DNA of 64,000 bases, taken from Bacteroidota bacterium. Lineage in GTDB: Bacteria; Bacteroidota; Bacteroidia; Bacteroidales; Lentimicrobiaceae. Made by a program: the position numbers and the translations under genes. The notes under the pieces were generated by a model, which made no database searches, was not told where the DNA came from, and saw nothing but the letters and a program-made list of their open reading frames with translations. Where the stretch lies: contig WSXU01000007.1 in NCBI GenBank assembly GCA_009773455.1, positions 1 through 64,000 of the forward strand, given 5' to 3'. Of the stretch, positions 1 to 64,000 are shown in pieces (position 1 is the stretch's first letter; every line of letters begins with the position of its first letter).

Positions 1-660
1 CTTGTCGAACCATGTCGAACCAAGTCGAACCTGTTGGTGAGCGAAGTCGAACCTGTTGGTGAGCGAAGTCGAACCTGTTGGTGAGCGAAGTCGAACCATC
101 GCATTTTTTCACCACAATAGTCACAGTAGGGCACATATTCTTTTAGTAGTTTTATATTAGCTGGTTGTCGCTGAAGTCGCTATCTTTCACTGAAGTCGTT
201 CAGTCGCTCCATCACTATTAAACGCGCGAAGCGCATTGAAACCTTGAACGGTGAAGCCATTGAACAATTTGAACGACCAACGACCAACGACCAACGGCTA
301 ACGACGAACGCTGAAGTCGCTTTCTTTCGCTGAAGTCGCTCCATCGCTGAAGTCACTACACTTGTGGTGAGCGTCTTGTGGTGAGCTTGTCGAACCATGT
401 CGAACCAAGTCGAACCTGTTGGTGAGCGAAGTCGAACCTGTTGGTGAGCGAAGTCGAACCGCTGAAGTCGCTTTCTTTCGCTGAAGTCGCTCCACTTGTG
501 GTGAGCGTCTTGTGGTGAGCTTGTCGAACCATGTCGAACCATCGCTGAAGTCTCCTTGTCCCCTTGTCTCCTTGTCCAATTTTCATTGTCCTTTGAAGCA
601 GAATCCTGGTCACACGTCCCCCGTCCCCCGTCCCCTCTTCACTCCCTATGTCCTTTTAAA
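1..660. repeat. Intergenic array of GTCGAACC / GCTGAAGTCGCT repeats
   Basis: This stretch has no credible gene. A 22-bp unit containing TTGGTGAGCGAAGTCGAACC occurs three times in tandem at about 31-96 and again at about 415-458. The block from position 1 to about 75 is nearly repeated from about 386. Between the copies lie shorter words such as CGCTGAAGTCGCT and CTTGTGGTGAGC. Related words recur at 24225-24305 and 43430-43690. Overlapping open frames here are translated repeats and not proteins. The function is unknown; a dispersed extragenic repeat family is the most economical reading. Confidence 0.85.
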
Positions 661-690
661 GCGGTGACTCATCCATTCCAAAATCCTTTG

Positions 691-698
691 TACCTTTG
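691..698 (+). promoter_or_regulatory. Probable -7 box for leuS
   Basis: TACCTTTG matches the Bacteroidota -7 consensus TAnnTTTG and lies 26 bases before the leuS ATG. I do not see a clear TTTG -33 element at the expected distance. Confidence 0.5.
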
Positions 699-724
699 CG
701 CCCTCTAAAAACAAAGCAGACCCA

Positions 725-3508
725 ATGGATTACAACTTCAGGGATATCGAAAAAAAGTGGCAGAAAGCCTGGGCAGACAACAGGACTTACAAAACAGAAA
801 TTGATCACAGCAAACCCAAATTCTACGTGCTGGATATGTTCCCCTACCCTTCCGGGGCCGGGCTTCATGTGGGCCATCCGCTGGGATACATCGCTTCGGA
901 TATCTATGCCCGCTACAAAAGACTGAAAGGCTTCAATGTGCTGCATCCCATGGGTTACGATGCTTATGGCCTGCCTGCTGAGCAGTATGCCATCCAGACC
1001 GGCACCCATCCGGCGGTGACCACAGAGAAAAACATAGCCCGCTACCGCGAACAGCTCGATAAAATAGGTTTTTCGTACGACTGGGACAGGGAAGTACGCA
1101 CCAGCGACCCCGCCTATTACAAATGGACACAATGGACCTTTATCCGGTTGTTTGAATCGTGGTACAACAACGACACCCAAAAGGCTGAACCCATCACGAA
1201 ACTGACCGGAATTTTTACCGTTTCGGGCAATGACGGTGTCAATGCAGCCTGCAGCGAAACGGCTACGTTTACCGCGGCAGCATGGAATGCCTTCACCGAA
1301 AAGGAACAGCAGGAACTGCTGATGAATTATCGTCTGGCCTACCTGGCCGATACCATGGTCAACTGGTGCCCGGCACTCGGCACCGTGCTGGCCAACGACG
1401 AGGTGAGCGAAGGATTTTCGGTCCGCGGAGGACATCCTGTTGAACGCAAATCAATGAAACAGTGGCTGCTGCGCATCACCGCCTATGCCAACCGACTGCT
1501 CGAAGGGCTCGAGCGCATCGAATGGCCCGAATCCATTAAGGAGATACAGCGCAACTGGATCGGTCGCTCCGAAGGCTGCTCGGCTCAGTTTGCCATCAAA
1601 AATTTTGATCAGAAGCTTGAGATCTTCACCACCCGTGCCGATACCATGTTCGGGGTAACCTTTATGGTGCTGGCCCCGGAACATCCTTTTGTAGCCGCAA
1701 TTACCACTCCGGAATGCCGCACAAAGGTGGAAGCCTACCTGCACTGGGCAAAGAACCGCTCTGAACGGGAACGCATGTCGGAAGTAAAAAAGGTAACCGG
1801 TGAGTTTACCGGGGCTTATGCCATCAACCCGCTCAACGGAGAGGAGATCCCCGTGTGGGTGGCCGACTATGTGCTGATGGGCTACGGAACAGGGGCCATC
1901 ATGGCCGTTCCAGGTCACGACAGCCGCGATTTTGCCTTCGCACGGCATTTCAACCTGCCCGTTATACAGGTGGTATCCCGCAAGGGAGAAACACCGGTTG
2001 ACCCTTCGGAATGGGAAGATTCGTACGATTCGAAAGAAGGGGTGATGATCAACAGCGGTTTTATCACCGGCCTGGAGGTAAAGGAAGCGATCACCACAAC
2101 CATCCGGAAGGTTGAAGAGACTGGCATAGGTTACGGCAAGGTCAACTACCGCCTCCGCGACGCCATTTTCAGCCGCCAGCGTTATTGGGGTGAGCCTTTC
2201 CCCGTATATTACAGGGATGGAATGCCCTGTGCCCTTCCTGAAGAAGAACTTCCGCTCGAACTGCCCGAGGTGGATGCCTATCTGCCCACCGAAACCGGGG
2301 AACCTCCCCTGGCCCGGGCTAAAAACTGGTTCAATAAGGACGGCTTCCCGCTCGAAACCAACACCATGCCCGGCTTTGCCGGTTCCAGCGGCTATTACCT
2401 CCGCTATATGGACCCCCGCAACAACCGGGAATACTTCTCAGCAGAAGCCAACCAATACTGGCAGAACGTCGACCTTTACATGGGCGGGGCGGAACACGCC
2501 ACCGGCCACCTGATATACGCCCGCTTCTGGAACAAGTTCCTTTATGATCTCGGACTTACCGTGAAGGATGAGCCTTTTCAGAAACTCATCAACCAGGGGA
2601 TGATCCAGGGCAGGTCCAGCTTCGTTTACCGGATTGCAGGCACCAACAAATTTGTGAGTTACAGCCTGCGCAGCAACTATGATGTTCAGGCCATCCATGT
2701 GGATGTAAACATCGTTCACAACGACATCCTCGATATCGCGGGATTTCTGAAATGGCAGCCCCAGTTCGAAGGCGCGGAGTTTATCCTGGAGGATGGTAAA
2801 TATGTCTGCGGATGGGAAGTGGAGAAGATGTCGAAATCGAAATACAATGTACAGAACCCCGACGACCTGATCGAACGCTACGGGGCCGATACCCTGCGCC
2901 TGTATGAGATGTTCCTCGGCCCGCTGGAGCAGTCGAAGCCCTGGGACACCAACGGCATCGAAGGGGTCTTCCGTTTTATCCGGAAACTCTGGAAACTTTA
3001 CCACGATGCCGACAACAATTTCTCGGTGAACGACAACCCGCCAACCGCCGCGGAGCTGAAGGTACTGCACAAAACCATCCGTAAGATTCAGGAAGATACC
3101 GAACGGTTCTCGTTCAACACCGGGGTGAGCTCCTTTATGATCTGCGTGAATGAGCTGACGGAACTCAGATGCAGCAACCGCAGCATCCTGAGCGATCTCA
3201 CGGTGCTGATCTCATCCTACGCGCCCCACATCGCCGAGGAACTCTGGAGCCTGCTGGGCAATACCGGCAGCGTGACGGTAGCCGCTTTCCCTGAGTACAA
3301 CGAAAGCTTCACGGTTGAAAACACCTTTAAATACCCGGTATCGTTCAACGGCAAAATGCGATTCCTGCTCGAATTGCCACTCGGAATGGCCGTTCAGGAG
3401 ATAGAACAGGCTGTTCTGTCTGCCCCTGAGTCGGCGAAGTGGCTCGAAGGCAAGGCACCGAAAAAGGTGATCATCATCCCCGGCAAGATTGTCAACATCG
3501 TGGTATAG
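725..3508 (+). CDS. leuS: Leucine--tRNA ligase
   Basis: Class Ia aminoacyl-tRNA synthetase that charges tRNA-Leu in the cytoplasm. The 927-residue length fits the family. The HIGH-type signature HVGH lies at residues 48-51 inside a [15 protein letters not shown] block. KMSKS is at 701-705. Between them are the CP1 editing domain, with the [10 protein letters not shown] and [14 protein letters not shown] blocks, and a leucine-specific insertion just before KMSKS. The C-terminal anticodon-binding region ends in the usual [10 protein letters not shown]-like strand. The ATG at 725 follows a TAnnTTTG box. The gene stands alone between two repeat-rich intergenic regions, so it is probably monocistronic. 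A 259-residue open frame on the other strand (656-1435) is a shadow. Confidence 0.98.
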
Positions 3509-4069
3509 GCAGTGATTCCGGTTAATTGACGAAAATCTAAAAGATTGATCTTGAGACAAGCCTGCCCGCCGAAACAGCATACAGGCAGGGAGAATGGTGG
3601 ACAAGGCGAATTTACCGGTACCCGTGTCTTACGGTTCAGCGACGAGACCCCCATTAGCAGGAAGTCCCCGTTTCTCCATTTCCCCATTTCCCTGTGTCCC
3701 CTTGTCCCATGGTTCAGAGACGAAACCCCCATTAGCAGGAGGTCTCCGTGTCTCCATTTCTCCATTTCTCTATTTCCCCGTGTCTCCGTGTCCCCTTGTC
3801 TCAGGGTTCAGAGACAAAACCCCATTAGCAGGAGGTCTCCATTTCTCCATTTCTCTATTTCCCCGTGTCCCCGTGTCTCAGGGTTCATCGACGAAACCCC
3901 CATCAGCAGGAGGTCTCCATTTCCCCTTGTCCCCTTTTCCCCTTGTCCCCATTTTCTCAGTGTACCTTAGTGCTCTCAGTGCCTTCGTGGTGAAGAAAAC
4001 GGGCCGGGTAAAAGAATAACCGCTCAATAAGGACGCTCAGAAACAGTCAGCCCAATCCGGGGAGAATCG
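3509..4069. repeat. Tandem pyrimidine-rich repeats with a GGTTCAG...ATTAGCAGGA core
   Basis: There is no gene between leuS and the next CDS. A core reading GGTTCAGnGACGAAACCCCC then ATTAGCAGGAGGTCTCC starts at about 3633, 3711, 3804 and 3882, so spacing alternates near 78, 93 and 78 bases. The spacers are runs of TCTCCATTTC and CCCCTTGTCCCC on the plus strand. The same core occurs in reverse orientation at about 47250-47290 and 47430-47465. A short GCCTGCCCGCC...GGCAGG inverted repeat is at about 3560-3595. Frames opened across the array are repeat-derived. Confidence 0.85.
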
Positions 4070-4077
4070 TATTTTTG
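4070..4077 (+). promoter_or_regulatory. Probable -7 box for the queuosine transporter gene
   Basis: TATTTTTG matches TAnnTTTG and sits 29 bases before the ATG at 4107. No convincing -33 element was found. Confidence 0.4.
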
Positions 4078-4106
4078 CTGCCGGAACCGATCAAACCACC
4101 CTCCCG

Positions 4107-4808
4107 ATGCAGGCAAACCCATCCCCTAAAAGCGGAAATTTCCGCTATTTCGACATCATCATGGCGCTGTTCGTGGCTGTGCTGCTGATTTCCAACCTGG
4201 CTTCCACCAAGATCCTTTCGCTGTGGATGTTCACCTTCGACGGTGGCACCATCCTGTTTCCGCTCAGCTACATCTTCGGCGATATCCTCACCGAGGTATA
4301 CGGTTACCAGCGCTCGCGCAAGGTGATCTGGACCGGGTTCGGGGCGGCACTGCTGATGTCGCTGGTGCTGTGGGTGGTGCAGGTGCTTCCCCCGGCAACC
4401 GACTGGCCCAACCAGCAGGCCTATGAATCGCTGCTGGGCTTCGTTCCCCGCATTGTGCTGGCCAGCCTGCTTGCCTATTTCGGCGGTGCCTTCTCCAATG
4501 CCGTGATCCTATCGCGGCTGAAGGTCAGGATGAAAGGCCGCCACCTGTGGGTACGCACCATCGGCTCTACCCTGGTGGGCGAAGGCATCGACACCGCCAT
4601 CTTCTGCCTGGTGGCCTTTTACGGCACCCTGCCCAACGAACTGCTGATCTCCATTATCATCTCCAACTATATCTTCAAATCGGGCGTAGAGGTGCTCTTT
4701 ACCCCCCTCACCTACCGCATCGTCGGCTTCCTGAAAAAACACGAACAGGTGGACGCCTACGATACCGGCATCAGCTACAACCCCTTCGGGTATTTTGTGA
4801 AGGACTGA
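4107..4808 (+). CDS. yhhQ: Queuosine precursor transporter (YhhQ/DUF165 family)
   Basis: Integral inner-membrane protein of 233 residues with about six hydrophobic segments. The family imports queuine or preQ0/preQ1 for queuosine modification of GUN-anticodon tRNAs. Diagnostic blocks are the N-terminal ISNLASTKI (about residues 28-36), LFPLSYIFGDILTEVYGY near 50-67, and GEGIDTAIFCLVAF near 157-170, followed by SNYIFKSGVEVLFTPLTY. I see no queuosine biosynthesis gene beside it and no preQ1 riboswitch in the short leader. The gene is more GC-rich than many neighbours but is not obviously foreign. Exact substrate cannot be read from the sequence. Confidence 0.9.
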   Translation: MQANPSPKSGNFRYFDIIMALFVAVLLISNLASTKILSLWMFTFDGGTILFPLSYIFGDILTEVYGYQRSRKVIWTGFGAALLMSLVLWVVQVLPPATDWPNQQAYESLLGFVPRIVLASLLAYFGGAFSNAVILSRLKVRMKGRHLWVRTIGSTLVGEGIDTAIFCLVAFYGTLPNELLISIIISNYIFKSGVEVLFTPLTYRIVGFLKKHEQVDAYDTGISYNPFGYFVKD

Positions 4809-5118
4809 AAGCATCGGTATTCCGGGAATTGATCGGACCAACTCAGGCGATGATGGCAACATTGAAGTAATTTATCCACAAAGAATGATGTCAGCAAGGT
4901 ACTGGTCAGTTCCACAGCGATCAGCTGTTTTGTTTAAAAATCTTTGACAAATCATGATTGTCCTTTAGAAGTCTGATCCTTTCCGCCCCCCTTGCGAAGC
5001 CAGGTAAACATTATTTTAAGACTTAAATTTAACTACCTTTTGTATATTTATGTCATAATTATTTAATCCCTCTACCTGTTAAAAAATAAAAAAAGTCTGA
5101 TTACACAATCTACATGCC
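4809..5118. other. Gene-free interval
   Basis: These 310 bases are AT-rich, with no open frame, hairpin or repeat that I can support. They presumably contain the promoter of the secreted protein gene starting at 5119, but no clean TAnnTTTG box stands out. Confidence 0.5.
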
Positions 5119-6513
5119 ATGAAAAGATCTGTACTATACATTGTTATTGTCCTTCTGGCCTTCCAATCCGGACTCAAAGCTCAGTCGTGCCCGCCTTTTG
5201 ACATCCTTTTTGAATCCCAGTCCCAAATTGACAGTTTCCCGATTCTTTATCCTGATTGCAGGGTTATTGAAGGAAATCTTGCAATAGACGGCTGGGATGC
5301 CGGCGATGACCCTATCGTTTCACTCCACAGCCTCTTCAGGATAACCGAAATCCAGGGAGACCTGACCATTATGAACACTTTTGAACTGAATTCCCTGCAG
5401 GGACTTGAAGGCATTACGAGTGTCGGCGGCAGGGTGTACATAGCTTTTACCTCCCTGGATTCCGTGGCAGGCCTGGATAACCTTCAATATGTAGGTGAAA
5501 GTCTGCAGATTGCTCAAAACAGCTCCATGCAGAACCTGCATTCACTGAAGCGGCTTCAGCATGTAGGTGACGGACTTGCCGTTATGTCCTGCGGTCCGAT
5601 TCAAAACCTCAACGGACTGGATTCCCTTTCCTATATCGGTCAATACTTACTCCTTGGCTATCTCTACCAGTTCACCAGTATGCAAGGGATGGACAGGATC
5701 AAAAAAATTTCCGGCTATTTAAAGATTGAAAACCTTCCCCTGTTGACAGATTTGCATGGACTGGAAACCATTGATACGATCGCGGAAGACCTTATCCTGA
5801 CCAACAACCAAAGTCTCCGTAGCCTCACAGGCCTCGACAACCTGAAAGATTTGGGCGGCGGGGTTTATATCAGGGAAAATCCCCTGTTGGTCAATATTGA
5901 TGAACTGAGACATCTCAAAACCCTTGCCTTTGGTATTAGTATAAAATCAAATGCAAGCCTGCAGAACATTTCAGGTCTTGACTCCATCACCCACATTAAC
6001 AATTATAACATCCATATCACTTCAAATGCCTCACTTACCGATATCTCCGGTATACGGAACATTGATGCAGGTTCGGTCTATTTTCTTGAAATAGCGAGTA
6101 ATCCTTTGCTCTCGATATGCGCCTATGAGAGTACCTGCAACTACCTGCAGAATAATCCCGGGTTCTCCAATATAGCTTTGAATGCCCCGGGATGTAACTC
6201 TGATTATGAGGTGCTGGCCCAATGCGAAACGCTTGGCGATGATTCGGGCTTCGCCGGTGACGGGATACAGATCATCCCCTCCCCGGTAACGGAATCTGCC
6301 CTGATCAGGTTCTGTCTGTCTGAATCAGCCCTGGTAAAACTGGATATAATCAATGGACCGGGTGTAGTGGTGACATCCCTGTTGAACCGGGTTTTACCGG
6401 CTGGTGACCATCATGCCGTATGGCTGCCCGGAAATCTTTCTGCCGGATTCTATTTGTGCAGGATACAGGTCAACCACCGGAAGTGGATACGTAAAATCCT
6501 TTATATACCTTAG
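5119..6513 (+). CDS. Secreted L-domain/leucine-rich-type protein with T9SS sorting domain
   Basis: A 464-residue exported protein. Residues 1-21 form a signal peptide ending ...SGLKAQ. Residues about 45-340 are irregular repeats of the receptor L-domain type, each with an IxGDLxI / LxSLxGLExI pattern, e.g. EGDLTI, LTDLHGLETI and LRSLTGLDNL, roughly every 22-25 residues. A cysteine cap lies near 330-355. The last 75 residues (PSPV..., LPAGDHHAVW, LSAGFYLCRIQVN) form a beta-sandwich type A C-terminal sorting domain of the type IX secretion system, so the protein is probably delivered to the cell surface. Ligand and role are unknown. It is monocistronic. Confidence 0.85.
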   Translation: MKRSVLYIVIVLLAFQSGLKAQSCPPFDILFESQSQIDSFPILYPDCRVIEGNLAIDGWDAGDDPIVSLHSLFRITEIQGDLTIMNTFELNSLQGLEGITSVGGRVYIAFTSLDSVAGLDNLQYVGESLQIAQNSSMQNLHSLKRLQHVGDGLAVMSCGPIQNLNGLDSLSYIGQYLLLGYLYQFTSMQGMDRIKKISGYLKIENLPLLTDLHGLETIDTIAEDLILTNNQSLRSLTGLDNLKDLGGGVYIRENPLLVNIDELRHLKTLAFGISIKSNASLQNISGLDSITHINNYNIHITSNASLTDISGIRNIDAGSVYFLEIASNPLLSICAYESTCNYLQNNPGFSNIALNAPGCNSDYEVLAQCETLGDDSGFAGDGIQIIPSPVTESALIRFCLSESALVKLDIINGPGVVVTSLLNRVLPAGDHHAVWLPGNLSAGFYLCRIQVNHRKWIRKILYIP

Positions 6514-6752
6514 TAAATCCACAGGACTGTTTCCCGGCCTTCTGTGCCCGGACTATACCCCTGGGCCAATCCTTTTTGTTCTGAAAGGAGAAGACTTAAA
6601 ACTGCCGGTTCAGCATAACCGATTGCTATATATCCGTTTGCTGCCGGAGCTCTGCTAACCAGGATCGTTTGAAACGGCAGGAGATAAACCCGGACCGGAA
6701 GTCAGGGATTTCAGATATGTGATAAATGAACGGAGGTTCCGTTGGGCAGCCC
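6514..6752. other. Short convergent intergenic region
   Basis: Lies between the plus-strand secreted protein and the minus-strand DUF4287 gene. I see no strong terminator or RNA in it. Confidence 0.4.
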
Positions 6753-7304
6753 CTACCCGGCATTGTCGTAGGCCGCTTTCAGCCAGCCCATCACCTCGGC
6801 ATCGATGTCGCCGTCGCCGGCAATGTTTATTTTGTGCGAGCACATCATACCCGGTTTTTCCACCTCAAGCTTTCCCTGCGGGGGATGACCCTTCAGAATG
6901 ATCCCGATTTCGAACCGGGTCTTGCTGGCCGGCTGCAGGGTGGCAAACTGCTTTTTGCGGCGCAGGCTGACATAAGCGTTCTTGGGTGCGACTTCAATAT
7001 CCCCGCCAAAAGAGAGGATTTCCGACATCAGCCGGTCGTACAACGGCCTGAAGTGCTCCTTGCCCTTGTACTGGCCGGTAATAAGGTCATCGGGGTTCTC
7101 CGCCGATCCGGCATCAGACCCTTTGGCCTTCAGCGCGATCAGGTTGGCAAAACCGTGTGTGAGGCCGTGGGTCTCCTTCAGGAACTTCATCGCCTCCCCG
7201 TGCTTCGCGAAATTTTCCTTCTTTACAATGTCCATCCATTGTTCCAGGGTCCTGCCGGTGTTCCGGTGCAGGTTCTCCATCATGGTTTGTGTCGCCTTGT
7301 CCAT
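6753..7304 (-). CDS. DUF4287/DUF5655 domain protein
   Basis: A 183-residue soluble protein. The N-terminal 65 residues fit DUF4287, with the pattern TGRTLEQWMDIVKKE then KHGEAMKFLKETHGLTHGFANLIAL. The rest fits DUF5655, from about residue 85 (PLYDRLMSEILSFG) through YVSLRRKKQFATLQP to the C-terminus. Proteins with this architecture are common in Bacteroidota and environmental Proteobacteria. The fold is predicted to bind nucleic acid or a small ligand, but no activity is established to my knowledge. It is followed on the same strand, across a palindrome, by a DUF1801 gene; these two families often occur near each other. No signal peptide or membrane segment. Confidence 0.8.
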   Translation of the reverse strand: MDKATQTMMENLHRNTGRTLEQWMDIVKKENFAKHGEAMKFLKETHGLTHGFANLIALKAKGSDAGSAENPDDLITGQYKGKEHFRPLYDRLMSEILSFGGDIEVAPKNAYVSLRRKKQFATLQPASKTRFEIGIILKGHPPQGKLEVEKPGMMCSHKINIAGDGDIDAEVMGWLKAAYDNAG

Positions 7305-7399
7305 GCTTTGATAAATTACTGTTTATGGTCTGCTAAAAACTCCTTTTATGTCCGGATCAACAGGAAAATAATTTTCGTGCTGATTTTGGTGGTTTGGTG

Positions 7400-7417
7400 T
7401 CCCGATAGCTATCGGGA
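7400..7417. repeat. Perfect 18-bp palindrome TCCCGATAGCTATCGGGA
   Basis: A perfect inverted repeat in the space between two minus-strand genes. It has no T-run, so it is not a classical terminator. A relative with the same TCCCG/CGGGA ends is found inside a repeat copy at about 24627-24646. This looks like a REP-like extragenic palindrome. Confidence 0.7.
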
Positions 7418-7476
7418 TGGTGGCTAAAAAGATACCCTCACCAACCTGCCTCCCCGGCATATAGCCCTTTACCGCA

Positions 7477-7899
7477 CTATTTAAACTTCGATTTCAAAAA
7501 GGCCATGTTTTCCCTGATCAGTTGCACCAGTACCTCACGGTTGATGTCCGACAGTTTGTTCACATAGATGCACCCCTTGCCCATTTTGAATTTGCCCAGG
7601 TCTTTGAGCAGCAGCTCCTGCGTTTCGGTTCCCGAGAACACATAGAGCGAAATGGCGGCCTTCCTTGGCGAGAACCCCACCAGCGGCCAGTCGCCCTCCT
7701 GCCGGCTCCGTTCCGATTTATAATGGTAAGTGCCAAAACCGATGATGGAGGGGCCCCACATCTTCGCCTCACAGCCGCTGGCCTCCTGCATCAGCTTCAG
7801 CAGCTCTAAACCATCCTGCCGCTTCTGCTCCGTAACGGCAAAGGCTTCGATAAACGCCCGCACATCGGCATCGGTTTGTTTTGTTTTGATTTCGGCCAT
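7477..7899 (-). CDS. DUF1801 domain protein
   Basis: A 140-residue soluble protein of the DUF1801 (YdhG-like) family. It has the family pattern: a helical start (VRAFIEAFAVTEQKRQDGLELLKLMQE), then MWGPSIIGFGTYHYKSE, FSPRKAAISLYVFSG, and a C-terminal LGKFKMGKGCIYVNKLSDI followed by a helix. The open frame continues upstream to 8025, but the ATG at 7899 (MAEIKT) is preferred. It is preceded by AACAGAGAAT, which contains a plausible AGAG ribosome site, and the upstream residues do not resemble the family. Structures in this family show an iron-chaperone/frataxin-like fold, but function here is not established. Confidence 0.85.
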   Translation of the reverse strand: MAEIKTKQTDADVRAFIEAFAVTEQKRQDGLELLKLMQEASGCEAKMWGPSIIGFGTYHYKSERSRQEGDWPLVGFSPRKAAISLYVFSGTETQELLLKDLGKFKMGKGCIYVNKLSDINREVLVQLIRENMAFLKSKFK

Positions 7900-8701
7900 A
7901 TTCTCTGTTTTTAGGTTTATCTGGCGCCTGGCCCGGATGACCAGCCAACTTATCGTCCACCGATAAATCGTTATGCAACGCTTTCGCCGGCATATATTCA
8001 ACAAGCTGATTGAACGACTGTTCAACAGACGAAAAAAAGATTTATAAATCGGGAGACACCGCCTTCAGCCATGATCTGAGGAGCGATGGGGCCGATCCGG
8101 CCATCAACCCTTTGAACAGAAGATCTGTGCTGAGCGGATGACCAATGATTCAGCGCGACCGGATAAGGGCTGACTGTCTTTATGCCTGACCGGAATTGCC
8201 TTCGAATGCACCGGCAAAGCAGAAATCCGGGGAAGACAAAACCCGATGGTGCGGATGAAAATTACCTTCGTTCATCTGTTTGAGCTATAAAGACAGCCAC
8301 CCTGCCGCTGGTTACAGATAAACGGTCCCGGTTATAATCTGGAGGATCAACTGGATAAACCGCTTCCACGATCGCCAGCCATCCATTTCGGTCCGCGGCA
8401 GTACCCCAGGATTGTTGATTTTATACGCATTCAGACCGGTGAAAAGCGCTGCCAGTTCAACACCGGTGGTGCTTCCCTTTATCTGGGTTTCAGATGAACC
8501 GAACATTGGTCAATTACTACGCTTCGATTTTCGCTTTGATCTATTTTAATAGTTGGTTTAATGCCTTTTCATTGTTGAAAATAATAATCGCAGAGACGGT
8601 AAAAAAGCATCTATTGTTCAAAAATTATTCATACATGTAATACCAAAGAAATTTTTTTTAGATTTGTCCAATCACTATAATTATATTTTAAATTTTATAA
8701 A
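7900..8701. other. Gene-poor interval at the border of an AT-rich island
   Basis: About 800 bases with no convincing gene. The only candidate is a 64-residue minus-strand frame at 8312-8506. Its ending (GWRSWKRFIQLILQIITGTVYL) looks protein-like, but it has no recognised homolog and could be a gene remnant. From about 8520 the composition shifts visibly to AT-rich and stays so to about 16,200, marking the left edge of a probable acquired region. Confidence 0.5.
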
Positions 8702-11700
8702 ATGAAAAATTCAAATTTAGATTATAGCCTAGCAACTATCATAGATCTCTTACTTTTTGAATTCAATAGAAAATACTACCGCTACTCCATTTTTATAGTT
8801 TTAGTATTTTTACTAGTTCTTTTTTTATATCCTGTACTCTGTAATATCTATCTGACGGGAATTGAGAATAAATTAATTATAGTAAAAAGCCTTTGGGGAA
8901 TTTTTGGTGTTCTTGCTTGGTTTATCCTGATTGCATTCTCGAAAAACAAGATATTAATAAAAATCGCAGTATTAGATGTCCTTAATTATGATTCTGCGAA
9001 TAAGTCAATTCAAGTCCAATTGTTACGAACATTCTTAGTATTTCTATCATTCATTCTTTATTCTATAATTAGTATTTTACCTTCCATTCTAATACAGACA
9101 AAAAGAAATGGTCTGAACAATTCAATATTATATGCCATACCGGAAGTTTCAGGCATTTACCTGGTACTTATTCTTCTTACCTTGATCATTTGTTATTCAG
9201 TGTTTCTTTTACCAAGTTCTATTTCGGAAAAGGTAAAGAGTCACAACAACCAGGCGGAAACCGTAAAATACCCGTACATATATTGGTTTTATTTTTTTCT
9301 TCACAAATTAACTGCAAGTCCGGTACTAACCTACTTGCTATTTCCCTTATTTATTGTTAGTAGTTTGACTATCATTCTTTTCCCTTTTGCCGCTGAAAAA
9401 ACAGGGCAGGAACTGCACAATAATTTATTTGATGTTTCGAATTTTTCATTACTAGTTACGATTCTTGGTGTTTGGATAACAACAGTAATTGTAATTATCA
9501 ACGACTTGCTTAAAGATTATTTTAGAATTTATAAATGCTTTGAAGAATATACCACTTTTCAGCTTCATAATAACATCAATAACAATGGAAATTTCAGATT
9601 AGTGATAATTGGATTCGGTAACCTTTCAAGAATTATTAGTGGTCTAGTTCTTCCGATTCTTTTTGATAAAAGAAAATTCGATTTTCATAAGCCGTATAGA
9701 AGAGTTGAGGTAATTATAGATAAAAACTTAAAGTTACGAGTAGTTCCTAAAAGTTTACTAGTGATTGAAAAGGATAGGGCGCTTTTTGAAGAGGTAAGAA
9801 TAGACGAAATGAGTGGATTCACTTATGGGTTTTTAAATGGAGGTGATGCAATTTCTATTGAAGATGATAAAATATCTATTCCGAATTCTACCGCTTTATT
9901 GGGCGTGTGTGGAATAGGTTCTAACATGTCATTATTGCATGAAATAGGAATTGAAAATGCTGGCCTGATTTTGAATACTTCTTCGGATTTGGATATGGGT
10001 TTTAAATTGAAGAAAATCATCGATAATTTATCGACCCGAACAATAAATTACAAACCTATATTGATTTCAACTGTTGAGGATAGCACTTCGTATTCCTTCC
10101 TTGAAAGTGCAAGTAATACTCCAATTTATCCTGTTCATACAGGCAGGATTGAAGGATCTGCATTAGGTAACAGACTTTTCATGTTTTACAATAAAAGCCT
10201 AATTGATAAGTATCAATTAAAGAAGACCTTCATCGCTGGGAATGGTAAATCAATCTATTACATTATTGAAACCTTTAGGCGAAATTTAAAGATTTTTGAA
10301 ACACAAGATTTAGTTGATAAAATTTTAAAAGATGTTTTTTATATTGTCACCATTGACAAATCAATATTGCAAGAATGTTATTATGACAATAGTACAGAAT
10401 ACAAGATTTGGAAAATCGCTTTTCATGATGGACAAACAGTAGATCTTAAGGTTATTGACCTGGATCCGGTGAAGTTCAGTAGCATTATAAAAGTTTGGAA
10501 TTTGGCGAATAAAATGGTTCGAGAGGAATTGAATGCTAAAAAAATGAAGGGAAATTTTGACTCACTGTTTGTCGTATCAACCCAAAACTCTTATGACACA
10601 CTAAGAATAGCCGAGCATGTTAAACAGATTTCAAGTCAAAACATTAATATGGATATTTCAATCTTAATAAGTGTTGCATATGAAATTAAAGATGAAATAG
10701 AAAAAATTATCAAGGATTTACCAAGTATCAATGTCCAAAACGTGAAAAATGGATTCCCTTTTGAAATTAAAGACTTGATAATTAAAAAGAATGCGATAAT
10801 CGGAAGTCAGATTGTTGCAATGGCCGGATTAACTGATCGCTATAATAAAAATGTTCAACCTAAAAGTGAGGCATTAAGCAGTGAAATCATTTATTGCTGT
10901 GAATCTGCACCATATTCTTACTTGAAAGCCCTTATACAAACATCAAATTTATCGATGTGCGAATCAATACCCAATTCTGATATTGTACCTTCACTCTATT
11001 ACAATTATTCATTCCCAATATTAACGCCAAATAAAAAGTACGAAGATACATTTATACTTAGAGTCGACTCTTTTTTAATAAATAATCAAAAATTTGACAA
11101 CACACAAAGCATAAAATCATATTATATTAATAGCTCCGATGAGGTTGAAAAGAATATTCAAAAAATATTAGAAAGAAAGGTTCCAATTGCGGCATGTGAG
11201 AATTGTGGGCACTTTAATCAAAGATGTCCAATCAGTTACAATCATACAATTGATAAGAAAAGGATCGGAAATGTTCCTGAAACTATTGCACAAGGAACGG
11301 ATCGTCTAACTACTTTAGCTACAATTAAAATATGGGCTAATAATGAATCTGTTCCAGGGGCTCTCGCTGTATGTCTTGCTGATTTCTTAATGATTGGGGA
11401 CAAAATTGATTTGAGAAATAACCTTGATGAAAAATTGATTAATATTATCTATGAGTATTGTAGTTTATGTCCTGTTACAAATAGAACCATTGTAAGACTC
11501 TATACAGTCCTATCGGATAAAGACGAAGCTACAATTCAAAAAATAAAACACTTGTTATCTGAAAGAAATATTATCGCAATAAAAATAAAGCCGGCTAACG
11601 ATATTAAAGAAAAAGAAAGTACAAATTCCTGGAATCAATATTCTGAAGGATTATTAAAGTATCTGAATTCTTTTGGAGCTAAAGAAAATTCAATGCATCA

Positions 11701-11803
11701 TTATGAAAAAGTAACACAAGAGCCCCATAATGTGATCATTATAGCAAAGAAAGGCACTCTTGATGATCAAGACAAAATGAAGTATATTGATGAATTGCTT
11801 TAA
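8702..11803 (+). CDS. Large membrane protein with tandem RCK/TrkA-N-like Rossmann regions and a cysteine cluster
   Basis: A 1033-residue protein I cannot place in a named family. The N-terminal 270 residues contain about six hydrophobic segments (near 25-48, 62-82, 106-130, 148-172, 200-232 and 247-267). A cytoplasmic part follows. LVIIGFGNLSR (300-310) has a GxG Rossmann start, with a matching LLGVCGIGSN near 396-405. TFIAGNGKSIYYI at 509-521 and LFVVSTQNSYDTLRIAEHV near 622 look like further Rossmann or RCK strands. This layout recalls ligand-gated K+ channel/Castor-Pollux-type proteins, but I see no TVGYG-type selectivity filter. CxxCx6C at 832-842 and CxxC at 920-923 could bind metal. The gene is AT-rich, faces a SIR2-NTPase gene, and is monocistronic. 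Start: ATG in an AT-rich leader without clear SD. A conflict-related sensor or channel is inference. Confidence 0.7.
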   Translation: MKNSNLDYSLATIIDLLLFEFNRKYYRYSIFIVLVFLLVLFLYPVLCNIYLTGIENKLIIVKSLWGIFGVLAWFILIAFSKNKILIKIAVLDVLNYDSANKSIQVQLLRTFLVFLSFILYSIISILPSILIQTKRNGLNNSILYAIPEVSGIYLVLILLTLIICYSVFLLPSSISEKVKSHNNQAETVKYPYIYWFYFFLHKLTASPVLTYLLFPLFIVSSLTIILFPFAAEKTGQELHNNLFDVSNFSLLVTILGVWITTVIVIINDLLKDYFRIYKCFEEYTTFQLHNNINNNGNFRLVIIGFGNLSRIISGLVLPILFDKRKFDFHKPYRRVEVIIDKNLKLRVVPKSLLVIEKDRALFEEVRIDEMSGFTYGFLNGGDAISIEDDKISIPNSTALLGVCGIGSNMSLLHEIGIENAGLILNTSSDLDMGFKLKKIIDNLSTRTINYKPILISTVEDSTSYSFLESASNTPIYPVHTGRIEGSALGNRLFMFYNKSLIDKYQLKKTFIAGNGKSIYYIIETFRRNLKIFETQDLVDKILKDVFYIVTIDKSILQECYYDNSTEYKIWKIAFHDGQTVDLKVIDLDPVKFSSIIKVWNLANKMVREELNAKKMKGNFDSLFVVSTQNSYDTLRIAEHVKQISSQNINMDISILISVAYEIKDEIEKIIKDLPSINVQNVKNGFPFEIKDLIIKKNAIIGSQIVAMAGLTDRYNKNVQPKSEALSSEIIYCCESAPYSYLKALIQTSNLSMCESIPNSDIVPSLYYNYSFPILTPNKKYEDTFILRVDSFLINNQKFDNTQSIKSYYINSSDEVEKNIQKILERKVPIAACENCGHFNQRCPISYNHTIDKKRIGNVPETIAQGTDRLTTLATIKIWANNESVPGALAVCLADFLMIGDKIDLRNNLDEKLINIIYEYCSLCPVTNRTIVRLYTVLSDKDEATIQKIKHLLSERNIIAIKIKPANDIKEKESTNSWNQYSEGLLKYLNSFGAKENSMHHYEKVTQEPHNVIIIAKKGTLDDQDKMKYIDELL

Positions 11804-11993
11804 CTTTTTTCAAGACTTTTTAGCTTGCAAGTTATGCTGAAAACTATACAGCTATAATTTTATATCTACTAATACAATCTCTAAATCATTTTTCCCAAGA
11901 TTAATTATTAATGGCAATTAATAATAATAAGTGAGAGATAATTAGCATTAATTAACTCTGCTCTAGCAAATAGAGAGGGTGAACAACTTACGA
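11804..11993. other. Convergent intergenic region
   Basis: AT-rich spacer between two convergent genes. TTAATTATTAATGGCAATTAATAATAAT near 11900-11930 is a weak AT inverted repeat that might end transcription from either side. Support is thin. Confidence 0.3.
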
Positions 11994-14309
11994 TCAAAGA
12001 ATTTTCTCAATTTCTTTTAAGAGTCGTCTTGCACGAATATCATATTTTCTCTCCACCCCAATTTCTCTAAGCCAAGTTTTTGATAGTTCAAGATATTCTT
12101 GAGCTGTTGAATCAGTGAATCGTGTATAATATTCTATCGCTTGTTCGGCAAACGTTATTGCATGATACGTTTTTCTTTGATCATCTAAATAGCAACTTTT
12201 TAATATCTGCATACTTCTATCAAGAATACTCCTAACATCAGTTTCTGAACTTGTAGAATTTATATTTGCTTTAAATAATATAATCGCATGCGTATTTTCA
12301 ATTGAGAAGAATCTCTTTTTACTTATTTGTAATGCAAGGTCAATTTTTATTGCAGCCTCTTGGTACTTTTTCATTCTTAATAAATAAAGAGCCGCTTGTT
12401 GTAAAATAAATGGAGTCCTATCCCGAACAAAAACAGAATCATAAAATTCAAGACCCTCTTCCCATTTTGGGAAAGCTTTTACTGCATAAAAACTATCATA
12501 GGCAAATCTTTTAAATACGTGATAATTTGGAATTACGTGTTGAGGTACGTTCATATGAAACTTTTCATAAACAACACCAAAATCAGCATTACTCGCTTGT
12601 GAAATGATAGTTTCGGCTAAAATTTGTGATCTGGGTTGATAATAATCCTGATCCTGTTCTTCGTCAACTATATTACCAACTACTTCATTAACCAGACCTC
12701 TCAATGATTCAAGGAGTTCCAATACTTCGTCATAAGAATCAACATCTTCAAAAAGATATGAATTCGCAACCTCAAAAGAAACTGGCGTCCTACATGCATG
12801 CATATAACATGAAAGAATTAGCATCTCAGACAATATAGGATCCTTTTCCTTCAAATCTTTAATAACAGGCTTATACCTATTTGTAATTTCAGTTCGATTA
12901 ATATTATAATTAACAATTTCGAAAACACTTGGAATGTCAGAAGGTATATTTTGAGTTGTCATTGGGGTTTTCCGCAATGTTTGTGGTATTTTATCATAAA
13001 TACCCTGAATATCTTGAGGAACTAAGTCTGTTGCGTCATAAAACTCAAAAAGATTTTTGGGTAACTTATGTACATTTATATCAACATTATAATATCTGTC
13101 AAATCCAACAAGTTTTATGAATTTGTTACAAGCTAAATTTACAAATGCATCTATATCATTTGTGAAATTATCAACAAAAACTACTGTAGGCGATTTAATT
13201 TCGTTTTTAATAATATTTGTTTTGTTAAGAGTAAGTATTTTATTAAAAACAAAGGCACGACGATATGAACTTATATGCTTTGCAATTTGAAGCAAAAGTG
13301 TTGATTTACCTGAGGCTGGAATTCCTGTGATTACAATGTTTTTTTGTTTCTCAATTAGATTAACAATAATATCATGATGTGATACTTTATAAATCCTGTT
13401 TGATATTATATCAGACCAAATGGGACTAGCTCCCAAGAAAAATTCGTCGATACTTCTTATGCTAATATTCTTTGTTCCTTTGGGAACGCAAGCATCCGGA
13501 TAAAGTTCTTCAAGTGAATCCTTTGATTTATCTTTAGTTTGGTTTGATGAAATTTCAATAGTGCCAAAATATTCAAGAAGTTCTTGTATGTCAGCAATTA
13601 TTATTTTAAAACCTAATGCTCTAAAATATGCCTCCGATCCAGGATCTGATTTCAGTAATACTATCCATTTGTTTTTTTGGTTCACAATAAATTTCGAATC
13701 TCCAAATAATGCTTGAACAGCACCAACATCACTCAAACTATAACCAATAAATAATGATGGAATTTGATTAGCTGAGATACTTAGATTCGCCCAGCCATTA
13801 CGTTGTGAACTAAATGAGGATGAAACATCCTGCATGTTAAATAAAAATCTACTTCCTTCTACTTCGATACTACCATGCAGTGGAATATAGTCAATACAAT
13901 TAGAATCTTGATAACCTAAACCATTAAGAAAAATATTATTTAAGTATTTTTTTGAGACGGAATCAAATACTTTACTGAGTAAATTATCAATATTTGTTGT
14001 GAATATTCTCGGGCAGTTTATTTCAACTATGTTTTTATAAAAATCCGGAAATTCTTTTACATTAAATCTATTTAACAAAAATTTTCTAAGTCCTTCACTG
14101 TCATAAGAATCTATTATTGTGCATACTTTTGTTAAGTCATCAAGATTGTACGAGTTGAATTTAGTTGCAAGCTCATTACAAAGAGTATTGCTTGTTGGTA
14201 GATCAACACCACCACTATCCTTAGCAAAAATTGAGAAGCCTGAGCCCAAGAAAAGATTTACTCCTTCTCGCAAAGTTCGCTCAAAAAGTTCCTTAAGTTC
14301 AATGTTCAT
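11994..14309 (-). CDS. SIR2-like NADase fused to STAND-type P-loop NTPase with helical repeats
   Basis: A 771-residue predicted defence protein. Residues 1-250 are a SIR2-family domain: LFLGSGFS (19-26) for the NAD-binding glycine loop, TTNID (104-108), PLHGS with the catalytic-type His (143-147), and FIGYSLSD (187-194). An NTPase follows, with Walker A GIPASGKST (329-337) and Walker B VVFVD (376-380). The C-terminal 300 residues are helical and TPR-like. SIR2 domains in such fusions (Avs5-like and related SIR2-STAND proteins) are known to deplete NAD+ after phage sensing, causing abortive infection. The C-terminus is the likely sensor. No membrane segment or signal peptide. AT-rich, like its neighbours. 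The spacing to the S-4TM gene (14571, same strand, 261 bases) leaves it open whether they work together. Exact subfamily not resolved. Confidence 0.88.
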   Translation of the reverse strand: MNIELKELFERTLREGVNLFLGSGFSIFAKDSGGVDLPTSNTLCNELATKFNSYNLDDLTKVCTIIDSYDSEGLRKFLLNRFNVKEFPDFYKNIVEINCPRIFTTNIDNLLSKVFDSVSKKYLNNIFLNGLGYQDSNCIDYIPLHGSIEVEGSRFLFNMQDVSSSFSSQRNGWANLSISANQIPSLFIGYSLSDVGAVQALFGDSKFIVNQKNKWIVLLKSDPGSEAYFRALGFKIIIADIQELLEYFGTIEISSNQTKDKSKDSLEELYPDACVPKGTKNISIRSIDEFFLGASPIWSDIISNRIYKVSHHDIIVNLIEKQKNIVITGIPASGKSTLLLQIAKHISSYRRAFVFNKILTLNKTNIIKNEIKSPTVVFVDNFTNDIDAFVNLACNKFIKLVGFDRYYNVDINVHKLPKNLFEFYDATDLVPQDIQGIYDKIPQTLRKTPMTTQNIPSDIPSVFEIVNYNINRTEITNRYKPVIKDLKEKDPILSEMLILSCYMHACRTPVSFEVANSYLFEDVDSYDEVLELLESLRGLVNEVVGNIVDEEQDQDYYQPRSQILAETIISQASNADFGVVYEKFHMNVPQHVIPNYHVFKRFAYDSFYAVKAFPKWEEGLEFYDSVFVRDRTPFILQQAALYLLRMKKYQEAAIKIDLALQISKKRFFSIENTHAIILFKANINSTSSETDVRSILDRSMQILKSCYLDDQRKTYHAITFAEQAIEYYTRFTDSTAQEYLELSKTWLREIGVERKYDIRARRLLKEIEKIL

Positions 14310-14570
14310 ATGAATTTTTCTAAACGATGATAAAATTGTTTCTAAATGGATTCACTAAAGTAATCAAAATATAATATTACTGACATTAGATATTTAAAAT
14401 TATTTGATTTAAAAAAATAATAGTTCTCCTACGCTTTTTCAAGATTTACTTTATAATTTAGTAGATACTCATTTCTTTAAGAATCGGGATTTTTAGATAC
14501 GGTATAATTAAATATTCATATTGTTTTCTGATTTACGATGTTTCAACTATTCATTATATACTGGCGACTT
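14310..14570. other. AT-rich spacer upstream of the SIR2 gene
   Basis: No gene, repeat or terminator is evident. It probably holds the SIR2 gene promoter on the minus strand. Confidence 0.4.
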
Positions 14571-15431
14571 TCATGAGTATTTTTTATTAATTGACTGCAA
14601 ATAATCCTCTGCTATTGCATTCATCCGTTTCTGATACCATCCAAAGAAAAAGTCGGGAACTTTTGCAGATTCTTGTCTTGTAGAATAAATTTCGTCTTGT
14701 ATGTCTCTTAATTCATTTATACTAATATGAGGTTTGTGCCGAATTATTTCATCCAAATGACTTGAGATTGTTTTTCTTTTATTTATAGTTGAAGTGTGTC
14801 CAAATATAAGTGTTATGAAGTGGGAATAAAAAGATAGAATAGAAAAGTAAATTGAAAATATTGTTTTACTATCGGTATTTATAGAAATAAGGAAAATCCA
14901 AAGAGCTATGGTGTATAAAATTAAAAGAACCGTTAACCATTTGCGAAATTCAATTCTCAATTCAATGTCCCATCTCGTATTTGTATGCTGCAGAATTGCT
15001 ATTGAAATCTTCTTAGGTATAGATTCTAAAAGGATTGGTGAGTACCAATCTCTAATCTCTTTCCCTTTATATTGTAAAGAAAACTTAGAAACTTCTGCAT
15101 AGTCTGCTTTCTTTAATGTGGATTTCCATGGTAAATCAAAAAGTGCTGTGTCGAATTCCTCCTTTAATATTGCACCCATTGTTGTATTCCCTTTAAAACT
15201 ATTTGTAAAAATTAGAACTACTACGGTAAGAAGAAAAGAACAACCAAATAAGGTAAGTTTTACTCCGTCATTACAAATTATTATATAGGAAAAAGGATAA
15301 GCAATAGCAAGAAACATTAGAAAATATGTTATGCTTATTTCACCACGTTTTGCTTTAGAATACGCTACTATAGATGCCTTAAGTAATTTAATGAGTTCTG
15401 GGTCGTTTTGTTTACTAAGTATTGGATTCAT
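14571..15431 (-). CDS. S-4TM family putative pore-forming effector
   Basis: A 286-residue protein with two pairs of membrane helices, near 32-52, 58-78, 165-185 and 189-211. Between the pairs are blocks that recall the S-4TM family: EEFDTALFDLPW (91-102), RDWYSP (127-132) and LQHTNTRWDIELR (147-159). This family was described computationally as an effector in nucleotide-second-messenger conflict systems (SMODS/CBASS type), where it is predicted to permeabilise the membrane. No intact nucleotidyltransferase is adjacent. Instead, decayed coding sequence ends 9 bases upstream (see 15441-15660). AGGAAG immediately precedes the ATG and is one of the few strong ribosome sites in the window. The assignment is from motif memory and has not been checked by a profile search. 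Confidence 0.8.
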   Translation of the reverse strand: MNPILSKQNDPELIKLLKASIVAYSKAKRGEISITYFLMFLAIAYPFSYIIICNDGVKLTLFGCSFLLTVVVLIFTNSFKGNTTMGAILKEEFDTALFDLPWKSTLKKADYAEVSKFSLQYKGKEIRDWYSPILLESIPKKISIAILQHTNTRWDIELRIEFRKWLTVLLILYTIALWIFLISINTDSKTIFSIYFSILSFYSHFITLIFGHTSTINKRKTISSHLDEIIRHKPHISINELRDIQDEIYSTRQESAKVPDFFFGWYQKRMNAIAEDYLQSINKKYS

Positions 15432-15437
15432 CTTCCT
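15432..15437 (-). promoter_or_regulatory. Strong ribosome binding site for the S-4TM gene
   Basis: On the minus strand the sequence GACAGGAAG directly abuts ATG. It falls just after the stop codon of the upstream decayed frame, a spacing expected of translationally coupled operon partners. Confidence 0.5.
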
Positions 15438-15440
15438 GTC

Positions 15441-15660
15441 TCAAATTTCAGCTTGGATAAATATTCTCGTAACGATTTTTTGTAATTCAAAAGGATTGTC
15501 TGGAGCATCTACGGATTTATCTTCAGGTGCTTTTACAATTCATACTTCCATAATTGGTGCAAATCATTTTAACTCACGAGGGTCTGAGAAAATTCTAATA
15601 CGCTTGCCTTGAGAAAAAATAAAATAAAATTGTTTCACCTCATATGCTTTTTCAGATTTC
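15441..15660 (-). pseudogene. Degraded 3' end of a gene formerly upstream of the S-4TM effector
   Basis: Read on the minus strand in the frame ending at the TGA of 15441-15443, about 72 codons look like protein. Examples are QGKRIRIFSDPRELK, FAPIMEV and APEDKSVDAPDNPFELQKIV. Two in-frame TGA codons interrupt them, at 15564-15566 and 15540-15542. Further upstream (to about 15900) short coding-like pieces continue but change frame and meet more stops. The terminal codon lies 9 bases before the S-4TM start, as in an operon. In known S-4TM loci the upstream partner is often a CD-NTase (SMODS nucleotidyltransferase), so a dead CD-NTase is one hypothesis. I do not see enough to identify it. Confidence 0.5.
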
Positions 15661-15999
15661 AAATATCAAAGTTGTATTCAAAAGTAATTTTAACTGCTTT
15701 AAAACATGAACAATAACAGTAGAAATGAATTTGTTTTCACGGAAATACTACTTACCACCAATTTGTAAAATTTCCAAACCCAAGATTTCTATACTTTTAG
15801 CACCCCAAAAGACAAATTATTATTTATTGGTTACTTGGCATTGGGAATATTTATTGACTAACAATTTCAATTTCAGCTCAAATGTAATGAGTATTTCTTA
15901 TTTACCAAACATTGGAATCTATTCAACATGCTAAATACTCAAATTTGCGTATTTAATAAAAAGGCATAATTAGATTTATTTGTAATATTGTCCCTTATT
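15661..15999. other. AT-rich interval with scattered decayed coding pieces
   Basis: No intact gene. On the minus strand, fragments such as FISTVIVHVLKQLKLLL read like protein but are broken by stops and frame changes, which fits continuing decay of the gene ending at 15441. Confidence 0.35.
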
Positions 16000-16004
16000 C
16001 TAAT

Positions 16005-16133
16005 GTGGAACACCCTCGCATAGTAATGCAGAGCATCCTCGCATAGTAATGCAGAGCATCCTCGCATAGTAATGCAGAGCATCCTTGCATAGTAATGCGG
16101 AGCACCCTCGCATAGTAATGCGCATTGACTCCT
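16005..16133. repeat. Five-copy 23-bp tandem repeat
   Basis: The unit GCATAGTAATGC followed by AGAGCATCCTC begins at 16018, 16041, 16064, 16087 and 16110. The last two copies carry single-base changes. Each unit contains the small inverted repeat GCAT-AGTA-ATGC. There is no spacer between copies, so this is a minisatellite and not a CRISPR array. It lies at the right border of the AT-rich island. Confidence 0.9.
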
Positions 16134-16176
16134 TATAATTAAGTATAGAAAAATCAGAATAAGTTATCGGAATGCC

Positions 16177-16220
16177 AATAAAAAACCCGCTTATCTCTTT
16201 TTTCAGTCTAAACGGGTTTA
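16177..16220 (-). terminator. Intrinsic terminator of the HU-like gene
   Basis: On the minus strand, AAACCCG (from 16219) pairs with CGGGTTT (to 16183), then a T-run continues to about 16180. The hairpin starts about 20 bases after the stop codon of the HU-like gene at 16240. Confidence 0.75.
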
Positions 16221-16239
16221 GCTTATTCACGAAATCAGA

Positions 16240-16977
16240 CTAAGCTACATTCAAAATGTAATCAAAGAGAAAGGTTCTGGCTTCTTTTAATTTACTTATT
16301 GAAGTAGAAAACTGTGTTGTCAGGCTGATTTTATAATCCCCTGCTGGAAGGTTGGCCGGTACCACGAAGGAGATGTGTGAAGGATCGTTTGTAAGTATTG
16401 AATTCATGGGTATCTGAATAACTTCACCGTTTGCCTGACTAATAAGTGAAATTCCAACACCATTTGCTTCTCCCTCAATCCTCATCTTACTGCCAGTAAG
16501 GTTAACTCCTCCTCCTGGTGTTAGTCGTTTGTTTTCTTCTCCGGAGGTCACATCAATCAACGAATTGATTGCCAGACCTGAAGCAGACAAACCACGTACT
16601 TCAACCGAGGTAGCCCGAACAGAGTTTCGTAGTTCGGCAACCGGTGTTACATTTACATTCAAAGCATGAATATTCGGATCCCAGCGGGCATTGTCACCGA
16701 TAAATACGCCGTTGACCGTAAGGTTAAAATAGCCCAGCCCGAAACGAACCGAGGCGCCGTTGGCAATCTGCTCGATGGCCAGTTGTTTCAACATTTCGAG
16801 CGAGGCCTTCAGGGTAGTGGCACTCAGATCGGTGCGCCGCGATACCGCGATGTTCACAAGATCATCTTCGTTGAGGGAGCGGGTAGTGACAACCCTTCCG
16901 AAGCGATCGTCTTTTCTTTCTGTAAGAACCAGATCCTGTAGTTCTACAATGACACTGCTTTTTTCATTTGTTGCCAT
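16240..16977 (-). CDS. HU/IHF-like DNA-binding protein with Ig-like DUF4469 C-terminus
   Basis: A 245-residue protein typical of Bacteroidota. Residues about 8-115 fit the IHF-like-2 domain of the HU family: LVNIAVSRRTDLSATTLKASLEMLKQLAIEQIANG, then VRFGLGYFNLTVNGVF. A linker is followed by a DUF4469 beta-sandwich (about 130-235): LTPGGGVNLTGSKMRIEG, then FVVPANLPAGDYKISLTTQFS. It is expected to bind DNA, but no specific role is known. The start at 16977 places VIVELQDLVLTERKDD at the N-terminus as in relatives. A clear terminator follows. It lies at the end of a minus-strand run with two membrane proteins. Confidence 0.85.
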   Translation of the reverse strand: MATNEKSSVIVELQDLVLTERKDDRFGRVVTTRSLNEDDLVNIAVSRRTDLSATTLKASLEMLKQLAIEQIANGASVRFGLGYFNLTVNGVFIGDNARWDPNIHALNVNVTPVAELRNSVRATSVEVRGLSASGLAINSLIDVTSGEENKRLTPGGGVNLTGSKMRIEGEANGVGISLISQANGEVIQIPMNSILTNDPSHISFVVPANLPAGDYKISLTTQFSTSISKLKEARTFLFDYILNVA

Positions 16978-17257
16978 AATACTTGATTTTGATGGTTAAT
17001 AATTGATTGAATCTGACACTATGGTCATTTTATCGTATAAAGACTTTAAATAGATTTATTCTTACAACCTTTAGCCTGGTTATTGAAATTACTAAGTATC
17101 TCTTATTGATTCAGCCAGGTCTTCCAATGAGGCCCTGAAGTTGATTGATGTATAAGTGCCCAAGTTTAATTATCCAGCGTATTGGTTTGTATTATAAGTG
17201 CATTCCGAATTTGATTGTTTTCTGCCTTCATCGGCTTAATAGAATCATATTTTACTG
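16978..17257. other. Intergenic region with a sequence shared upstream of the next gene
   Basis: No gene. A block at about 17148-17189 (ATGTATAAGTG...GTTTAATTATC) resembles one at 18469-18510. Both lie about 170-185 bases upstream of minus-strand start codons (16977 and 18286), and both are preceded by CTGAAG. Confidence 0.5.
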
Positions 17258-18286
17258 TCATGGATTCTTGTTTTGCTTTTTGGGTTGTGCTTTTAGTGAA
17301 AAATATACAGCCTTTGTCAAAGGGTTTTTCCCTGCCCGGTCAATTTTAATAAACCGGAATTCATAGGTTTGGTCATTAAAAATGGCTGTCCGGATTCCCG
17401 GAACCGAGAAGGTCATCTGTTGCTTTTTAGTATTTACCATTTGTCCGCTGACCGAGATCAGGCCACTTCCCTGCAGTTCATTCAGTTGTTCCAGTGTTAC
17501 CATGATTTCACCAAATGGACGGTAATAACCAACCTTTAACCAGGTTACCTGCTCAGCAATTAATGGTGAATTCCTGCCATTGCCGGTGATCTCCTTTTGC
17601 ACCTGGTTCAGGGTGTCCATCTGTTTCACCACTGCCCTAGTTTCTTTGGTTACACGGAGTTCTTCAGTTAACGCATTGATTTTCTGTCTGATTTTGGTCC
17701 GTTTCCCCTCATTTTCTTCGGTACTGAGCTGGTTTTCAAGTAAAATCAAGTTTAGCTCAGCCCGTTTCAGGTTTGCAAGATCCCTGGAATTGATTTTATC
17801 CTGTTTGCTATTGATTTCCCTTCGGGCATTCTCCAGTTGGAGGAAGGATTGATAATACCGGATTAACCGTTCACGATCGTACTGAGAGAGCAGCAGGGAG
17901 TCCCTGATCAATTCGTAGGCGATGCTCGATTTGTGTTCCAGGGTAGCCAGGCTATCATCAAACTCGCTTTTCAGCTTGTCTATCCTTTCGAGTTTGGTCA
18001 GCAGCAGGGTTTCTTCATTGATACGATTGGTCGCATCGTTGGTGCTCCGGGTTGAAAGAAAAGAAATGATGGTAATAATGGCCGTGACCAGGATACTGAA
18101 GGCTGTAAGAACCGAACTGGTCAGGTTTCTTTTGTAATCTCTTTTCTGCCGGTCACGTTCTTCTTCGATTTTACTTTTTTCGATGTCCAGCCGCTGTTGT
18201 TCGAAATTGTGCTCGATTTCCCTTTTCAGCTTCTGGTTTTCCAGCAGAATCCTTTCCTGCTCAGGGGAATGAATATCATTTTCCAT
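17258..18286 (-). CDS. Membrane-anchored coiled-coil protein, function unknown
   Basis: A 342-residue protein I do not recognise. Residues 10-52 are a charged coiled coil. One transmembrane helix lies at about 56-78 (SSVLTAFSILVTAIITIISFL). A long heptad-rich coiled coil runs from about 85 to 240, with many Leu/Glu/Lys/Arg. The C-terminal 90 residues look globular and beta-rich (SGLISVSGQMVNTKK, MTFSVPGIRTAIFNDQTYEFRFIKIDR). No signal peptide. The layout suggests an inner-membrane scaffold or sensor. It shares strand and neighbourhood with the HU-like gene and the 18722 protein, but spacing is too wide to call an operon. Confidence 0.7.
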   Translation of the reverse strand: MENDIHSPEQERILLENQKLKREIEHNFEQQRLDIEKSKIEEERDRQKRDYKRNLTSSVLTAFSILVTAIITIISFLSTRSTNDATNRINEETLLLTKLERIDKLKSEFDDSLATLEHKSSIAYELIRDSLLLSQYDRERLIRYYQSFLQLENARREINSKQDKINSRDLANLKRAELNLILLENQLSTEENEGKRTKIRQKINALTEELRVTKETRAVVKQMDTLNQVQKEITGNGRNSPLIAEQVTWLKVGYYRPFGEIMVTLEQLNELQGSGLISVSGQMVNTKKQQMTFSVPGIRTAIFNDQTYEFRFIKIDRAGKNPLTKAVYFSLKAQPKKQNKNP

Positions 18287-18721
18287 AACGCATAGGTTAT
18301 TAATAAGTTATAAAACCAATTTCCTTGTTGCAGGCGCAATCGAAGGCTAGTAAATATCAGATAGTGCGGGGGTAAAGTAAATAGCTAATTACGGATAACG
18401 AATAGATATAGATCACAAGCTATAATATGGAATAAATTTAATCAAATAAAAACGCGTTCGCTGAAGTAATGTATAAGTGTATGGGTTTAATTATCAGGCG
18501 GTGGGTTTTGATGAGCAGGTGTTCGAAATATTAAAAATATACATTTGATGAAAATGGTCACAGCCCTGTCATTCTATTTGATGAATTTTCAACTAAAGCA
18601 GAAATGAGTTTTAACACCAATATTTCCCTACTAAAAAACCTGGATGCCACCAAATCAACGTGCGATAGCAGTAGAATATAATTTATACGCTAGGAATAAA
18701 TTTCATCATATGTTGTACTAT
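18287..18721. other. Gene-free interval with the shared upstream block
   Basis: About 435 bases with no gene that I can support. The block at 18469-18510 resembles 17148-17189. Nothing else stands out. Confidence 0.45.
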
Positions 18722-19558
18722 TTAGCTGACAATAAAGATACTTATATAGGAAGGCGTAGGGTTTTGGCCACCTCGGTTAATCTTAAAACCAAGGTCGAAA
18801 CTATTGTTCAATTCATTAGCAATTTCCCTTTCATTTGGGGAGTCAACACGAAACTGGTTCTCTTTTATGCGATAGCCCGCTTGATCATTTGTAGTCTTTT
18901 TCAGCATTTTCACTTTTACGGTATAAAATGAAGATTCTATTTGGCTTGAAAGATCATTAGCCCGATTTAGTAATGCATCATTCCCTTCAAGATAAAAAAT
19001 ATCAATTCTAATAACCTCATCATTTGATTTTGAAGCCGGAGGAACAACAACTAAACTTTTATCAAGGGCCGTGTTTTGCCTTACCAAAATATCCCGTTTC
19101 ACTTCATCCTCAGGTGTAATACTATCCTTACTATCAATAACCTTGATTTTTTCATTGTTTGAGTTAAACAATTCACGATTGTGTTTTAATATCTTTTGAT
19201 AACTCTGCCAGGATTCTTTTAATTGCCCTTCTGGCGAAACTGCCGCAAAATACTCGCATAGTAGCCAACGTTCTTCTATTCCTTCAACTTGAGTTATCGT
19301 GCTGACATATTTATCAAATACTTCTATTTCTTTCATGTCTTGCTCTCGCTCCTTAAAACTATCTGTTATAATTGCAGCTAATGACACCATTCCTACAGAC
19401 ACTATAAACCATTTGCCCAGATCAATCATTTTATCAAGGCGAGCATCTTCAATCAGCTTTTTTCGAATCAGATAATAAATGAATATAACCCAACCAAGTG
19501 ATATTATAAGAAATGTACTACCAATAATAAAAGAGAGTTGTGAAGTATTACTAAACAT
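18722..19558 (-). CDS. Membrane protein with two N-terminal helices and soluble C-terminal domain
   Basis: A 278-residue protein of unknown function. Hydrophobic helices lie at about 9-31 (FIIGSTFLIISLGWVIFIYYLI) and 48-68 (GKWFIVSVGMVSLAAIITDSF). A helical middle segment (70-180) is rich in Glu and Lys. A C-terminal alpha/beta segment (about 185-278, VIRIDIFYLEGNDALLNRANDL...) resembles in outline the LytR_C or OmpA-like alpha/beta folds that end with FKINRGGQNP and YISIFIVS. That comparison is by eye only. AT-rich relative to the surrounding housekeeping genes. Confidence 0.65.
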   Translation of the reverse strand: MFSNTSQLSFIIGSTFLIISLGWVIFIYYLIRKKLIEDARLDKMIDLGKWFIVSVGMVSLAAIITDSFKEREQDMKEIEVFDKYVSTITQVEGIEERWLLCEYFAAVSPEGQLKESWQSYQKILKHNRELFNSNNEKIKVIDSKDSITPEDEVKRDILVRQNTALDKSLVVVPPASKSNDEVIRIDIFYLEGNDALLNRANDLSSQIESSFYTVKVKMLKKTTNDQAGYRIKENQFRVDSPNEREIANELNNSFDLGFKINRGGQNPTPSYISIFIVS

Positions 19559-19834
19559 AGTTTCACGGTTTTAATAGATCCGTTACATTAAACGCCCTTA
19601 TTCAAAAATGGTTTAAGGGAGAACTATTTAATATCAAATTTTTACTGCGCTTTGGCCTGAATGGGGGGGAGTCCTGTATTTGTATAATGTACCGTCCAAA
19701 GGGATTAGACCATCTCATAGTTACCATATACAAACTAGCCTTTAAGGTTATGAAATTTGATGCTTCTCTGAAAGAAAGAAAGAAAGAGGATAATACAATA
19801 TTCTTAATACTTAAAGTCAAGCTGAATTGCCTGT
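19559..19834. other. Intergenic region
   Basis: A 72-residue minus-strand frame here (19602-19820) has no coding character or homolog that I recognise. No other element was found. Confidence 0.4.
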
Positions 19835-22585
19835 TTATGGTAAAGCAGATGATATGAATGATGACGAATTGTTATCAACAATAGTAAAATCACCTGTATC
19901 AACTGTCCCGTCCCCATTTACATCGGTTGATACATATCCAGTTACAAAATTATTTGCATCATTATCAATCGGAGTGATATCACCAGTATCCACTACTCCA
20001 TCTTGATTTACATCACCCCCATATATTGCATAGACGGAGTCAACCATTCGAAGTAAATTACTTCCATAAGCTTTCATTGGGGAATCAAAAGAATAATTGA
20101 TTGTGCTTCCATCAAATGACACAGGCGTTGCTGAAGTTGTTTCGATGCTATTCCTGTGCTTAATAGTTAAGTAATATGAGCCTTGAAGATTGGCTGGTAT
20201 AGCAATAATTGCTTCACCAGAAATGGTTAAAACTACATTGTCAACTGAATATTCGACAGTTTCATAATCACTGGCATTATGTAATTCGATGGAAACGAGG
20301 TCAGCAATTAAGCCAATGTACTGATCACCTAAAGAATTCTGAGCTTTTCGTAAAGTATTGTTCCCATTGTATAAGCCCTCCAGGAAAAAATTCACATTTA
20401 AATTTTTTATGTAGTAACTCTGTTTAATAACTTGAATTAAGGTCGAATAAATATGTAAAGAATAGCCCGGAGGCAAAATAACTTCATTAAAATTTCCACT
20501 AATTGTTCCTGAAGAAAGGCATAATATTGTATAGGTGCCATTTGGAACAATCCCTGTTTCTATGACCGTCAATACTCCACCTAAAATAACATCACTATCT
20601 CTTGTTAATATATCATAACCAAAGCCTTCTCCAAATCCGCTCAATAATTCAATTTTAAGGTTACTATTCTCTGAGAATGGCTGATTCCCGTTAATAGTAA
20701 GCCTACCGGGTGATAACCCCGGTGACAAAACTCCCGAATTAGTAAAATTTTCTGAATTAATAATGTATGTACCTACCCCTTCAATAATCGCATTATTATT
20801 GTTAATGAATAATTCAAAATCATTAAACGTTGTCGTACCTTGGTTTAGTTTCCTGATTGTACCATTATTAATGAATGAACCATTTGTTCCATTGTTCTGG
20901 GTTGAATCATTGCCATTTATTATAAAATAGCCATTGTTAACAATAGTACAATCATCCTGACTAAAATTAATTTTACCTGCATCCCAGTTCGTTGTTCCAT
21001 AATTGTTTAAAGTACAAGATAAGTTCTTAGATGAGGTATTAGTCATATTTAAGGTTCCCGGTCCTGAAATTGTGGTATTTCGGTTTAGTGTCCCACTTTC
21101 CCAGTTAAAGGTATTATTAATTATTAGGTTTCCCGAACCAGTAATTAAGCCAAAATAGAATTTTAATTTACCACTAATTGTAAGATCAGCGTCACCATTA
21201 ATAGTGCCATAACATTGTAATTCTATTTGAGATGGTAACTCAATATCTAAGTTTATGTTTAGATCGGTAACACCAATGATTCCATGTCCATTAATTTCAG
21301 TACCAAAGTTAAAATCTACGGTACCACTAGTCCAAAGATTGCCATCAAATAGATTAAGTGTTCCAGTGTTGATTAATGAAGATATTGATAAATCCGAATA
21401 ATTACTTATAATCCCGTTGTTATTAAAAGCTTGGGTACTTATATACATAGATTGGTGATTATTAATATAGCCTTGATTTTCAAAAGACTGGATGTCAATT
21501 GAGATATAATTATTAGCATTACTTACGATTGAGCCATTGTTAATTAGAAAACCATAACGATTTCTTAGTCTACTGCTTTCATTATTAATATTAAAAGTTC
21601 CATTATTAATAAAGCTTTTCCCAAATGAATCAAACTTAACTATACCCGAATTCCAATTAATTGTCCCATTGTTTGTAAGATCTTCATTAAAATATTGATA
21701 AGGTAAAGATTGATCATACCGATTAATATGCAATATACATGAATATCCAACTATAGTATTCCGAACTATTATTGAGCCATAAAGAGTGCTTGATTGATTT
21801 AATACTAAATTTCCGGCCCCAATGGCCCATGAATTAGGATACATTGTAAAATTACCATTCATTGTCAGATTGCCTGGGCCTTGTATACCACCAGAAACTG
21901 TTAAATTACAATTAGTCATAAGGTCAACATTCAAATTAAGAATATAGCAATTTACAAATCCAGAACCACTAATTTCCGAACCTTGGTTACAGTTGAAAGT
22001 ATCAGTACTAGAAAATGAGCCCTCCTCTATTTGAAGAGTACCCGCATTATTCACAATGCCTCTACTTTCAAAGCTACCAGATTCAACTTGAATTAATCCA
22101 TCGTTATTGTTAATGTGTCCAACAATAATATTATCCTCTTCAACATGAATAGTCCCCCAGTTGTTTATTGTGCATTCCATCTCAGAAAAAGATATCGAAC
22201 CCTCATTGAAATTGAAAGTACCCCAGTTGTTGATTTCACAGCTTCCATATTGAATTACCCCATACACGTCAAGTGTGCCATTTATATTAAGCGTCCCAAA
22301 CCACATGCTTATTTCATCATTACTTTGAAGAGTCACAATATGACCTTCAATTATATAAATAGTTCCACCTGAAGGGTAATAGTTCATTGGCACCCAACCA
22401 ATATTCCCATTCTCATTTGAATACTCTTCCCATATTGAAGGATCTGTCCAGTTTCCTGAGGTAACACTTCGGCAGTCTCCAATTGATTGAGAAAATGACC
22501 TCATGGTTGAAATCAGTGAGAAAACCAAAATAATTGTTAACTGAAAAAAGAAATGGCTTCGATTACATTTTTGATTTGTTTTCAT
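19835..22585 (-). CDS. Large secreted beta-repeat protein with dockerin-like C-terminus
   Basis: A 916-residue exported protein. The first 33 residues form a signal peptide ending ...RSFSQ. Residues about 90-640 are short degenerate repeats rich in Asn and Gly with the pattern INNxGTI / LNNYGTxNW, suggesting a right-handed beta-helix like those in adhesins and autotransporter passengers. A beta-sandwich stretch follows. Residues about 855-916 hold two calcium-binding dockerin-type motifs, DVNQDGVVDTGD and DVNGDGTVDTGD, spaced about 38 residues apart. I see no T9SS sorting domain after the dockerin. A cohesin partner is not in the window. Role is probably surface-associated or extracellular, but the substrate is unknown. 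Confidence 0.8.
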   Translation of the reverse strand: MKTNQKCNRSHFFFQLTIILVFSLISTMRSFSQSIGDCRSVTSGNWTDPSIWEEYSNENGNIGWVPMNYYPSGGTIYIIEGHIVTLQSNDEISMWFGTLNINGTLDVYGVIQYGSCEINNWGTFNFNEGSISFSEMECTINNWGTIHVEEDNIIVGHINNNDGLIQVESGSFESRGIVNNAGTLQIEEGSFSSTDTFNCNQGSEISGSGFVNCYILNLNVDLMTNCNLTVSGGIQGPGNLTMNGNFTMYPNSWAIGAGNLVLNQSSTLYGSIIVRNTIVGYSCILHINRYDQSLPYQYFNEDLTNNGTINWNSGIVKFDSFGKSFINNGTFNINNESSRLRNRYGFLINNGSIVSNANNYISIDIQSFENQGYINNHQSMYISTQAFNNNGIISNYSDLSISSLINTGTLNLFDGNLWTSGTVDFNFGTEINGHGIIGVTDLNINLDIELPSQIELQCYGTINGDADLTISGKLKFYFGLITGSGNLIINNTFNWESGTLNRNTTISGPGTLNMTNTSSKNLSCTLNNYGTTNWDAGKINFSQDDCTIVNNGYFIINGNDSTQNNGTNGSFINNGTIRKLNQGTTTFNDFELFINNNNAIIEGVGTYIINSENFTNSGVLSPGLSPGRLTINGNQPFSENSNLKIELLSGFGEGFGYDILTRDSDVILGGVLTVIETGIVPNGTYTILCLSSGTISGNFNEVILPPGYSLHIYSTLIQVIKQSYYIKNLNVNFFLEGLYNGNNTLRKAQNSLGDQYIGLIADLVSIELHNASDYETVEYSVDNVVLTISGEAIIAIPANLQGSYYLTIKHRNSIETTSATPVSFDGSTINYSFDSPMKAYGSNLLRMVDSVYAIYGGDVNQDGVVDTGDITPIDNDANNFVTGYVSTDVNGDGTVDTGDFTIVDNNSSSFISSALP

Positions 22586-22932
22586 TGACGCGATTGTTAA
22601 AATATCCTAAAATATAAATAAGAGAACCATTAAGTCATCGACAAAAAACTCTTAGTAATATGGTAGTCCTTGTAGAATAATTTCGTATTGCTCACTCTAC
22701 CTTTAGTTTGAAATTAAGATAGCCGTAGTTTATAGTTTTTTCTTAATCGATTAACCTGATTCATAACTTCTATCAGTACATTAAAATCAATTTAATGTAA
22801 CCAAATATACGAAAGAAACTAAAAATATTGTTGACATCACAAATGCCTTGATTAGATTGCTGAATTAGTGAAACTATCTTTAATTCAGAGTATAGATTGA
22901 TGTTTAATTTATCCGATATTGCTGATCCAATT
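22586..22932. other. Gene-free interval
   Basis: AT-rich upstream region of the secreted repeat protein. I see no RNA, repeat or hairpin. Confidence 0.45.
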
Positions 22933-23622
22933 TTAACTTTTATTCATTATCCTCTCCCAACCCACCCTGTAATACCCCTTCCCGCTCCCCCCGCGGCCAT
23001 CGTTCAGCTGAAGCACAAAGCCATTACTGAACTGTTTCAGCGCCCCGATTTCAACATTGTAGAAGGTAAGGGTGGCGTCGCGCCGGTTTTCCAGGTCGAT
23101 CAGGGTAAAGGCGGAGTCGCCATAAGCATAGCCCCACCCCCACACGCTGCCGCTGAATGAACTGAACTCGGGCGGGCCGGGCAGCACGTAGAGGCGGGCG
23201 CCATCAAGGTCAAGCAGCAGGTACTGCTCCCATTCAAAGCCCCAGGCATAAACCACCACCCAATTTTCGTAGCGGCCAATCAGGCGGTAGTCGAGTTGCC
23301 CCTTCAGATCGGTGGAGGCGGGTACCCTTTTCAGGATCAGCGTATCCCCGTTTTCAAAGGCGAGGCGAGCGCCGAACAGTGCCGGGTAAGCGGCAGTCAG
23401 CTCACCTTCGGCTGCTTCGGGGTCGCTGTAAAGCCTGTATTTCTCTTCCTGCCAGCTGTCGTTGGTAAAGCCGGCAAAGCCCGCTGAATCGGTTTCCTGC
23501 AGGATCAGCATGGCGCCGTGGTGGCTGGTGAGGCGTATGACGGGCCCTTCGGAGCCGGTGGACTGACTGAGTGCCGGAAAAGCCAGGCAAACAGCAAAAA
23601 GGAGGGTGCAGCAGGTTCTCAT
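22933..23622 (-). CDS. Exported protein of unknown function
   Basis: A 229-residue protein with a signal peptide (about 1-19, MRTCCTLLFAVCLAFPALSQ). The mature part is beta-rich with several Trp and Tyr residues (WVVVYAWGFEWEQYLLLDL, GSVWGWGYAYGDSAF). It ends in a Gly-rich stretch before GYYRVGWERIMNK. No family is recognised. Codon use is GC-rich, unlike the AT-rich gene before it, so the acquired-looking region has ended. A small membrane protein gene lies 169 bases upstream on the same strand. Confidence 0.7.
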   Translation of the reverse strand: MRTCCTLLFAVCLAFPALSQSTGSEGPVIRLTSHHGAMLILQETDSAGFAGFTNDSWQEEKYRLYSDPEAAEGELTAAYPALFGARLAFENGDTLILKRVPASTDLKGQLDYRLIGRYENWVVVYAWGFEWEQYLLLDLDGARLYVLPGPPEFSSFSGSVWGWGYAYGDSAFTLIDLENRRDATLTFYNVEIGALKQFSNGFVLQLNDGRGGSGKGYYRVGWERIMNKS

Positions 23623-23791
23623 GGCTGGCTGGATTTACAGGTTGTTGGCAAAAGACGTTAACCCAACGAAAGATACGGCGGAAATGCGTGAATCCGGCTG
23701 TTGAATGCAATGGTTCTGAGGTAAAAAGCAGGATTATTCCAGTCACCGCAGAGAGGGTCCGGTTCATTCATCGCCCCACGGACAGGGACGT
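23623..23791. other. Spacer between two minus-strand genes
   Basis: Possible overlapping frames here are out of phase with both neighbours and look like shadows. Confidence 0.4.
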
Positions 23792-24130
23792 CTATTTGTT
23801 GGCCGACGACATAAAGTAGAGCGAGACGGAGGGCAGCATCAGGTTGAGTACCTGTGCGGTGGTTACGGCGGGTTCGAAGCCCAGATAGAGCTGGTATATC
23901 ATCAGCAGGCAGAGCAGCAGGGCCGATACCACGGTGAGCGCGGGTTTGGCGGTAAAGCCGCCGGCAAAGAGCAGCAAGCCGAACAGCGCAAAGGCCAGGG
24001 CAATAAAAAAAGGCCGGGTTTCGTACTGCAGGGCAAGCACGGTAGGGCCATGCAGCAGCAAAAGATAAGCCGGCAGGGTGATCCGCAGCAGCCACCGGGC
24101 AGCGGGAAGCAGCGATTTAACAGGTTTCAT
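23792..24130 (-). CDS. Small integral membrane protein, unknown
   Basis: A 112-residue protein with about four hydrophobic helices: near 12-35 (WLLRITLPAYLLLLHGPTVLAL), 40-58 (PFFIALAFALFGLLLFAGGF), 62-84 and 92-108. The N-terminus is positively charged, so it is probably inside. No family is recognised. The start at 24130 is directly after a long repeat-bearing interval and is the only ATG giving all four helices. Confidence 0.65.
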   Translation of the reverse strand: MKPVKSLLPAARWLLRITLPAYLLLLHGPTVLALQYETRPFFIALAFALFGLLLFAGGFTAKPALTVVSALLLCLLMIYQLYLGFEPAVTTAQVLNLMLPSVSLYFMSSANK

Positions 24131-24179
24131 GGGCGGGGTTTTTCACGGATTGTTGTCCTGCAAGTTTAGCAAAAAAACC

Positions 24180-24320
24180 AATATCCGGATCATTAATCGC
24201 CTGTAAGCCCGCTTTCGCCGAAGTCGCCCCTCTTGTGGTGAGCGAAGTCGAACCTGTTGGTGAGCCTGTCTGACTGGCATCAGCTAGGCAGGCGAAGTCG
24301 AACCATCTGATTAACCACTC
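24180..24320. repeat. Copies of the GAGCGAAGTCGAACC repeat family
   Basis: Contains GTGAGCGAAGTCGAACC and CTGTTGGTGAGC words identical to those in 1-660. One copy is interrupted by a short GCCTGTCTGAC...TAGGCAGGCGAAG sequence with inverted GCCTG/CAGGC ends. Confidence 0.75.
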
Positions 24321-24329
24321 CTTCTTATA

Positions 24330-24416
24330 ACCACTAAGACACTTAGATCTCTTAGGAGCACTTAGGCAAGGTTTGTTATTCTTAGTGGATCTTAGTGTTC
24401 TACATGTCTCAGTGGT
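24330..24416. repeat. 87-bp element with ACCACT...AGTGGT inverted ends
   Basis: Begins ACCACTAAGACACTTAG and ends with its imperfect complement (TGTCTCAGTGGT). Similar elements occur at 37826-37938, 37961-38067 and 38093-38198. They resemble a small MITE-like or REP-like family. No coding content. Confidence 0.65.
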
Positions 24417-24477
24417 CGCTTTGGTCGCTTCACTTGTGGTAAGCCATTCGAACAATCGCCCGAATATACTGAGCTCT

Positions 24478-24708
24478 TTTTTCACCACATAGACACAATA
24501 GGGCACATTAGACTTATGATCATTTTATTGCCAGTGGTTGGTATGTCGCTTCGGTCGCTCAGTCGCACCTGGGACGCGCGCAGCGCATTGAACTTAGCTA
24601 GTTTTTCACCACATAGACACAACTTGTCCCGACTACTTTGCCGGGAATAGGGCACATTAGACTTATGATCATTTTATTGCCAGTGGTTGGTAAGTCGCTT
24701 CGGTCGCA
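24478..24708. repeat. Direct duplication of about 80 bp, second copy carrying an insert
   Basis: The block TTCACCACATAGACACAA ... TTGCCAGTGGTTGGTA ... GTCGCTTCGGTCGC occurs at 24478-24558 and again at 24602-24708. The second copy has about 25 extra bases after ACACAA that include TCCCGACTACTTTGCCGGGA, with TCCCG/CGGGA ends. A decayed cousin lies at about 105-180. The interval to 24807 contains no gene. Confidence 0.75.
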
Positions 24709-24807
24709 CCTACACTCCACCGCAATTGAACGGCGAAGCCATTGAACACATTGAACTTCTATCGCCCAACGCCCAACCCAAACTGTTATCTGTTAACTGT
24801 TAACTGA

Positions 24808-26562
<1,755 letters not shown>

Positions 26563-26583
26563 AAAATCTGATTTTGGAAGGCG

Positions 26584-26591
26584 CAAAATTA
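26584..26591 (-). promoter_or_regulatory. Probable -7 box for aspS
   Basis: On the minus strand this reads TAATTTTG, matching TAnnTTTG, 22 bases before the aspS ATG. Confidence 0.5.
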
Positions 26592-26881
26592 AGCATTTTC
26601 AGCCAAAGAGACCGTGATGTAATATTTATTGGCAAGGTCCGTTTGTTAAAGGCCGGGTGGGTTTAAAACGGGGCTTCAGATATGGGCTGTCCGGACGGTA
26701 ATCAACTGAATATGAAGGCTCCGCATTTTCAGTTTGGGAAGGAAAACTTTTACCCGGATTTGTTTTTGTTAATTATTCCTTTTCCGGTATTACCTTTTGC
26801 CGGAATCATGATAAAGAATAAATAATCAGGGGCAACACCCCGTCTGGGATCACTCGTCACACTACTTAAACTCCGGGAACT
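26592..26881. other. Divergent intergenic region
   Basis: Lies between aspS (minus) and the first paralogous exported gene (plus). GGGGCAACACCCC at about 26830-26842 is a small hairpin. No other element is evident. Confidence 0.4.
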
Positions 26882-27595
26882 ATGAAACAGTTACTGATCC
26901 TGATTATTTCGCTGACATTTGTTTCAACCGAACTTAAGGCTCAACCCGAGGGGGTTGGGCCTTTTGCCGATGCCGTACCTTACAGCCTGAAATCACCTTC
27001 AAATCTCTACCTGACCAACAGGGATGCTGATGAGGTTAAAGCATTTTTCACGCAGGCTGGTAAAGTGCAACCCAACCGCATTATAGCGGTTAATGAAGGT
27101 TATAGTCATGGATACCGTCTTTGTTACAACAATTCAGCGTGCAGTGGAAGCGATCAACCAGCCAGCTGGATTCAGGTGGTTACCATCGATGCTGCCGAAT
27201 GTCTGTCATTTTTTGAGGAGCACAATCCTGAGCTGCTGATGGCCCCATTCCTGGGGTTAAAGACCCTTTCAGGGAAACAATGGCCTGGTGATAACGAATT
27301 CAGCAAAGTATACGACCGCTACAAACACATTGCGTGTTTATTATACAGGCAATCGGAAGATCATGAAGGCGTGATGGCAAATGAACTGGCGCTGGTGATT
27401 CACAAATATTCTGATAAGATAGACCTGGAGACAAGCCAGATGCTGGCTTCGGGCGGCGAGGGCGTGATGCTCAGGCCGGGCAACAACGAACGGAATGAAT
27501 GGGACCTCTGGATTGAATGCCTCGAAGAAATTGATGTGGTCGGCTACACGACCCTGATCGAATACAGCGATGCCCCGATACCGGGCAGCAGGTAA
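26882..27595 (+). CDS. Exported protein, first of two tandem paralogs
   Basis: A 237-residue protein with a signal peptide (about 1-20, ending ELKAQ). It is homologous along its length to the next gene. Shared blocks are PFADAVPYSLK / PFYDAVPYSVK, YLTNRDA / FLTNQDA, GYSHGYRLCY / GHHHGYRFYY, APFLGLK, SGxQMLAS and GYxTxIEYS. I recognise no known domain and no catalytic signature, but the conserved HGYR and Tyr/Phe-rich strands suggest a compact alpha/beta fold. It probably resides in the periplasm. Separate leader sequences suggest each paralog has its own promoter. Confidence 0.8.
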   Translation: MKQLLILIISLTFVSTELKAQPEGVGPFADAVPYSLKSPSNLYLTNRDADEVKAFFTQAGKVQPNRIIAVNEGYSHGYRLCYNNSACSGSDQPASWIQVVTIDAAECLSFFEEHNPELLMAPFLGLKTLSGKQWPGDNEFSKVYDRYKHIACLLYRQSEDHEGVMANELALVIHKYSDKIDLETSQMLASGGEGVMLRPGNNERNEWDLWIECLEEIDVVGYTTLIEYSDAPIPGSR

Positions 27596-27640
27596 TTTCA
27601 CGAAAAATATTTCCTGATTTATTATTTTATTTTTAATCCT

Positions 27641-27664
27641 GGCGGAAGCATAATGCTTTCCGCC
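27641..27664 (+). terminator. Possible terminator hairpin after the first paralog
   Basis: GGCGGAAGCAT-AATGCTTTCCGCC is a near-perfect stem 46 bases after the stop. It lacks a T-run, so it could instead be a REP-like palindrome. Confidence 0.4.
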
Positions 27665-27843
27665 TCAGCGTGTTATAGTATTATTCATACAACTATGTCA
27701 AAGGGAATGATAATTATTTTACATCTCGGATGAAAATATTTTCAAAAATGGTAGTTACCTTTTCATGAAATCCTGATTAATGCAAATCCGAAAGAAAATT
27801 TCGGTCCGGTAAACGAGGATTTTTCGATCATAACTGCAAGGGT

Positions 27844-28551
27844 ATGAATAGACTGGCAATCCTTCTGATATCGCTGCTGTTCATCGTTTCCGCAGCAAAA
27901 GCACAACCGCCCGGTGTCGACCCTTTTTATGATGCAGTCCCTTACAGTGTAAAAAAATTTAACAAAACCTTCTTAACCAACCAGGATGCCGGTGTTGTCA
28001 GGGCTTTCTTTGAACACCAGGTAAATAACAAGCCACTGAGGGTTATTAAGATCGATCAGGGGCATCACCATGGTTACCGTTTTTACTATCCCAATTCCGA
28101 AAACAATCCCGACGGTCCGGAAGCATGGATACAGGTTTTTACCGTTGACACCCGTGAAAGCATCGAACTGTTTGAAAAGAGCAATCCCGCGTTGCTTGAA
28201 GCCCCCTTTCTCGGGTTAAAAGCAGCAGCACACAATTACGGTTACCCGGAAGAAGACATCACAGCATTATACAACCAGTATAAGCAAATTGCCACCCGTT
28301 ATTACAAGGAGGTTACCGATGCCAATGGCAATACGGTGAATGAAATGACCGTCGTATTCCAGAAGTACTATTCCAAACTCAAACTCCAGTCGGGTCAGAT
28401 GCTGGCATCACGCTACGACGGGCCGGTGATGCTGCCCGAAAACCCCCGTGATTACAGCTGGAACCTTTGGCTGCTCTGCTTTGAGGAGATTGAGCAGACC
28501 GGCTACCGCACCATCATCGAATACAGCGGGATTCCTGAAGCGGCCCATTAA
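27844..28551 (+). CDS. Exported protein, second of two tandem paralogs
   Basis: A 235-residue protein with a signal peptide (about 1-20, ending AAKAQ). It is clearly a paralog of the preceding gene, with the same order of blocks: DAVPYSV, LTNQDAGVVRAFF, GHHHGYRFYY, EAPFLGLK, YYKEVTDANGNTVNEMTVV, SGQMLAS, GYRTIIEYS. Divergence is substantial, so duplication is not recent. The function is unknown. A lipoprotein gene follows 87 bases downstream on the same strand and could be co-transcribed. Confidence 0.8.
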   Translation: MNRLAILLISLLFIVSAAKAQPPGVDPFYDAVPYSVKKFNKTFLTNQDAGVVRAFFEHQVNNKPLRVIKIDQGHHHGYRFYYPNSENNPDGPEAWIQVFTVDTRESIELFEKSNPALLEAPFLGLKAAAHNYGYPEEDITALYNQYKQIATRYYKEVTDANGNTVNEMTVVFQKYYSKLKLQSGQMLASRYDGPVMLPENPRDYSWNLWLLCFEEIEQTGYRTIIEYSGIPEAAH

Positions 28552-28638
28552 ACCCAACCAGTAAATTAGTGTCGTAATTCCTTGGTTTTTAACGGGATAT
28601 TTCGTATATTTCGGAATCGAACCATTCATTATGGCATC

Positions 28639-29205
28639 ATGGCAACACGTATCGTGCTGGTGTCATTGCTTCTTTCCTTATTGATGGCCTGCGATAAGAA
28701 AGAGGATGACAACAATCCCGGCAAGGACTACACAGGCACACTTTCACTCACCTATTCCCGGTCTTTCCCCACATTTGAGGCGGCAGTCAGTATTGATTCT
28801 GATATTGCGGCCGACGGCACCGTTACCCTGAGCAATCCGCAACAGGTGGCCTATGACGGAGTAGCCGAAAAGCTGATCGAAGGGGAACGCATAAAGATCA
28901 GGGAGCAGGGTGAAATCATCATCTCCTCGCTCTCGGGTTATTGGATCCGGCGCGATGGCAGGGATTACCTTGAGGTAACGATGGACTGCCGGCTTGAGGG
29001 TACCCAGACCGTAACCTCATTTGAAGGATATCGCTGGGTAATCGTTAGCGAGCAGCCGTACACCCTTGAAAATCCGGTGGAATGCCCTATGGCGTTCAGG
29101 ATACAGAGCGCTTTGCTGGCCGAAGCGGTGTGCGGCGCCAGCTGCAACGACTGCTGGGGCTACTCCTGCTTCAGATGGCGGCTTGAGCTAAAGGAGGTGG
29201 AGTAA
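28639..29205 (+). CDS. Lipoprotein of unknown function
   Basis: A 188-residue predicted lipoprotein. The signal peptide MATRIVLVSLLLSLLMAC gives a lipobox (LLMAC) with modified Cys at residue 18, followed by a charged DKKEDDNN linker. The frame is open from 28582, but the ATG at 28639 is chosen because it gives a proper lipoprotein signal; an alternative ATG at 28631 is out of frame. The mature part is beta-rich and ends with a cysteine-rich segment (ECPMAFRIQSALLAEAVCGASCNDCWGYSCF). No family is recognised. Confidence 0.75.
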   Translation: MATRIVLVSLLLSLLMACDKKEDDNNPGKDYTGTLSLTYSRSFPTFEAAVSIDSDIAADGTVTLSNPQQVAYDGVAEKLIEGERIKIREQGEIIISSLSGYWIRRDGRDYLEVTMDCRLEGTQTVTSFEGYRWVIVSEQPYTLENPVECPMAFRIQSALLAEAVCGASCNDCWGYSCFRWRLELKEVE

Positions 29206-29468
29206 GATGGTAAAAATATAAAAGGCGGGAATCGGGCAAACCGGTATGATAAAATCCGAACCGGACTGAAGCGGAGTTCACGGTTGGTAAATGCGGGATG
29301 AATCCCCATTTTTTACAATTCCGGATATCTGTGGTCTGGTATCCCTTTCTTTGATAAAGAAGTCATCCGACTTATCAGGTAACCGCTGATCCATCATTAA
29401 CCTCCGGGCTCTGTTGGTTGAGTGGAACAAACCGAAAAAGCCATAATTCATCAGACCGGTTGAATACC

Positions 29469-29993
29469 CTATTCAATTACCAGCGGAGGCCCGACTACCT
29501 TCATTTCGTTATCGGCAAAGATCTTTGAGAAGTTTTCAAGTTTCCCCGCGGGTTGAAGTACCACGCTCATTTTCCCCTTTTCGGATACCTGTGTCCACGC
29601 ATGGGGAACATTCCGGGGCAAAAAGATACTGTCGCCGGTCGTTAATTTATGCTTTTCATCCCCAATCTGAAAATAATAGGAACCTTCAAGCACATAAAAG
29701 ATCTCATCCTGTGCAAAATGCATATGCAGGGGCGTTCCCTTTCCGGGTGAAAGCGAAGTCTGCTCAAATATGGCCAGTTCCCCCCTGGTATCGTTACCTG
29801 ATATTTTAACATCCAGAATATTGGCGTTTACCCCTTTTAATTGAATATGACCGTGAATCCGGCCCTCCCCTGCATTGATTTTAAAACCTTTATCCATTGT
29901 TGTCTGACTGATATTATCCTGTATCTCCGTGAAGGCAATCAGCGGACCAGTTGCCAGGGTAATGAGTGATGCAATAAACTGATCCCTTTTCAT
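29469..29993 (-). CDS. Cupin domain protein
   Basis: A 174-residue protein with a single cupin_2 beta-barrel. Cupin motif 1 appears as PLHMHFAQDEIFYVLEG (about residues 88-104), with the two metal-ligand His and the Glu. Motif 2 appears as GDSIFLPRNVPHAW (about 118-131), with the third His. The first 22 residues are moderately hydrophobic (MKRDQFIASLITLATGPLIAFTE) and may be a signal or anchor. Substrate is unknown; many relatives bind sugars, oxalate or act as dioxygenases. It stands alone, with no biosynthetic neighbours to suggest a role. Confidence 0.85.
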   Translation of the reverse strand: MKRDQFIASLITLATGPLIAFTEIQDNISQTTMDKGFKINAGEGRIHGHIQLKGVNANILDVKISGNDTRGELAIFEQTSLSPGKGTPLHMHFAQDEIFYVLEGSYYFQIGDEKHKLTTGDSIFLPRNVPHAWTQVSEKGKMSVVLQPAGKLENFSKIFADNEMKVVGPPLVIE

Positions 29994-30612
29994 AAATAGG
30001 TTTTAGATAATCATCAGAAAGTACACTGCCGTGAAAGAAGTCTGTACCCTGAAAATATCTTCAGTTTACCGGACAGAATATCCCGGTTTATTCCATGACC
30101 AGATTCTCAGTCCGAAGGATAAAAATATTTTTCCATCACGTCGGGAGAGTTAACCCATCACCGGGCGCAAATGTTCATTTTATTGATATTCAATACATTA
30201 CTTTAACACTTTATTAACAATCATTTCTCTGGCTACTAAAACCGGGCCAGGTAATATCTCAGGATGGCTGGTATTGAAGAAGAATATCCTTAGTGGTAAA
30301 AAACTGTGAGGGTATAAGAATTGGGCATATCCAGGCACAAAACCAATGCCGGCTATTAACCAACGAAGTTAATGAGTGTATTCAAACCTCAAATGTCCAA
30401 CACATTCCTTCGCCCCTTTTCGCTCACGCACAAAGTTGCTCTTTCACCGCCCCGCTTTGGTTACGAACCAGCCTTCCCGCCTCCGGCAGGCTTGTCCGCC
30501 TTTGGCGGGTAAACCATCTGGCAGGGATGACAAAGATTTAGTGGATTTTAACGGATATGTTAAAAAATCGCCAAAGTCGCATCTTTTCGCTCCCCCACTC
30601 CTTCAATCTCCC
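29994..30612. other. Gene-free interval with REP-like inverted repeat
   Basis: About 620 bases without a supportable gene. A CCTCCGGCAGGCTTGTCCGCC...GGCGGG segment at about 30480-30512 forms imperfect inverted repeats. It resembles short GC-rich palindromes at about 3560, 43720 and 53760. Plus-strand frames here are opened by chance. Confidence 0.55.
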
Positions 30613-33600
30613 TTACTTCACCGTTACCCTGATCCCTTCGGAATGAGCCGCGAATTCCGGTGCGTACATGCATTGAACACTGGTTACACCGTTCGAGAAC
30701 TCTCCCTGCTGGGCAACTGTCAGCGGATATTCAAACACCCAGGTGCCTTTCGGCAGCCAGCTGAAGAAGAAATTGGTGGCAGCATCGCGGGTGTTTTCAT
30801 AATAGCCGAGCCCGCCGTTCCACCGGTATCCCGACAGGGTGTTGACAGGCTCAAAACCTGCCGCCCGCATATCTTTCAGGTGTACATATTCAAGATCACG
30901 GTCGGTGCGCAATTCAACCCTGACCACCAGCTGCTGACCGACTGTAACGGGGTTGTCAGGACCGATGGCTTCAAGCACAGGCCCTGAATCGGTATTTTTC
31001 TTTATAAACAACTGCTTGCTGATTTTCAGCGGGCTGTCGTGGGCCGTTACTTTGTCAAGGTTTTCGAAATACTGCCAGTAAAGTGCGCCCCAGGCTGGTC
31101 CCTCTGTGGTTTTAACAACGGTGACATTGCCCATCTGCGGCCTGATTTCCTGTCCGCCCCAGGAGGTTTTGAAATAACCAGTTCCGGCTTCTGTGGCTAT
31201 ATCCTGAACAGAAGGATCAATGGTTTGTCCGCCGAGCGAGATCTTAACACCGGCATCTGTCCGAAGCCAGTCACCCCCGCGGAGCAACAGGGCATACACC
31301 GCATCGGCGGTCGAACGCGAAGTGGCCCAGGACTGGGTTTGTTTCTGTTTCAGCAACCAGGTCTTCATCTGATCAACTGCCCGGGGATCGTTGCCCATCT
31401 CTTCGAACAATTCAATCAACAGTGCCTGGGTTTCGACCGGAGCCTCGTACCAGAACCAGCCACTGCGGTTATCGCGCCAGTACATGCCCATTTCATCACT
31501 TTTCAATGACTTTTCGCGCAATGACTTCAGGATGGCGCCGGCAGTCTTGCTGTCACCGCTGCGTCCGGCCCACAGGGCAATCATCCCCTGTGCGTAAAGC
31601 CCCTGACTGTTACGGTATTTCCGCGCCTGTCCGCTGAAATAGGTAATTGCCTTTCCGGCTATACCGGCAGGTTTTACCACATTGCCCAGGTAGCTCATAG
31701 CATAGAGGTATTGGATATGATCCTGGTTGAGGTGGTTCTTGTCCATATCATCCGGGAAATCCTTCAGGAGGCGCTCATAATCCTCGTTGAGACGGATTCC
31801 CAGGTAGTTCACGGCCTGCTGTAGCATTCCCAGCGTAGCCTCGTCCCTGTTCAGGTCAATAACTTTCAGGTAATGCAGTTTACCGAACCCGGTCACAATC
31901 AGCTGGGTGATATAGCGGCTCTCGGGCATACCTTCGAACCATGGCCATCCTCCATTCGATGACTGGGATTGCTGCAGCGTCCTTGCGGCAGCCTCCTTTT
32001 CGGCAGCCATACGGTTCAGGTCAAACATCAGGGCAATGCGTTGCTTCCGGGCCGATTCATTCCGGGCTTCCATCAGCCATGGGGTTTCTTCGAGCAGCAG
32101 GGCTTTCAGTTCCTGGTTCTTTTCAAGGTTCGAAAGCAGGGCATCGGGTGAGAGGTTCTTCCAGCTTTCGAAGACATTGCGGATCTTCGGACTGCTGTTG
32201 GCAATATAGGCAGCCAGGAGGTTGGCATAAAGACGGTTGAATGTCTGATCGGCATTCTCTCCCGTTTGTTCTGCCAGGTAAGGCAAAGCCTGTACCGCAT
32301 ACCAGGCCGGATTTGAGGTATATTCCAGTGTAAGGCGTTGATTCCTCAGGGTGGTGCTTCCCCCGGCCTGATCCATCAGACTGCCGAAAGTGTAATTTTT
32401 TGTTTCATTTCCGTTGACGGGCAGGGGCAGTGTTTCGGTGACCAGCATGCGGTTGGTCAGCACCGGCAGCATCGACTCCTCCCCATCGCTGTGGTTTCCG
32501 GCCTGTGCGGTAATGCGCACCAGCACAGCGCTGAGGCCACCGGGTATGGTGATTTCCCATTCAACGGAAGTATTCCCTGAAGGTTCAGCATTGAAGGCTT
32601 TTGTAACATTGAGATTGTTCATCAACAGGTCGACGGGGTTCAGGGTAACTGCATCAAACAACTGCAGCTTCGCCTCACCCTGAACCGGGTTCGATGTAAG
32701 GTTGCTCACTTTTGTCTTTATCACAATACGGTCGCCTTCCCTGAAAAACCGGGGGAGATTGGGCGTCACCATCAGCTCTTTGCGGGTAACCACCTCTTTG
32801 ACAAACTGACCGTACCGGAGATCCTTCGAGTGGGCCAGCCCCATAAAATTCCAGCGGGTAAGCGCCTCAGGCACCTTAAATTCCACACTGACCCCACCCT
32901 GCGCATCGGTGGTGAGCTGGGGATAAAAGAAAGCAGTTTCGTTCAGGTTGCGGCGGATGGCAGGTTCGGGGGCAGGTGCTTTGTCCTGGACACCGGAGTC
33001 GGCGATGGTCTCTTCGAAAAATCCTTTCGTTTTCTCATCGATCTGCACGGCAGCCTCCGGCAAGGCCATCACCTCATTCATGAGAACCCCGCCTTTGTGC
33101 ATCTCCCTGCCCGAATAACGGCCCAGGTTCATATAATAACCAAACCAGTTTAACTGATCGTAGTTCCGCGAAACACCCGTCACCCTGCCGGGCCGGTTAT
33201 ACCCGGATGAGAAACTGGTGGCGGTCTGAAAGGCCTGGATGTTTTCCCAGGGGTTGTTACCGTTCATTTGCTCAGCCAGCTGAAAATACCAGCTGTGTGG
33301 GGTAAAGGCATCCAGGGAAGCATCGTACATGCCGGCCAATAATTCCGCCGGAACCGGTTTGCCGTCCGGGCCGGTAAGCTTCAGCTTCCATTGCTCCGTA
33401 CCTCCGGGCAGCAAGGGGCTCCTGAAGGTTTCAAAGGTGATGTCGAGCCGGTGACGTGTATCGGGAATATTGACACTGCCGGTATAAGTATAGCTTCTGT
33501 TTTCGGAAACCATGGTCAGGCCGATCGAAACATCCCCCGCAAAATCAGGGGGCACCTGGTAATCCATAGTTTTCTGCTCCTGAGAGAAGGTGATCCGTTC

Positions 33601-36600
33601 CTGTTTAACCGGTTTTCCGTTCAGGCTCACCTCAAACAGCATCCGGCCGTTCCTGGCGGCAGTACCTGCCAGCAACCGGATGTGATCCCCGGCTTTGGCT
33701 TCAGGGGTAAGTAAACTGCACCAGAAGGCCTGGATTACCGGGATGCGTTTTGATGCGGCGGCAAATACAATGACCTCTTTTTCTGTACTGACTGTCTGAC
33801 CGAAAGTATCCTTTGCGTCCAAAACAATCAGGTACCTGCCCGGCTCCCAGACGTTAAGGCCCGGAATCGTGATAAGACTGTCGGTAGCGGTATTGAAAAC
33901 CTTTTTAAATACTGACTTTCCCTTCCGGGATTCCCTGTTATTTTCGTCCATATAGACATCCAGCGGGAGTTGTTTTACAAACTCCTCTTTCGGATATAAG
34001 GAGAGATCGGGGTCGTTCCAGCGACGGGGGCGGGTCAGACGGGCATCATCGATTAACCTGAATGCTTCAACCGTTATTCCGGCAGGTGTGTTTTTCCCGT
34101 TCAGGTTTGTGGCACTCAGCCTGAATGGTTTCACTGAATCCCTGTTTAGTTCAGAAGGAAGATCAAGTCCGAGAATCAGGGCTTTGGAACCTGCCTGGAC
34201 TGAGGCAACGGAAGAGCGTGTTTCACCATTGATGTCGGTTACATCGGCATAAACTGTGAAATTGTAAACCGGCTCCATTTCTCCAAAGTCGGTGGGATCG
34301 GACAGCGCAGTAAATTCTAAGGTGAACGTCCCGTCGGGCAGTGTGACCAGGCTGCCATTGGCAATCTCACTTTCGGCCATGATACCCGGCCACATTTTCC
34401 ATCCATAGCGGAAATACGGGAAAAAGGCGGAACGCACAACGCGGTAACTGACTGAGGCATCACTCAAGGGTACACCCGAGTAACTTTCAGCTTTCCCGGG
34501 TACGGATATTTTTTCATTTACACGGTAACTTCCCGTCACCGGCAGGAAGGTAACTTCAAATTTCGGTCGTTTGTATTCTTCCACACTGAAGTAGGTACTG
34601 CCCGAATTGTTATCGATACGGAACTGTCCGCCCAGACCTGAGGACGGCAATACAAACGAACCGCTGAAAGAGCCAAAATCATTGGTAACCACATCAACTG
34701 AGGCAACCTTCTGTCCGTTAACATCATACAATGTTACCACAGAACTGTTTTCAGGAATGACCCTGTTTTTGTTTTCATCCGTCCCGATGACAATGCCTTT
34801 AAACCAGACGGGCTGACCGGGCCTGTAGATGGACCTGTCGGTGAAGAAGAAGGTGCGGACCTTTTCTCCCTTCTGAGGTTCATTGTTGCGGTATCGCGAA
34901 AAGTAATTTTCGGCAACCAGGCGATCGTTTTTCAGCATGAAATCAAACGAAAGGGTTGAATAATCACGGCCGGAGTATACCGGAATGTTGAATGAACCAT
35001 CCGTTCCGGTCAGATAGCTTTCCGCATTCCTCTTCATATAACTCCTGGTCTGATAATTATACTCCCGGCTGAAACCCTGAACCCTGACACCCTGTAAAGG
35101 CAGGCCTGTGCTGCGGTCGAGCAGGTAAAACATTCCGGATCCATCTTCATTTCTTTTACTGATGTAGCTGATCGAGGTAGACCAGAAGTCCTGAACGGCA
35201 AGCGGTGATGTGCCCCGGTCGAATGATCCGGATCCCGATGCCAGCAGGGCATAATACCCCGGCTCAATTGCAGGGATAATCACTTCTACGGAATGTGGCT
35301 GGTAGTCGGAAGTTTCAGGCAGGTTCACGCTCCATTCTTTCACCGGTTTCATTGCCAGGTATTTATCTAGGCCGCGTTCACCGTAGAGTTCCTGGCGCAG
35401 GTTGGCTTCGCTGTCATAGTCTGGTTTTATCAGGCGGAACCATACCGTTTTTGTATTTCTGAAATTCAACAGTATGGGAAATGCTTTCGCCGGCTGCACT
35501 TCCCGATCGATGTTGAATCCGATGGAAGGTTCTTCAATGGACTGTAGCAGGGCCTGGCAGTTTCTGGCGCCATCGGTGCCGGGATAGCCCTCAATCGCTT
35601 TGAGGCACCAGCTTTTGGCAGTGACAAGGCCGGTGTTTTTCGGGGTGATGGTACCTGAAGATGACCTGCCGGGACCAGTGTCATGATTACTTGTATACCA
35701 GTAATCCGCAATTTTTGCTATGATATCGGCTGCTGCCGGATTCCCGGCGTACTTTGATTCAAGACGGGTAAGGGTGGAAAGATACAGGCTGTCCTTCCCG
35801 GCGAGATTAATGTGGCTTCTGACAAATTCAAGCCTTTTCAGGATTACATCCACAAACGCAGCCGGATCATTGTCGTTCTGATGAAATATTTCGGTCTGCT
35901 GTAACAGAAGGATTGCCCTGAAATGAAAAGCGGTACTGTCGGAGGTTATGATCTCAAGCTTTGTAAACTGTTCAGGCAGGTCAAGCAGCCCGGGGTCTCT
36001 CATGACAAAGGGATTTACCGGCCTGGTTAGGGAGGCTTCTTCGTTTCTGAAGAAATCTATGGCCCGGTGGGAAAGAAAATCAAAAAGGGTCGGCCTGAAT
36101 TTCTTTGAACCTACGGCGGTAAGCAGCACCGGGTCGTACATTTTCAGTGAAACGGCCTGTAACATTGCCGTTTCTTTCAGTGAAGCCATGTAATGTGCGG
36201 ATGCTTTTTTAACAAACATGGCAGCATCCCAGGTGTCAATGTCGTCAGAGGTGTTTCCGGAAACGGCCGTCTGGTCAAGGATCCGGTACCTGTTTTGCTG
36301 GTAATACTGCCAGTATAGGTCGGCCAGTACAGAATGTAAAATCTGCCGGGCAGGCTCAGGTGTCTGACTGAGTTGTTTTTCGGTTTCGCCGATATACTTC
36401 GGAATATAATCTTCTTCAAATTCACTTCTGAGTTTTAGCCGGTAAAGGGCTGCTTTAAGGAATTCGGGCGTATCACCCGATTCAAGCGCACGGGAATAAA
36501 TACCATCGACCAGTTCAAGGGCCGATTGCGGAAGGCCCTGGGCAGCCAGTGAATCTACCTGCTTCCAGAGGTCTTTGTTGTCTGGCGATTTTTCCATATG

Positions 36601-36699
36601 CTTTGAATTTTGAAAAAATGTCAACGGCTGCTGTATCAGTCCGGCTCCCAGGACCATCAGGCCCAGGATGGTGAAAATCACCAATAAATGGTTCTTCAT
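30613..36699 (-). CDS. Alpha-2-macroglobulin family protein lacking the thioester cysteine
   Basis: A 2028-residue exported protein. An N-terminal hydrophobic segment (about 5-25) serves as signal or anchor, followed by an alpha-helical region of about 300 residues. The MG2/macroglobulin start is recognisable by FFTDRSIYRPGQPVWFKGIV (near 610-630). The bait/A2M domain follows with ETAFFYPQLTTDAQGGVSVEFKVPEALTRWNF. The thioester-complement helices start near 1465. The usual CxEQ thioester is replaced by NADQ with Asn1482, within GENADQTFNRLYAN. Bacterial relatives are thought to trap proteases in the periplasm. Without the thioester, covalent capture is unlikely and a conformational or structural role is more probable. 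The gene is followed 101 bases on, upstream in the minus direction, by a DUF3108 gene. Confidence 0.9.
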   Translation of the reverse strand: MKNHLLVIFTILGLMVLGAGLIQQPLTFFQNSKHMEKSPDNKDLWKQVDSLAAQGLPQSALELVDGIYSRALESGDTPEFLKAALYRLKLRSEFEEDYIPKYIGETEKQLSQTPEPARQILHSVLADLYWQYYQQNRYRILDQTAVSGNTSDDIDTWDAAMFVKKASAHYMASLKETAMLQAVSLKMYDPVLLTAVGSKKFRPTLFDFLSHRAIDFFRNEEASLTRPVNPFVMRDPGLLDLPEQFTKLEIITSDSTAFHFRAILLLQQTEIFHQNDNDPAAFVDVILKRLEFVRSHINLAGKDSLYLSTLTRLESKYAGNPAAADIIAKIADYWYTSNHDTGPGRSSSGTITPKNTGLVTAKSWCLKAIEGYPGTDGARNCQALLQSIEEPSIGFNIDREVQPAKAFPILLNFRNTKTVWFRLIKPDYDSEANLRQELYGERGLDKYLAMKPVKEWSVNLPETSDYQPHSVEVIIPAIEPGYYALLASGSGSFDRGTSPLAVQDFWSTSISYISKRNEDGSGMFYLLDRSTGLPLQGVRVQGFSREYNYQTRSYMKRNAESYLTGTDGSFNIPVYSGRDYSTLSFDFMLKNDRLVAENYFSRYRNNEPQKGEKVRTFFFTDRSIYRPGQPVWFKGIVIGTDENKNRVIPENSSVVTLYDVNGQKVASVDVVTNDFGSFSGSFVLPSSGLGGQFRIDNNSGSTYFSVEEYKRPKFEVTFLPVTGSYRVNEKISVPGKAESYSGVPLSDASVSYRVVRSAFFPYFRYGWKMWPGIMAESEIANGSLVTLPDGTFTLEFTALSDPTDFGEMEPVYNFTVYADVTDINGETRSSVASVQAGSKALILGLDLPSELNRDSVKPFRLSATNLNGKNTPAGITVEAFRLIDDARLTRPRRWNDPDLSLYPKEEFVKQLPLDVYMDENNRESRKGKSVFKKVFNTATDSLITIPGLNVWEPGRYLIVLDAKDTFGQTVSTEKEVIVFAAASKRIPVIQAFWCSLLTPEAKAGDHIRLLAGTAARNGRMLFEVSLNGKPVKQERITFSQEQKTMDYQVPPDFAGDVSIGLTMVSENRSYTYTGSVNIPDTRHRLDITFETFRSPLLPGGTEQWKLKLTGPDGKPVPAELLAGMYDASLDAFTPHSWYFQLAEQMNGNNPWENIQAFQTATSFSSGYNRPGRVTGVSRNYDQLNWFGYYMNLGRYSGREMHKGGVLMNEVMALPEAAVQIDEKTKGFFEETIADSGVQDKAPAPEPAIRRNLNETAFFYPQLTTDAQGGVSVEFKVPEALTRWNFMGLAHSKDLRYGQFVKEVVTRKELMVTPNLPRFFREGDRIVIKTKVSNLTSNPVQGEAKLQLFDAVTLNPVDLLMNNLNVTKAFNAEPSGNTSVEWEITIPGGLSAVLVRITAQAGNHSDGEESMLPVLTNRMLVTETLPLPVNGNETKNYTFGSLMDQAGGSTTLRNQRLTLEYTSNPAWYAVQALPYLAEQTGENADQTFNRLYANLLAAYIANSSPKIRNVFESWKNLSPDALLSNLEKNQELKALLLEETPWLMEARNESARKQRIALMFDLNRMAAEKEAAARTLQQSQSSNGGWPWFEGMPESRYITQLIVTGFGKLHYLKVIDLNRDEATLGMLQQAVNYLGIRLNEDYERLLKDFPDDMDKNHLNQDHIQYLYAMSYLGNVVKPAGIAGKAITYFSGQARKYRNSQGLYAQGMIALWAGRSGDSKTAGAILKSLREKSLKSDEMGMYWRDNRSGWFWYEAPVETQALLIELFEEMGNDPRAVDQMKTWLLKQKQTQSWATSRSTADAVYALLLRGGDWLRTDAGVKISLGGQTIDPSVQDIATEAGTGYFKTSWGGQEIRPQMGNVTVVKTTEGPAWGALYWQYFENLDKVTAHDSPLKISKQLFIKKNTDSGPVLEAIGPDNPVTVGQQLVVRVELRTDRDLEYVHLKDMRAAGFEPVNTLSGYRWNGGLGYYENTRDAATNFFFSWLPKGTWVFEYPLTVAQQGEFSNGVTSVQCMYAPEFAAHSEGIRVTVK

Positions 36700-36800
36700 A
36701 TTGATCTTGATTTGAATACGGAAAACGTGGAAATGGTCCGGTTTTCTTGTTTATTCCTTTAAGACAGATGCAAGTTAACAGTTAATTCCATAAAGCCATC

Positions 36801-37628
36801 CTATTTTTTTGATGCGGAAGCAGGCTTGTTCCCATTGATAACCCTTGATGAAAAAGGATTTTTCAGCCCCTCATAACCAATCAGTTCGATTTTTACCGAT
36901 CCGACGATAACAGCCGACTTCACCAATACAGGCAAACGGTTAAGATCATCGGTTATCCAGAGTTCCATTGGGTAGGGCTCATTGAAAACCTCGCCCTTTA
37001 ATACCATGGGTTTGAATTTCAAACAGTTGATTTTACCCAGTTCCGTTACTATCTGATCCCGTCCGAGGAAAACAATTTTGGAAGTGTACAATGAATCATC
37101 AAGGTAGAAGGAAAGCGGAAAGGATTCACCCTGTTTCACCCCGGCAATGTCGAGTGTCCGTGCATAGTAGAAGACAGACATGATGTCCTGCGTGTTTTCC
37201 GGTATCCTTTTAACGGAGTTTCGGCTGACAGCCAGTCCATGGTTCTGATGAAACGACACTTCATCGTCCTTCTTATAGCCCCCTTCGCGGGTGCGGCGGG
37301 TAAAATACCAGGGTATCAGGGCCTGTTCGTCGATGAAGGATTCAAACTTATCATCCACTTTGAAAAAGAAATTGAAAGCGCCTTTTGCAATATGGTATGT
37401 CTCCCTGCCATTTTTGGTAACGCTCTTTTTTTTGACTTCCAGGTTTGCCTCTCCCGCAGTGACCTTTCCGGTTATCGCTGAATGATAATATACCCTGAAG
37501 GTAAGGTTCTCACCGTTGGTAAAGGCTGTGTTCTCAATGGTTCTCAGCGGTTGTGCAGCAAGCGGTTTTCCCTGGAAAGCAAAAACAGGAATAAGGATGC
37601 AGAATATAATGAAGGATTTGATGGTCAT
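36801..37628 (-). CDS. DUF3108 domain exported protein
   Basis: A 275-residue protein with a signal peptide (about 1-24, MTIKSFIIFCILIPVFAFQGKPLAAQ). The mature part fits DUF3108: GENLTFRVYYHSAITGKVTAGEANLEV, YHIAKGAFNFFFKVDDKFESFID, DIMSVFYYARTL, and FEPYPMELWITDDLNRLPVLVKS-type strands near the end. The frame is open to 37694, but the ATG at 37628 yields the signal peptide. In Bacteroidota such proteins are periplasmic beta-barrel-like proteins of unknown role. It lies upstream of the macroglobulin gene on the same strand and may share its transcript. Confidence 0.85.
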   Translation of the reverse strand: MTIKSFIIFCILIPVFAFQGKPLAAQPLRTIENTAFTNGENLTFRVYYHSAITGKVTAGEANLEVKKKSVTKNGRETYHIAKGAFNFFFKVDDKFESFIDEQALIPWYFTRRTREGGYKKDDEVSFHQNHGLAVSRNSVKRIPENTQDIMSVFYYARTLDIAGVKQGESFPLSFYLDDSLYTSKIVFLGRDQIVTELGKINCLKFKPMVLKGEVFNEPYPMELWITDDLNRLPVLVKSAVIVGSVKIELIGYEGLKNPFSSRVINGNKPASASKK

Positions 37629-37825
37629 TCCAATGGATTTGATATCCGGTTTGCAAAAAGCGTTCCAAATACAGTATTCTTGTAATAACAACAATTATCA
37701 GCGGATGAAGTTGATTTGTCATGAAAGATAAACGAACCGATGACCGGTAAGTTCCACCTTCCGGTTGAAAGATATCTGTTGCAGAGTGAAAGGAATATAT
37801 CATTTTTCCTCACGGTGGATTCTTT

Positions 37826-38198
37826 ACCACTCAGGCACTGAGATCACTAAGACGCACTGAGAAAATTGTAATTATCAGAAAAATTCGTTCAAATCAATAT
37901 AACTTATTGATTATTAGTGTCCTTAGTGCCTTAGTGGTTTTTCTTTTCAGGTTAACTTATTTACAAATCAGGCTCTGAGATCACTGAGGCGCACTAAGGA
38001 TTTTTTCTCCCGGACATTTTGTCCTGGTTTTTCTATGGGCCTTATGTGTCCTATGTGCCTATGTGGTTATTCTTTTAACCAGTCCGTTTTTTACCACTCA
38101 GGCAATGAGATCACCCAGAAACACTGAGAAAATGGGGGCAATCGGAATAATTCGTTCAAATACAATAAAACTTAGTGGCTCCTGGTGTCCCATGTAGT
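37826..38198. repeat. Three ACCACT-type elements in series
   Basis: Elements at 37826-37938, 37961-38067 and 38093-38198 each begin near CAGGCACTGAGATCAC and end near CCTTAGTGCCTTAGTGGT or a decayed version. The first has clear inverted ends ACCACT/AGTGGT. They belong with the 24330-24416 element. The interval from 37629 to 38287 contains no gene. Confidence 0.65.
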
Positions 38199-38287
38199 TT
38201 TTCTCCATGCAATCCGGAATACATCAGAAAAATCATTGCCCGGCTGTTTATTCCCGGCAAGTGACTACTTTTACAAAAAATAAGAAC

Positions 38288-38941
38288 ATGAACATGAAGA
38301 TCCTGATGGCCTTAGCCTGCAGCCTGCTGATCAGCTGCCTGCTGTCAGCCCAGAATTTTACCCCTGCCGAAAAAAGCCTGATCATGGCCGGTGACACGTC
38401 AAAAATGATGCGCGTGCTGGTCTATAACAGCGATGCCGACCTTAAGGTACTGAATTCGGAAAGCACCGATATTGACCCTGCCGATCCCCTGCTGCCCCTG
38501 CTGGCTCGCAGGATGTACATGGCCATGCGCGATTCAGCCAATTCAGGCGTTGGCATTGCTGCACCACAGGTGGGCATCAACCGGAATGCAATCTGGGTGC
38601 AACGCTTCGACAAATCAGGATCTCCTTTTGAATTCTACATCAACCCGCGGATCACCAAATACTCCATTCTCAACCGGAAAGGGGGCGAAGGCTGTCTTTC
38701 TGTTCCCGAGGAACGGGGCCTTTTGCTCAGAAGTTATGCCATACTGATTGAATACCAGTCATTTGATGGTGCTCAGCACCATGAGTTGATCGAGGACTTT
38801 ACTTCGGTGATCTTTCAGCACGAAACCGACCATCTGAAAGGATTCCTTTTCCCCGATCGCATGCGTGAACAGCAAAGCGCGATCTCACTTCCACTTCCGC
38901 AGAACGTTGAACTGTTTATCAGGCCTCAGATGGTCAGGTAA
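38288..38941 (+). CDS. Exported peptide deformylase homolog
   Basis: A 217-residue protein of the peptide deformylase family. Its core has all three conserved motifs: GVGIAAPQVG, EGCLSVP with metal ligand Cys136, and HETDH at 178-182 with two His ligands and the catalytic Glu. Unusually, it begins with a signal peptide (MNMKILMALACSLLISCLLSAQ). Canonical deformylase removes formyl groups from nascent chains in the cytoplasm, so an exported copy probably acts on other formylated peptides or has a different substrate. The ATG at 38288 is preferred over an upstream CTG/GTG-like extension to 38207. An ATG at 38294 is an alternative. I do not see a second def in the window. Confidence 0.9.
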   Translation: MNMKILMALACSLLISCLLSAQNFTPAEKSLIMAGDTSKMMRVLVYNSDADLKVLNSESTDIDPADPLLPLLARRMYMAMRDSANSGVGIAAPQVGINRNAIWVQRFDKSGSPFEFYINPRITKYSILNRKGGEGCLSVPEERGLLLRSYAILIEYQSFDGAQHHELIEDFTSVIFQHETDHLKGFLFPDRMREQQSAISLPLPQNVELFIRPQMVR

Positions 38942-39132
38942 TCAGAACAATAGTGCATCGAACTTGTTTATTGGGCAGAGAAACCCGGTCCGATTGTCAT
39001 GATGTACGCTCCGGAATGGTTCGCTGCAGGCCGGTTTGCTTAAAATTTCCGGAAAGTCTGTATCATGAGCAATGGTCAGGCAATTAATTTCCGGTTGACA
39101 GTTCGTCCCGGAAAAGAAAAAACTTTTGACCA

Positions 39133-39699
39133 ATGATGAGAATTAAATTCCTCCTGCTTGTTACCGTTGCCGGTTTTCTACCGGTTCTGGCAGGAGCCCA
39201 GAACAACCCCCTGTTTTCAACAAGGAATGGCTCGATCAGCATCAGATCCGACGCTCCGCTTGAACTGATAGAAGCCGCATCGGGAGAGCTGAAAGGGGTG
39301 ATCGATGTATCAAAGAAGACCTTTTCATTCTCGATCCAGAACCGTTCTTTCAAAGGGTTCAACAGCCCGCTTCAACAGGAACATTTTTATGAAAACTACA
39401 TTGAAGCCAACAAATTCCCTTCCTCTAGCTTTAAGGGAAAGATCATCGAGCAGGTTGACCTGACCACCGACGGTAATTACCAGGTAAGGGCAAAAGGATT
39501 GCTCTTTATTCATGGTGTTGAACAGGAGCGGATCATCAAGGTTGATGTAAAAGTTAAAAACGGAGTCATTCAGGCTTCATCTGCATTTACCGTACCCTTG
39601 TCTGACCACAACATCACCATTCCGAAGATCGTTTACCAGAAGATTGCCGAAGAGGTCAATGTAACGGTGAATGCCTCTTTTACACCTGAGAACAAATAA
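39133..39699 (+). CDS. YceI-like exported protein
   Basis: A 188-residue protein with a signal peptide (about 1-23). The mature part fits the YceI lipid-binding-like beta-barrel: GSISIRSDAPLELIEAAS, GVIDVSKKTFSFSIQNRSFKGFN, HFYENYIEANKFPSSSFKGKI, then YQVRAKGLLFIHGVEQ and a C-terminal beta strand. YceI relatives bind isoprenoid-type lipids in the periplasm. Only 6 bases separate its stop from the sensor kinase gene at 39706, so the three genes 39133-43397 are probably one transcript. That suggests a shared periplasmic signal, but this is inference. Confidence 0.85.
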   Translation: MMRIKFLLLVTVAGFLPVLAGAQNNPLFSTRNGSISIRSDAPLELIEAASGELKGVIDVSKKTFSFSIQNRSFKGFNSPLQQEHFYENYIEANKFPSSSFKGKIIEQVDLTTDGNYQVRAKGLLFIHGVEQERIIKVDVKVKNGVIQASSAFTVPLSDHNITIPKIVYQKIAEEVNVTVNASFTPENK

Positions 39700-39705
39700 G
39701 CAAGG

Positions 39706-42624
39706 ATGAATTACCCTCTTCTTTCCCGTTTGGTCACTGTATTGTTAATGGTTCTGGCAGGTGGAACTGCTCAGGTTCATGCACAGTTCCCGGTATTTAA
39801 TACGGTTGCGGGCAAAGATCAGCTGAACAACGGCATGGTAAGCCGGATGATACAGGACCAGCAGGGATTGGTGTGGGTCGGGAGCAACAGGGGACTCTTT
39901 GTCTACGATGGTTTCGGTTTCCGGGAAGCAGAATTGCCCGATACACTGAATTTACAGGAAGTAACATCCCTGACTGTTGACAATTCCGGACGGATATGGG
40001 CTGGTTTCAGCAATGGAAGCATAGCCAGTGGTAATGAGAGCGGATTTACCCGTTTCCTGCCTGAGGAAGGATTGCCCCGGGTTGCTGTGACCGCATTGCT
40101 CTTTGGATCCGACAGTACTATCTGGATGGCCACATATGGCGAAGGCATTTATTTCTTCAGGCAGAACAGGCTTTTTAACATCAATACCGATGACGGGCTG
40201 GGCGACAATTACGTTTATACCCTTGCCATGGGGGCCAACGGAACCATCCTTGCTGGAAATGATGCCGGTATCAGCCTGTGCAGCACAGCGAATAAAAAAA
40301 AGGTTATAAAACATTACTCAACAGCAGAAGGTCTGCCCGACATTATTGTACAAACCATTACCGCAGCAAAATCTCAGGGATACTGGATAGGCATGCAGGA
40401 GAAGGGCATCTGCCTGTTCAATCCGTTGAAAAACAGTTTCGAAGTTCCTTTTAATGGTCCCTGGACCCATGGATCAGTCAATGACATTATCGACTTTGGC
40501 GACCTGCTCTGGATTGCCACCGAAAGTGACGGCGTGGTTGAGCTGCCGCTGGGACAATATAAAACGACCGGCATAAGTATGGCTGAATTAACCGGTAAAC
40601 GCACCGGAGGTATGCTGCAGGACCGGGAAGGCAGCATTTGGCTGGTCACTTCCGGATCGTTGTTGTGGACATCAGGGCCGGGAATACGGCACTATAAAAA
40701 TGCGGGTGAAATGAGCCTTGGAAACATTCATGCCATCCGCGCAGGAAAAAATGGTGATTTCTGGTTCGGCAATGATAAAGGGCTGTTTTATTACAGCCGC
40801 AGCATCAGCGGACAGGTTACCCTGTCGCAGCGACTGCCTCAGCAGAATAAAGGAGGGCCCGGCATCACCAGCATTCATCAGGATGCCGGCGGAAGCCTTT
40901 GGATCGGAACGTTTGGCAAAGGTTTGTACCGCATTGGTTATGGTTCTGCTGAACTGAAAAAAGTCAAAGATCCCGGAGGATTGCTGAACGAAAATATTCT
41001 TGCCATTTCAGGTAAAGGAACCGATATCTGGCTGGCGACCCTCGGAGGTGCTTTTCGTTGCGCCACAAAACCCGATGTGGGAGGTGCCTTCAGGTTCGAT
41101 CATTTTTCTTCGGCCGAAGGGCTGGGGAACAATTATATTTATTCTGTGCTGGCTGACAGGAAAGGAAGGATATGGTTCGGCACCGATGGCAAGGGTCCCG
41201 CCATGTATGATAATGGCCGGTTTACCGGATATGGCCCTGTTCAGGGCATGCGCGGCAAGGTGATCTACTCGGTTACCGAAGACAACGACGGCAACATCTG
41301 GTTCAGTTCGGCCAACGAGGGAGTTTTCCGATATGATGGAAGGACTTTTACAAACTTCACACTCAAATCGGGCCTGCGCGACCTCAGCATCACATCTATT
41401 GCCGGTGGTTCACAAAATCAGATGATTGTAGTTCACAATCAGGGAATCGATGTCATCAATACCAGGACGGGTCAGGTGGCCTATCTGGGTGTAAAGGCCG
41501 GGATCGCCGACATCAGTCCTGACCTGAATGCCATTGCAACAGACAGTACAGGATCGGTATGGATCGGGACCCGTGACGGGATTGTACACTATAACCCGGC
41601 TTACCTTAATACCATGGCCACGCCGCTGACTACGGTGAGACGGGTTTCCGTTTACCTTTCGGATGAAGAAGCCCGGCCGGGGCAGGTGTTCCCGCACAAC
41701 CGCAACCATTTGTCATTTTCCTATATCGGCCTCTGGTTAAGCAATCCTGAAAAGGTAACCTACCGGGTTAAACTCGAGGGCAACGACCCCGACTGGATTT
41801 ATACCGGCGACCGCCTGGCCACTTATTCAAACCTCAGGCCGGGTGATTACACTTTCAGGGTGCAGTCATCGGTCAACAACGACTTTAGCTTTGCCCGTGA
41901 AGCAATATTCAGCTTCAGCATCAGACCACCCTTCTATACCCGTTGGTGGTTTATTATGGCTGTTTTATTGCTGATTTCAACGATGGCCTGGTTCTTCTTC
42001 ACCACCAGGGTTAAACGGATCAGAAGGGAAGACCAGTTGCTGAAAGAAAAGGCAGAATCGCAGTTTCAGATGCTGAAAAGCCAGGTCAATCCCCATTTCC
42101 TTTTCAACAACTTCAGCACCCTGATGGCAATTATCGAAGAAGACAAAGACCTCGCCATCGAATATGTAGGTAAGCTTTCGGCTTTCTTCAGGTATATCCT
42201 TGAATACCGCGACAAGGACCTTATCCCTCTTTCGGAAGAACTGGTGATCGTAGAAAATTACCTGTTCCTTCAGAAACACAGATACGGTGACAATCTGAGC
42301 GTACAATCAGAGATCCGGCCTGAACACCTGTCGAGTTTTATACCCCCGCTGACGCTACAGCTGTTGCTGGAGAACGCGGTGAAGCACAATGTGGTATCTG
42401 CCTCAAAGCCCCTGAACATCAGGATATACAGCCATGAGGAAATGCTGGTGATCGAAAATGCCCTGCAGCCGCGCAAGTCGCCGGAGCCTTCAACAGGCAT
42501 GGGATTGCAGAACATCAGGAGCAGGTACAGGATTTTCACAAGTAAAGAAATAATGATTGCCCAGACAGAAAATCTGTTCAGCATCACCCTTCCCCTGATC
42601 TTTTCCCAAACAAAGAAACCATGA
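39706..42624 (+). CDS. Y_Y_Y/Reg_prop sensor histidine kinase of the LytS type
   Basis: A 972-residue membrane sensor. A signal peptide (1-27, ending QVHAQ) leads into a periplasmic region with about a dozen Reg_prop beta-propeller blades (LVWVGSNRGLFVYDG, IWMATYGEGIYFF, LWIGTFGKGLYRI, IWFGTDGKG, and so on). A Y_Y_Y immunoglobulin-like domain lies near 640-725. A transmembrane helix is at about 745-767 (WWFIMAVLLLISTMAWFFF). The cytoplasmic part is a His_kinase domain with His797 in VNPHFLFNN and a HATPase_c with LENAVKHN and GMGLQNI. There is no receiver or AraC output fused to it. Its partner is the next gene, whose ATG overlaps its TGA. Confidence 0.95.
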   Translation: MNYPLLSRLVTVLLMVLAGGTAQVHAQFPVFNTVAGKDQLNNGMVSRMIQDQQGLVWVGSNRGLFVYDGFGFREAELPDTLNLQEVTSLTVDNSGRIWAGFSNGSIASGNESGFTRFLPEEGLPRVAVTALLFGSDSTIWMATYGEGIYFFRQNRLFNINTDDGLGDNYVYTLAMGANGTILAGNDAGISLCSTANKKKVIKHYSTAEGLPDIIVQTITAAKSQGYWIGMQEKGICLFNPLKNSFEVPFNGPWTHGSVNDIIDFGDLLWIATESDGVVELPLGQYKTTGISMAELTGKRTGGMLQDREGSIWLVTSGSLLWTSGPGIRHYKNAGEMSLGNIHAIRAGKNGDFWFGNDKGLFYYSRSISGQVTLSQRLPQQNKGGPGITSIHQDAGGSLWIGTFGKGLYRIGYGSAELKKVKDPGGLLNENILAISGKGTDIWLATLGGAFRCATKPDVGGAFRFDHFSSAEGLGNNYIYSVLADRKGRIWFGTDGKGPAMYDNGRFTGYGPVQGMRGKVIYSVTEDNDGNIWFSSANEGVFRYDGRTFTNFTLKSGLRDLSITSIAGGSQNQMIVVHNQGIDVINTRTGQVAYLGVKAGIADISPDLNAIATDSTGSVWIGTRDGIVHYNPAYLNTMATPLTTVRRVSVYLSDEEARPGQVFPHNRNHLSFSYIGLWLSNPEKVTYRVKLEGNDPDWIYTGDRLATYSNLRPGDYTFRVQSSVNNDFSFAREAIFSFSIRPPFYTRWWFIMAVLLLISTMAWFFFTTRVKRIRREDQLLKEKAESQFQMLKSQVNPHFLFNNFSTLMAIIEEDKDLAIEYVGKLSAFFRYILEYRDKDLIPLSEELVIVENYLFLQKHRYGDNLSVQSEIRPEHLSSFIPPLTLQLLLENAVKHNVVSASKPLNIRIYSHEEMLVIENALQPRKSPEPSTGMGLQNIRSRYRIFTSKEIMIAQTENLFSITLPLIFSQTKKP

Positions 42625-43397
42625 AAATACTGATTGTAGAAGACGAACCTGCTACCGCAAGGCGGATGCAGAAACTGCTGCAGGAAACCGATGCCACCAT
42701 TGAAGTGCTGGCTGTTACCGACAGCATCGAGAGCACGGTAGCGTGGTTTAAACAAAACACTGCCCCCGATCTGGCATTTATGGATATCCAGCTGGCCGAT
42801 GGGGTGAGCTTTGATATCTTTGATGAGGTGGAAGTGGCCTGTCCGGTTATCTTCACAACAGCTTATGACAAATATGCCGTTGATGCCTTTAAGGTAAACA
42901 GCATCGATTACCTGTTGAAGCCGGTTGAAAAAGATGCGGTTGAGAAGGCGCTCCTGAAATACAAACGTTTTCATACAGCGGCAACGCCCATATTTGATTA
43001 TTCAAGGCTGGCCGCGTTGATTCAGCTGCAGGCCAAACCCGAAGTGCTGAAGCGGATGGTGGTAAGGTATGGCGACACCATTAAAGCGGTGGAATACAAC
43101 CAGATAGCCTATTTCTATACCATTGAAAAACAGGTGTTCTGCACCACCTTTTCGGGCGACAATTATCCGGCTGAATTCAGTCTCGACAAATTGGGAACGA
43201 TGCTCGACACGGAGATGTTCTTCAGGGTCAACAGGAGCTTTATTGTGAACTATGCGGCCATCGATAAGATGACTTCCTGGTCCAAGTCACGGGTTAAACT
43301 GACCCTCAAACCTCCCACCACCCTGGATACGGTCACCAGCACCGAACGTTCGGGCGATTTCAAGCGATGGCTGACAGGGAGGTCGGAGAACTTTTAA
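42621..43397 (+). CDS. LytTR-type response regulator
   Basis: A 258-residue regulator. Residues about 1-120 are a CheY-like receiver with the acidic pair in IVEDEP, phosphoacceptor Asp55 in LAFMDIQLAD, Thr/Ser-type site in TTAYDKYAVDAF, and Lys in YLLKPV. Residues about 155-258 form a LytTR DNA-binding domain (GDTIKAVEYNQIAYFYTIEKQVFCTTF, MFFRVNRSFIVNYAAI). The ATGA overlap with the kinase indicates translational coupling. Target genes are unknown; the YceI gene and kinase itself are plausible candidates by position only. Confidence 0.95.
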   Translation: MKILIVEDEPATARRMQKLLQETDATIEVLAVTDSIESTVAWFKQNTAPDLAFMDIQLADGVSFDIFDEVEVACPVIFTTAYDKYAVDAFKVNSIDYLLKPVEKDAVEKALLKYKRFHTAATPIFDYSRLAALIQLQAKPEVLKRMVVRYGDTIKAVEYNQIAYFYTIEKQVFCTTFSGDNYPAEFSLDKLGTMLDTEMFFRVNRSFIVNYAAIDKMTSWSKSRVKLTLKPPTTLDTVTSTERSGDFKRWLTGRSENF

Positions 43398-43730
43398 AAG
43401 AAGATGTTGGACGTTGGACGTTAAAAGTTCAATGGCTTCGCCGTTCAATAGCGATGGCGTGAGGGTGCGAACGAAGCGACTTCAGCGAAAGATAGCGACC
43501 AGGCGAAAAAGAAATTCGTGAAAATCGTTTATATCCGTGTCATCCGCGTTCAATAAAGCGAGGGAGCGACTGGGCGACTTTAGCGAAAGACAGCGACCAG
43601 GCGAAAAAGAAATTCGTGAAAATCGGTTATATCCGTGTCATCCGCGTTCAATAAAGCGAGGGAGCGACGAGGCAACTTAAGCGAATTTGCGAAAAAAGGT
43701 AATCTGGGAGAATCCCTGTAGGCCGGACAG
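43398..43730. repeat. 98-bp tandem duplication and GCGAC repeats
   Basis: Two copies of about 86 bp begin at 43485 and 43583 (GCGAAAGAnAGCGACCAGGCG, then AAATTCGTGAAAATCG, ATATCCGTGTCATCCGCG, AATAAAGCGAGGGAGCGAC). Words such as CTTCAGCGAAAG are related to the minus strand of the 1-660 family. A GCCGGACAGGCAGG palindrome piece follows at about 43723. Confidence 0.8.
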
Positions 43731-43837
43731 GCAGGTTCGTTCCATACACAACCCTCCCCTATTCCTTACTCCTTACTTTTTACACAAACCGCTATCAACT
43801 TTATATAATATTCCTATTCCGGTTTCACGACTTTGGT

Positions 43838-43845
43838 TACTTTTG
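43838..43845 (+). promoter_or_regulatory. Probable -7 box for folB
   Basis: TACTTTTG matches TAnnTTTG and lies 18 bases before the folB ATG. Confidence 0.5.
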
Positions 43846-43863
43846 TCAAAAACCAATATAAAT

Positions 43864-44229
43864 ATGGGATTGATTTCAATCGAAGGCATGGAGTTCTTTG
43901 CATATCACGGCCATTTCAAGGAAGAACAGGTCATAGGCACACGCTTTATGGTCGATCTTTACATTGAAGTCGATACTGTACAGGCAGAGCGCAGCGACAA
44001 CCTGCACGATACGGTGAATTACCTTACCGTTTATCAAACAGTTAAAAAGGAGATGGAACAGAAGTCGCACCTGCTTGAGCATGTGGCCCACCGTATTTTA
44101 AAGGCCGTACATGCCCGTTTCCCGGATGTATCGGAGGCCGAGGTGAAGGTAGCGAAACTCAACCCACCCCTGGGCGGAAAAATCGACCGGGTTTGTGTTA
44201 CATTAACCAGTGATGATATTTATGAGTGA
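43864..44229 (+). CDS. folB: Dihydroneopterin aldolase
   Basis: A 121-residue enzyme of folate biosynthesis that converts dihydroneopterin to 6-hydroxymethyl-dihydropterin and glycolaldehyde. Diagnostic blocks are GMEFFAYHGHFKEEQVIGTRFMVDLYIE near the start, DTVNYLTVYQTVKKEM, LLEHVAHRIL with the catalytic-region Glu, and VKVAKLNPPLGGKIDRV near the end. The frame extends upstream into repeat sequence to 43687, but the ATG at 43864 (MGLISIEGM) fits the family and follows a TAnnTTTG box. The CWC gene overlaps its 3' end by several bases, so they are co-transcribed. Confidence 0.95.
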   Translation: MGLISIEGMEFFAYHGHFKEEQVIGTRFMVDLYIEVDTVQAERSDNLHDTVNYLTVYQTVKKEMEQKSHLLEHVAHRILKAVHARFPDVSEAEVKVAKLNPPLGGKIDRVCVTLTSDDIYE

Positions 44230-44425
44230 ACCATTAAAACCAACACAGAAAATATGTCCCCGTTGCGGCAGAACCTTCGGATGCCTGCATGCGGAAGGAT
44301 GCTGGTGTTTTGACTTTGTCATTTCGCCTGAGAATACCGAGAAATTAAAAAACACCTACAACAACTGCCTTTGTCCCGAATGCCTGCCTTTGTACGGGGT
44401 TAAAAAGACAAAGGAAAACGGTTGA
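44222..44425 (+). CDS. Cysteine-rich CWC family protein
   Basis: A 67-residue protein with the cysteine pattern of the CWC family: CPRCGRTFGC, CWC, and CLCPEC. These probably bind zinc or iron. Start at MSEPLKP (44222) is chosen; in-frame ATGs upstream (44210, 44213) lie inside folB. It overlaps folB by 8 bases. The function is unknown. Confidence 0.8.
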   Translation: MSEPLKPTQKICPRCGRTFGCLHAEGCWCFDFVISPENTEKLKNTYNNCLCPECLPLYGVKKTKENG

Positions 44426-44471
44426 ATCAAATAAATTATTGATTGCCTGAATCTTAACCATCAGTGAAAAA

Positions 44472-44504
44472 TTTGAATAAAAATCAGGAATTTTACTAAA
44501 TTTG
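44472..44504 (+). promoter_or_regulatory. Promoter of the tRNA-Cys gene
   Basis: A TTTG at 44472-44475 and TAAATTTG at 44497-44504 with a 21-base spacer match the Bacteroidota -33/-7 pattern. The tRNA begins 11 bases after the -7 box. Confidence 0.65.
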
Positions 44505-44514
44505 CCGCGATTCT

Positions 44515-44585
44515 GGTCTCGTGGCCGAGTGGCTAGGCAGAGGTCTGCAAAACCTTGTACAGCGGTTCGAATCCGCTCGAGACCT
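44515..44585 (+). tRNA. tRNA-Cys (anticodon GCA)
   Basis: A 71-nt cloverleaf. Acceptor stem GGTCTCG/CGAGACC, discriminator T as expected for tRNA-Cys, anticodon arm with loop CTGCAAA carrying GCA, and T-arm loop with GGTTCGAATCC. CCA is not encoded. A terminator hairpin follows directly. Confidence 0.97.
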
Positions 44586-44587
44586 CA

Positions 44588-44618
44588 AAAACCGGTTCCT
44601 GAAGGAGCCGGTTTTTTT
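44588..44618 (+). terminator. Intrinsic terminator of tRNA-Cys
   Basis: AAACCGGTTCC then TGA and a complementary GGAGCCGGTTT followed by a T-run. The stem starts 2-3 bases after the tRNA. Confidence 0.85.
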
Positions 44619-44740
44619 ATTTCCCCTCCACCCCTTCTGAATAAAATATAATCAGGTATCCGAATACCGAAATAATTATTGCATAATTTTGCACTGTTTT
44701 TATTCAGTCTGAATTAATCGTTAAAATCAATTTCTTCCAG

Positions 44741-45931
44741 ATGAAAAATCTTTCTCTACTATCTCTGCTCTTGGTTTTATTTCCTTTCTCTATAGTACCG
44801 GCTCAGGAGAACAAACCGCCTCAAAGCCTGTCTGAAACCTTTATAAACCGCCCATCCGACAAGAAGCTTTCGCTGGGCATGTATGGTCATATTGACTATA
44901 CCCAGCCACTGGATGATTCGCTCCGTAAAAACGGTAAACTTGATGTTACGCGCCTGGTGATGCTTATGAATTATAAGTTCAGCGATAATCTTGACTTTTT
45001 CAGCGAAGTTGAATTCGAACATGTGAAGGAGTTGTGGGTTGAACAGGCCTTTCTGCAATACCGTTTCAATGATGCACTGATGCTCAGGGGTGGTCTGATG
45101 GTGATTCCCATGGGTATCGTCAATGAATACCATGAGCCCACCACCTACAACGGTGTGAAACGCCCCTCCATCGACACCCGGATTGTCCCAACCACATGGA
45201 GGGAAATAGGTTTCGGCTTGTCGGGTAACCTGAGTCAGGCTTACCTGAAATATCAGATTTACCTCGTGAATGGCTTTAAGAGTTATGACGGCACAGCCAA
45301 TCTTGGTGGTCCCAATGGTTTCCGCAGCGGCCGGCAGCGGGGTGCCGAATCATTCATCTCTTCCCCTAACCTATCGGCCAAGGTTGATTTCTATGGCATA
45401 AGCGGGTTAAACATCGGACTGGCCGGGTACTTCGGCAACACCCAGTCAACCTTGTACCAGGATCTTCAAAAAGACGATAAAGCCCTGAATGACAGGGCTG
45501 ACTCCTCGGTGGTAAACCTTGCCATGATGGGTGTGGATGCCAGATATACCCTTGGAGGTCTGCAACTCAGGGGACAATATATTATAAACATGATAGGCAA
45601 TACTGCTGCATACAATAACTTTACCGGAAAAGACCTGGGGTCGCGGATGGGGGGATGGTATGCCGAAGCAGCCTGGAACCTGCTTCATGGATCTGAAGCA
45701 GCAGGCCGGCCGCTTACCCTGTTTGCCAGAATCGAACAATACGACCTGCATGCCGCCACTGAGAACGGTTTAGCCCGGAATAAGGCGTACAACATGACTG
45801 AAATAACCACAGGGCTGGGTTATAGCATCGCTGAAGGAGCTGTTATCAAAGCCGATGTGCAGTTGATCAGTGACAAAAGCGAAAGTGCATTCCACCCAAC
45901 GATCAATGCCGGAATCGGTTTCAATTTCTAA
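44741..45931 (+). CDS. Outer-membrane porin, phosphate-selective porin-like
   Basis: A 396-residue exported protein. A signal peptide of about 21 residues ends at PAQ. The mature chain is a series of amphipathic beta strands of the OprP/O-type porin: LSLGMYGHIDYTQPLD, LDFFSEVEFEHVKELWVEQAFLQYRF, MLRGGLMVIPMGIVNEYHEPTTYNG, and so on. It ends in a C-terminal aromatic strand (AGIGFNF), as expected for barrel assembly. Substrate is not predictable. The FMN-binding gene follows 62 bases after the stop, so co-transcription is possible. Confidence 0.85.
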   Translation: MKNLSLLSLLLVLFPFSIVPAQENKPPQSLSETFINRPSDKKLSLGMYGHIDYTQPLDDSLRKNGKLDVTRLVMLMNYKFSDNLDFFSEVEFEHVKELWVEQAFLQYRFNDALMLRGGLMVIPMGIVNEYHEPTTYNGVKRPSIDTRIVPTTWREIGFGLSGNLSQAYLKYQIYLVNGFKSYDGTANLGGPNGFRSGRQRGAESFISSPNLSAKVDFYGISGLNIGLAGYFGNTQSTLYQDLQKDDKALNDRADSSVVNLAMMGVDARYTLGGLQLRGQYIINMIGNTAAYNNFTGKDLGSRMGGWYAEAAWNLLHGSEAAGRPLTLFARIEQYDLHAATENGLARNKAYNMTEITTGLGYSIAEGAVIKADVQLISDKSESAFHPTINAGIGFNF

Positions 45932-45993
45932 GCAAAAAACGCAACCGGAATTACTTTTCCTTTCAGAATGGATAATTGTTAAATGATTCCCTC

Positions 45994-46566
45994 ATGTTAA
46001 AATACTTTTTCTCCGAATCAATCCGACCTTCGGTCTATGTATTGCTGATATTTCTGATGGCTGCTTTCATCCCGGGTTCCGGTGATCTGCGGCTTTCGCA
46101 CGAAAGCGTGAAAAAGCTGAATAAATCCATGGCCGGAATCTATGCAGGCCACATCACTCATTTTGAGAAACTTGAACTGAACAATCAGGATATTTCCGAT
46201 ACGGAGATATTGAATGCAGACGGAAAATGGTTCGCGATCAGGGAAGAGGGGTTAACCCTGGGCTGGCTGATGGCCGACAGGATATGGGGACGGTACCATG
46301 AATTCGAATATGCCCTGATTGTGGATACCTCCTGCAGAATCATCAATGTTTCCGTGCTGAGTTATCCGGCTTCCCATGGCAATGCGGTAACCAGCCGGAA
46401 ATGGCTGACCGGGTTCCGGGGTTTTTCACCCGACAGCCTGCCCGTTTTCGGAGCCAATGTTGATGCCCTGTCGGGCTCTACTATATCAGGAACCAATCTT
46501 ACCGGATCGGTTTCAACCTCTCTTCGGGTGCTCAAAAAGCTGAAGGAGGGCGGACTCCTGAAATAA
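45994..46566 (+). CDS. FMN-binding domain protein
   Basis: A 190-residue protein with one N-terminal membrane helix (about 14-30, VYVLLIFLMAAFIPG). Its C-terminal part fits the FMN-binding domain found in NqrC/RnfG: YALIVDTSCRIINVSVLSYP, then HGNAVTSRKWLTGFRG, and the flavinylation-type motif DALSGSTISGTNLTGSVS, in which ApbE attaches FMN to a Thr or Ser. The ATG at 45994 is preferred over the TTG at 45976. No apbE or Rnf subunits are nearby. It may be an electron carrier in the periplasm together with the preceding porin, but that is inference. Confidence 0.8.
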   Translation: MLKYFFSESIRPSVYVLLIFLMAAFIPGSGDLRLSHESVKKLNKSMAGIYAGHITHFEKLELNNQDISDTEILNADGKWFAIREEGLTLGWLMADRIWGRYHEFEYALIVDTSCRIINVSVLSYPASHGNAVTSRKWLTGFRGFSPDSLPVFGANVDALSGSTISGTNLTGSVSTSLRVLKKLKEGGLLK

Positions 46567-46603
46567 GCGTTCACGAATACTTTGCAAAACAGCCCAAATC
46601 AAT

Positions 46604-46611
46604 TACTTTTG
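46604..46611 (+). promoter_or_regulatory. Probable -7 box for mntP
   Basis: TACTTTTG matches TAnnTTTG and lies 20 bases before the mntP ATG. Confidence 0.5.
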
Positions 46612-46631
46612 CCGGCTTATAAACCGGACTG

Positions 46632-47204
46632 ATGGAAGTATTGACCTTGTTGCTGCTGGCTTTTGGCCTGTCGTTCGATTCATTTGCCGTATCTGTCAGC
46701 AGTGGGCTGATCCTTCCGGGAATCCGGTTCTACAAAGCCTGCATCATCGCTTTCTCTCTGGCGTTTTTTCAGGCCCTGATGCCAATGCTGGGCTGGTTCG
46801 CCGGTTTGACGGTGCGCGATGAACTCGCCCACATCGACCATTGGATTGCCTTTGGTCTGCTTGCATTACTGGGCATAAAAATGATTATTGAGAGCCTGAA
46901 GGCAGAAGAACACCGGAATGGTTTCAACCCCCTGAAACCTTCGGTATTGCTCACCATGTCGCTGGCAACCTCCATAGATGCCCTGATCGTAGGCGTCAGC
47001 TTTGCCTTCATACAGAAACCCGATACCACGGCGATCATTTTACCGGTGATCATCATAGGAGGGGTTACCTTTATTGTATCCATGCTTGGCATTCTCTTCG
47101 GTAAAAAGGCCGGCATCAGGCTTGGCAAACGCATGGAAATGCTGGGCGGATTTATCCTGATCGCCATCGGACTCAAGATCCTGGTGGAGCACCTCTGGGT
47201 GTGA
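46632..47204 (+). CDS. mntP: Manganese efflux pump MntP
   Basis: A 190-residue inner-membrane protein with six predicted helices that exports Mn2+. Both internal repeats carry the functional Asp motif: LSFDSFAVSVSSGL near residues 13-26 and ATSIDALIVGVSFAF near 116-130. A GIKMIIE segment and a C-terminal GGFILIAIGLKILVEH helix fit the family. No yybP-ykoY riboswitch is visible in the short leader, so Mn regulation, if any, is not apparent from the sequence. Confidence 0.95.
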   Translation: MEVLTLLLLAFGLSFDSFAVSVSSGLILPGIRFYKACIIAFSLAFFQALMPMLGWFAGLTVRDELAHIDHWIAFGLLALLGIKMIIESLKAEEHRNGFNPLKPSVLLTMSLATSIDALIVGVSFAFIQKPDTTAIILPVIIIGGVTFIVSMLGILFGKKAGIRLGKRMEMLGGFILIAIGLKILVEHLWV

Positions 47205-47560
47205 GCCTTTTAGTCTCGTCTTTTTACCGGCAAACAAGGGGACGTGGGGAAATGGAGAATTCCTGCTAATGAGGATTTCGTCACTGAACCCTGAGACAAG
47301 GGGATAAGGGGAAATGGAGACATGGGGACCTGTTAATTCTACTTATCACCTACTCTCCTGTTCTCCCAGTCAATCTTAATACGTTTTCACTATAGAGCTT
47401 TCAGACCATGGGACATGGGGAAATGAAGAATTACTGCTAATGAGAAATCCGTCGCTGAACCTTGAGACACGGGGACCTGGGGAAATGGAGACACGGAGAA
47501 ATGATCTATTTGCTCCTTGTCTCCCGCTCTCCTTGTCTCCAAGTCCTGATTAATCATCTG
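47205..47560. repeat. Reverse-orientation copies of the ATTAGCAGGA repeat family
   Basis: TCCTGCTAATGAGGATTTCG ... CACTGAACCCTGAGACA at about 47261-47300 and TACTGCTAATGAGAAATCCG at about 47432-47475 are reverse complements of the core in 3633-3920. GGGGAAATGGAGACA purine-rich spacers match the TCTCCATTTCCCC spacers there. There is no gene between mntP and glnS. Confidence 0.85.
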
Positions 47561-47666
47561 TATATCCCTGGCTCTCCCCATAATCCATCATTCCAACATT
47601 CCATCATCGCATTCTCCCCTTTTTCCATGAATCCATCAACCTTGTCCATCAACAAATCTGAATTCG

Positions 47667-47674
47667 TATCTTTG
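47667..47674 (+). promoter_or_regulatory. Probable -7 box for glnS
   Basis: TATCTTTG matches TAnnTTTG, 25 bases before the glnS ATG. Confidence 0.5.
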
Positions 47675-47699
47675 CATGTTTTAATAAAAATGCATCCGC

Positions 47700-49376
47700 A
47701 TGAGCGAAGACATAATAACCTCTGATCTTTCAGGTGAAAGCAAATCACCGACCAATTTTATTCATGCCATCATCGAGGAGGAAATCCGCAATGGTAAGAA
47801 CGAAGGACGGGTTCATACCCGGTTCCCACCGGAGCCCAACGGCTATCTGCACATTGGCCATGCCAAGAGTATTTGTCTCAATTTCGGGACCGCCAGTAAA
47901 TACAACGGACTTGCCAACCTCAGGTTTGATGATACTAACCCTGTGAAGGAAGATACCGAGTATGTCGACAGCATCATGGAAGATGTCCGCTGGCTTGGAT
48001 TTGACTGGGACGACCGGCTTTACTATGCTTCCGACTATTTCGACCAGTTGTACGAATGGGCTGTTAAAATGATACGGGAAGGTCACGCTTATGTGGATGA
48101 CCTGAATGCAGAGCAGATCAGCGAATACCGTGGCACCGTTACCCGCCCGGGGAAGGAAAGCCCTTACCGCACCCGCACGCCTGAAGAAAACCTGGATCTG
48201 TTTACCCGGATGAAAGATGGTGAATTTCCTGATGGTTCGAGGGTTTTAAGGGCTAAAATCGATATGGCCCATCCGAACATGCTGATGCGTGATCCCATTA
48301 TGTACCGCATCCTGCATACCGACCATCACCGCACCGGTGACAAATGGTGTATTTATCCGATGTATGATTATGCACATGGTCAGAGCGACTATCTGGAAGG
48401 TATTACCCACAGCATCTGTACGCTGGAATTTGAAGTACACCGGCCATTGTACGAATGGTACCTTGAGCAGGTTGCTGAGGGTAGCTACCGCCCGCGTCAG
48501 ATTGAATTCGCCAGGTTAAACCTGACCTATACGGTGATGAGCAAGCGGAAACTGTTGCAGCTTGTGAACGAAAAAGTGGTAAACGGATGGGATGATCCCC
48601 GTATGCCAACCATCTGCGGACTGCGTCGCCGGGGGTATACACCCGAATCGCTGAGGGCCTTTGCGGATGTTATCGGCATTGCCAAGCGTGATCAGGTGAT
48701 TGATGTTGCCCTGCTGGAATTCTGTGTCAGGGAAGACCTTAATAAACGATCAAACCGGGTGATGACGGTGCTGAACCCGGTGAAACTGGTCATTGATAAT
48801 TTCCCGGAAGGAGAAGTGATTGAACTGGAAGCCATCAATAATCCGGAAGATCCGGAAGCAGGTTCCCGATTGATCCGGTTCACCAAAGAATTGTATATTG
48901 AACGGGAGGATTTTATGGAGAATCCTACCGGCAAATTCTTCCGGCTAAAACCCGGCGGTGAAGTCAGGCTGAAGTACGGATTTATCATCAAATGCGAGGA
49001 AATTGTAAAGGATTCAGAGGGCAATATTACCGAAATCCATTGCACTTACCAGGAAGATACCCGTAGTGGTATGGTCAACAGCAACAAGAAAGTCAAAGGC
49101 ACACTTCACTGGGTTTCGGCAGAGCACGCCATCCCGGTTGAAGTCCGTCTTTATGACCGTCTTTTTGCAACAGAAACACCTGAAAACGTAGAAGAAGGCA
49201 AGGATTTCAAAGACAATCTGAATCCGGATTCACTCAAAACCATCACGGCCATGGCTGAACCTTCTGTTTTAAAACTCGTTGTAGGCGACAGGGTTCAGTT
49301 TGAGCGGCTGGGTTATTTCTGTGTTGATCCGGACTCCACATCATCAAAAATAGTGTTAACCGCACTGTTGCACTGA
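47700..49376 (+). CDS. glnS: Glutamine--tRNA ligase
   Basis: A 558-residue class Ib synthetase charging tRNA-Gln. It has [13 protein letters not shown] with HIGH at 51-54, and MSKRK at 280-284 in the second ATP-binding signature. The glutamine-type GlnRS DNA/anticodon barrel follows, with [20 protein letters not shown] near the C-terminus. GlnRS implies direct charging of tRNA-Gln, while the GluRS at 53961 serves tRNA-Glu. A tRNA-Gln gene lies 98 bases after the stop codon on the same strand, which is a neat functional pairing. Confidence 0.97.
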
Positions 49377-49474
49377 AAGATAACTGGACAAAATCAAATC
49401 AGGCATAAAAATTCTTTGATTTTCTGTTCGGATTTTTAAAAAAATGTATACTTTTGCAACGTTATACCAATTAT

Positions 49475-49547
49475 TGTCTGATGGTGTAATAGGCAACACG
49501 TCTGATTCTGGATCAGAAGAGTCTAGGTTCGAGCCCTAGTCGGACAA
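49475..49547 (+). tRNA. tRNA-Gln (anticodon CTG)
   Basis: A 73-nt cloverleaf with acceptor stem TGTCTGA/TCGGACA, discriminator A, anticodon stem TCTGA/TCAGA around loop TTCTGGA giving CTG, and T-arm AGGTTCGAGCCCT. A possible -7 box TACTTTTG is at 49449-49456. A hairpin terminator follows. Confidence 0.95.
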
Positions 49548-49552
49548 CAGAA

Positions 49553-49594
49553 AAAACAGCAGTTACGAAGAAATTTGTACCTGCTGTTTTCATT
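49553..49594 (+). terminator. Intrinsic terminator of tRNA-Gln
   Basis: AAAACAGCAG (49553-49562) pairs with CTGCTGTTTT (49581-49590), followed by more Ts. An A-run on the other side means it could also act for the convergent LruC gene. Confidence 0.8.
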
Positions 49595-49727
49595 TTATCT
49601 TCCGCCCGATGTTCATCTGCAGACTTCCTGAACATTCAAGAACAGTGTTTTTTTTACACTATTTGCTGACAGATAACCGTTGAAAAATACGGGATACCAT
49701 CGCAGGGCGACATAGTTTATTGATGCC

Positions 49728-51209
49728 TTAATATATCTTTGAGCCTTCCCGGTAACCTGGATTATTAAGAAACCAATCAGAATAATTACTTCCGGAACTT
49801 GCAGCCCACTCATTAAAATACAGGTAAGCCTCATCAACTGAATTCTTTTCTGAAGGATAGTCAAATCCTTGTAAAACATGAAGTCCCCAGGGAAGATTAT
49901 TGGATGTTTTATAGTACTTGCCCTGGGCCGGGGTAGAATCGTCGTCCTGCGTCCCAAATAGAGAAATATCGGCAAGATTTGTCGGAAGCCCATCGGCCAG
50001 GTGTATTTCGCGGCTACGCTGCTGGGTTGAAAAAATGTAATAATTGAAAATATCCGGAGCTACCTGGTTGATGTGAATCGTACCTCCGGGAGCTGCTGTG
50101 CCGTTACTGATAAAGGTAATGGTGGTTGTCAGGGTCTGGTAATCAACAAATGGAGCATCCGGACTGGTATTGACTCCAATTCCTGATCCTGGCTTAGGCA
50201 TTACACTAAAAAAATTGTCAAAAACAATCACATTGGCATAATCCTGACCATTTTCAAGACCATTTTCGCTGAATGAGAAATTTGAAATGTTGCTGATGTT
50301 GTTACCATTGACAGATATTATTTTGTTGCTCTCAATGCCATCAAGCTGGAAAGCAAAACCATTCGCCAGACCGGCCCCGGAAGCTTTAAGTTTAAACAGG
50401 CCGGTTATTTCCACCACATTGTTACTTGCATTGGTCACTGTGGTAATGCGGTAATCAACCACAACATCATTAAAGTCAAAGTCACCCCTGCTCGGCCACT
50501 GGTCTTCAAAAGCAAGTGATCCGAAACTATTGGCCGATGGGAATACACTGTTGTATGCCCTGTAGAAATCCTGGGGATAAGCGTCATCTGCGTCCGCAAC
50601 GCCGTCTCCATCGGAATCTTCAATATTTGCCATAGGAAGGCAACCAGCCGAGGGGTCTGAATTGTATGTACCCGGAATAAGAATATCATCTGCAAAAGCT
50701 CTGCTGTTACCACCCTGGCCAATAAAACTGATCAGAATTTTGTAGGATTCCTGTGAATTGACCAATTCGGGAGGCAGGGCAATGGTGATGTCCTGAACCA
50801 GGGTATTGTATGGTGTCGGAAAGGTATAAGTGGAAAACGTTGTTTTCTCACCTTCCAGATTGGGATTGGGGGCTGAAGGATCATAGGGTATATAACCCAG
50901 CACAATTCCTCTGCTTGTCCCGGTTGTATTCTCAAGCCTGGCCTTCATGGTGATATTGCCTTCGCCCGGAAGGATCCAGGGGGTTTTAATCCAACAGGCA
51001 GATGTGGAGGGGTTTGTAAGTTGATTGGTTCGGCCACTCCAGTTTCCACTTATGCGTAATGCAAGGTTTGAATAGGAAACACTGCCAAATGCCCAGCAAT
51101 TACCCTGTTCAATGGCCCTGTTCCCGGATTCAAAATTCAACGACAACTGCGCCATTGATGGCACCGCAAGAATTTGAAAAACAATAAGGAATAGATATAC
51201 TTTTTTCAT
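49728..51209 (-). CDS. LruC domain-containing exported protein
   Basis: A 493-residue protein with a signal peptide (about 1-20, ending PSMAQ). The N-terminal half is a beta-sandwich with a calcium-type DSDGDGVADADDAYPQD loop. It leads into the LruC domain (about 210-400), recognised by SLAFEDQWPSRGDFDFNDVVVDYRI, with the conserved acidic stretch, and by GFAFQLDGI. A C-terminal region has ALYFNEWAASS-like helices. LruC was named from Leptospira; Bacteroidota homologs are cell-surface proteins of uncertain function. A small lipoprotein gene is 23 bases upstream on the same strand, so the pair is probably an operon. Confidence 0.85.
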   Translation of the reverse strand: MKKVYLFLIVFQILAVPSMAQLSLNFESGNRAIEQGNCWAFGSVSYSNLALRISGNWSGRTNQLTNPSTSACWIKTPWILPGEGNITMKARLENTTGTSRGIVLGYIPYDPSAPNPNLEGEKTTFSTYTFPTPYNTLVQDITIALPPELVNSQESYKILISFIGQGGNSRAFADDILIPGTYNSDPSAGCLPMANIEDSDGDGVADADDAYPQDFYRAYNSVFPSANSFGSLAFEDQWPSRGDFDFNDVVVDYRITTVTNASNNVVEITGLFKLKASGAGLANGFAFQLDGIESNKIISVNGNNISNISNFSFSENGLENGQDYANVIVFDNFFSVMPKPGSGIGVNTSPDAPFVDYQTLTTTITFISNGTAAPGGTIHINQVAPDIFNYYIFSTQQRSREIHLADGLPTNLADISLFGTQDDDSTPAQGKYYKTSNNLPWGLHVLQGFDYPSEKNSVDEAYLYFNEWAASSGSNYSDWFLNNPGYREGSKIY

Positions 51210-51232
51210 GATTTTAGTTTTATCCGGCTTAA

Positions 51233-51631
51233 TTATTCTTCATTGACCTCTGGAAAAAATGAAAAGGAAACCTCGCCCTGATTCACAGTAAGAACCTCTT
51301 TTTGTGATCCGTAACTAAGAATCAAAGAACTGATGTTTACCGGAATCGTAAGGTCAACAGTAAGGTTGTCACTCATAGAATGCATACGGTTGTAAATAAC
51401 TGAGCTATCCGGAAGGCTGATCTTCAGTGTAGACCTTATAGGAACGATGGTAGGCAGACCCTGAATGATCAGTTTTACAGAAGTGCCTGTATTCCAGGAG
51501 AACGAATCACTAACATTCAATTCCTCAATAGAAGCTGGTACATCAGTGTCCTCATCCGGGAAATCCGGGTATTTTTGACAACCAGTAAAGAATAGTGCAA
51601 CGGCCAGGAGAAAGAAAAGTTTGTTTATCAT
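51233..51631 (-). CDS. Small lipoprotein upstream of the LruC gene
   Basis: A 132-residue predicted lipoprotein. MINKLFFLLAVALFFTGC gives a lipobox (FFTGC) with Cys at about 18, followed by QKYPDFPDEDTD. The rest is beta-rich with no known domain. The frame is open to 51655, but the ATG at 51631 gives the clean lipoprotein signal. It lies 23 bases upstream of the LruC gene start and is probably its operon partner. Confidence 0.75.
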   Translation of the reverse strand: MINKLFFLLAVALFFTGCQKYPDFPDEDTDVPASIEELNVSDSFSWNTGTSVKLIIQGLPTIVPIRSTLKISLPDSSVIYNRMHSMSDNLTVDLTIPVNISSLILSYGSQKEVLTVNQGEVSFSFFPEVNEE

Positions 51632-52092
51632 TGTTTCAGGTTTTAATACAATCATTTATTCTGTTGCCAAAACAATAAACTGATTCTGATTCATTGTTTA
51701 TCAATTATAAAAACCAAATTGTGTCAATATCGGTCCATAATCCGGACTTTTGACAATTTTCTGTATTTTTTGCAATAAACGAGGATTAAAACTGAAAAAT
51801 GCAATTGATTGAAAACTTGCTGATTATGCTGGTAACAACAAAGATCACAATCTCAGTTAATGTAAGGCTTCAGGAAAACCATCCTTTATTGCTCACTTTT
51901 ACTTAATGTATAAACTATGGCTCAGGTAACCCGGTAACACGGCCAAAAAAACCATGGTATACATAATCGTCACATCCATGTATCCATTCCACTTCATTTT
52001 GGTCAACACCGGACATTATATATGAGTGAGATGGTCGATGCTTTCACTTTCCTTGCTGAAAAAACACTTATTTTGCAGTAAATCCAGCGCTT
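51632..52092. other. Gene-free interval
   Basis: About 460 bases between divergent genes. AT-rich, with no repeat, RNA or strong hairpin that I can support. It should contain the promoters of both flanking genes. Confidence 0.45.
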
Positions 52093-53187
52093 ATGAAAAA
52101 TATCCTGTCGTTGTTTATCCTGCTTTCAACATTAAGTCTGAATGCTCAGCAAATGCTTACGCAGGAAAGAGCTTCTCATTTTGCAAAACTGGCTTTGAAA
52201 TGCATACAACAGGAATACCCCAACAAACCCGGTGAAGTGCTGGGAAGTGTTCTGGATGTAAAGCCTGTCCGTGAATACAGGCCTGCCTTTTATGGCTGTT
52301 TTGACTGGCATTCGTCGGTTCACGGGCACTGGATGCTGGTCAGTCTGATGAAGACATTCCCCGGATTACCTGAAGAAACAGAAATAAGGACGGCCATCGG
52401 CCGGAATATTACCCCCGAAAACATTGCTGTTGAAGTAAAATTCTTTCTCGACAGCAACAATAAGAGCTTCGAACGTACTTATGGCTGGGTTTGGCTTCTC
52501 AAACTGGCCGGTGAGCTGAATACCTGGAACGATCCTGACGCAAAGTACTGGGAATCCTGTCTGAAACCTCTTTCAGATCTGATCTGTAACTATTACATCG
52601 ATTTTCTTCCCAGGTTGCTGTATCCGATCAGGGTAGGGGAGCACACCAATACCGCTTTCGGGATGGCATTTGCCCTGGATTATGCCCGTATTGCGCAGAA
52701 TAAGCCCCTTGAAGAGGCTTTGGTGTCGCGGGCGAGGGATTTTTTCTTCAACGACAAAAATTGCCCTGAATCGTGGGAACCGGGCGGGTATGACTTTCTT
52801 TCTCCCTGTCTGACTGAAGCAGACCTGATGGCCAGGGTTCTTCCTGCTGAAGACTTTGTGAAGTGGATCAATGCGTTTCTTCCGGGAATAAATTCCGGCG
52901 GGTTGAAAATCATGAATGAAACAGCCCGGGTGAGCGACCGCAGCGATGGCAAGCTGGTGCATCTTGACGGATTAAACTTCTCAAGGGCATGGTGCCTGAA
53001 ACGTCTTGCTGCCATTGACGGGATGAACCATGATGCATTATCAGGGGCAGCCCGCCGGCACATCGAGGCAGCCCTTCCGAATGTGGCCGATGGCGATTAT
53101 GCAGGAGAACACTGGCTGGCTACCTTTGCAGTGGTCGCATTGTCTGAAAGCCAGGCCAATCCTACACCTCTACCGCAGAAGCAGTAA
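52093..53187 (+). CDS. DUF2891 domain exported protein
   Basis: A 364-residue protein with a signal peptide (about 1-19, ending LNAQ). The rest is all-helical and fits DUF2891: RPAFYGCFDWHSSVHGHWMLVSLMKTFP near the start, FERTYGWVWLLKLAGEL, VGEHTNTAFGMAFALDYAR, and W-rich LSPCLTEADLMARVLPAEDFVKWI, then HLDGLNFSRAWCLKRLA and GEHWLATFA at the C-terminus. The CDWHS-type motif and alpha/alpha toroid outline are like glycoside hydrolases or lyases, but no activity is assigned. It is convergent with the proX gene, only 39 bases away. Confidence 0.85.
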   Translation: MKNILSLFILLSTLSLNAQQMLTQERASHFAKLALKCIQQEYPNKPGEVLGSVLDVKPVREYRPAFYGCFDWHSSVHGHWMLVSLMKTFPGLPEETEIRTAIGRNITPENIAVEVKFFLDSNNKSFERTYGWVWLLKLAGELNTWNDPDAKYWESCLKPLSDLICNYYIDFLPRLLYPIRVGEHTNTAFGMAFALDYARIAQNKPLEEALVSRARDFFFNDKNCPESWEPGGYDFLSPCLTEADLMARVLPAEDFVKWINAFLPGINSGGLKIMNETARVSDRSDGKLVHLDGLNFSRAWCLKRLAAIDGMNHDALSGAARRHIEAALPNVADGDYAGEHWLATFAVVALSESQANPTPLPQKQ

Positions 53188-53226
53188 GAAATATTAAGCA
53201 GAAGGATTCTGAAGTATTCCTGTGCT

Positions 53227-53727
53227 TTAAAGATCGTACAATGTCAGGAATTCATAGCCATTTCCCATTGCATCCAGAAATTTGATAAAATCAGGGAAGC
53301 TTATAACAAGGGAAGCCGTGTTATCATTGGGATGAAAACTGATTTTGGGGAGATTCTTCAGGTTTTCATCCAGAAAGAGATGTACATGCTGTTCCTTATC
53401 ATGAATCAGTCCGAAAGGAGCAACGGAACCCGGTTTCAGCCCAAGGTATTTATCCATCCGCTGTTCTGAGGCAAAGGAAAGCTTACCTTGCCTGAGCCGT
53501 TTCTCCAGGTCGTGAATGCTCAGGGTCTGCCGGTGGTCAAAGATTACAAGGTAGTGTTGATTGCCTTTGTGATTTCTGAAAAACAGGTTCTTGCAATGGG
53601 TGGTTCCGGAAATATCCTTCCAGTATTGAACAGCTATGTCAATGGTTGGTGCGGGCGGATGTTCATGGTATTCAAAGGGAATTCCAAGTTCCTCCAGTTT
53701 TCGGTATAGCAGGGGATCGCCGTTCAT
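53227..53727 (-). CDS. proX: Prolyl-tRNA editing protein (ProX/YbaK-type deacylase)
   Basis: A 166-residue freestanding trans-editing domain of the YbaK/ProX family. These hydrolyse mischarged tRNA, usually Ala-tRNA-Pro or Cys-tRNA-Pro. Conserved elements include EYHEHPPAPTIDIAVQYW, GTTHCKNLFFRNHKG with the catalytic-type Lys, YLVIFDHRQTLSIHDLEKRL, FASEQRMDKYLGLKPGSVAPFGLIHD, and FHPNDNTASLVIS. The exact substrate subclass (ProXp-ala or other) is not decidable by eye. It neighbours gltX but is not co-oriented in an obvious operon; the gap is 233 bases. Confidence 0.85.
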   Translation of the reverse strand: MNGDPLLYRKLEELGIPFEYHEHPPAPTIDIAVQYWKDISGTTHCKNLFFRNHKGNQHYLVIFDHRQTLSIHDLEKRLRQGKLSFASEQRMDKYLGLKPGSVAPFGLIHDKEQHVHLFLDENLKNLPKISFHPNDNTASLVISFPDFIKFLDAMGNGYEFLTLYDL

Positions 53728-53960
53728 CGGTAGAAGCTAAAAGTAAAAAGTTCAAAGCCTGCCTGCTTGCCTTCGGCGGGTATATCGGCAGACAGGTAAA
53801 AAGTTAAAAACCGCCGGATTGCAAATTCACTATTAACTGACTGATTGGTATTTACGATGAAACAGGATAAGTTGCCTTTTTGGTGTTTCAAAACCCAGAG
53901 TTATTCGTCAATAAAAGTCCGGGTTTTTACTTTGCAGGCTGTGAATATGTTCATACAAAA
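53728..53960. repeat. Spacer with REP-like palindrome
   Basis: GCCTGCCTGCTTGCCTTCGGCGGG ... GGCAGACAGG at about 53758-53796 forms imperfect inverted repeats, like those at 3560 and 30480. Otherwise I see nothing. Confidence 0.5.
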
Positions 53961-55481
53961 CTAATTTCCCACATTTGCAATGGCTTTATCAATCCTGGTC
54001 AGCGTTTCATTTTTGCCGAGCACGGATATAATGGCTGAAACCCCGGGGCCGAAACTTCCACCCACCAGCGCCAGGCGAAGGGTATTCATGATTTGCCCCA
54101 TACCCAGGCCATTATCGTGAATGTAACCTTTGATAACCGAATCAATATTATCAACGGTAAAATCATCTGTATTGGTCAGTATTTCAGACAGTTTCTGAAG
54201 CAGGGCAGGGGTTTCGGGTTTCCAGAATTTCTGTACCACCTTTTCGTCCCAGGAATCGGGGGCTACAAAGAAATAATGCGATTGATCCCATAAATCGGGA
54301 ATCAGTACTGCCCTGTCTTTAATCATGGCTGAAACGCTGAGCAGAAACTCATGGGCAACTTCTATCCCCTTCTCTTTCAGAATGTTCCCCAGAAGAATTG
54401 AAACTTCTTTATCCGGCAGACCCGACATGTAATGGTGGTTAAACCACCTGGCTTTTTCCGGATCGAATTTAGACCCGGATTTACCTACCCTTTCAATGGA
54501 AAATGCTCCGATCAGTTCATCAATGCTGAAGACCTCCTGTTCGGTGCCGGGATTCCAGCCCAGTAAAGCCAGCATATTGATGAATGCGTGGGGCAGGTAT
54601 CCCGATTCACGGTAACCTGAGGAAATTTCCCCGCTGAAGGGATCGGTCCATTTGAGTGGAAACACTGGAAATCCAAGTCTGTCGCCATCCCGCTTACTCA
54701 GCTTTCCGTTACCATCGGGTTTCAGTAGCAGGGGAAGGTGAGCAAAAAGCGGTGGTTGCCAACCGAGATACCGATACAGCAAGACGTGAAGGGGTGCCGA
54801 AGGCAGCCATTCTTCCCCCCTGATCACATGAGTAATTTCCATCAGATGATCATCTACAATGTTGGCCAGATGATAGGTCGGCATTCCATCTGACTTGAAC
54901 AACACTTTATCATCCAGTCGTGAGGAGTGCACATTCACTTCTCCGCGGATCAGATCATTGACCAGTATTTCCTCGTTTTCAGGAATCAGAATCCTGATCA
55001 CATAAGGGCTCCAGGAATTCAGTTTAGCCTTCGTTTCATCGGCGCTTAATGTGAGGGAATTGACCATTTCGCTGCGGGTAAAAGCATCGTACTGGGGTGT
55101 AGCTACCCCTTTCGCTTTCAGGCGTTCACGCATCTGATCCAGTTCTTCCGGAGTATCAAATGCATAATAGGCATGTCCGTTATTAATAAGCTCTGCTGCA
55201 TAAGCTTTATACAATTCCTTCCGCTCACTCTGGCGATAAGGTGCATGGGGACCGCCAATGCCAACACCTTCATCATAATCAATGCCGCACCACTTCAATG
55301 ATTCAATTATGTATTCCTCTGCCCCGGGTACATAACGGGTCTGATCGGTGTCTTCAATTCTTAATAAAAACTTACCATTGTGTTTCCTGGCAAACAAGTA
55401 GTTATACAAGGCTGTCCTTACGCCACCTATATGCAGTGGTCCTGTCGGGCTGGGAGCAAATCGTACGCGGATTTCTTTCAT
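53961..55481 (-). CDS. gltX: Glutamate--tRNA ligase
   Basis: A 506-residue class Ib synthetase charging tRNA-Glu. The start [20 protein letters not shown] places the HIGH-type HIGG at 17-20. The second signature is [15 protein letters not shown] near residue 258. [10 protein letters not shown]-like block in the middle and the helical C-terminal anticodon-binding domain fit the family. The open frame extends upstream to 55586, but those residues do not resemble GluRS, and a -7 box lies just before the ATG at 55481. Together with glnS, the organism has separate enzymes for Glu and Gln. Confidence 0.97.
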
Positions 55482-55501
55482 AATGCATTTCTTAAGCGGT
55501 G

Positions 55502-55509
55502 CAAAGATA
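55502..55509 (-). promoter_or_regulatory. Probable -7 box for gltX
   Basis: On the minus strand this reads TATCTTTG, matching TAnnTTTG, 20 bases before the gltX ATG. Confidence 0.5.
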
Positions 55510-55668
55510 GTAAAAGTGACTTCGGCGGTTTTAAGTAATTGGCTGCACCGGCCAGGCAGGATGTTCCTTTTTGAATTTATTAACATTCTGCTGAACCAAA
55601 TTGATGTAACTTTGTAATAATTGCAGCGTTAGATTAATATACTGATATTTGTCTGCAAATTCCAGTTT

Positions 55669-57846
55669 ATGGCTAAAAAGCCCACCATCCGGGTTCGTAT
55701 TCCGAAGTATCGCATAGGAAGGATTTTTCTTTTTCCCGTGCTGCTTTACTTTATGCTTGTTTTTCCTGTTCTTGCCTTCATGATCCTGAAAAGCTTTCCT
55801 GAGCTTAAGGACAAAAGCGGATATAAAGCCGTAATAAGTATAGATTCAACCAGGCTGATAACCTTTTCTGACAGCACCACAAACCCCGTTGATCATTTTA
55901 ATAATGGATTGGACGTCGGAAAGAAATTTGCTGATATTCAACGGGATAGTATAAAAGCAATTGTAGACAGTTTAACAAATGATATAGAATCAGCGAAGGC
56001 AGATTCAACCGAAGATGTAAACATTAGCTTTCCTGCAAGTTCTTCCAAAAAAGGAAGTTCTAACGCATTCTCTGATTCAATAACTGCTTTATTCCGGTTT
56101 GTGATTATTTTCAGTACCATCCTTGGTTTTGCAGTTAATATTCCCTTCAAACGTTATTTCCGGAGGAAAAGGCTCGGGAAAACCGTATCACCAAGACTTT
56201 ACCGTTACTGCCGGAAGTTTCTGCTTTTCACCCCATTGATCAACAGCGGGATTGTTCTCCTTGCTTTTACCGTTGTGCATGGAATCATGATCTACCAGAT
56301 CCGCACCCCGGAAGCTTTCACAGATGAAATCGGCCGGAGGATGTTTTCGAATTACCTTTTTATTTCATTGGTAGCCTCACTTCTCACAGTACTGTTTATC
56401 TATTTCTGGCAAAAACACCGTGTACACATCCGTTATATTGAACATATTTTCACGCGTGATGAACTTCAGAAAAGGATTTTCGGTAAAAACACCGGCAAAA
56501 TAAGAAACAGGCTCTACATTGCCAGTGCAATGACTACATTGCTTCCGCTCACTATTGTTCTGCTATACCTTATTCTAAGCCTCACACCCATCCGGGATAT
56601 GGGGGATGTCAGCCCCGAAGAGATGAGGATCATGCTTGGACGTCTATCGGATGTGATGGGGCCAGATGTTGATTTTACCAAAGAATCCGGATTTTCGAAT
56701 CTATACTATATCAGTGCTTTTGATAATACCCTGATGTTTGGGGGGATTTTCAGCGGAATTCTTGTTTCCTTTATTTACATTCTCTTTTTTGTGAACTGGT
56801 CTACTGCCGATATCGTGCGTCCGGTCAATGAACTGGTTGAAAGCATGCGCAAAACAGGGGAGGGTATGCTCGATAATTATACCATCGTCAGAACAAATGA
56901 TGAGATCGGGGTGATGTCTGAAGGATACAATATGATGACCTCACGCCTGAGGGAATATATCTTCCGGATATCACAGATGAATGAAGCTTACAGCCGGTTT
57001 GTGCCCAATCAGTTCCTTGAATTTCTGGGCAAAGATGATTTTGTTGACATTCAGCTGGGTGATCAGGTTCAGAAGGAGATGACCGTGATGTTCTCTGACA
57101 TACGAGGGTTCACCGAACTTTCGGAAGATATGACGCCTAAGGAGAACTTTGATTTTATCAATCACTACCTGGGTTACATGGAACCGGTCATCAGGAAGAA
57201 CAATGGCTTCATCGATAAATTTATCGGTGATTCTATTATGGCTCTTTTCCATGAAAAGGTCGATGATGCCATTGATGCTGCCATTGAAATGCGCTATAAG
57301 CTGAATCAGTTTAACCTTGACCGCATCGATCAGGGAAAACCGACCATTGATTCGGGTATAGGTATTCATACCGGAAATCTCATGCTTGGTGTAGTAGGGG
57401 GGGAGGGAAGAATGGACGGAACTGTAATTTCTGATGCGGTCAACCTTGCATCCAGGCTTGAGGGTCTTTCAAAAATTTACCGCACTCCGATCATCATCAG
57501 CGAAGACACCCTGATCAAACTTGAAAATCCCGCAAAGTTCAACTTCCGCTTCCTCGATATCGCCCGCGTAAAGGGAAAAAAAGAAGCCGTGTATGTGTTT
57601 GAAGTACTGGACGGTGAACCTGAAGAGATAAAAATGCTCAAAATAGAGACTAAGTCGCTGTTTGGCAATGGAATAGATCATTATAAAAACAAACGTTTCG
57701 AGGAAGCACTAAAAGTGTTCAGTGATATCGTCAGGATAAATCAGCTTGATTCTGTTGCTGCGTTCTATGTGAACCGTTGTAAGAACAATATTCAGAGAGG
57801 AATTCCGGATGACTGGAACGGAATTGAGGTTTTTGATGCCAAATAG
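55669..57846 (+). CDS. Membrane-bound class III nucleotidyl (adenylate) cyclase
   Basis: A 725-residue protein with about six hydrophobic segments in the first 390 residues (near 15-36, 142-158, 184-210, 226-245, 283-305, 362-385). A HAMP-like linker follows (DIVRPVNELVESMRKTGEGML ... TNDEIGVMSEGYNMM). The class III cyclase domain starts near 470: MFSDIRGFTELSE with a metal Asp, GFIDKFIGDSIMALF with the second metal Asp and a substrate-type Lys, and TVISDAVNLASRLE. The Lys/Thr pair resembles CyaC-type adenylate cyclases, so cAMP is the likelier product. A short helical, TPR-like tail ends the protein. Convergence with DUF4175 genes is common, but I draw no link here. Confidence 0.88.
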   Translation: MAKKPTIRVRIPKYRIGRIFLFPVLLYFMLVFPVLAFMILKSFPELKDKSGYKAVISIDSTRLITFSDSTTNPVDHFNNGLDVGKKFADIQRDSIKAIVDSLTNDIESAKADSTEDVNISFPASSSKKGSSNAFSDSITALFRFVIIFSTILGFAVNIPFKRYFRRKRLGKTVSPRLYRYCRKFLLFTPLINSGIVLLAFTVVHGIMIYQIRTPEAFTDEIGRRMFSNYLFISLVASLLTVLFIYFWQKHRVHIRYIEHIFTRDELQKRIFGKNTGKIRNRLYIASAMTTLLPLTIVLLYLILSLTPIRDMGDVSPEEMRIMLGRLSDVMGPDVDFTKESGFSNLYYISAFDNTLMFGGIFSGILVSFIYILFFVNWSTADIVRPVNELVESMRKTGEGMLDNYTIVRTNDEIGVMSEGYNMMTSRLREYIFRISQMNEAYSRFVPNQFLEFLGKDDFVDIQLGDQVQKEMTVMFSDIRGFTELSEDMTPKENFDFINHYLGYMEPVIRKNNGFIDKFIGDSIMALFHEKVDDAIDAAIEMRYKLNQFNLDRIDQGKPTIDSGIGIHTGNLMLGVVGGEGRMDGTVISDAVNLASRLEGLSKIYRTPIIISEDTLIKLENPAKFNFRFLDIARVKGKKEAVYVFEVLDGEPEEIKMLKIETKSLFGNGIDHYKNKRFEEALKVFSDIVRINQLDSVAAFYVNRCKNNIQRGIPDDWNGIEVFDAK

Positions 57847-57994
57847 GCGATCGGAAGAACCCGTTTGTTTTGTTCATTTTGAACCGGAGTTCCGGTATTG
57901 ATTAAGCAAAGAAAACTTTGCATTCTATTTTTCGTTTAAATGATTGATCCGGAAGAAACCCATCCGGAAATGTTTTAAGTTTCAGTGAAAGGAA

Positions 57995-60900
57995 ATGAAC
58001 GACAACTATAACCTGCTCATCGACAAACTCGACGCCTTTATCAGGAAGTACTACGCGAATCAGCTGATCCGGGGTGGGCTATACAGCATTGCCCTATTGG
58101 GAAGTTTTTTCCTGATTTTCACACTAATGGAATCGGTTGCCTGGTTTTCTGTGCAGGTGCGAACCATCCTGTTTTATTCTTATCTGGCCGGAGCCCTGAC
58201 GATCCTGGCGCGTTTTATCATCTATCCGCTGCTAAAGCTAAGCAAAGCCGGAAAACGAATCTCCCATGAAATGGCCGCCGGCATCATTGGCACACATTTC
58301 ACTGAAGTCCGTGACACCCTGCTGAATACTTTACAGCTTAATGCTCTGGCCAACAGCCATCCCGGAGAACGTGAGCTGATCGTGGCCAGCATCAATCAAA
58401 AGGCTGAAAAACTCAAGCCTGTTCCATTTGTATCTGCGATCGACCTGAGCCGAAACCGCAGGTATCTTGTTTATGCCTTACCTCCTTTATTCATCCTGCT
58501 TATTTTTCTGATCTTTTCCCCAAACGCCATTACAGGCCCGGGAAACCGGCTTATCCATCATTCTGTCGCTTTTCAGAAGCCCTTGCCATTCAGTCTGAAC
58601 ATTAAAAATAAAGCCTTAAAGGCAGTTCAACAGGAAGATTATACCCTTTTGGTAAATATAGAAGGGGAAGAAATTCCCGACCAGGTATTCATTGTAATTG
58701 ACGGAATCGAATTCCGCATGGATGCCAGCGATAAGCTCAACTATTCCTACACTTTCAGGAAAGTTCAGAAAAACCAGCAATTCAGGTTTCTTGCTGCAGG
58801 ACATTATACATCTGATTATGAGCTTGTTGTCCTGCCAAAGCCAATCATTCTCAACTTTGACCTTGAACTGATTTATCCGCCCTATACCGGTCAGAAATCA
58901 GAAGTGTTGTCAAATACCGGTGATATTTCTGTACCACAGGGAACAAGTGTTCTCTGGAAATTCTACACACGCGATACCCGCTTTCTTACCCTCACAACAG
59001 GAGAGACCTCGCAGAGGATTGAAGTAAAAAACACCAATACCATCACTGCTTCAAAACGGCTGATGGTTCCTACACCCTATTCGGTAAGTATAGAGAATCA
59101 ATATATGAAGGGAACGGATTCTATGTCGTTCTTTATCAATGTTATACCAGATCTGTTTCCGGTGATCACTGTGGAGGAATATCGCGACTCTGTATATGAT
59201 AACCGTTTGTATTTCAGGGGTTTAATTAAAGATGACTATGGTTTCAGGAATCTTGAATTCCGTCTGGCACGCAAATCGACCGGAGGAGAACTATCTGCTG
59301 AGACATCCCTGCCGGTGGGTATTCAAAAAGATAACACGCAGCAACAGTTTTACCATTTCTTCGATGTAGCCGGAGCTGGTTTGTTTCCCGGTGATGAGGT
59401 AGAGTATTATTTCATCGTATGGGACAACGATGGTGTTAATGGCAGTAAATCTTCCATTTCTCAGAAAATGTCGCTTAAAATTCCTACCCTTGGTGAGATT
59501 GAGAAAATGGTGGAAAAGAACCAGGAGAATGTCAAGAGTGAGCTTGAAAAGAGTATTGATGAAGCCCGGAAGATTCAAAAAGACATCAGTCAGTTGAATA
59601 AAAAGCTACTTGATAAGAAAAGTCTCAATTATCAGGAAAAAAAGCAGGTTCAGGATTTGCTCGAACGGCAGAAGAACCTTCAGAAGCAGGTTGAAGAGAT
59701 GAAACAGCAGAATGAGAAAGCCAACAGGAAGGAATCGCAGTATACTGAAATGAATGAATCCATTGCTGAAAAGCAGCGTCAGCTGGAGAAGCTGTTTGAG
59801 GAAATCATGTCTGACGAAATGAAGCAACTCATGGAGGAACTTCAGAAAATGATGGAAAACCTTGACAAGGATAAGCTGAATGAAGTGATGGAAAAAATGA
59901 AATTCAATGCTGAGGATTTAGAAAAGGCTCTTGACCGAAATCTGGAGTTGTTCAAACAGCTTGAATTTGACAAGAAACTCACCGAAACCATCGATAAACT
60001 CAAGGCACTTTCTGAAGAACAGGAAAAACTCTCTGAAAAAACTGCCGATGCAGATAAAAAGAGTCAGGAAAAACTGGCCGGCGAGCAGGAAAAAATCAAC
60101 AAGGATTTTAATGACTTAAAAAAGGATCTTCAGGATTTAAAAGAAATCAATAATAAGCTGGAAGAACCCAACAATTTTAACGTTCCGGAAGAGAAAAAAG
60201 AGGATATACAGAAAGACCTGAATGAATCTGAAAAAAATCTGAAAGAAAATCAGATGAAAAAAGCGTCGAAATCCCAAAAGGACGCCTCTCAGAAAATGGA
60301 AGAGATGAGCGATATGCTTTTTGAAATGCAGCAGGAAATGGAAGAGGAATCGGACGGGGAAGATATCGAAGCTCTCAGGGCTATCCTGGAGAACCTTGTT
60401 CGTATATCATTCGATCAGGAAGATCTGATAAATAAACTGGCAACTATAAGCAGGAATGATCCACAATACACCAAAATACTTGATCAACAGAAGGGGCTGA
60501 AAGACAATCTGGCCATGGTTGAAGACTCCCTTTTTGCGCTGAGTAAACGACAGGCAATGATTGAGTCCTTTGTAAACCGGGAGATATCCGCTATCAACGA
60601 CAATGTTGACCAGGCGATGGAGGCTCTGAATAACCGGGTAATACCTACTGCCCGTGGTAAGCAGCAGTTTGTAATGACCTCTGTCAACAACCTTGCTTTA
60701 ATGCTGGCTGAGTCGATGAAGCAAATGCAGCAGAACATGTCGATGAAATCAAAATCCGGCAAATCGGGGAAAAGTTGTCCAAATCCCGGCGCGGGCAAAC
60801 CTTCATCGATGAAATCGATGCGTCAGATGCAGGAGAAGCTGAATCAGCAGATGGAAGCCATGAAGAAGAGCATGAAGGAAGGGAAAGGGGAGAAAGGAAA

Positions 60901-61348
60901 GTCGGGTCAGGGTTCAATGAGTGAACAACTGGCCAGAATGGCTGCAGAACAGGGAGCACTCCGAAAACAATTACAGGAATACCGGGATCAGCTTCAGAAA
61001 CAAGGCTCGCTTAACCAGCAGGGATTAAATAAGATGATTGAAGAAATGGAGCGTACCGAAACCGAGATGGTCAATAAAATTATTAATCAGGAAACGATGC
61101 GCAGGCAGGAAGAAATTCTGACCCGGATGCTTGAATCGGAAAAGGCAGAAATGCAGCGCGAACAGGAAGAGCGTCGTGAATCGAATCAGGGGAGAGAACT
61201 CCCGAAGCCGGATCCGGCATCATTTTTTAATCATCTGGGAATCCCTTCCCGTGAAACTGAATTATTAAGAACAATACCACCTTCGCTCAGATTGTACTAT
61301 AAAAATAAAGTAAACGAATATTTTATCAGTATTCCACCCACGAAATAA
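57995..61348 (+). CDS. DUF4175 family membrane protein with long coiled coils
   Basis: A 1117-residue protein. Three hydrophobic helices at about 30-51, 55-80 and 155-175 anchor it in the inner membrane. A beta-rich extracytoplasmic region follows (about 190-495: FSLNIKNKALKAV, LELIYPPYTGQKSEV, PVITVEEYRDSVYDNRLYF, EVEYYFIVWDNDG). Residues about 500-830 and 950-1095 are long Lys/Glu/Gln-rich coiled coils with many Met. Function is unknown. In Bacteroidota this gene often precedes ybeY and mnmG, as here, so the neighbourhood is probably conserved. A terminator separates it from ybeY. Confidence 0.85.
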   Translation: MNDNYNLLIDKLDAFIRKYYANQLIRGGLYSIALLGSFFLIFTLMESVAWFSVQVRTILFYSYLAGALTILARFIIYPLLKLSKAGKRISHEMAAGIIGTHFTEVRDTLLNTLQLNALANSHPGERELIVASINQKAEKLKPVPFVSAIDLSRNRRYLVYALPPLFILLIFLIFSPNAITGPGNRLIHHSVAFQKPLPFSLNIKNKALKAVQQEDYTLLVNIEGEEIPDQVFIVIDGIEFRMDASDKLNYSYTFRKVQKNQQFRFLAAGHYTSDYELVVLPKPIILNFDLELIYPPYTGQKSEVLSNTGDISVPQGTSVLWKFYTRDTRFLTLTTGETSQRIEVKNTNTITASKRLMVPTPYSVSIENQYMKGTDSMSFFINVIPDLFPVITVEEYRDSVYDNRLYFRGLIKDDYGFRNLEFRLARKSTGGELSAETSLPVGIQKDNTQQQFYHFFDVAGAGLFPGDEVEYYFIVWDNDGVNGSKSSISQKMSLKIPTLGEIEKMVEKNQENVKSELEKSIDEARKIQKDISQLNKKLLDKKSLNYQEKKQVQDLLERQKNLQKQVEEMKQQNEKANRKESQYTEMNESIAEKQRQLEKLFEEIMSDEMKQLMEELQKMMENLDKDKLNEVMEKMKFNAEDLEKALDRNLELFKQLEFDKKLTETIDKLKALSEEQEKLSEKTADADKKSQEKLAGEQEKINKDFNDLKKDLQDLKEINNKLEEPNNFNVPEEKKEDIQKDLNESEKNLKENQMKKASKSQKDASQKMEEMSDMLFEMQQEMEEESDGEDIEALRAILENLVRISFDQEDLINKLATISRNDPQYTKILDQQKGLKDNLAMVEDSLFALSKRQAMIESFVNREISAINDNVDQAMEALNNRVIPTARGKQQFVMTSVNNLALMLAESMKQMQQNMSMKSKSGKSGKSCPNPGAGKPSSMKSMRQMQEKLNQQMEAMKKSMKEGKGEKGKSGQGSMSEQLARMAAEQGALRKQLQEYRDQLQKQGSLNQQGLNKMIEEMERTETEMVNKIINQETMRRQEEILTRMLESEKAEMQREQEERRESNQGRELPKPDPASFFNHLGIPSRETELLRTIPPSLRLYYKNKVNEYFISIPPTK

Positions 61349-61360
61349 TTTGCATAATAC

Positions 61361-61388
61361 AAAAAGCCGGTCGATGACCGGTTTTTTA
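61361..61388 (+). terminator. Intrinsic terminator after the DUF4175 gene
   Basis: AAAAAGCCGGTC-GAT-GACCGGTTTTTT forms a stem with a T-run, 13 bases after the stop codon. Confidence 0.85.
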
Positions 61389-61419
61389 TTTTCACAGAGA
61401 CTTACGGAATCAATATTAA

Positions 61420-61427
61420 TATCTTTG
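61420..61427 (+). promoter_or_regulatory. Probable -7 box for ybeY
   Basis: TATCTTTG matches TAnnTTTG and lies 19 bases before the ybeY ATG, after the upstream terminator. Confidence 0.55.
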
Positions 61428-61446
61428 CAGTCTTAATTTTATTGTC

Positions 61447-61878
61447 ATGGCTTTTTCAACGATTGGCTTTTATAACGAGAATTCAGGGTTCAAACCGAAA
61501 CAAATAAAAAAAATCCGTGAATGGATTCTGGCGGTCATTCTTGCTGAAGGAAAATCCGCAGGTGAAATCAGTTTCATCTTCTGTGATGACAATTACCTTC
61601 ATGAAATGAATGTTAAGTATCTCTCCCATGATACGCTGACCGATGTCATTACATTTGATTACAGTGAAGAAAACAGGATTTCGGGAGATGTTTTTATAAG
61701 CATAGATCGTGTGAGGGAAAACGCTGTAAATTTTACGAAACCACTTGACGAGGAGATTCACAGGGTAATGGTCCATGGAGTATTGCATCTCTGTGGATTC
61801 AAGGACAAAACAAAGAAAGATTCGGCCATTATGCGACATAAAGAAGAGACTTACCTGGCATTGTTCCTCCAGTGCTGA
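61447..61878 (+). CDS. ybeY: Endoribonuclease YbeY (16S rRNA maturation)
   Basis: A 143-residue zinc-dependent protein involved in rRNA 3'-end maturation and ribosome quality control. Family blocks are ISFIFCDDNYLHEMNVKYLSHDTLTDVITFDY and GDVFISIDRVRENA, then the metal site MVHGVLHLCGFKDKT. In the classical H-x3-H-x5-H site the third ligand position is Asp in HGVLHLCGFKD. This is probably a lineage variant and not a loss of function. It lies between DUF4175 and mnmG on the same strand. Confidence 0.93.
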   Translation: MAFSTIGFYNENSGFKPKQIKKIREWILAVILAEGKSAGEISFIFCDDNYLHEMNVKYLSHDTLTDVITFDYSEENRISGDVFISIDRVRENAVNFTKPLDEEIHRVMVHGVLHLCGFKDKTKKDSAIMRHKEETYLALFLQC

Positions 61879-61909
61879 CGGATACCCTCAAAAAAGCCGT
61901 AATATTTGC

Positions 61910-61917
61910 TATTTTTG
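61910..61917 (+). promoter_or_regulatory. Probable -7 box for mnmG
   Basis: TATTTTTG matches TAnnTTTG, 104 bases before the mnmG ATG. This leaves a leader that contains a parS site. Confidence 0.45.
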
Positions 61918-61997
61918 CAGCCCTTCTGTTTTCCAACATTGGGCTGCAAATTTTGTTTAATCCTGACCATGGTCAATTTCCGGAACATTTTTTCGGA

Positions 61998-62013
61998 TGT
62001 TCCACGTGAAACA
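61998..62013 (+). promoter_or_regulatory. parS site (ParB/Spo0J binding site)
   Basis: TGTTCCACGTGAAACA is an exact match to the classical 16-bp parS consensus. ParB binds it, spreads, and loads SMC for origin segregation. It ends 8 bases before the mnmG start codon, so ParB binding could also affect mnmG expression. A second site in inverted orientation is at 63914-63929. Confidence 0.88.
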
Positions 62014-62021
62014 AATCTGAA

Positions 62022-63893
62022 ATGTTTAAAGAATATGATGTAATTGTAGTCGGCGCCGGACATGCGGGTTGTGAAGCAGCAGCTGCAGCGGCCAATATGG
62101 GATCCTCGGTTTTGCTGATTACCATGAACATGAATTCCATAGCCCAGATGTCATGCAATCCGGCGATGGGAGGAATTGCAAAGGGACAGATTGTTCGGGA
62201 AATCGATGCAATGGGAGGGTATTCCGGTATTGTGACCGACAGCACCATGATCCAGTTCAGAATGCTGAACCGGTCGAAAGGTCCCGCCATGTGGAGTCCA
62301 CGTGCGCAGAGCGACCGGATGCGCTTTTCCGAGAAATGGCGCCACATGCTTGAGCAAACAAATAATCTTGATTTCTGGCAGGATACAGTTACGGGTCTGA
62401 TCACAGATGATGGCAGGGTTACAGGTGTAACAACCTCCATGGGTCAAAATATTAACGGTAAATCGGTCATACTGACCAATGGGACTTTTCTGAATGGTAT
62501 CATCCATATTGGAATCAAAAATTTCGGCGGAGGCAGAATGGGGGATAAGGCATCACATGGTCTCACCGAGAGCCTGCTTGCATTGGGATTCGAATCCGCC
62601 AGGTTAAAGACCGGAACACCTGTAAGGGTAGATGGACGTTCCATAGATTTCAGCAGAATGGAAGAGCAAAAAGGGGATGCTCATCCAGGCCGGTTCTCTT
62701 TTACAGAAACACCTGTCCTTGAAAAACAAAGAAGTTGTTATCTGACATACACCAGTCCTCAGGTTCATGATATTCTCAGACTTGGTTTTGCTGAATCACC
62801 CATGTATGCCGGCCGGATTGAAGGCCGGGGGCCCCGCTATTGTCCATCCATAGAAGATAAGATTGATCGTTTCAGTGATAAAAGCAGGCACCAGCTGTTT
62901 GTAGAGCCCGAAGGATGGGATACTGTTGAGTATTATGTGAACGGATTTTCATCATCGTTGCCCGACCATATTCAATTCAGGGCATTGCAGAAAGTTCCCG
63001 GATTTGAGCATGCTAAAATTTTCAGACCTGGATATGCCATTGAATATGACTATTTTCCTCCTGTACAATTAAACTATTCACTTGAAACAAGACTTATACA
63101 GAATCTCTATTTTGCAGGTCAGATCAATGGCACTACCGGTTATGAAGAGGCGGCAGCCCAGGGATTGATGGCCGGTATAAACGCGCATCAAAAAGTTCAT
63201 GACAATCCACCTTTCATCCTATCCAGATCGGAAGCTTATATTGGAGTGTTGATCGACGATTTAATTACAAAAGGAATCGATGAGCCTTACCGGATGTTTA
63301 CCTCACGTGCCGAATACAGGATACTGCTGCGTCAGGATAATGCCGACCTCCGTCTCACCCCCCTTTCATATAAACTGGGACTGGCCAGCCCCGAAAGGTA
63401 CCAGAGGGTGCAGTCGAAACTTATGTCCATCGGGAATGCAATTCATTTCCTCGCGAATTATAGTGTTTCGCCCGATCAGGTTAATAATTTGCTTGGGGAC
63501 CTGGACACTGCACCCATTTCCCAGAAGGTTAAACTCTCCGGTTTGTTGCTCCGGCCCCAGGTAGGTCTTAACGATCTGATCGGGATACTTCCCGATGTCA
63601 GGGAACATTTTTATGCGAACCTCTCGCTGAGTTCTGAACTGATTGAAGAAACCGAGATACTTGTCAAATATGAGGGTTATATCGGTAAAGAAAAAGAGAT
63701 TGCAGAAAAAATCTCAAAATTTGAGGACATTCCCCTTAAAGCAGACTTTGACTATAAATCCCTGACTTCTCTTTCATTCGAAGCCAGAGAAAAACTCAGC
63801 AAAATCAAACCCGGGACCATTGGTCAGGCGAGCAGAATTAACGGGGTTTCCCCTTCCGATATCTCTGTATTAGTTGTATATTTGGGCCGCTAA
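62022..63893 (+). CDS. mnmG: tRNA uridine-5-carboxymethylaminomethyl modification enzyme MnmG (GidA)
   Basis: A 623-residue FAD enzyme that, with MnmE, installs the cmnm5 group on U34 of several tRNAs. The FAD Rossmann motif is GAGHAGCEAA (11-20). Family blocks include MSCNPAMGGIAKGQIVREIDAMGG, SRGP-type NRSKGPAMWSPRAQ, GTFLNGIIHIG, GRSIDFSRMEEQ, FAGQINGTTGYEEAAAQGLMAGINA, and GIDEPYRMFTSRAEYRILLRQDNADLRL. The C-terminal helical domain that binds tRNA and MnmE is complete through SRINGVSPSDISVL. It is bracketed by two parS sites. A gidA position next to the origin is known in several phyla. MnmE is not in the window. Confidence 0.98.
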   Translation: MFKEYDVIVVGAGHAGCEAAAAAANMGSSVLLITMNMNSIAQMSCNPAMGGIAKGQIVREIDAMGGYSGIVTDSTMIQFRMLNRSKGPAMWSPRAQSDRMRFSEKWRHMLEQTNNLDFWQDTVTGLITDDGRVTGVTTSMGQNINGKSVILTNGTFLNGIIHIGIKNFGGGRMGDKASHGLTESLLALGFESARLKTGTPVRVDGRSIDFSRMEEQKGDAHPGRFSFTETPVLEKQRSCYLTYTSPQVHDILRLGFAESPMYAGRIEGRGPRYCPSIEDKIDRFSDKSRHQLFVEPEGWDTVEYYVNGFSSSLPDHIQFRALQKVPGFEHAKIFRPGYAIEYDYFPPVQLNYSLETRLIQNLYFAGQINGTTGYEEAAAQGLMAGINAHQKVHDNPPFILSRSEAYIGVLIDDLITKGIDEPYRMFTSRAEYRILLRQDNADLRLTPLSYKLGLASPERYQRVQSKLMSIGNAIHFLANYSVSPDQVNNLLGDLDTAPISQKVKLSGLLLRPQVGLNDLIGILPDVREHFYANLSLSSELIEETEILVKYEGYIGKEKEIAEKISKFEDIPLKADFDYKSLTSLSFEAREKLSKIKPGTIGQASRINGVSPSDISVLVVYLGR

Positions 63894-63913
63894 ATACCAT
63901 CTCCTAAACCAAT

Positions 63914-63929
63914 TGTTTCACGTGGAACA
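63914..63929 (-). promoter_or_regulatory. Second parS site, inverted
   Basis: TGTTTCACGTGGAACA is the exact reverse complement of the site at 61998-62013. It lies 21 bases after the mnmG stop. The remaining bases to the window end have no gene that can be supported. Confidence 0.88.
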
Positions 63930-64000
63930 CTCTGCCTTTACGCCTGCATTCACATGCTTACTATGTGATAATAAGGCATTTACAAAATCCATGGAGTTAA

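Follow-up and report, generated by a model that had tools for sequence, protein, structure and literature searches.

An AT-rich candidate defence island with SIR2-STAND and S-4TM genes and a rare RCK-like membrane protein in a Lentimicrobiaceae bacterium

Gene content and variability of the locus

The window, i.e. the whole stretch of DNA that was analysed, comprises 64,000 nucleotides of contig WSXU01000007.1 from a bacterium of the family Lentimicrobiaceae. Three large genes in its left part lie between a DUF1801 gene and a gene for a DNA-binding-type HU-Ig protein, referred to below as the anchors:

7477–8025, minus strand: DUF1801 gene, left anchor (Pfam PF08818)
8702–11803, plus strand: gene of the 1033-residue protein, a long open reading frame for a multi-pass, RCK-like membrane protein whose family is rare
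11994–14309, minus strand: gene of the 771-residue SIR2-STAND protein (Pfam, motifs)
14571–15431, minus strand: gene of the 286-residue S-4TM protein, a predicted pore-forming effector (Pfam PF18159, PADLOC)
15432–16239, no strand: stretch without a credible gene (open reading frame list)
16240–16977, minus strand: HU-Ig (DUF4469) gene, right anchor (Pfam PF14848, PF14734)

The three open reading frames of the block are intact, with no internal stop, and lie where the preliminary description had placed three large AT-rich genes between GC-richer flanks, a portrayal borne out by composition (30% versus 47–52% G+C). The G+C content was 0.302 at positions 8541–15940, as compared with 0.515 at 1–8500 and 0.471 at 23001–64000; it is not uniform across the window, whose lowest-G+C 7.4-kb stretch is the three-gene block itself (0.301), the minimum to the right of 23 kb being 0.425. 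Third-position G+C was 0.20–0.27 in all three genes, and 0.69–0.80 in three of the four left-side genes checked (0.53 in the remaining one). The block had been drawn as extending to 16.2 kb, which holds for the defence-family matches and fails for the low G+C, as values of 0.31–0.44 per kb continue up to 23 kb. PADLOC (E ≤ 1) gave no match for the proteins encoded at 17258–18286 and 18722–19558. The stretch at 15432–16239 carries a 23-bp tandem repeat (4.7 copies, 16014–16121). Because the gene of the 1033-residue protein is convergent on the other two, the three genes do not constitute one operon.

The same DUF1801/HU-Ig pair, unchanged in order and orientation, was found on contig 56 of a congener, G011, whose HU-Ig gene shares 76% DNA identity with that of the window and was the sole full match among seven congeners. 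In G011 the space between the anchors is instead occupied by a HEC-01 pair and a type IIG restriction-modification gene (PADLOC, E = 3e-277), and the interval is therefore variable. With the SIR2-STAND and S-4TM families, the foreign composition and the variable site, the label of ‘defence island’, proposed earlier as a candidate, is well supported for the AT-rich block.

The SIR2-STAND and S-4TM proteins

The 771-residue protein is classed from its sequence as a SIR2 domain joined to a STAND NTPase, in an Avs5-type architecture. The Pfam families SIR2_2 (PF13289; 28.4 bits, cut-off 24.5), nSTAND3 (PF20720; 27.5 bits, barely above the cut-off of 27.2) and nSTAND_NTPase5 (PF25199; 46.3 bits, cut-off 34) were all matched above cut-off, and both the SIR2 motifs (GSGFS at residue 22, TTNID at 104, LHG at 144) and the NTPase motifs (Walker A GIPASGKS at 329, with the P-loop intact, and VFVDN at 377) are in place, which agrees with the fusion of a SIR2 NADase to an NTPase recognised previously. 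As in Avs5 (AVAST type 5), SIR2 (PF13289) is followed by nSTAND3 (PF20720), and the SIR2 motifs and Walker A occur in the order, and at positions similar to those, given for PaAvs5-1 (GxGxS, TTNxD, HG/NG and Walker A) in PMC12931631. Unlike Avs5, the protein was matched by no Avs model of PADLOC-DB 2.0.0 at E ≤ 1, and any C-terminal repeats are only weakly TPR-like (TPR_2, E = 0.48, residues 635–664); its matches among PDB sequences include KomC and ThsA, not Avs5. A homologue is encoded on plasmid CP141730.1 (30.6% identity, 93% of the query covered), and no relatives were found in viral contigs.

The assignment of the 286-residue protein to S-4TM was confirmed by S_4TM (PF18159; 161.9 bits, cut-off 26.9, E = 2.9e-47) and by nine PADLOC 4TM effector models. 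Like the S-4TM effectors of CBASS, it is of normal length and has the conserved positions, with 19 identical columns and no gap at either end in an alignment with five homologues. Unlike them, it has no CD-NTase gene recognised beside it in the open reading frame list, and no SMODS match was obtained in the host genome (95.4% complete); an SMODS gene adjoins S-4TM in all four plasmid records opened, a Persicobacter open reading frame included, in three of them on the side corresponding to 15432–16239. A CD-NTase remnant upstream of the S-4TM gene was suspected from a frame with three stops and from a tblastn match resembling SMODS (E = 0.011), one among many short ones, and was rejected, as the match is short, differs in frame from the one first noticed and lies too near the S-4TM start. 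In another genome, G034, an EAD11-pentapeptide gene lies next to S-4TM on the downstream side, and the 3.9 kb fetched there contain no open reading frame of SMODS size; S-4TM proteins may therefore have other partners.

The 1033-residue membrane protein

The gene on the plus strand encodes the following parts:

8786–9499, plus strand: about six transmembrane helices (residues 29–47, 59–77, 113–131, 152–170, 208–226 and 248–266; hydropathy scan)
9581–10198, plus strand: putative, divergent RCK_N (TrkA-N-like) domain, approx. residues 294–499 (hhalign)
10211–10741, plus strand: second domain, modelled as Rossmann-like alpha/beta, approx. residues 504–680 (AlphaFold2 fragment model)
10769–11803, plus strand: C-terminal part of no recognisable family, residues 690–1033

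The protein had been described as belonging to no recognised family, and our searches concur: nothing was above cut-off in Pfam, there was no match at E ≤ 1 in PADLOC or NCBIfam, and none at E ≤ 0.1 in PHROGs. Searches of five overlapping sets of 198, 393, 395, 395 and 118 genomes detected relatives in two genomes, G037 and G368 (three genomes in all, its own included), and the same two were returned by a pattern scan of 84,980 species. No relatives were found in viral contigs and phages, plasmids matched neither the protein nor its relative L006, and PDB sequences gave no match to the protein or to the fragment profile, a profile match to the designed protein Top7 (E = 1.1) being put down to chance. 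Also set aside were three short genome matches in the membrane part (48–73 residues, E = 1.2e-4 to 2.0e-4), considered membrane-composition noise and in two cases with stops, and two long open reading frames with weak TrkA_N matches (L051 and L052), which appeared by eye to be unrelated multi-domain proteins and had no tblastn match to the 1033-residue protein.

In G368, the relative is divergent from hsdM/hsdS genes approximately 1.1 kb off, beyond which lie genes for a trypsin-nuclease protein and an HTH plus Peptidase_M78 protein; no hsdR was recognised in this stretch. On the other side are three open reading frames without a Pfam match and, at about 4.3 kb, a gene for a PycTM/2TM-like protein. 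The relative in G037 is surrounded by polysaccharide genes, with a transposase, and none of the nine open reading frames scanned (of 12 others listed) matched PADLOC at E ≤ 0.001. The relatives are thus not consistently in housekeeping contexts, and no SIR2-STAND or S-4TM gene was found near either within the 18–20 kb fetched. A family of three offers too small a basis for guilt by association.

Six hydrophobic segments were found by the hydropathy scan in each of the three members, overlapping windows having been merged and two segments excluded (the weak, cytosolic 301–319 of the protein studied here and 705–723 of L006), and the motif GFGNLS follows the last helix by 33–37 residues throughout the family. 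To judge from profile comparisons, the first cytosolic domain bears a remote resemblance to RCK (TrkA-N) domains: the hhalign score against RCK was 34.5, the next of 30 non-self families scoring 21.9, none of 200 column shuffles reached it (maximum 22.1), and P was 0.0007 and 0.005 against RCK profiles. Pfam TrkA_N was not reported on the protein at E ≤ 1, the GxGxxG segment alone gave P = 0.33 with hhalign, and an initial comparison of profiles, with 24 full-length TrkA proteins, fell short of significance (P = 0.045); the domain-level comparisons followed it, and the favourable result thus comes from one design among several. For the second domain, 15 of 200 shuffles reached the score against RCK, so that its sequence match is not significant. 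With both domains as the query, the best alignment (36.4) fell in domain 2, at a different place in the TrkA profile, and all 200 shuffles scored below it; since this alignment also passed, elsewhere, success against shuffles does not by itself prove an alignment. Of the Rossmann/RCK-like regions proposed initially, then, the first cytosolic domain stands as a remote likeness by hhalign, and the second fails in the sequence comparison with RCK.

The AlphaFold2 model of the full-length protein was unreliable (mean pLDDT 39) and was discarded. That of the fragment 290–722 (pLDDT 52.8, pTM 0.57) lends weak support, with ten-residue pLDDT means of 54–82 at residues 510–669, and suggests with modest confidence that the second cytosolic domain is Rossmann-like. 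Foldseek searches against the PDB and viral models gave no match at E ≤ 1e-3, and there was no RCK chain among the best 50 of 1059 rows. The K+ filter motif [ST]x[GA][YFLIV][GA] is absent from the first 420 residues of all three members, and as none has it, ion conduction by the 1033-residue protein is a property that we infer.

Interpretation and comparison with known systems

We favour, tentatively and with rather less than even confidence, a horizontally acquired defence island at a variable site, consisting of at least three separate modules, in which the 1033-residue protein would be an RCK-gated stand-alone defence effector. By homology, the C-terminal part of the Avs5-type SIR2-STAND protein would sense an infection cue, the STAND NTPase would switch and the SIR2 domain would deplete NAD+. 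The S-4TM protein would form a second module, a membrane effector whose CD-NTase has been lost or is dispensable. In the third, the 1033-residue protein may work like an RCK-gated channel or transporter, so that an infection-linked ligand change would alter its cytosolic domains, its membrane part would open or close, and the resulting ion flux would halt phage growth or kill the cell; the gating assembly, the ligand, the ion flux and the defence role are what we infer here. This reading is favoured by the defence-type families beside the gene, the low G+C, the variable site, the hsdM/hsdS genes in G368, the patchiness of the family and the RCK similarity, with a precedent in G011, where a TrkA-N plus RyR protein is paired with a STAND gene. 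Counting against it are the G037 context, the two-domain control, the missing K+ filter motif and the housekeeping use of RCK domains.

In the main competing account, doubtful but with a real chance of being correct, the 1033-residue protein is an RCK-regulated ion or osmolyte transporter or channel of ordinary physiology carried about in variable islands and is no defence effector, and its SIR2-STAND and S-4TM neighbours are unrelated passengers. TrkA_N was found in 41 of 41 genomes tested, which makes RCK domains ordinary housekeeping parts, and PMC6957272 and PMC2920069 describe them as normally regulating K+ channels and transporters; moreover, one of the three members sits amid the polysaccharide genes and transposase of G037, and neither relative has SIR2-STAND or S-4TM company in the stretches fetched. 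However, the other two members adjoin defence-type genes, the rarity and patchiness of the family would be unusual for a housekeeping transporter, and in G011 this site has acquired defence genes. An alternative that we regard as improbable is a decaying island, in which a CBASS-type operon has left the S-4TM gene behind as an orphan and the gene of the 1033-residue protein is a non-functional passenger. The genome without an SMODS match, the lack of any such open reading frame adjoining S-4TM, the 0.8 kb upstream of it, in which no credible gene is seen, and the short SMODS-like match there would fit this account, but all three open reading frames are full length and stop-free, S-4TM is untruncated and conserved, the SIR2 and P-loop motifs are intact, and the neighbour in G034 suggests that S-4TM may have other partners.

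Another possibility is that the three genes act together. In such a system, SIR2-STAND would alter NAD+ or make an ADP-ribose product sensed at the membrane by the RCK-like protein, S-4TM or both. The genes are adjacent and equally low in G+C, RCK domains can respond to nucleotides (PMC6957272), and G011 pairs its TrkA-N plus RyR protein with a STAND gene. This possibility found no support, and we consider it very unlikely: the 1033-residue protein's gene converges on the others, neither of its relatives has the other two within the 18–20 kb fetched, neither other gene occurs in the 14 kb around the sole SIR2-STAND homologue found, and nothing RCK-like adjoins any of five S-4TM homologues in the 3.9–8.9 kb fetched. 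Coupling of the 1033-residue protein to SIR2 or S-4TM is unsupported, and the sensing of nucleotides or NAD derivatives and the change of membrane permeability suggested at the outset are likewise hypothetical.

Taken further, the reading of separate modules would make the 1033-residue protein the first of a new class of antiphage effector, with a six-helix pore lacking the TxGYG filter and a tandem RCK-type ring reading an infection-changed nucleotide or NAD-derived signal; we think this rather unlikely. The portions of the open-licence literature on RCK, TrkA or RyR and defence that were covered describe no RCK-domain protein as a phage-defence effector. If the proposal is correct, BK/CASTOR-like gating would enter bacterial immunity, and an infection-triggered membrane effector would be switched by RCK gating, a mechanism familiar from K+ homeostasis and Ca2+ signalling. 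The three sequences of the family are direct targets for a phage-challenge test, and even if the RCK reading is wrong, the DUF1801-to-HU-Ig interval can serve to mark a variable defence site.

RCK-regulated channels and transporters include MthK, BK, KtrAB and TrkAH, and CASTOR/POLLUX combines two tandem RCK domains with a Ca2+ pore. The 1033-residue protein is like these in that helices are followed by a remotely RCK_N-like domain and then by another domain, Rossmann-like in the model. It is unlike them in that no member of its family has a K+ filter motif, it is itself not reported by Pfam TrkA_N, the last two of the six helices are 14–37 residues apart, the first domain contains two insertions, and a long C-terminal region is of no known family. 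Also comparable is the 559-residue TrkA-N plus RyR protein of G011, whose gene precedes a DUF4062-NACHT STAND gene by 17 nt; Burroughs and colleagues reportedly described in 2015 a general class of TrkA-N plus RyR proteins paired with STAND NTPases. The pair in G011 differs in that both genes are on the same strand, 17 nt apart, and RyR is present, whereas the 1033-residue protein has no RyR match and its gene converges on its STAND neighbour; the two loci are alike in that a TrkA-N or remotely TrkA-N-like protein, with hydrophobic N-terminal segments by eye in G011, adjoins a STAND gene.

Composition and genomic setting of the gene block

The block at 8702-15431 consists of three intact genes, of which the 771- and 286-residue genes, separated by 261 bp, converge on the 1033-residue gene. 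These genes and the landmarks around them are as follows:

4107-4808, Vut_1 gene, one border of the region
7477-8025, minus strand, DUF1801 gene, left anchor
8702-11803, plus strand, 1033-residue membrane protein
11994-14309, minus strand, 771-residue SIR2-STAND protein
14571-15431, minus strand, 286-residue S-4TM protein
16240-16977, minus strand, HU-Ig (DUF4469) gene, right anchor
24808-26586, aspartyl-tRNA-synthetase-type gene ('AspS' is our reading), the other border

The G+C content is 30.2% in 8541-15940 versus 51.5% in 1-8500 and 47.1% in 23001-64000, never falls below 42.5% in any 7.4-kb stretch that begins beyond 23 kb, and is 0.20-0.27 at third positions across the three genes. A milder low-G+C zone continues from the block to 23 kb. 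The defence island proposed in the preliminary description is real, and ordinary in kind. Between the S-4TM and HU-Ig genes there is a 23-bp tandem repeat (16014-16121, 4.7 copies, 95% matches). Right of the HU-Ig gene, in the milder zone, the products of 17258-18286 and 18722-19558 each have a hydrophobic segment and stretches that look by eye like coiled coil; a Pfam search with both gave nothing above cut-off.

Matches to the Vut_1 and aspartyl-tRNA-synthetase-type genes lie 2.8, 2.8, 2.8, 2.9, 5.7, 8.1 and 9.4 kb apart in seven congeners, in the opposite relative orientation to the window, where the pair is 20 kb apart. Because both spacing and orientation differ, the window region is rearranged relative to all seven (five of the seven congener intervals were read). 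On another contig of one congener, G011, the HU-Ig and DUF1801 genes keep the order and orientation of the window pair and are 13.9 kb apart; the other six had no full HU-Ig match. Between these anchors, G011 carries a type IIG restriction-modification gene (PADLOC 3e-277), a HEC-01 pair (PADLOC 6e-165 and 3.5e-82), genes for Peptidase_S41, cNMP_binding, Abhydrolase_3 and ADP_ribosyl_GH proteins, and one for a 278-residue protein without a match. The contents of this one genome are direct evidence that defence genes of different kinds are acquired between the anchors. Short stretches at about 7366-7433, 24476-24516 and 24603-24666 match many dispersed congener sites (about 76-97% identity), apparently as a genus-wide interspersed repeat, and degenerate 77-93-bp tandem repeats occur at 3621-3950, upstream of Vut_1.

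The SIR2-STAND and S-4TM proteins

The 771-residue protein contains SIR2_2 and nSTAND_NTPase5 above Pfam cut-offs, with nSTAND3 barely above, and keeps the motifs GSGFS (22), TTNID (104), LHG (144) and Walker A GIPASGKS (329). PMC12931631 describes Avs5 with these Pfam families and motifs, and the protein is therefore Avs5-type by architecture. None of the PADLOC Avs models matched it, and Avs5 does not appear by name among the PDB chains listed as matches of the SIR2 part, which include KomC (E 6e-4 with the sequence alone, 1.3e-5 with a profile) and ThsA (8.5e-4, profile). Among 198 genomes of the phylum it was matched in its own genome only. A homologue on an Oscillospiraceae plasmid (30.6% identity over 93% of the query) shares the SIR2 motifs, Walker A and many C-terminal positions; it adjoins Ku, DNA ligase and DNA polymerase IV genes, and the 14 kb fetched held no relatives of the 1033- or 286-residue genes.

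The 286-residue protein is an S-4TM protein (Pfam, 161.9 bits, and nine PADLOC 4TM models). Homologues occur in 55 plasmid records; in all four whose neighbourhoods were examined a SMODS gene lies beside S-4TM, directly upstream in three and, in a Persicobacter record, directly downstream (263 aa, SMODS 1.4e-37). The window gene has SMODS on neither side, and a search across its genome, which matched three of 14 control genomes, found none. In another genome, G034 (1495-3819 of stretch L015), a related S-4TM gene has an EAD11 and pentapeptide-repeat gene 6 nt downstream, a possible different pairing, and the 3.9 kb fetched contained no ORF of SMODS size. Given the missing SMODS and the G034 arrangement, the window effector is either an orphan or works with another partner.

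Remote RCK similarity in the 1033-residue protein

The 1033-residue protein had no match above cut-off in Pfam, PADLOC, NCBIfam or PHROGs, and its family is new to these libraries. All three members have six hydrophobic segments before the cytosolic part (leaving out two weak segments inside cytosolic parts), followed 33-37 residues after the last by GFGNLS, GFGYIS or GHGNYG; none has a K+ filter motif.

Against a profile built from 58 RCK_N domains of related genomes, domain 1 (residues 294-499) aligned at P 0.005 and, in a second segment collinear with the first, at P 0.03; none of 200 column shuffles reached its score (24.4; shuffle maximum 18.6). The GxGxxG segment reached only P 0.33, with the two-domain query; a reversed control had P 0.52. 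Among 31 families including itself, built from the loci of this analysis, domain 1 scored 34.5 with the TrkA/channel-RCK cluster versus 21.9 for the next non-self family (0/200 shuffles; maximum 22.1). The two-domain query aligned best with this cluster (36.4) in domain 2, at another part of TrkA, again with 0/200 shuffles; this alignment is probably spurious, and the shuffle test therefore cannot establish that an alignment is correct. Standard models may miss domain 1 because of two insertions, at about residues 320-350 and 370-405.

Domain 2 (about residues 504-680) alone had no sequence support as RCK, 15 of 200 shuffles reaching its score. In a structural model it takes a Rossmann-like fold (pLDDT means over ten residues of 54-82 for residues 510-669). 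The 50 PDB matches listed by Foldseek include many NAD(P)-dependent dehydrogenases, with E values no better than 2.5e-3, and none is an RCK chain.

Distribution and proposed function of the family

Relatives, at 25-29% identity along most of their length, were found in two further genomes, G037 (1089 residues) and G368 (1078 residues). Apart from the window genome itself, no others matched in overlapping sets of 198, 393, 395, 395 and 118 genomes, leaving out three short matches from one set. The same two were among 137 pattern candidates from a scan of 84,980 species genomes; as pattern scans can miss distant relatives, more may exist.

The G368 gene is divergent from hsdM and hsdS (N6_Mtase 6.7e-60, Methylase_S 3.3e-45), with no hsdR recognised in the stretch. 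Beyond these lie genes for a trypsin-nuclease protein (912-3077 of this stretch, L006, beside hsdS/hsdM), in which a trypsin-like peptidase is joined to a non-specific endonuclease and which weakly matches PADLOC RT-Protease_XI models, and for an HTH and Peptidase_M78 protein; the opposite flank has three ORFs with no Pfam match and, about 4.3 kb away, a PycTM/2TM-like protein (2.9e-10). Around the G037 gene are two sugar transferases, a glycosyl transferase, a polysaccharide-synthesis protein and a DDE transposase. Of the 12 other ORFs listed there, nine were scanned against PADLOC and gave no match. Both relatives are more AT-rich than their surroundings (G+C 0.253 versus 0.302 and 0.331 versus 0.374), and no SIR2-STAND or S-4TM relatives were found in the 18-20 kb fetched around them.

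The patchy spread, foreign composition and adjoining defence genes in two of the three cases suggest an antiphage use, in which the protein would probably act alone. Three sequences cannot prove function, and the family is worth a phage-challenge test. Every step of the mechanism beyond the presence of an RCK-like membrane protein within the island is one that we infer. According to PMC6957272 and PMC6697748, respectively, ions or nucleotides switch channels and transporters through RCK domains, and a pore without K+ selectivity, CASTOR, can be gated by two tandem RCK domains; by analogy, the 1033-residue membrane protein would be ligand-gated. In the congener G011 (2507-6000 of stretch L053), what appears to be a two-gene conflict system consists of a gene for a 559-residue TrkA-N and RyR protein, smaller than the 1033-residue protein, and a DUF4062-NACHT STAND gene 17 nt downstream of it. 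The pair shows that STAND genes of this genus can be accompanied by RCK-type proteins.
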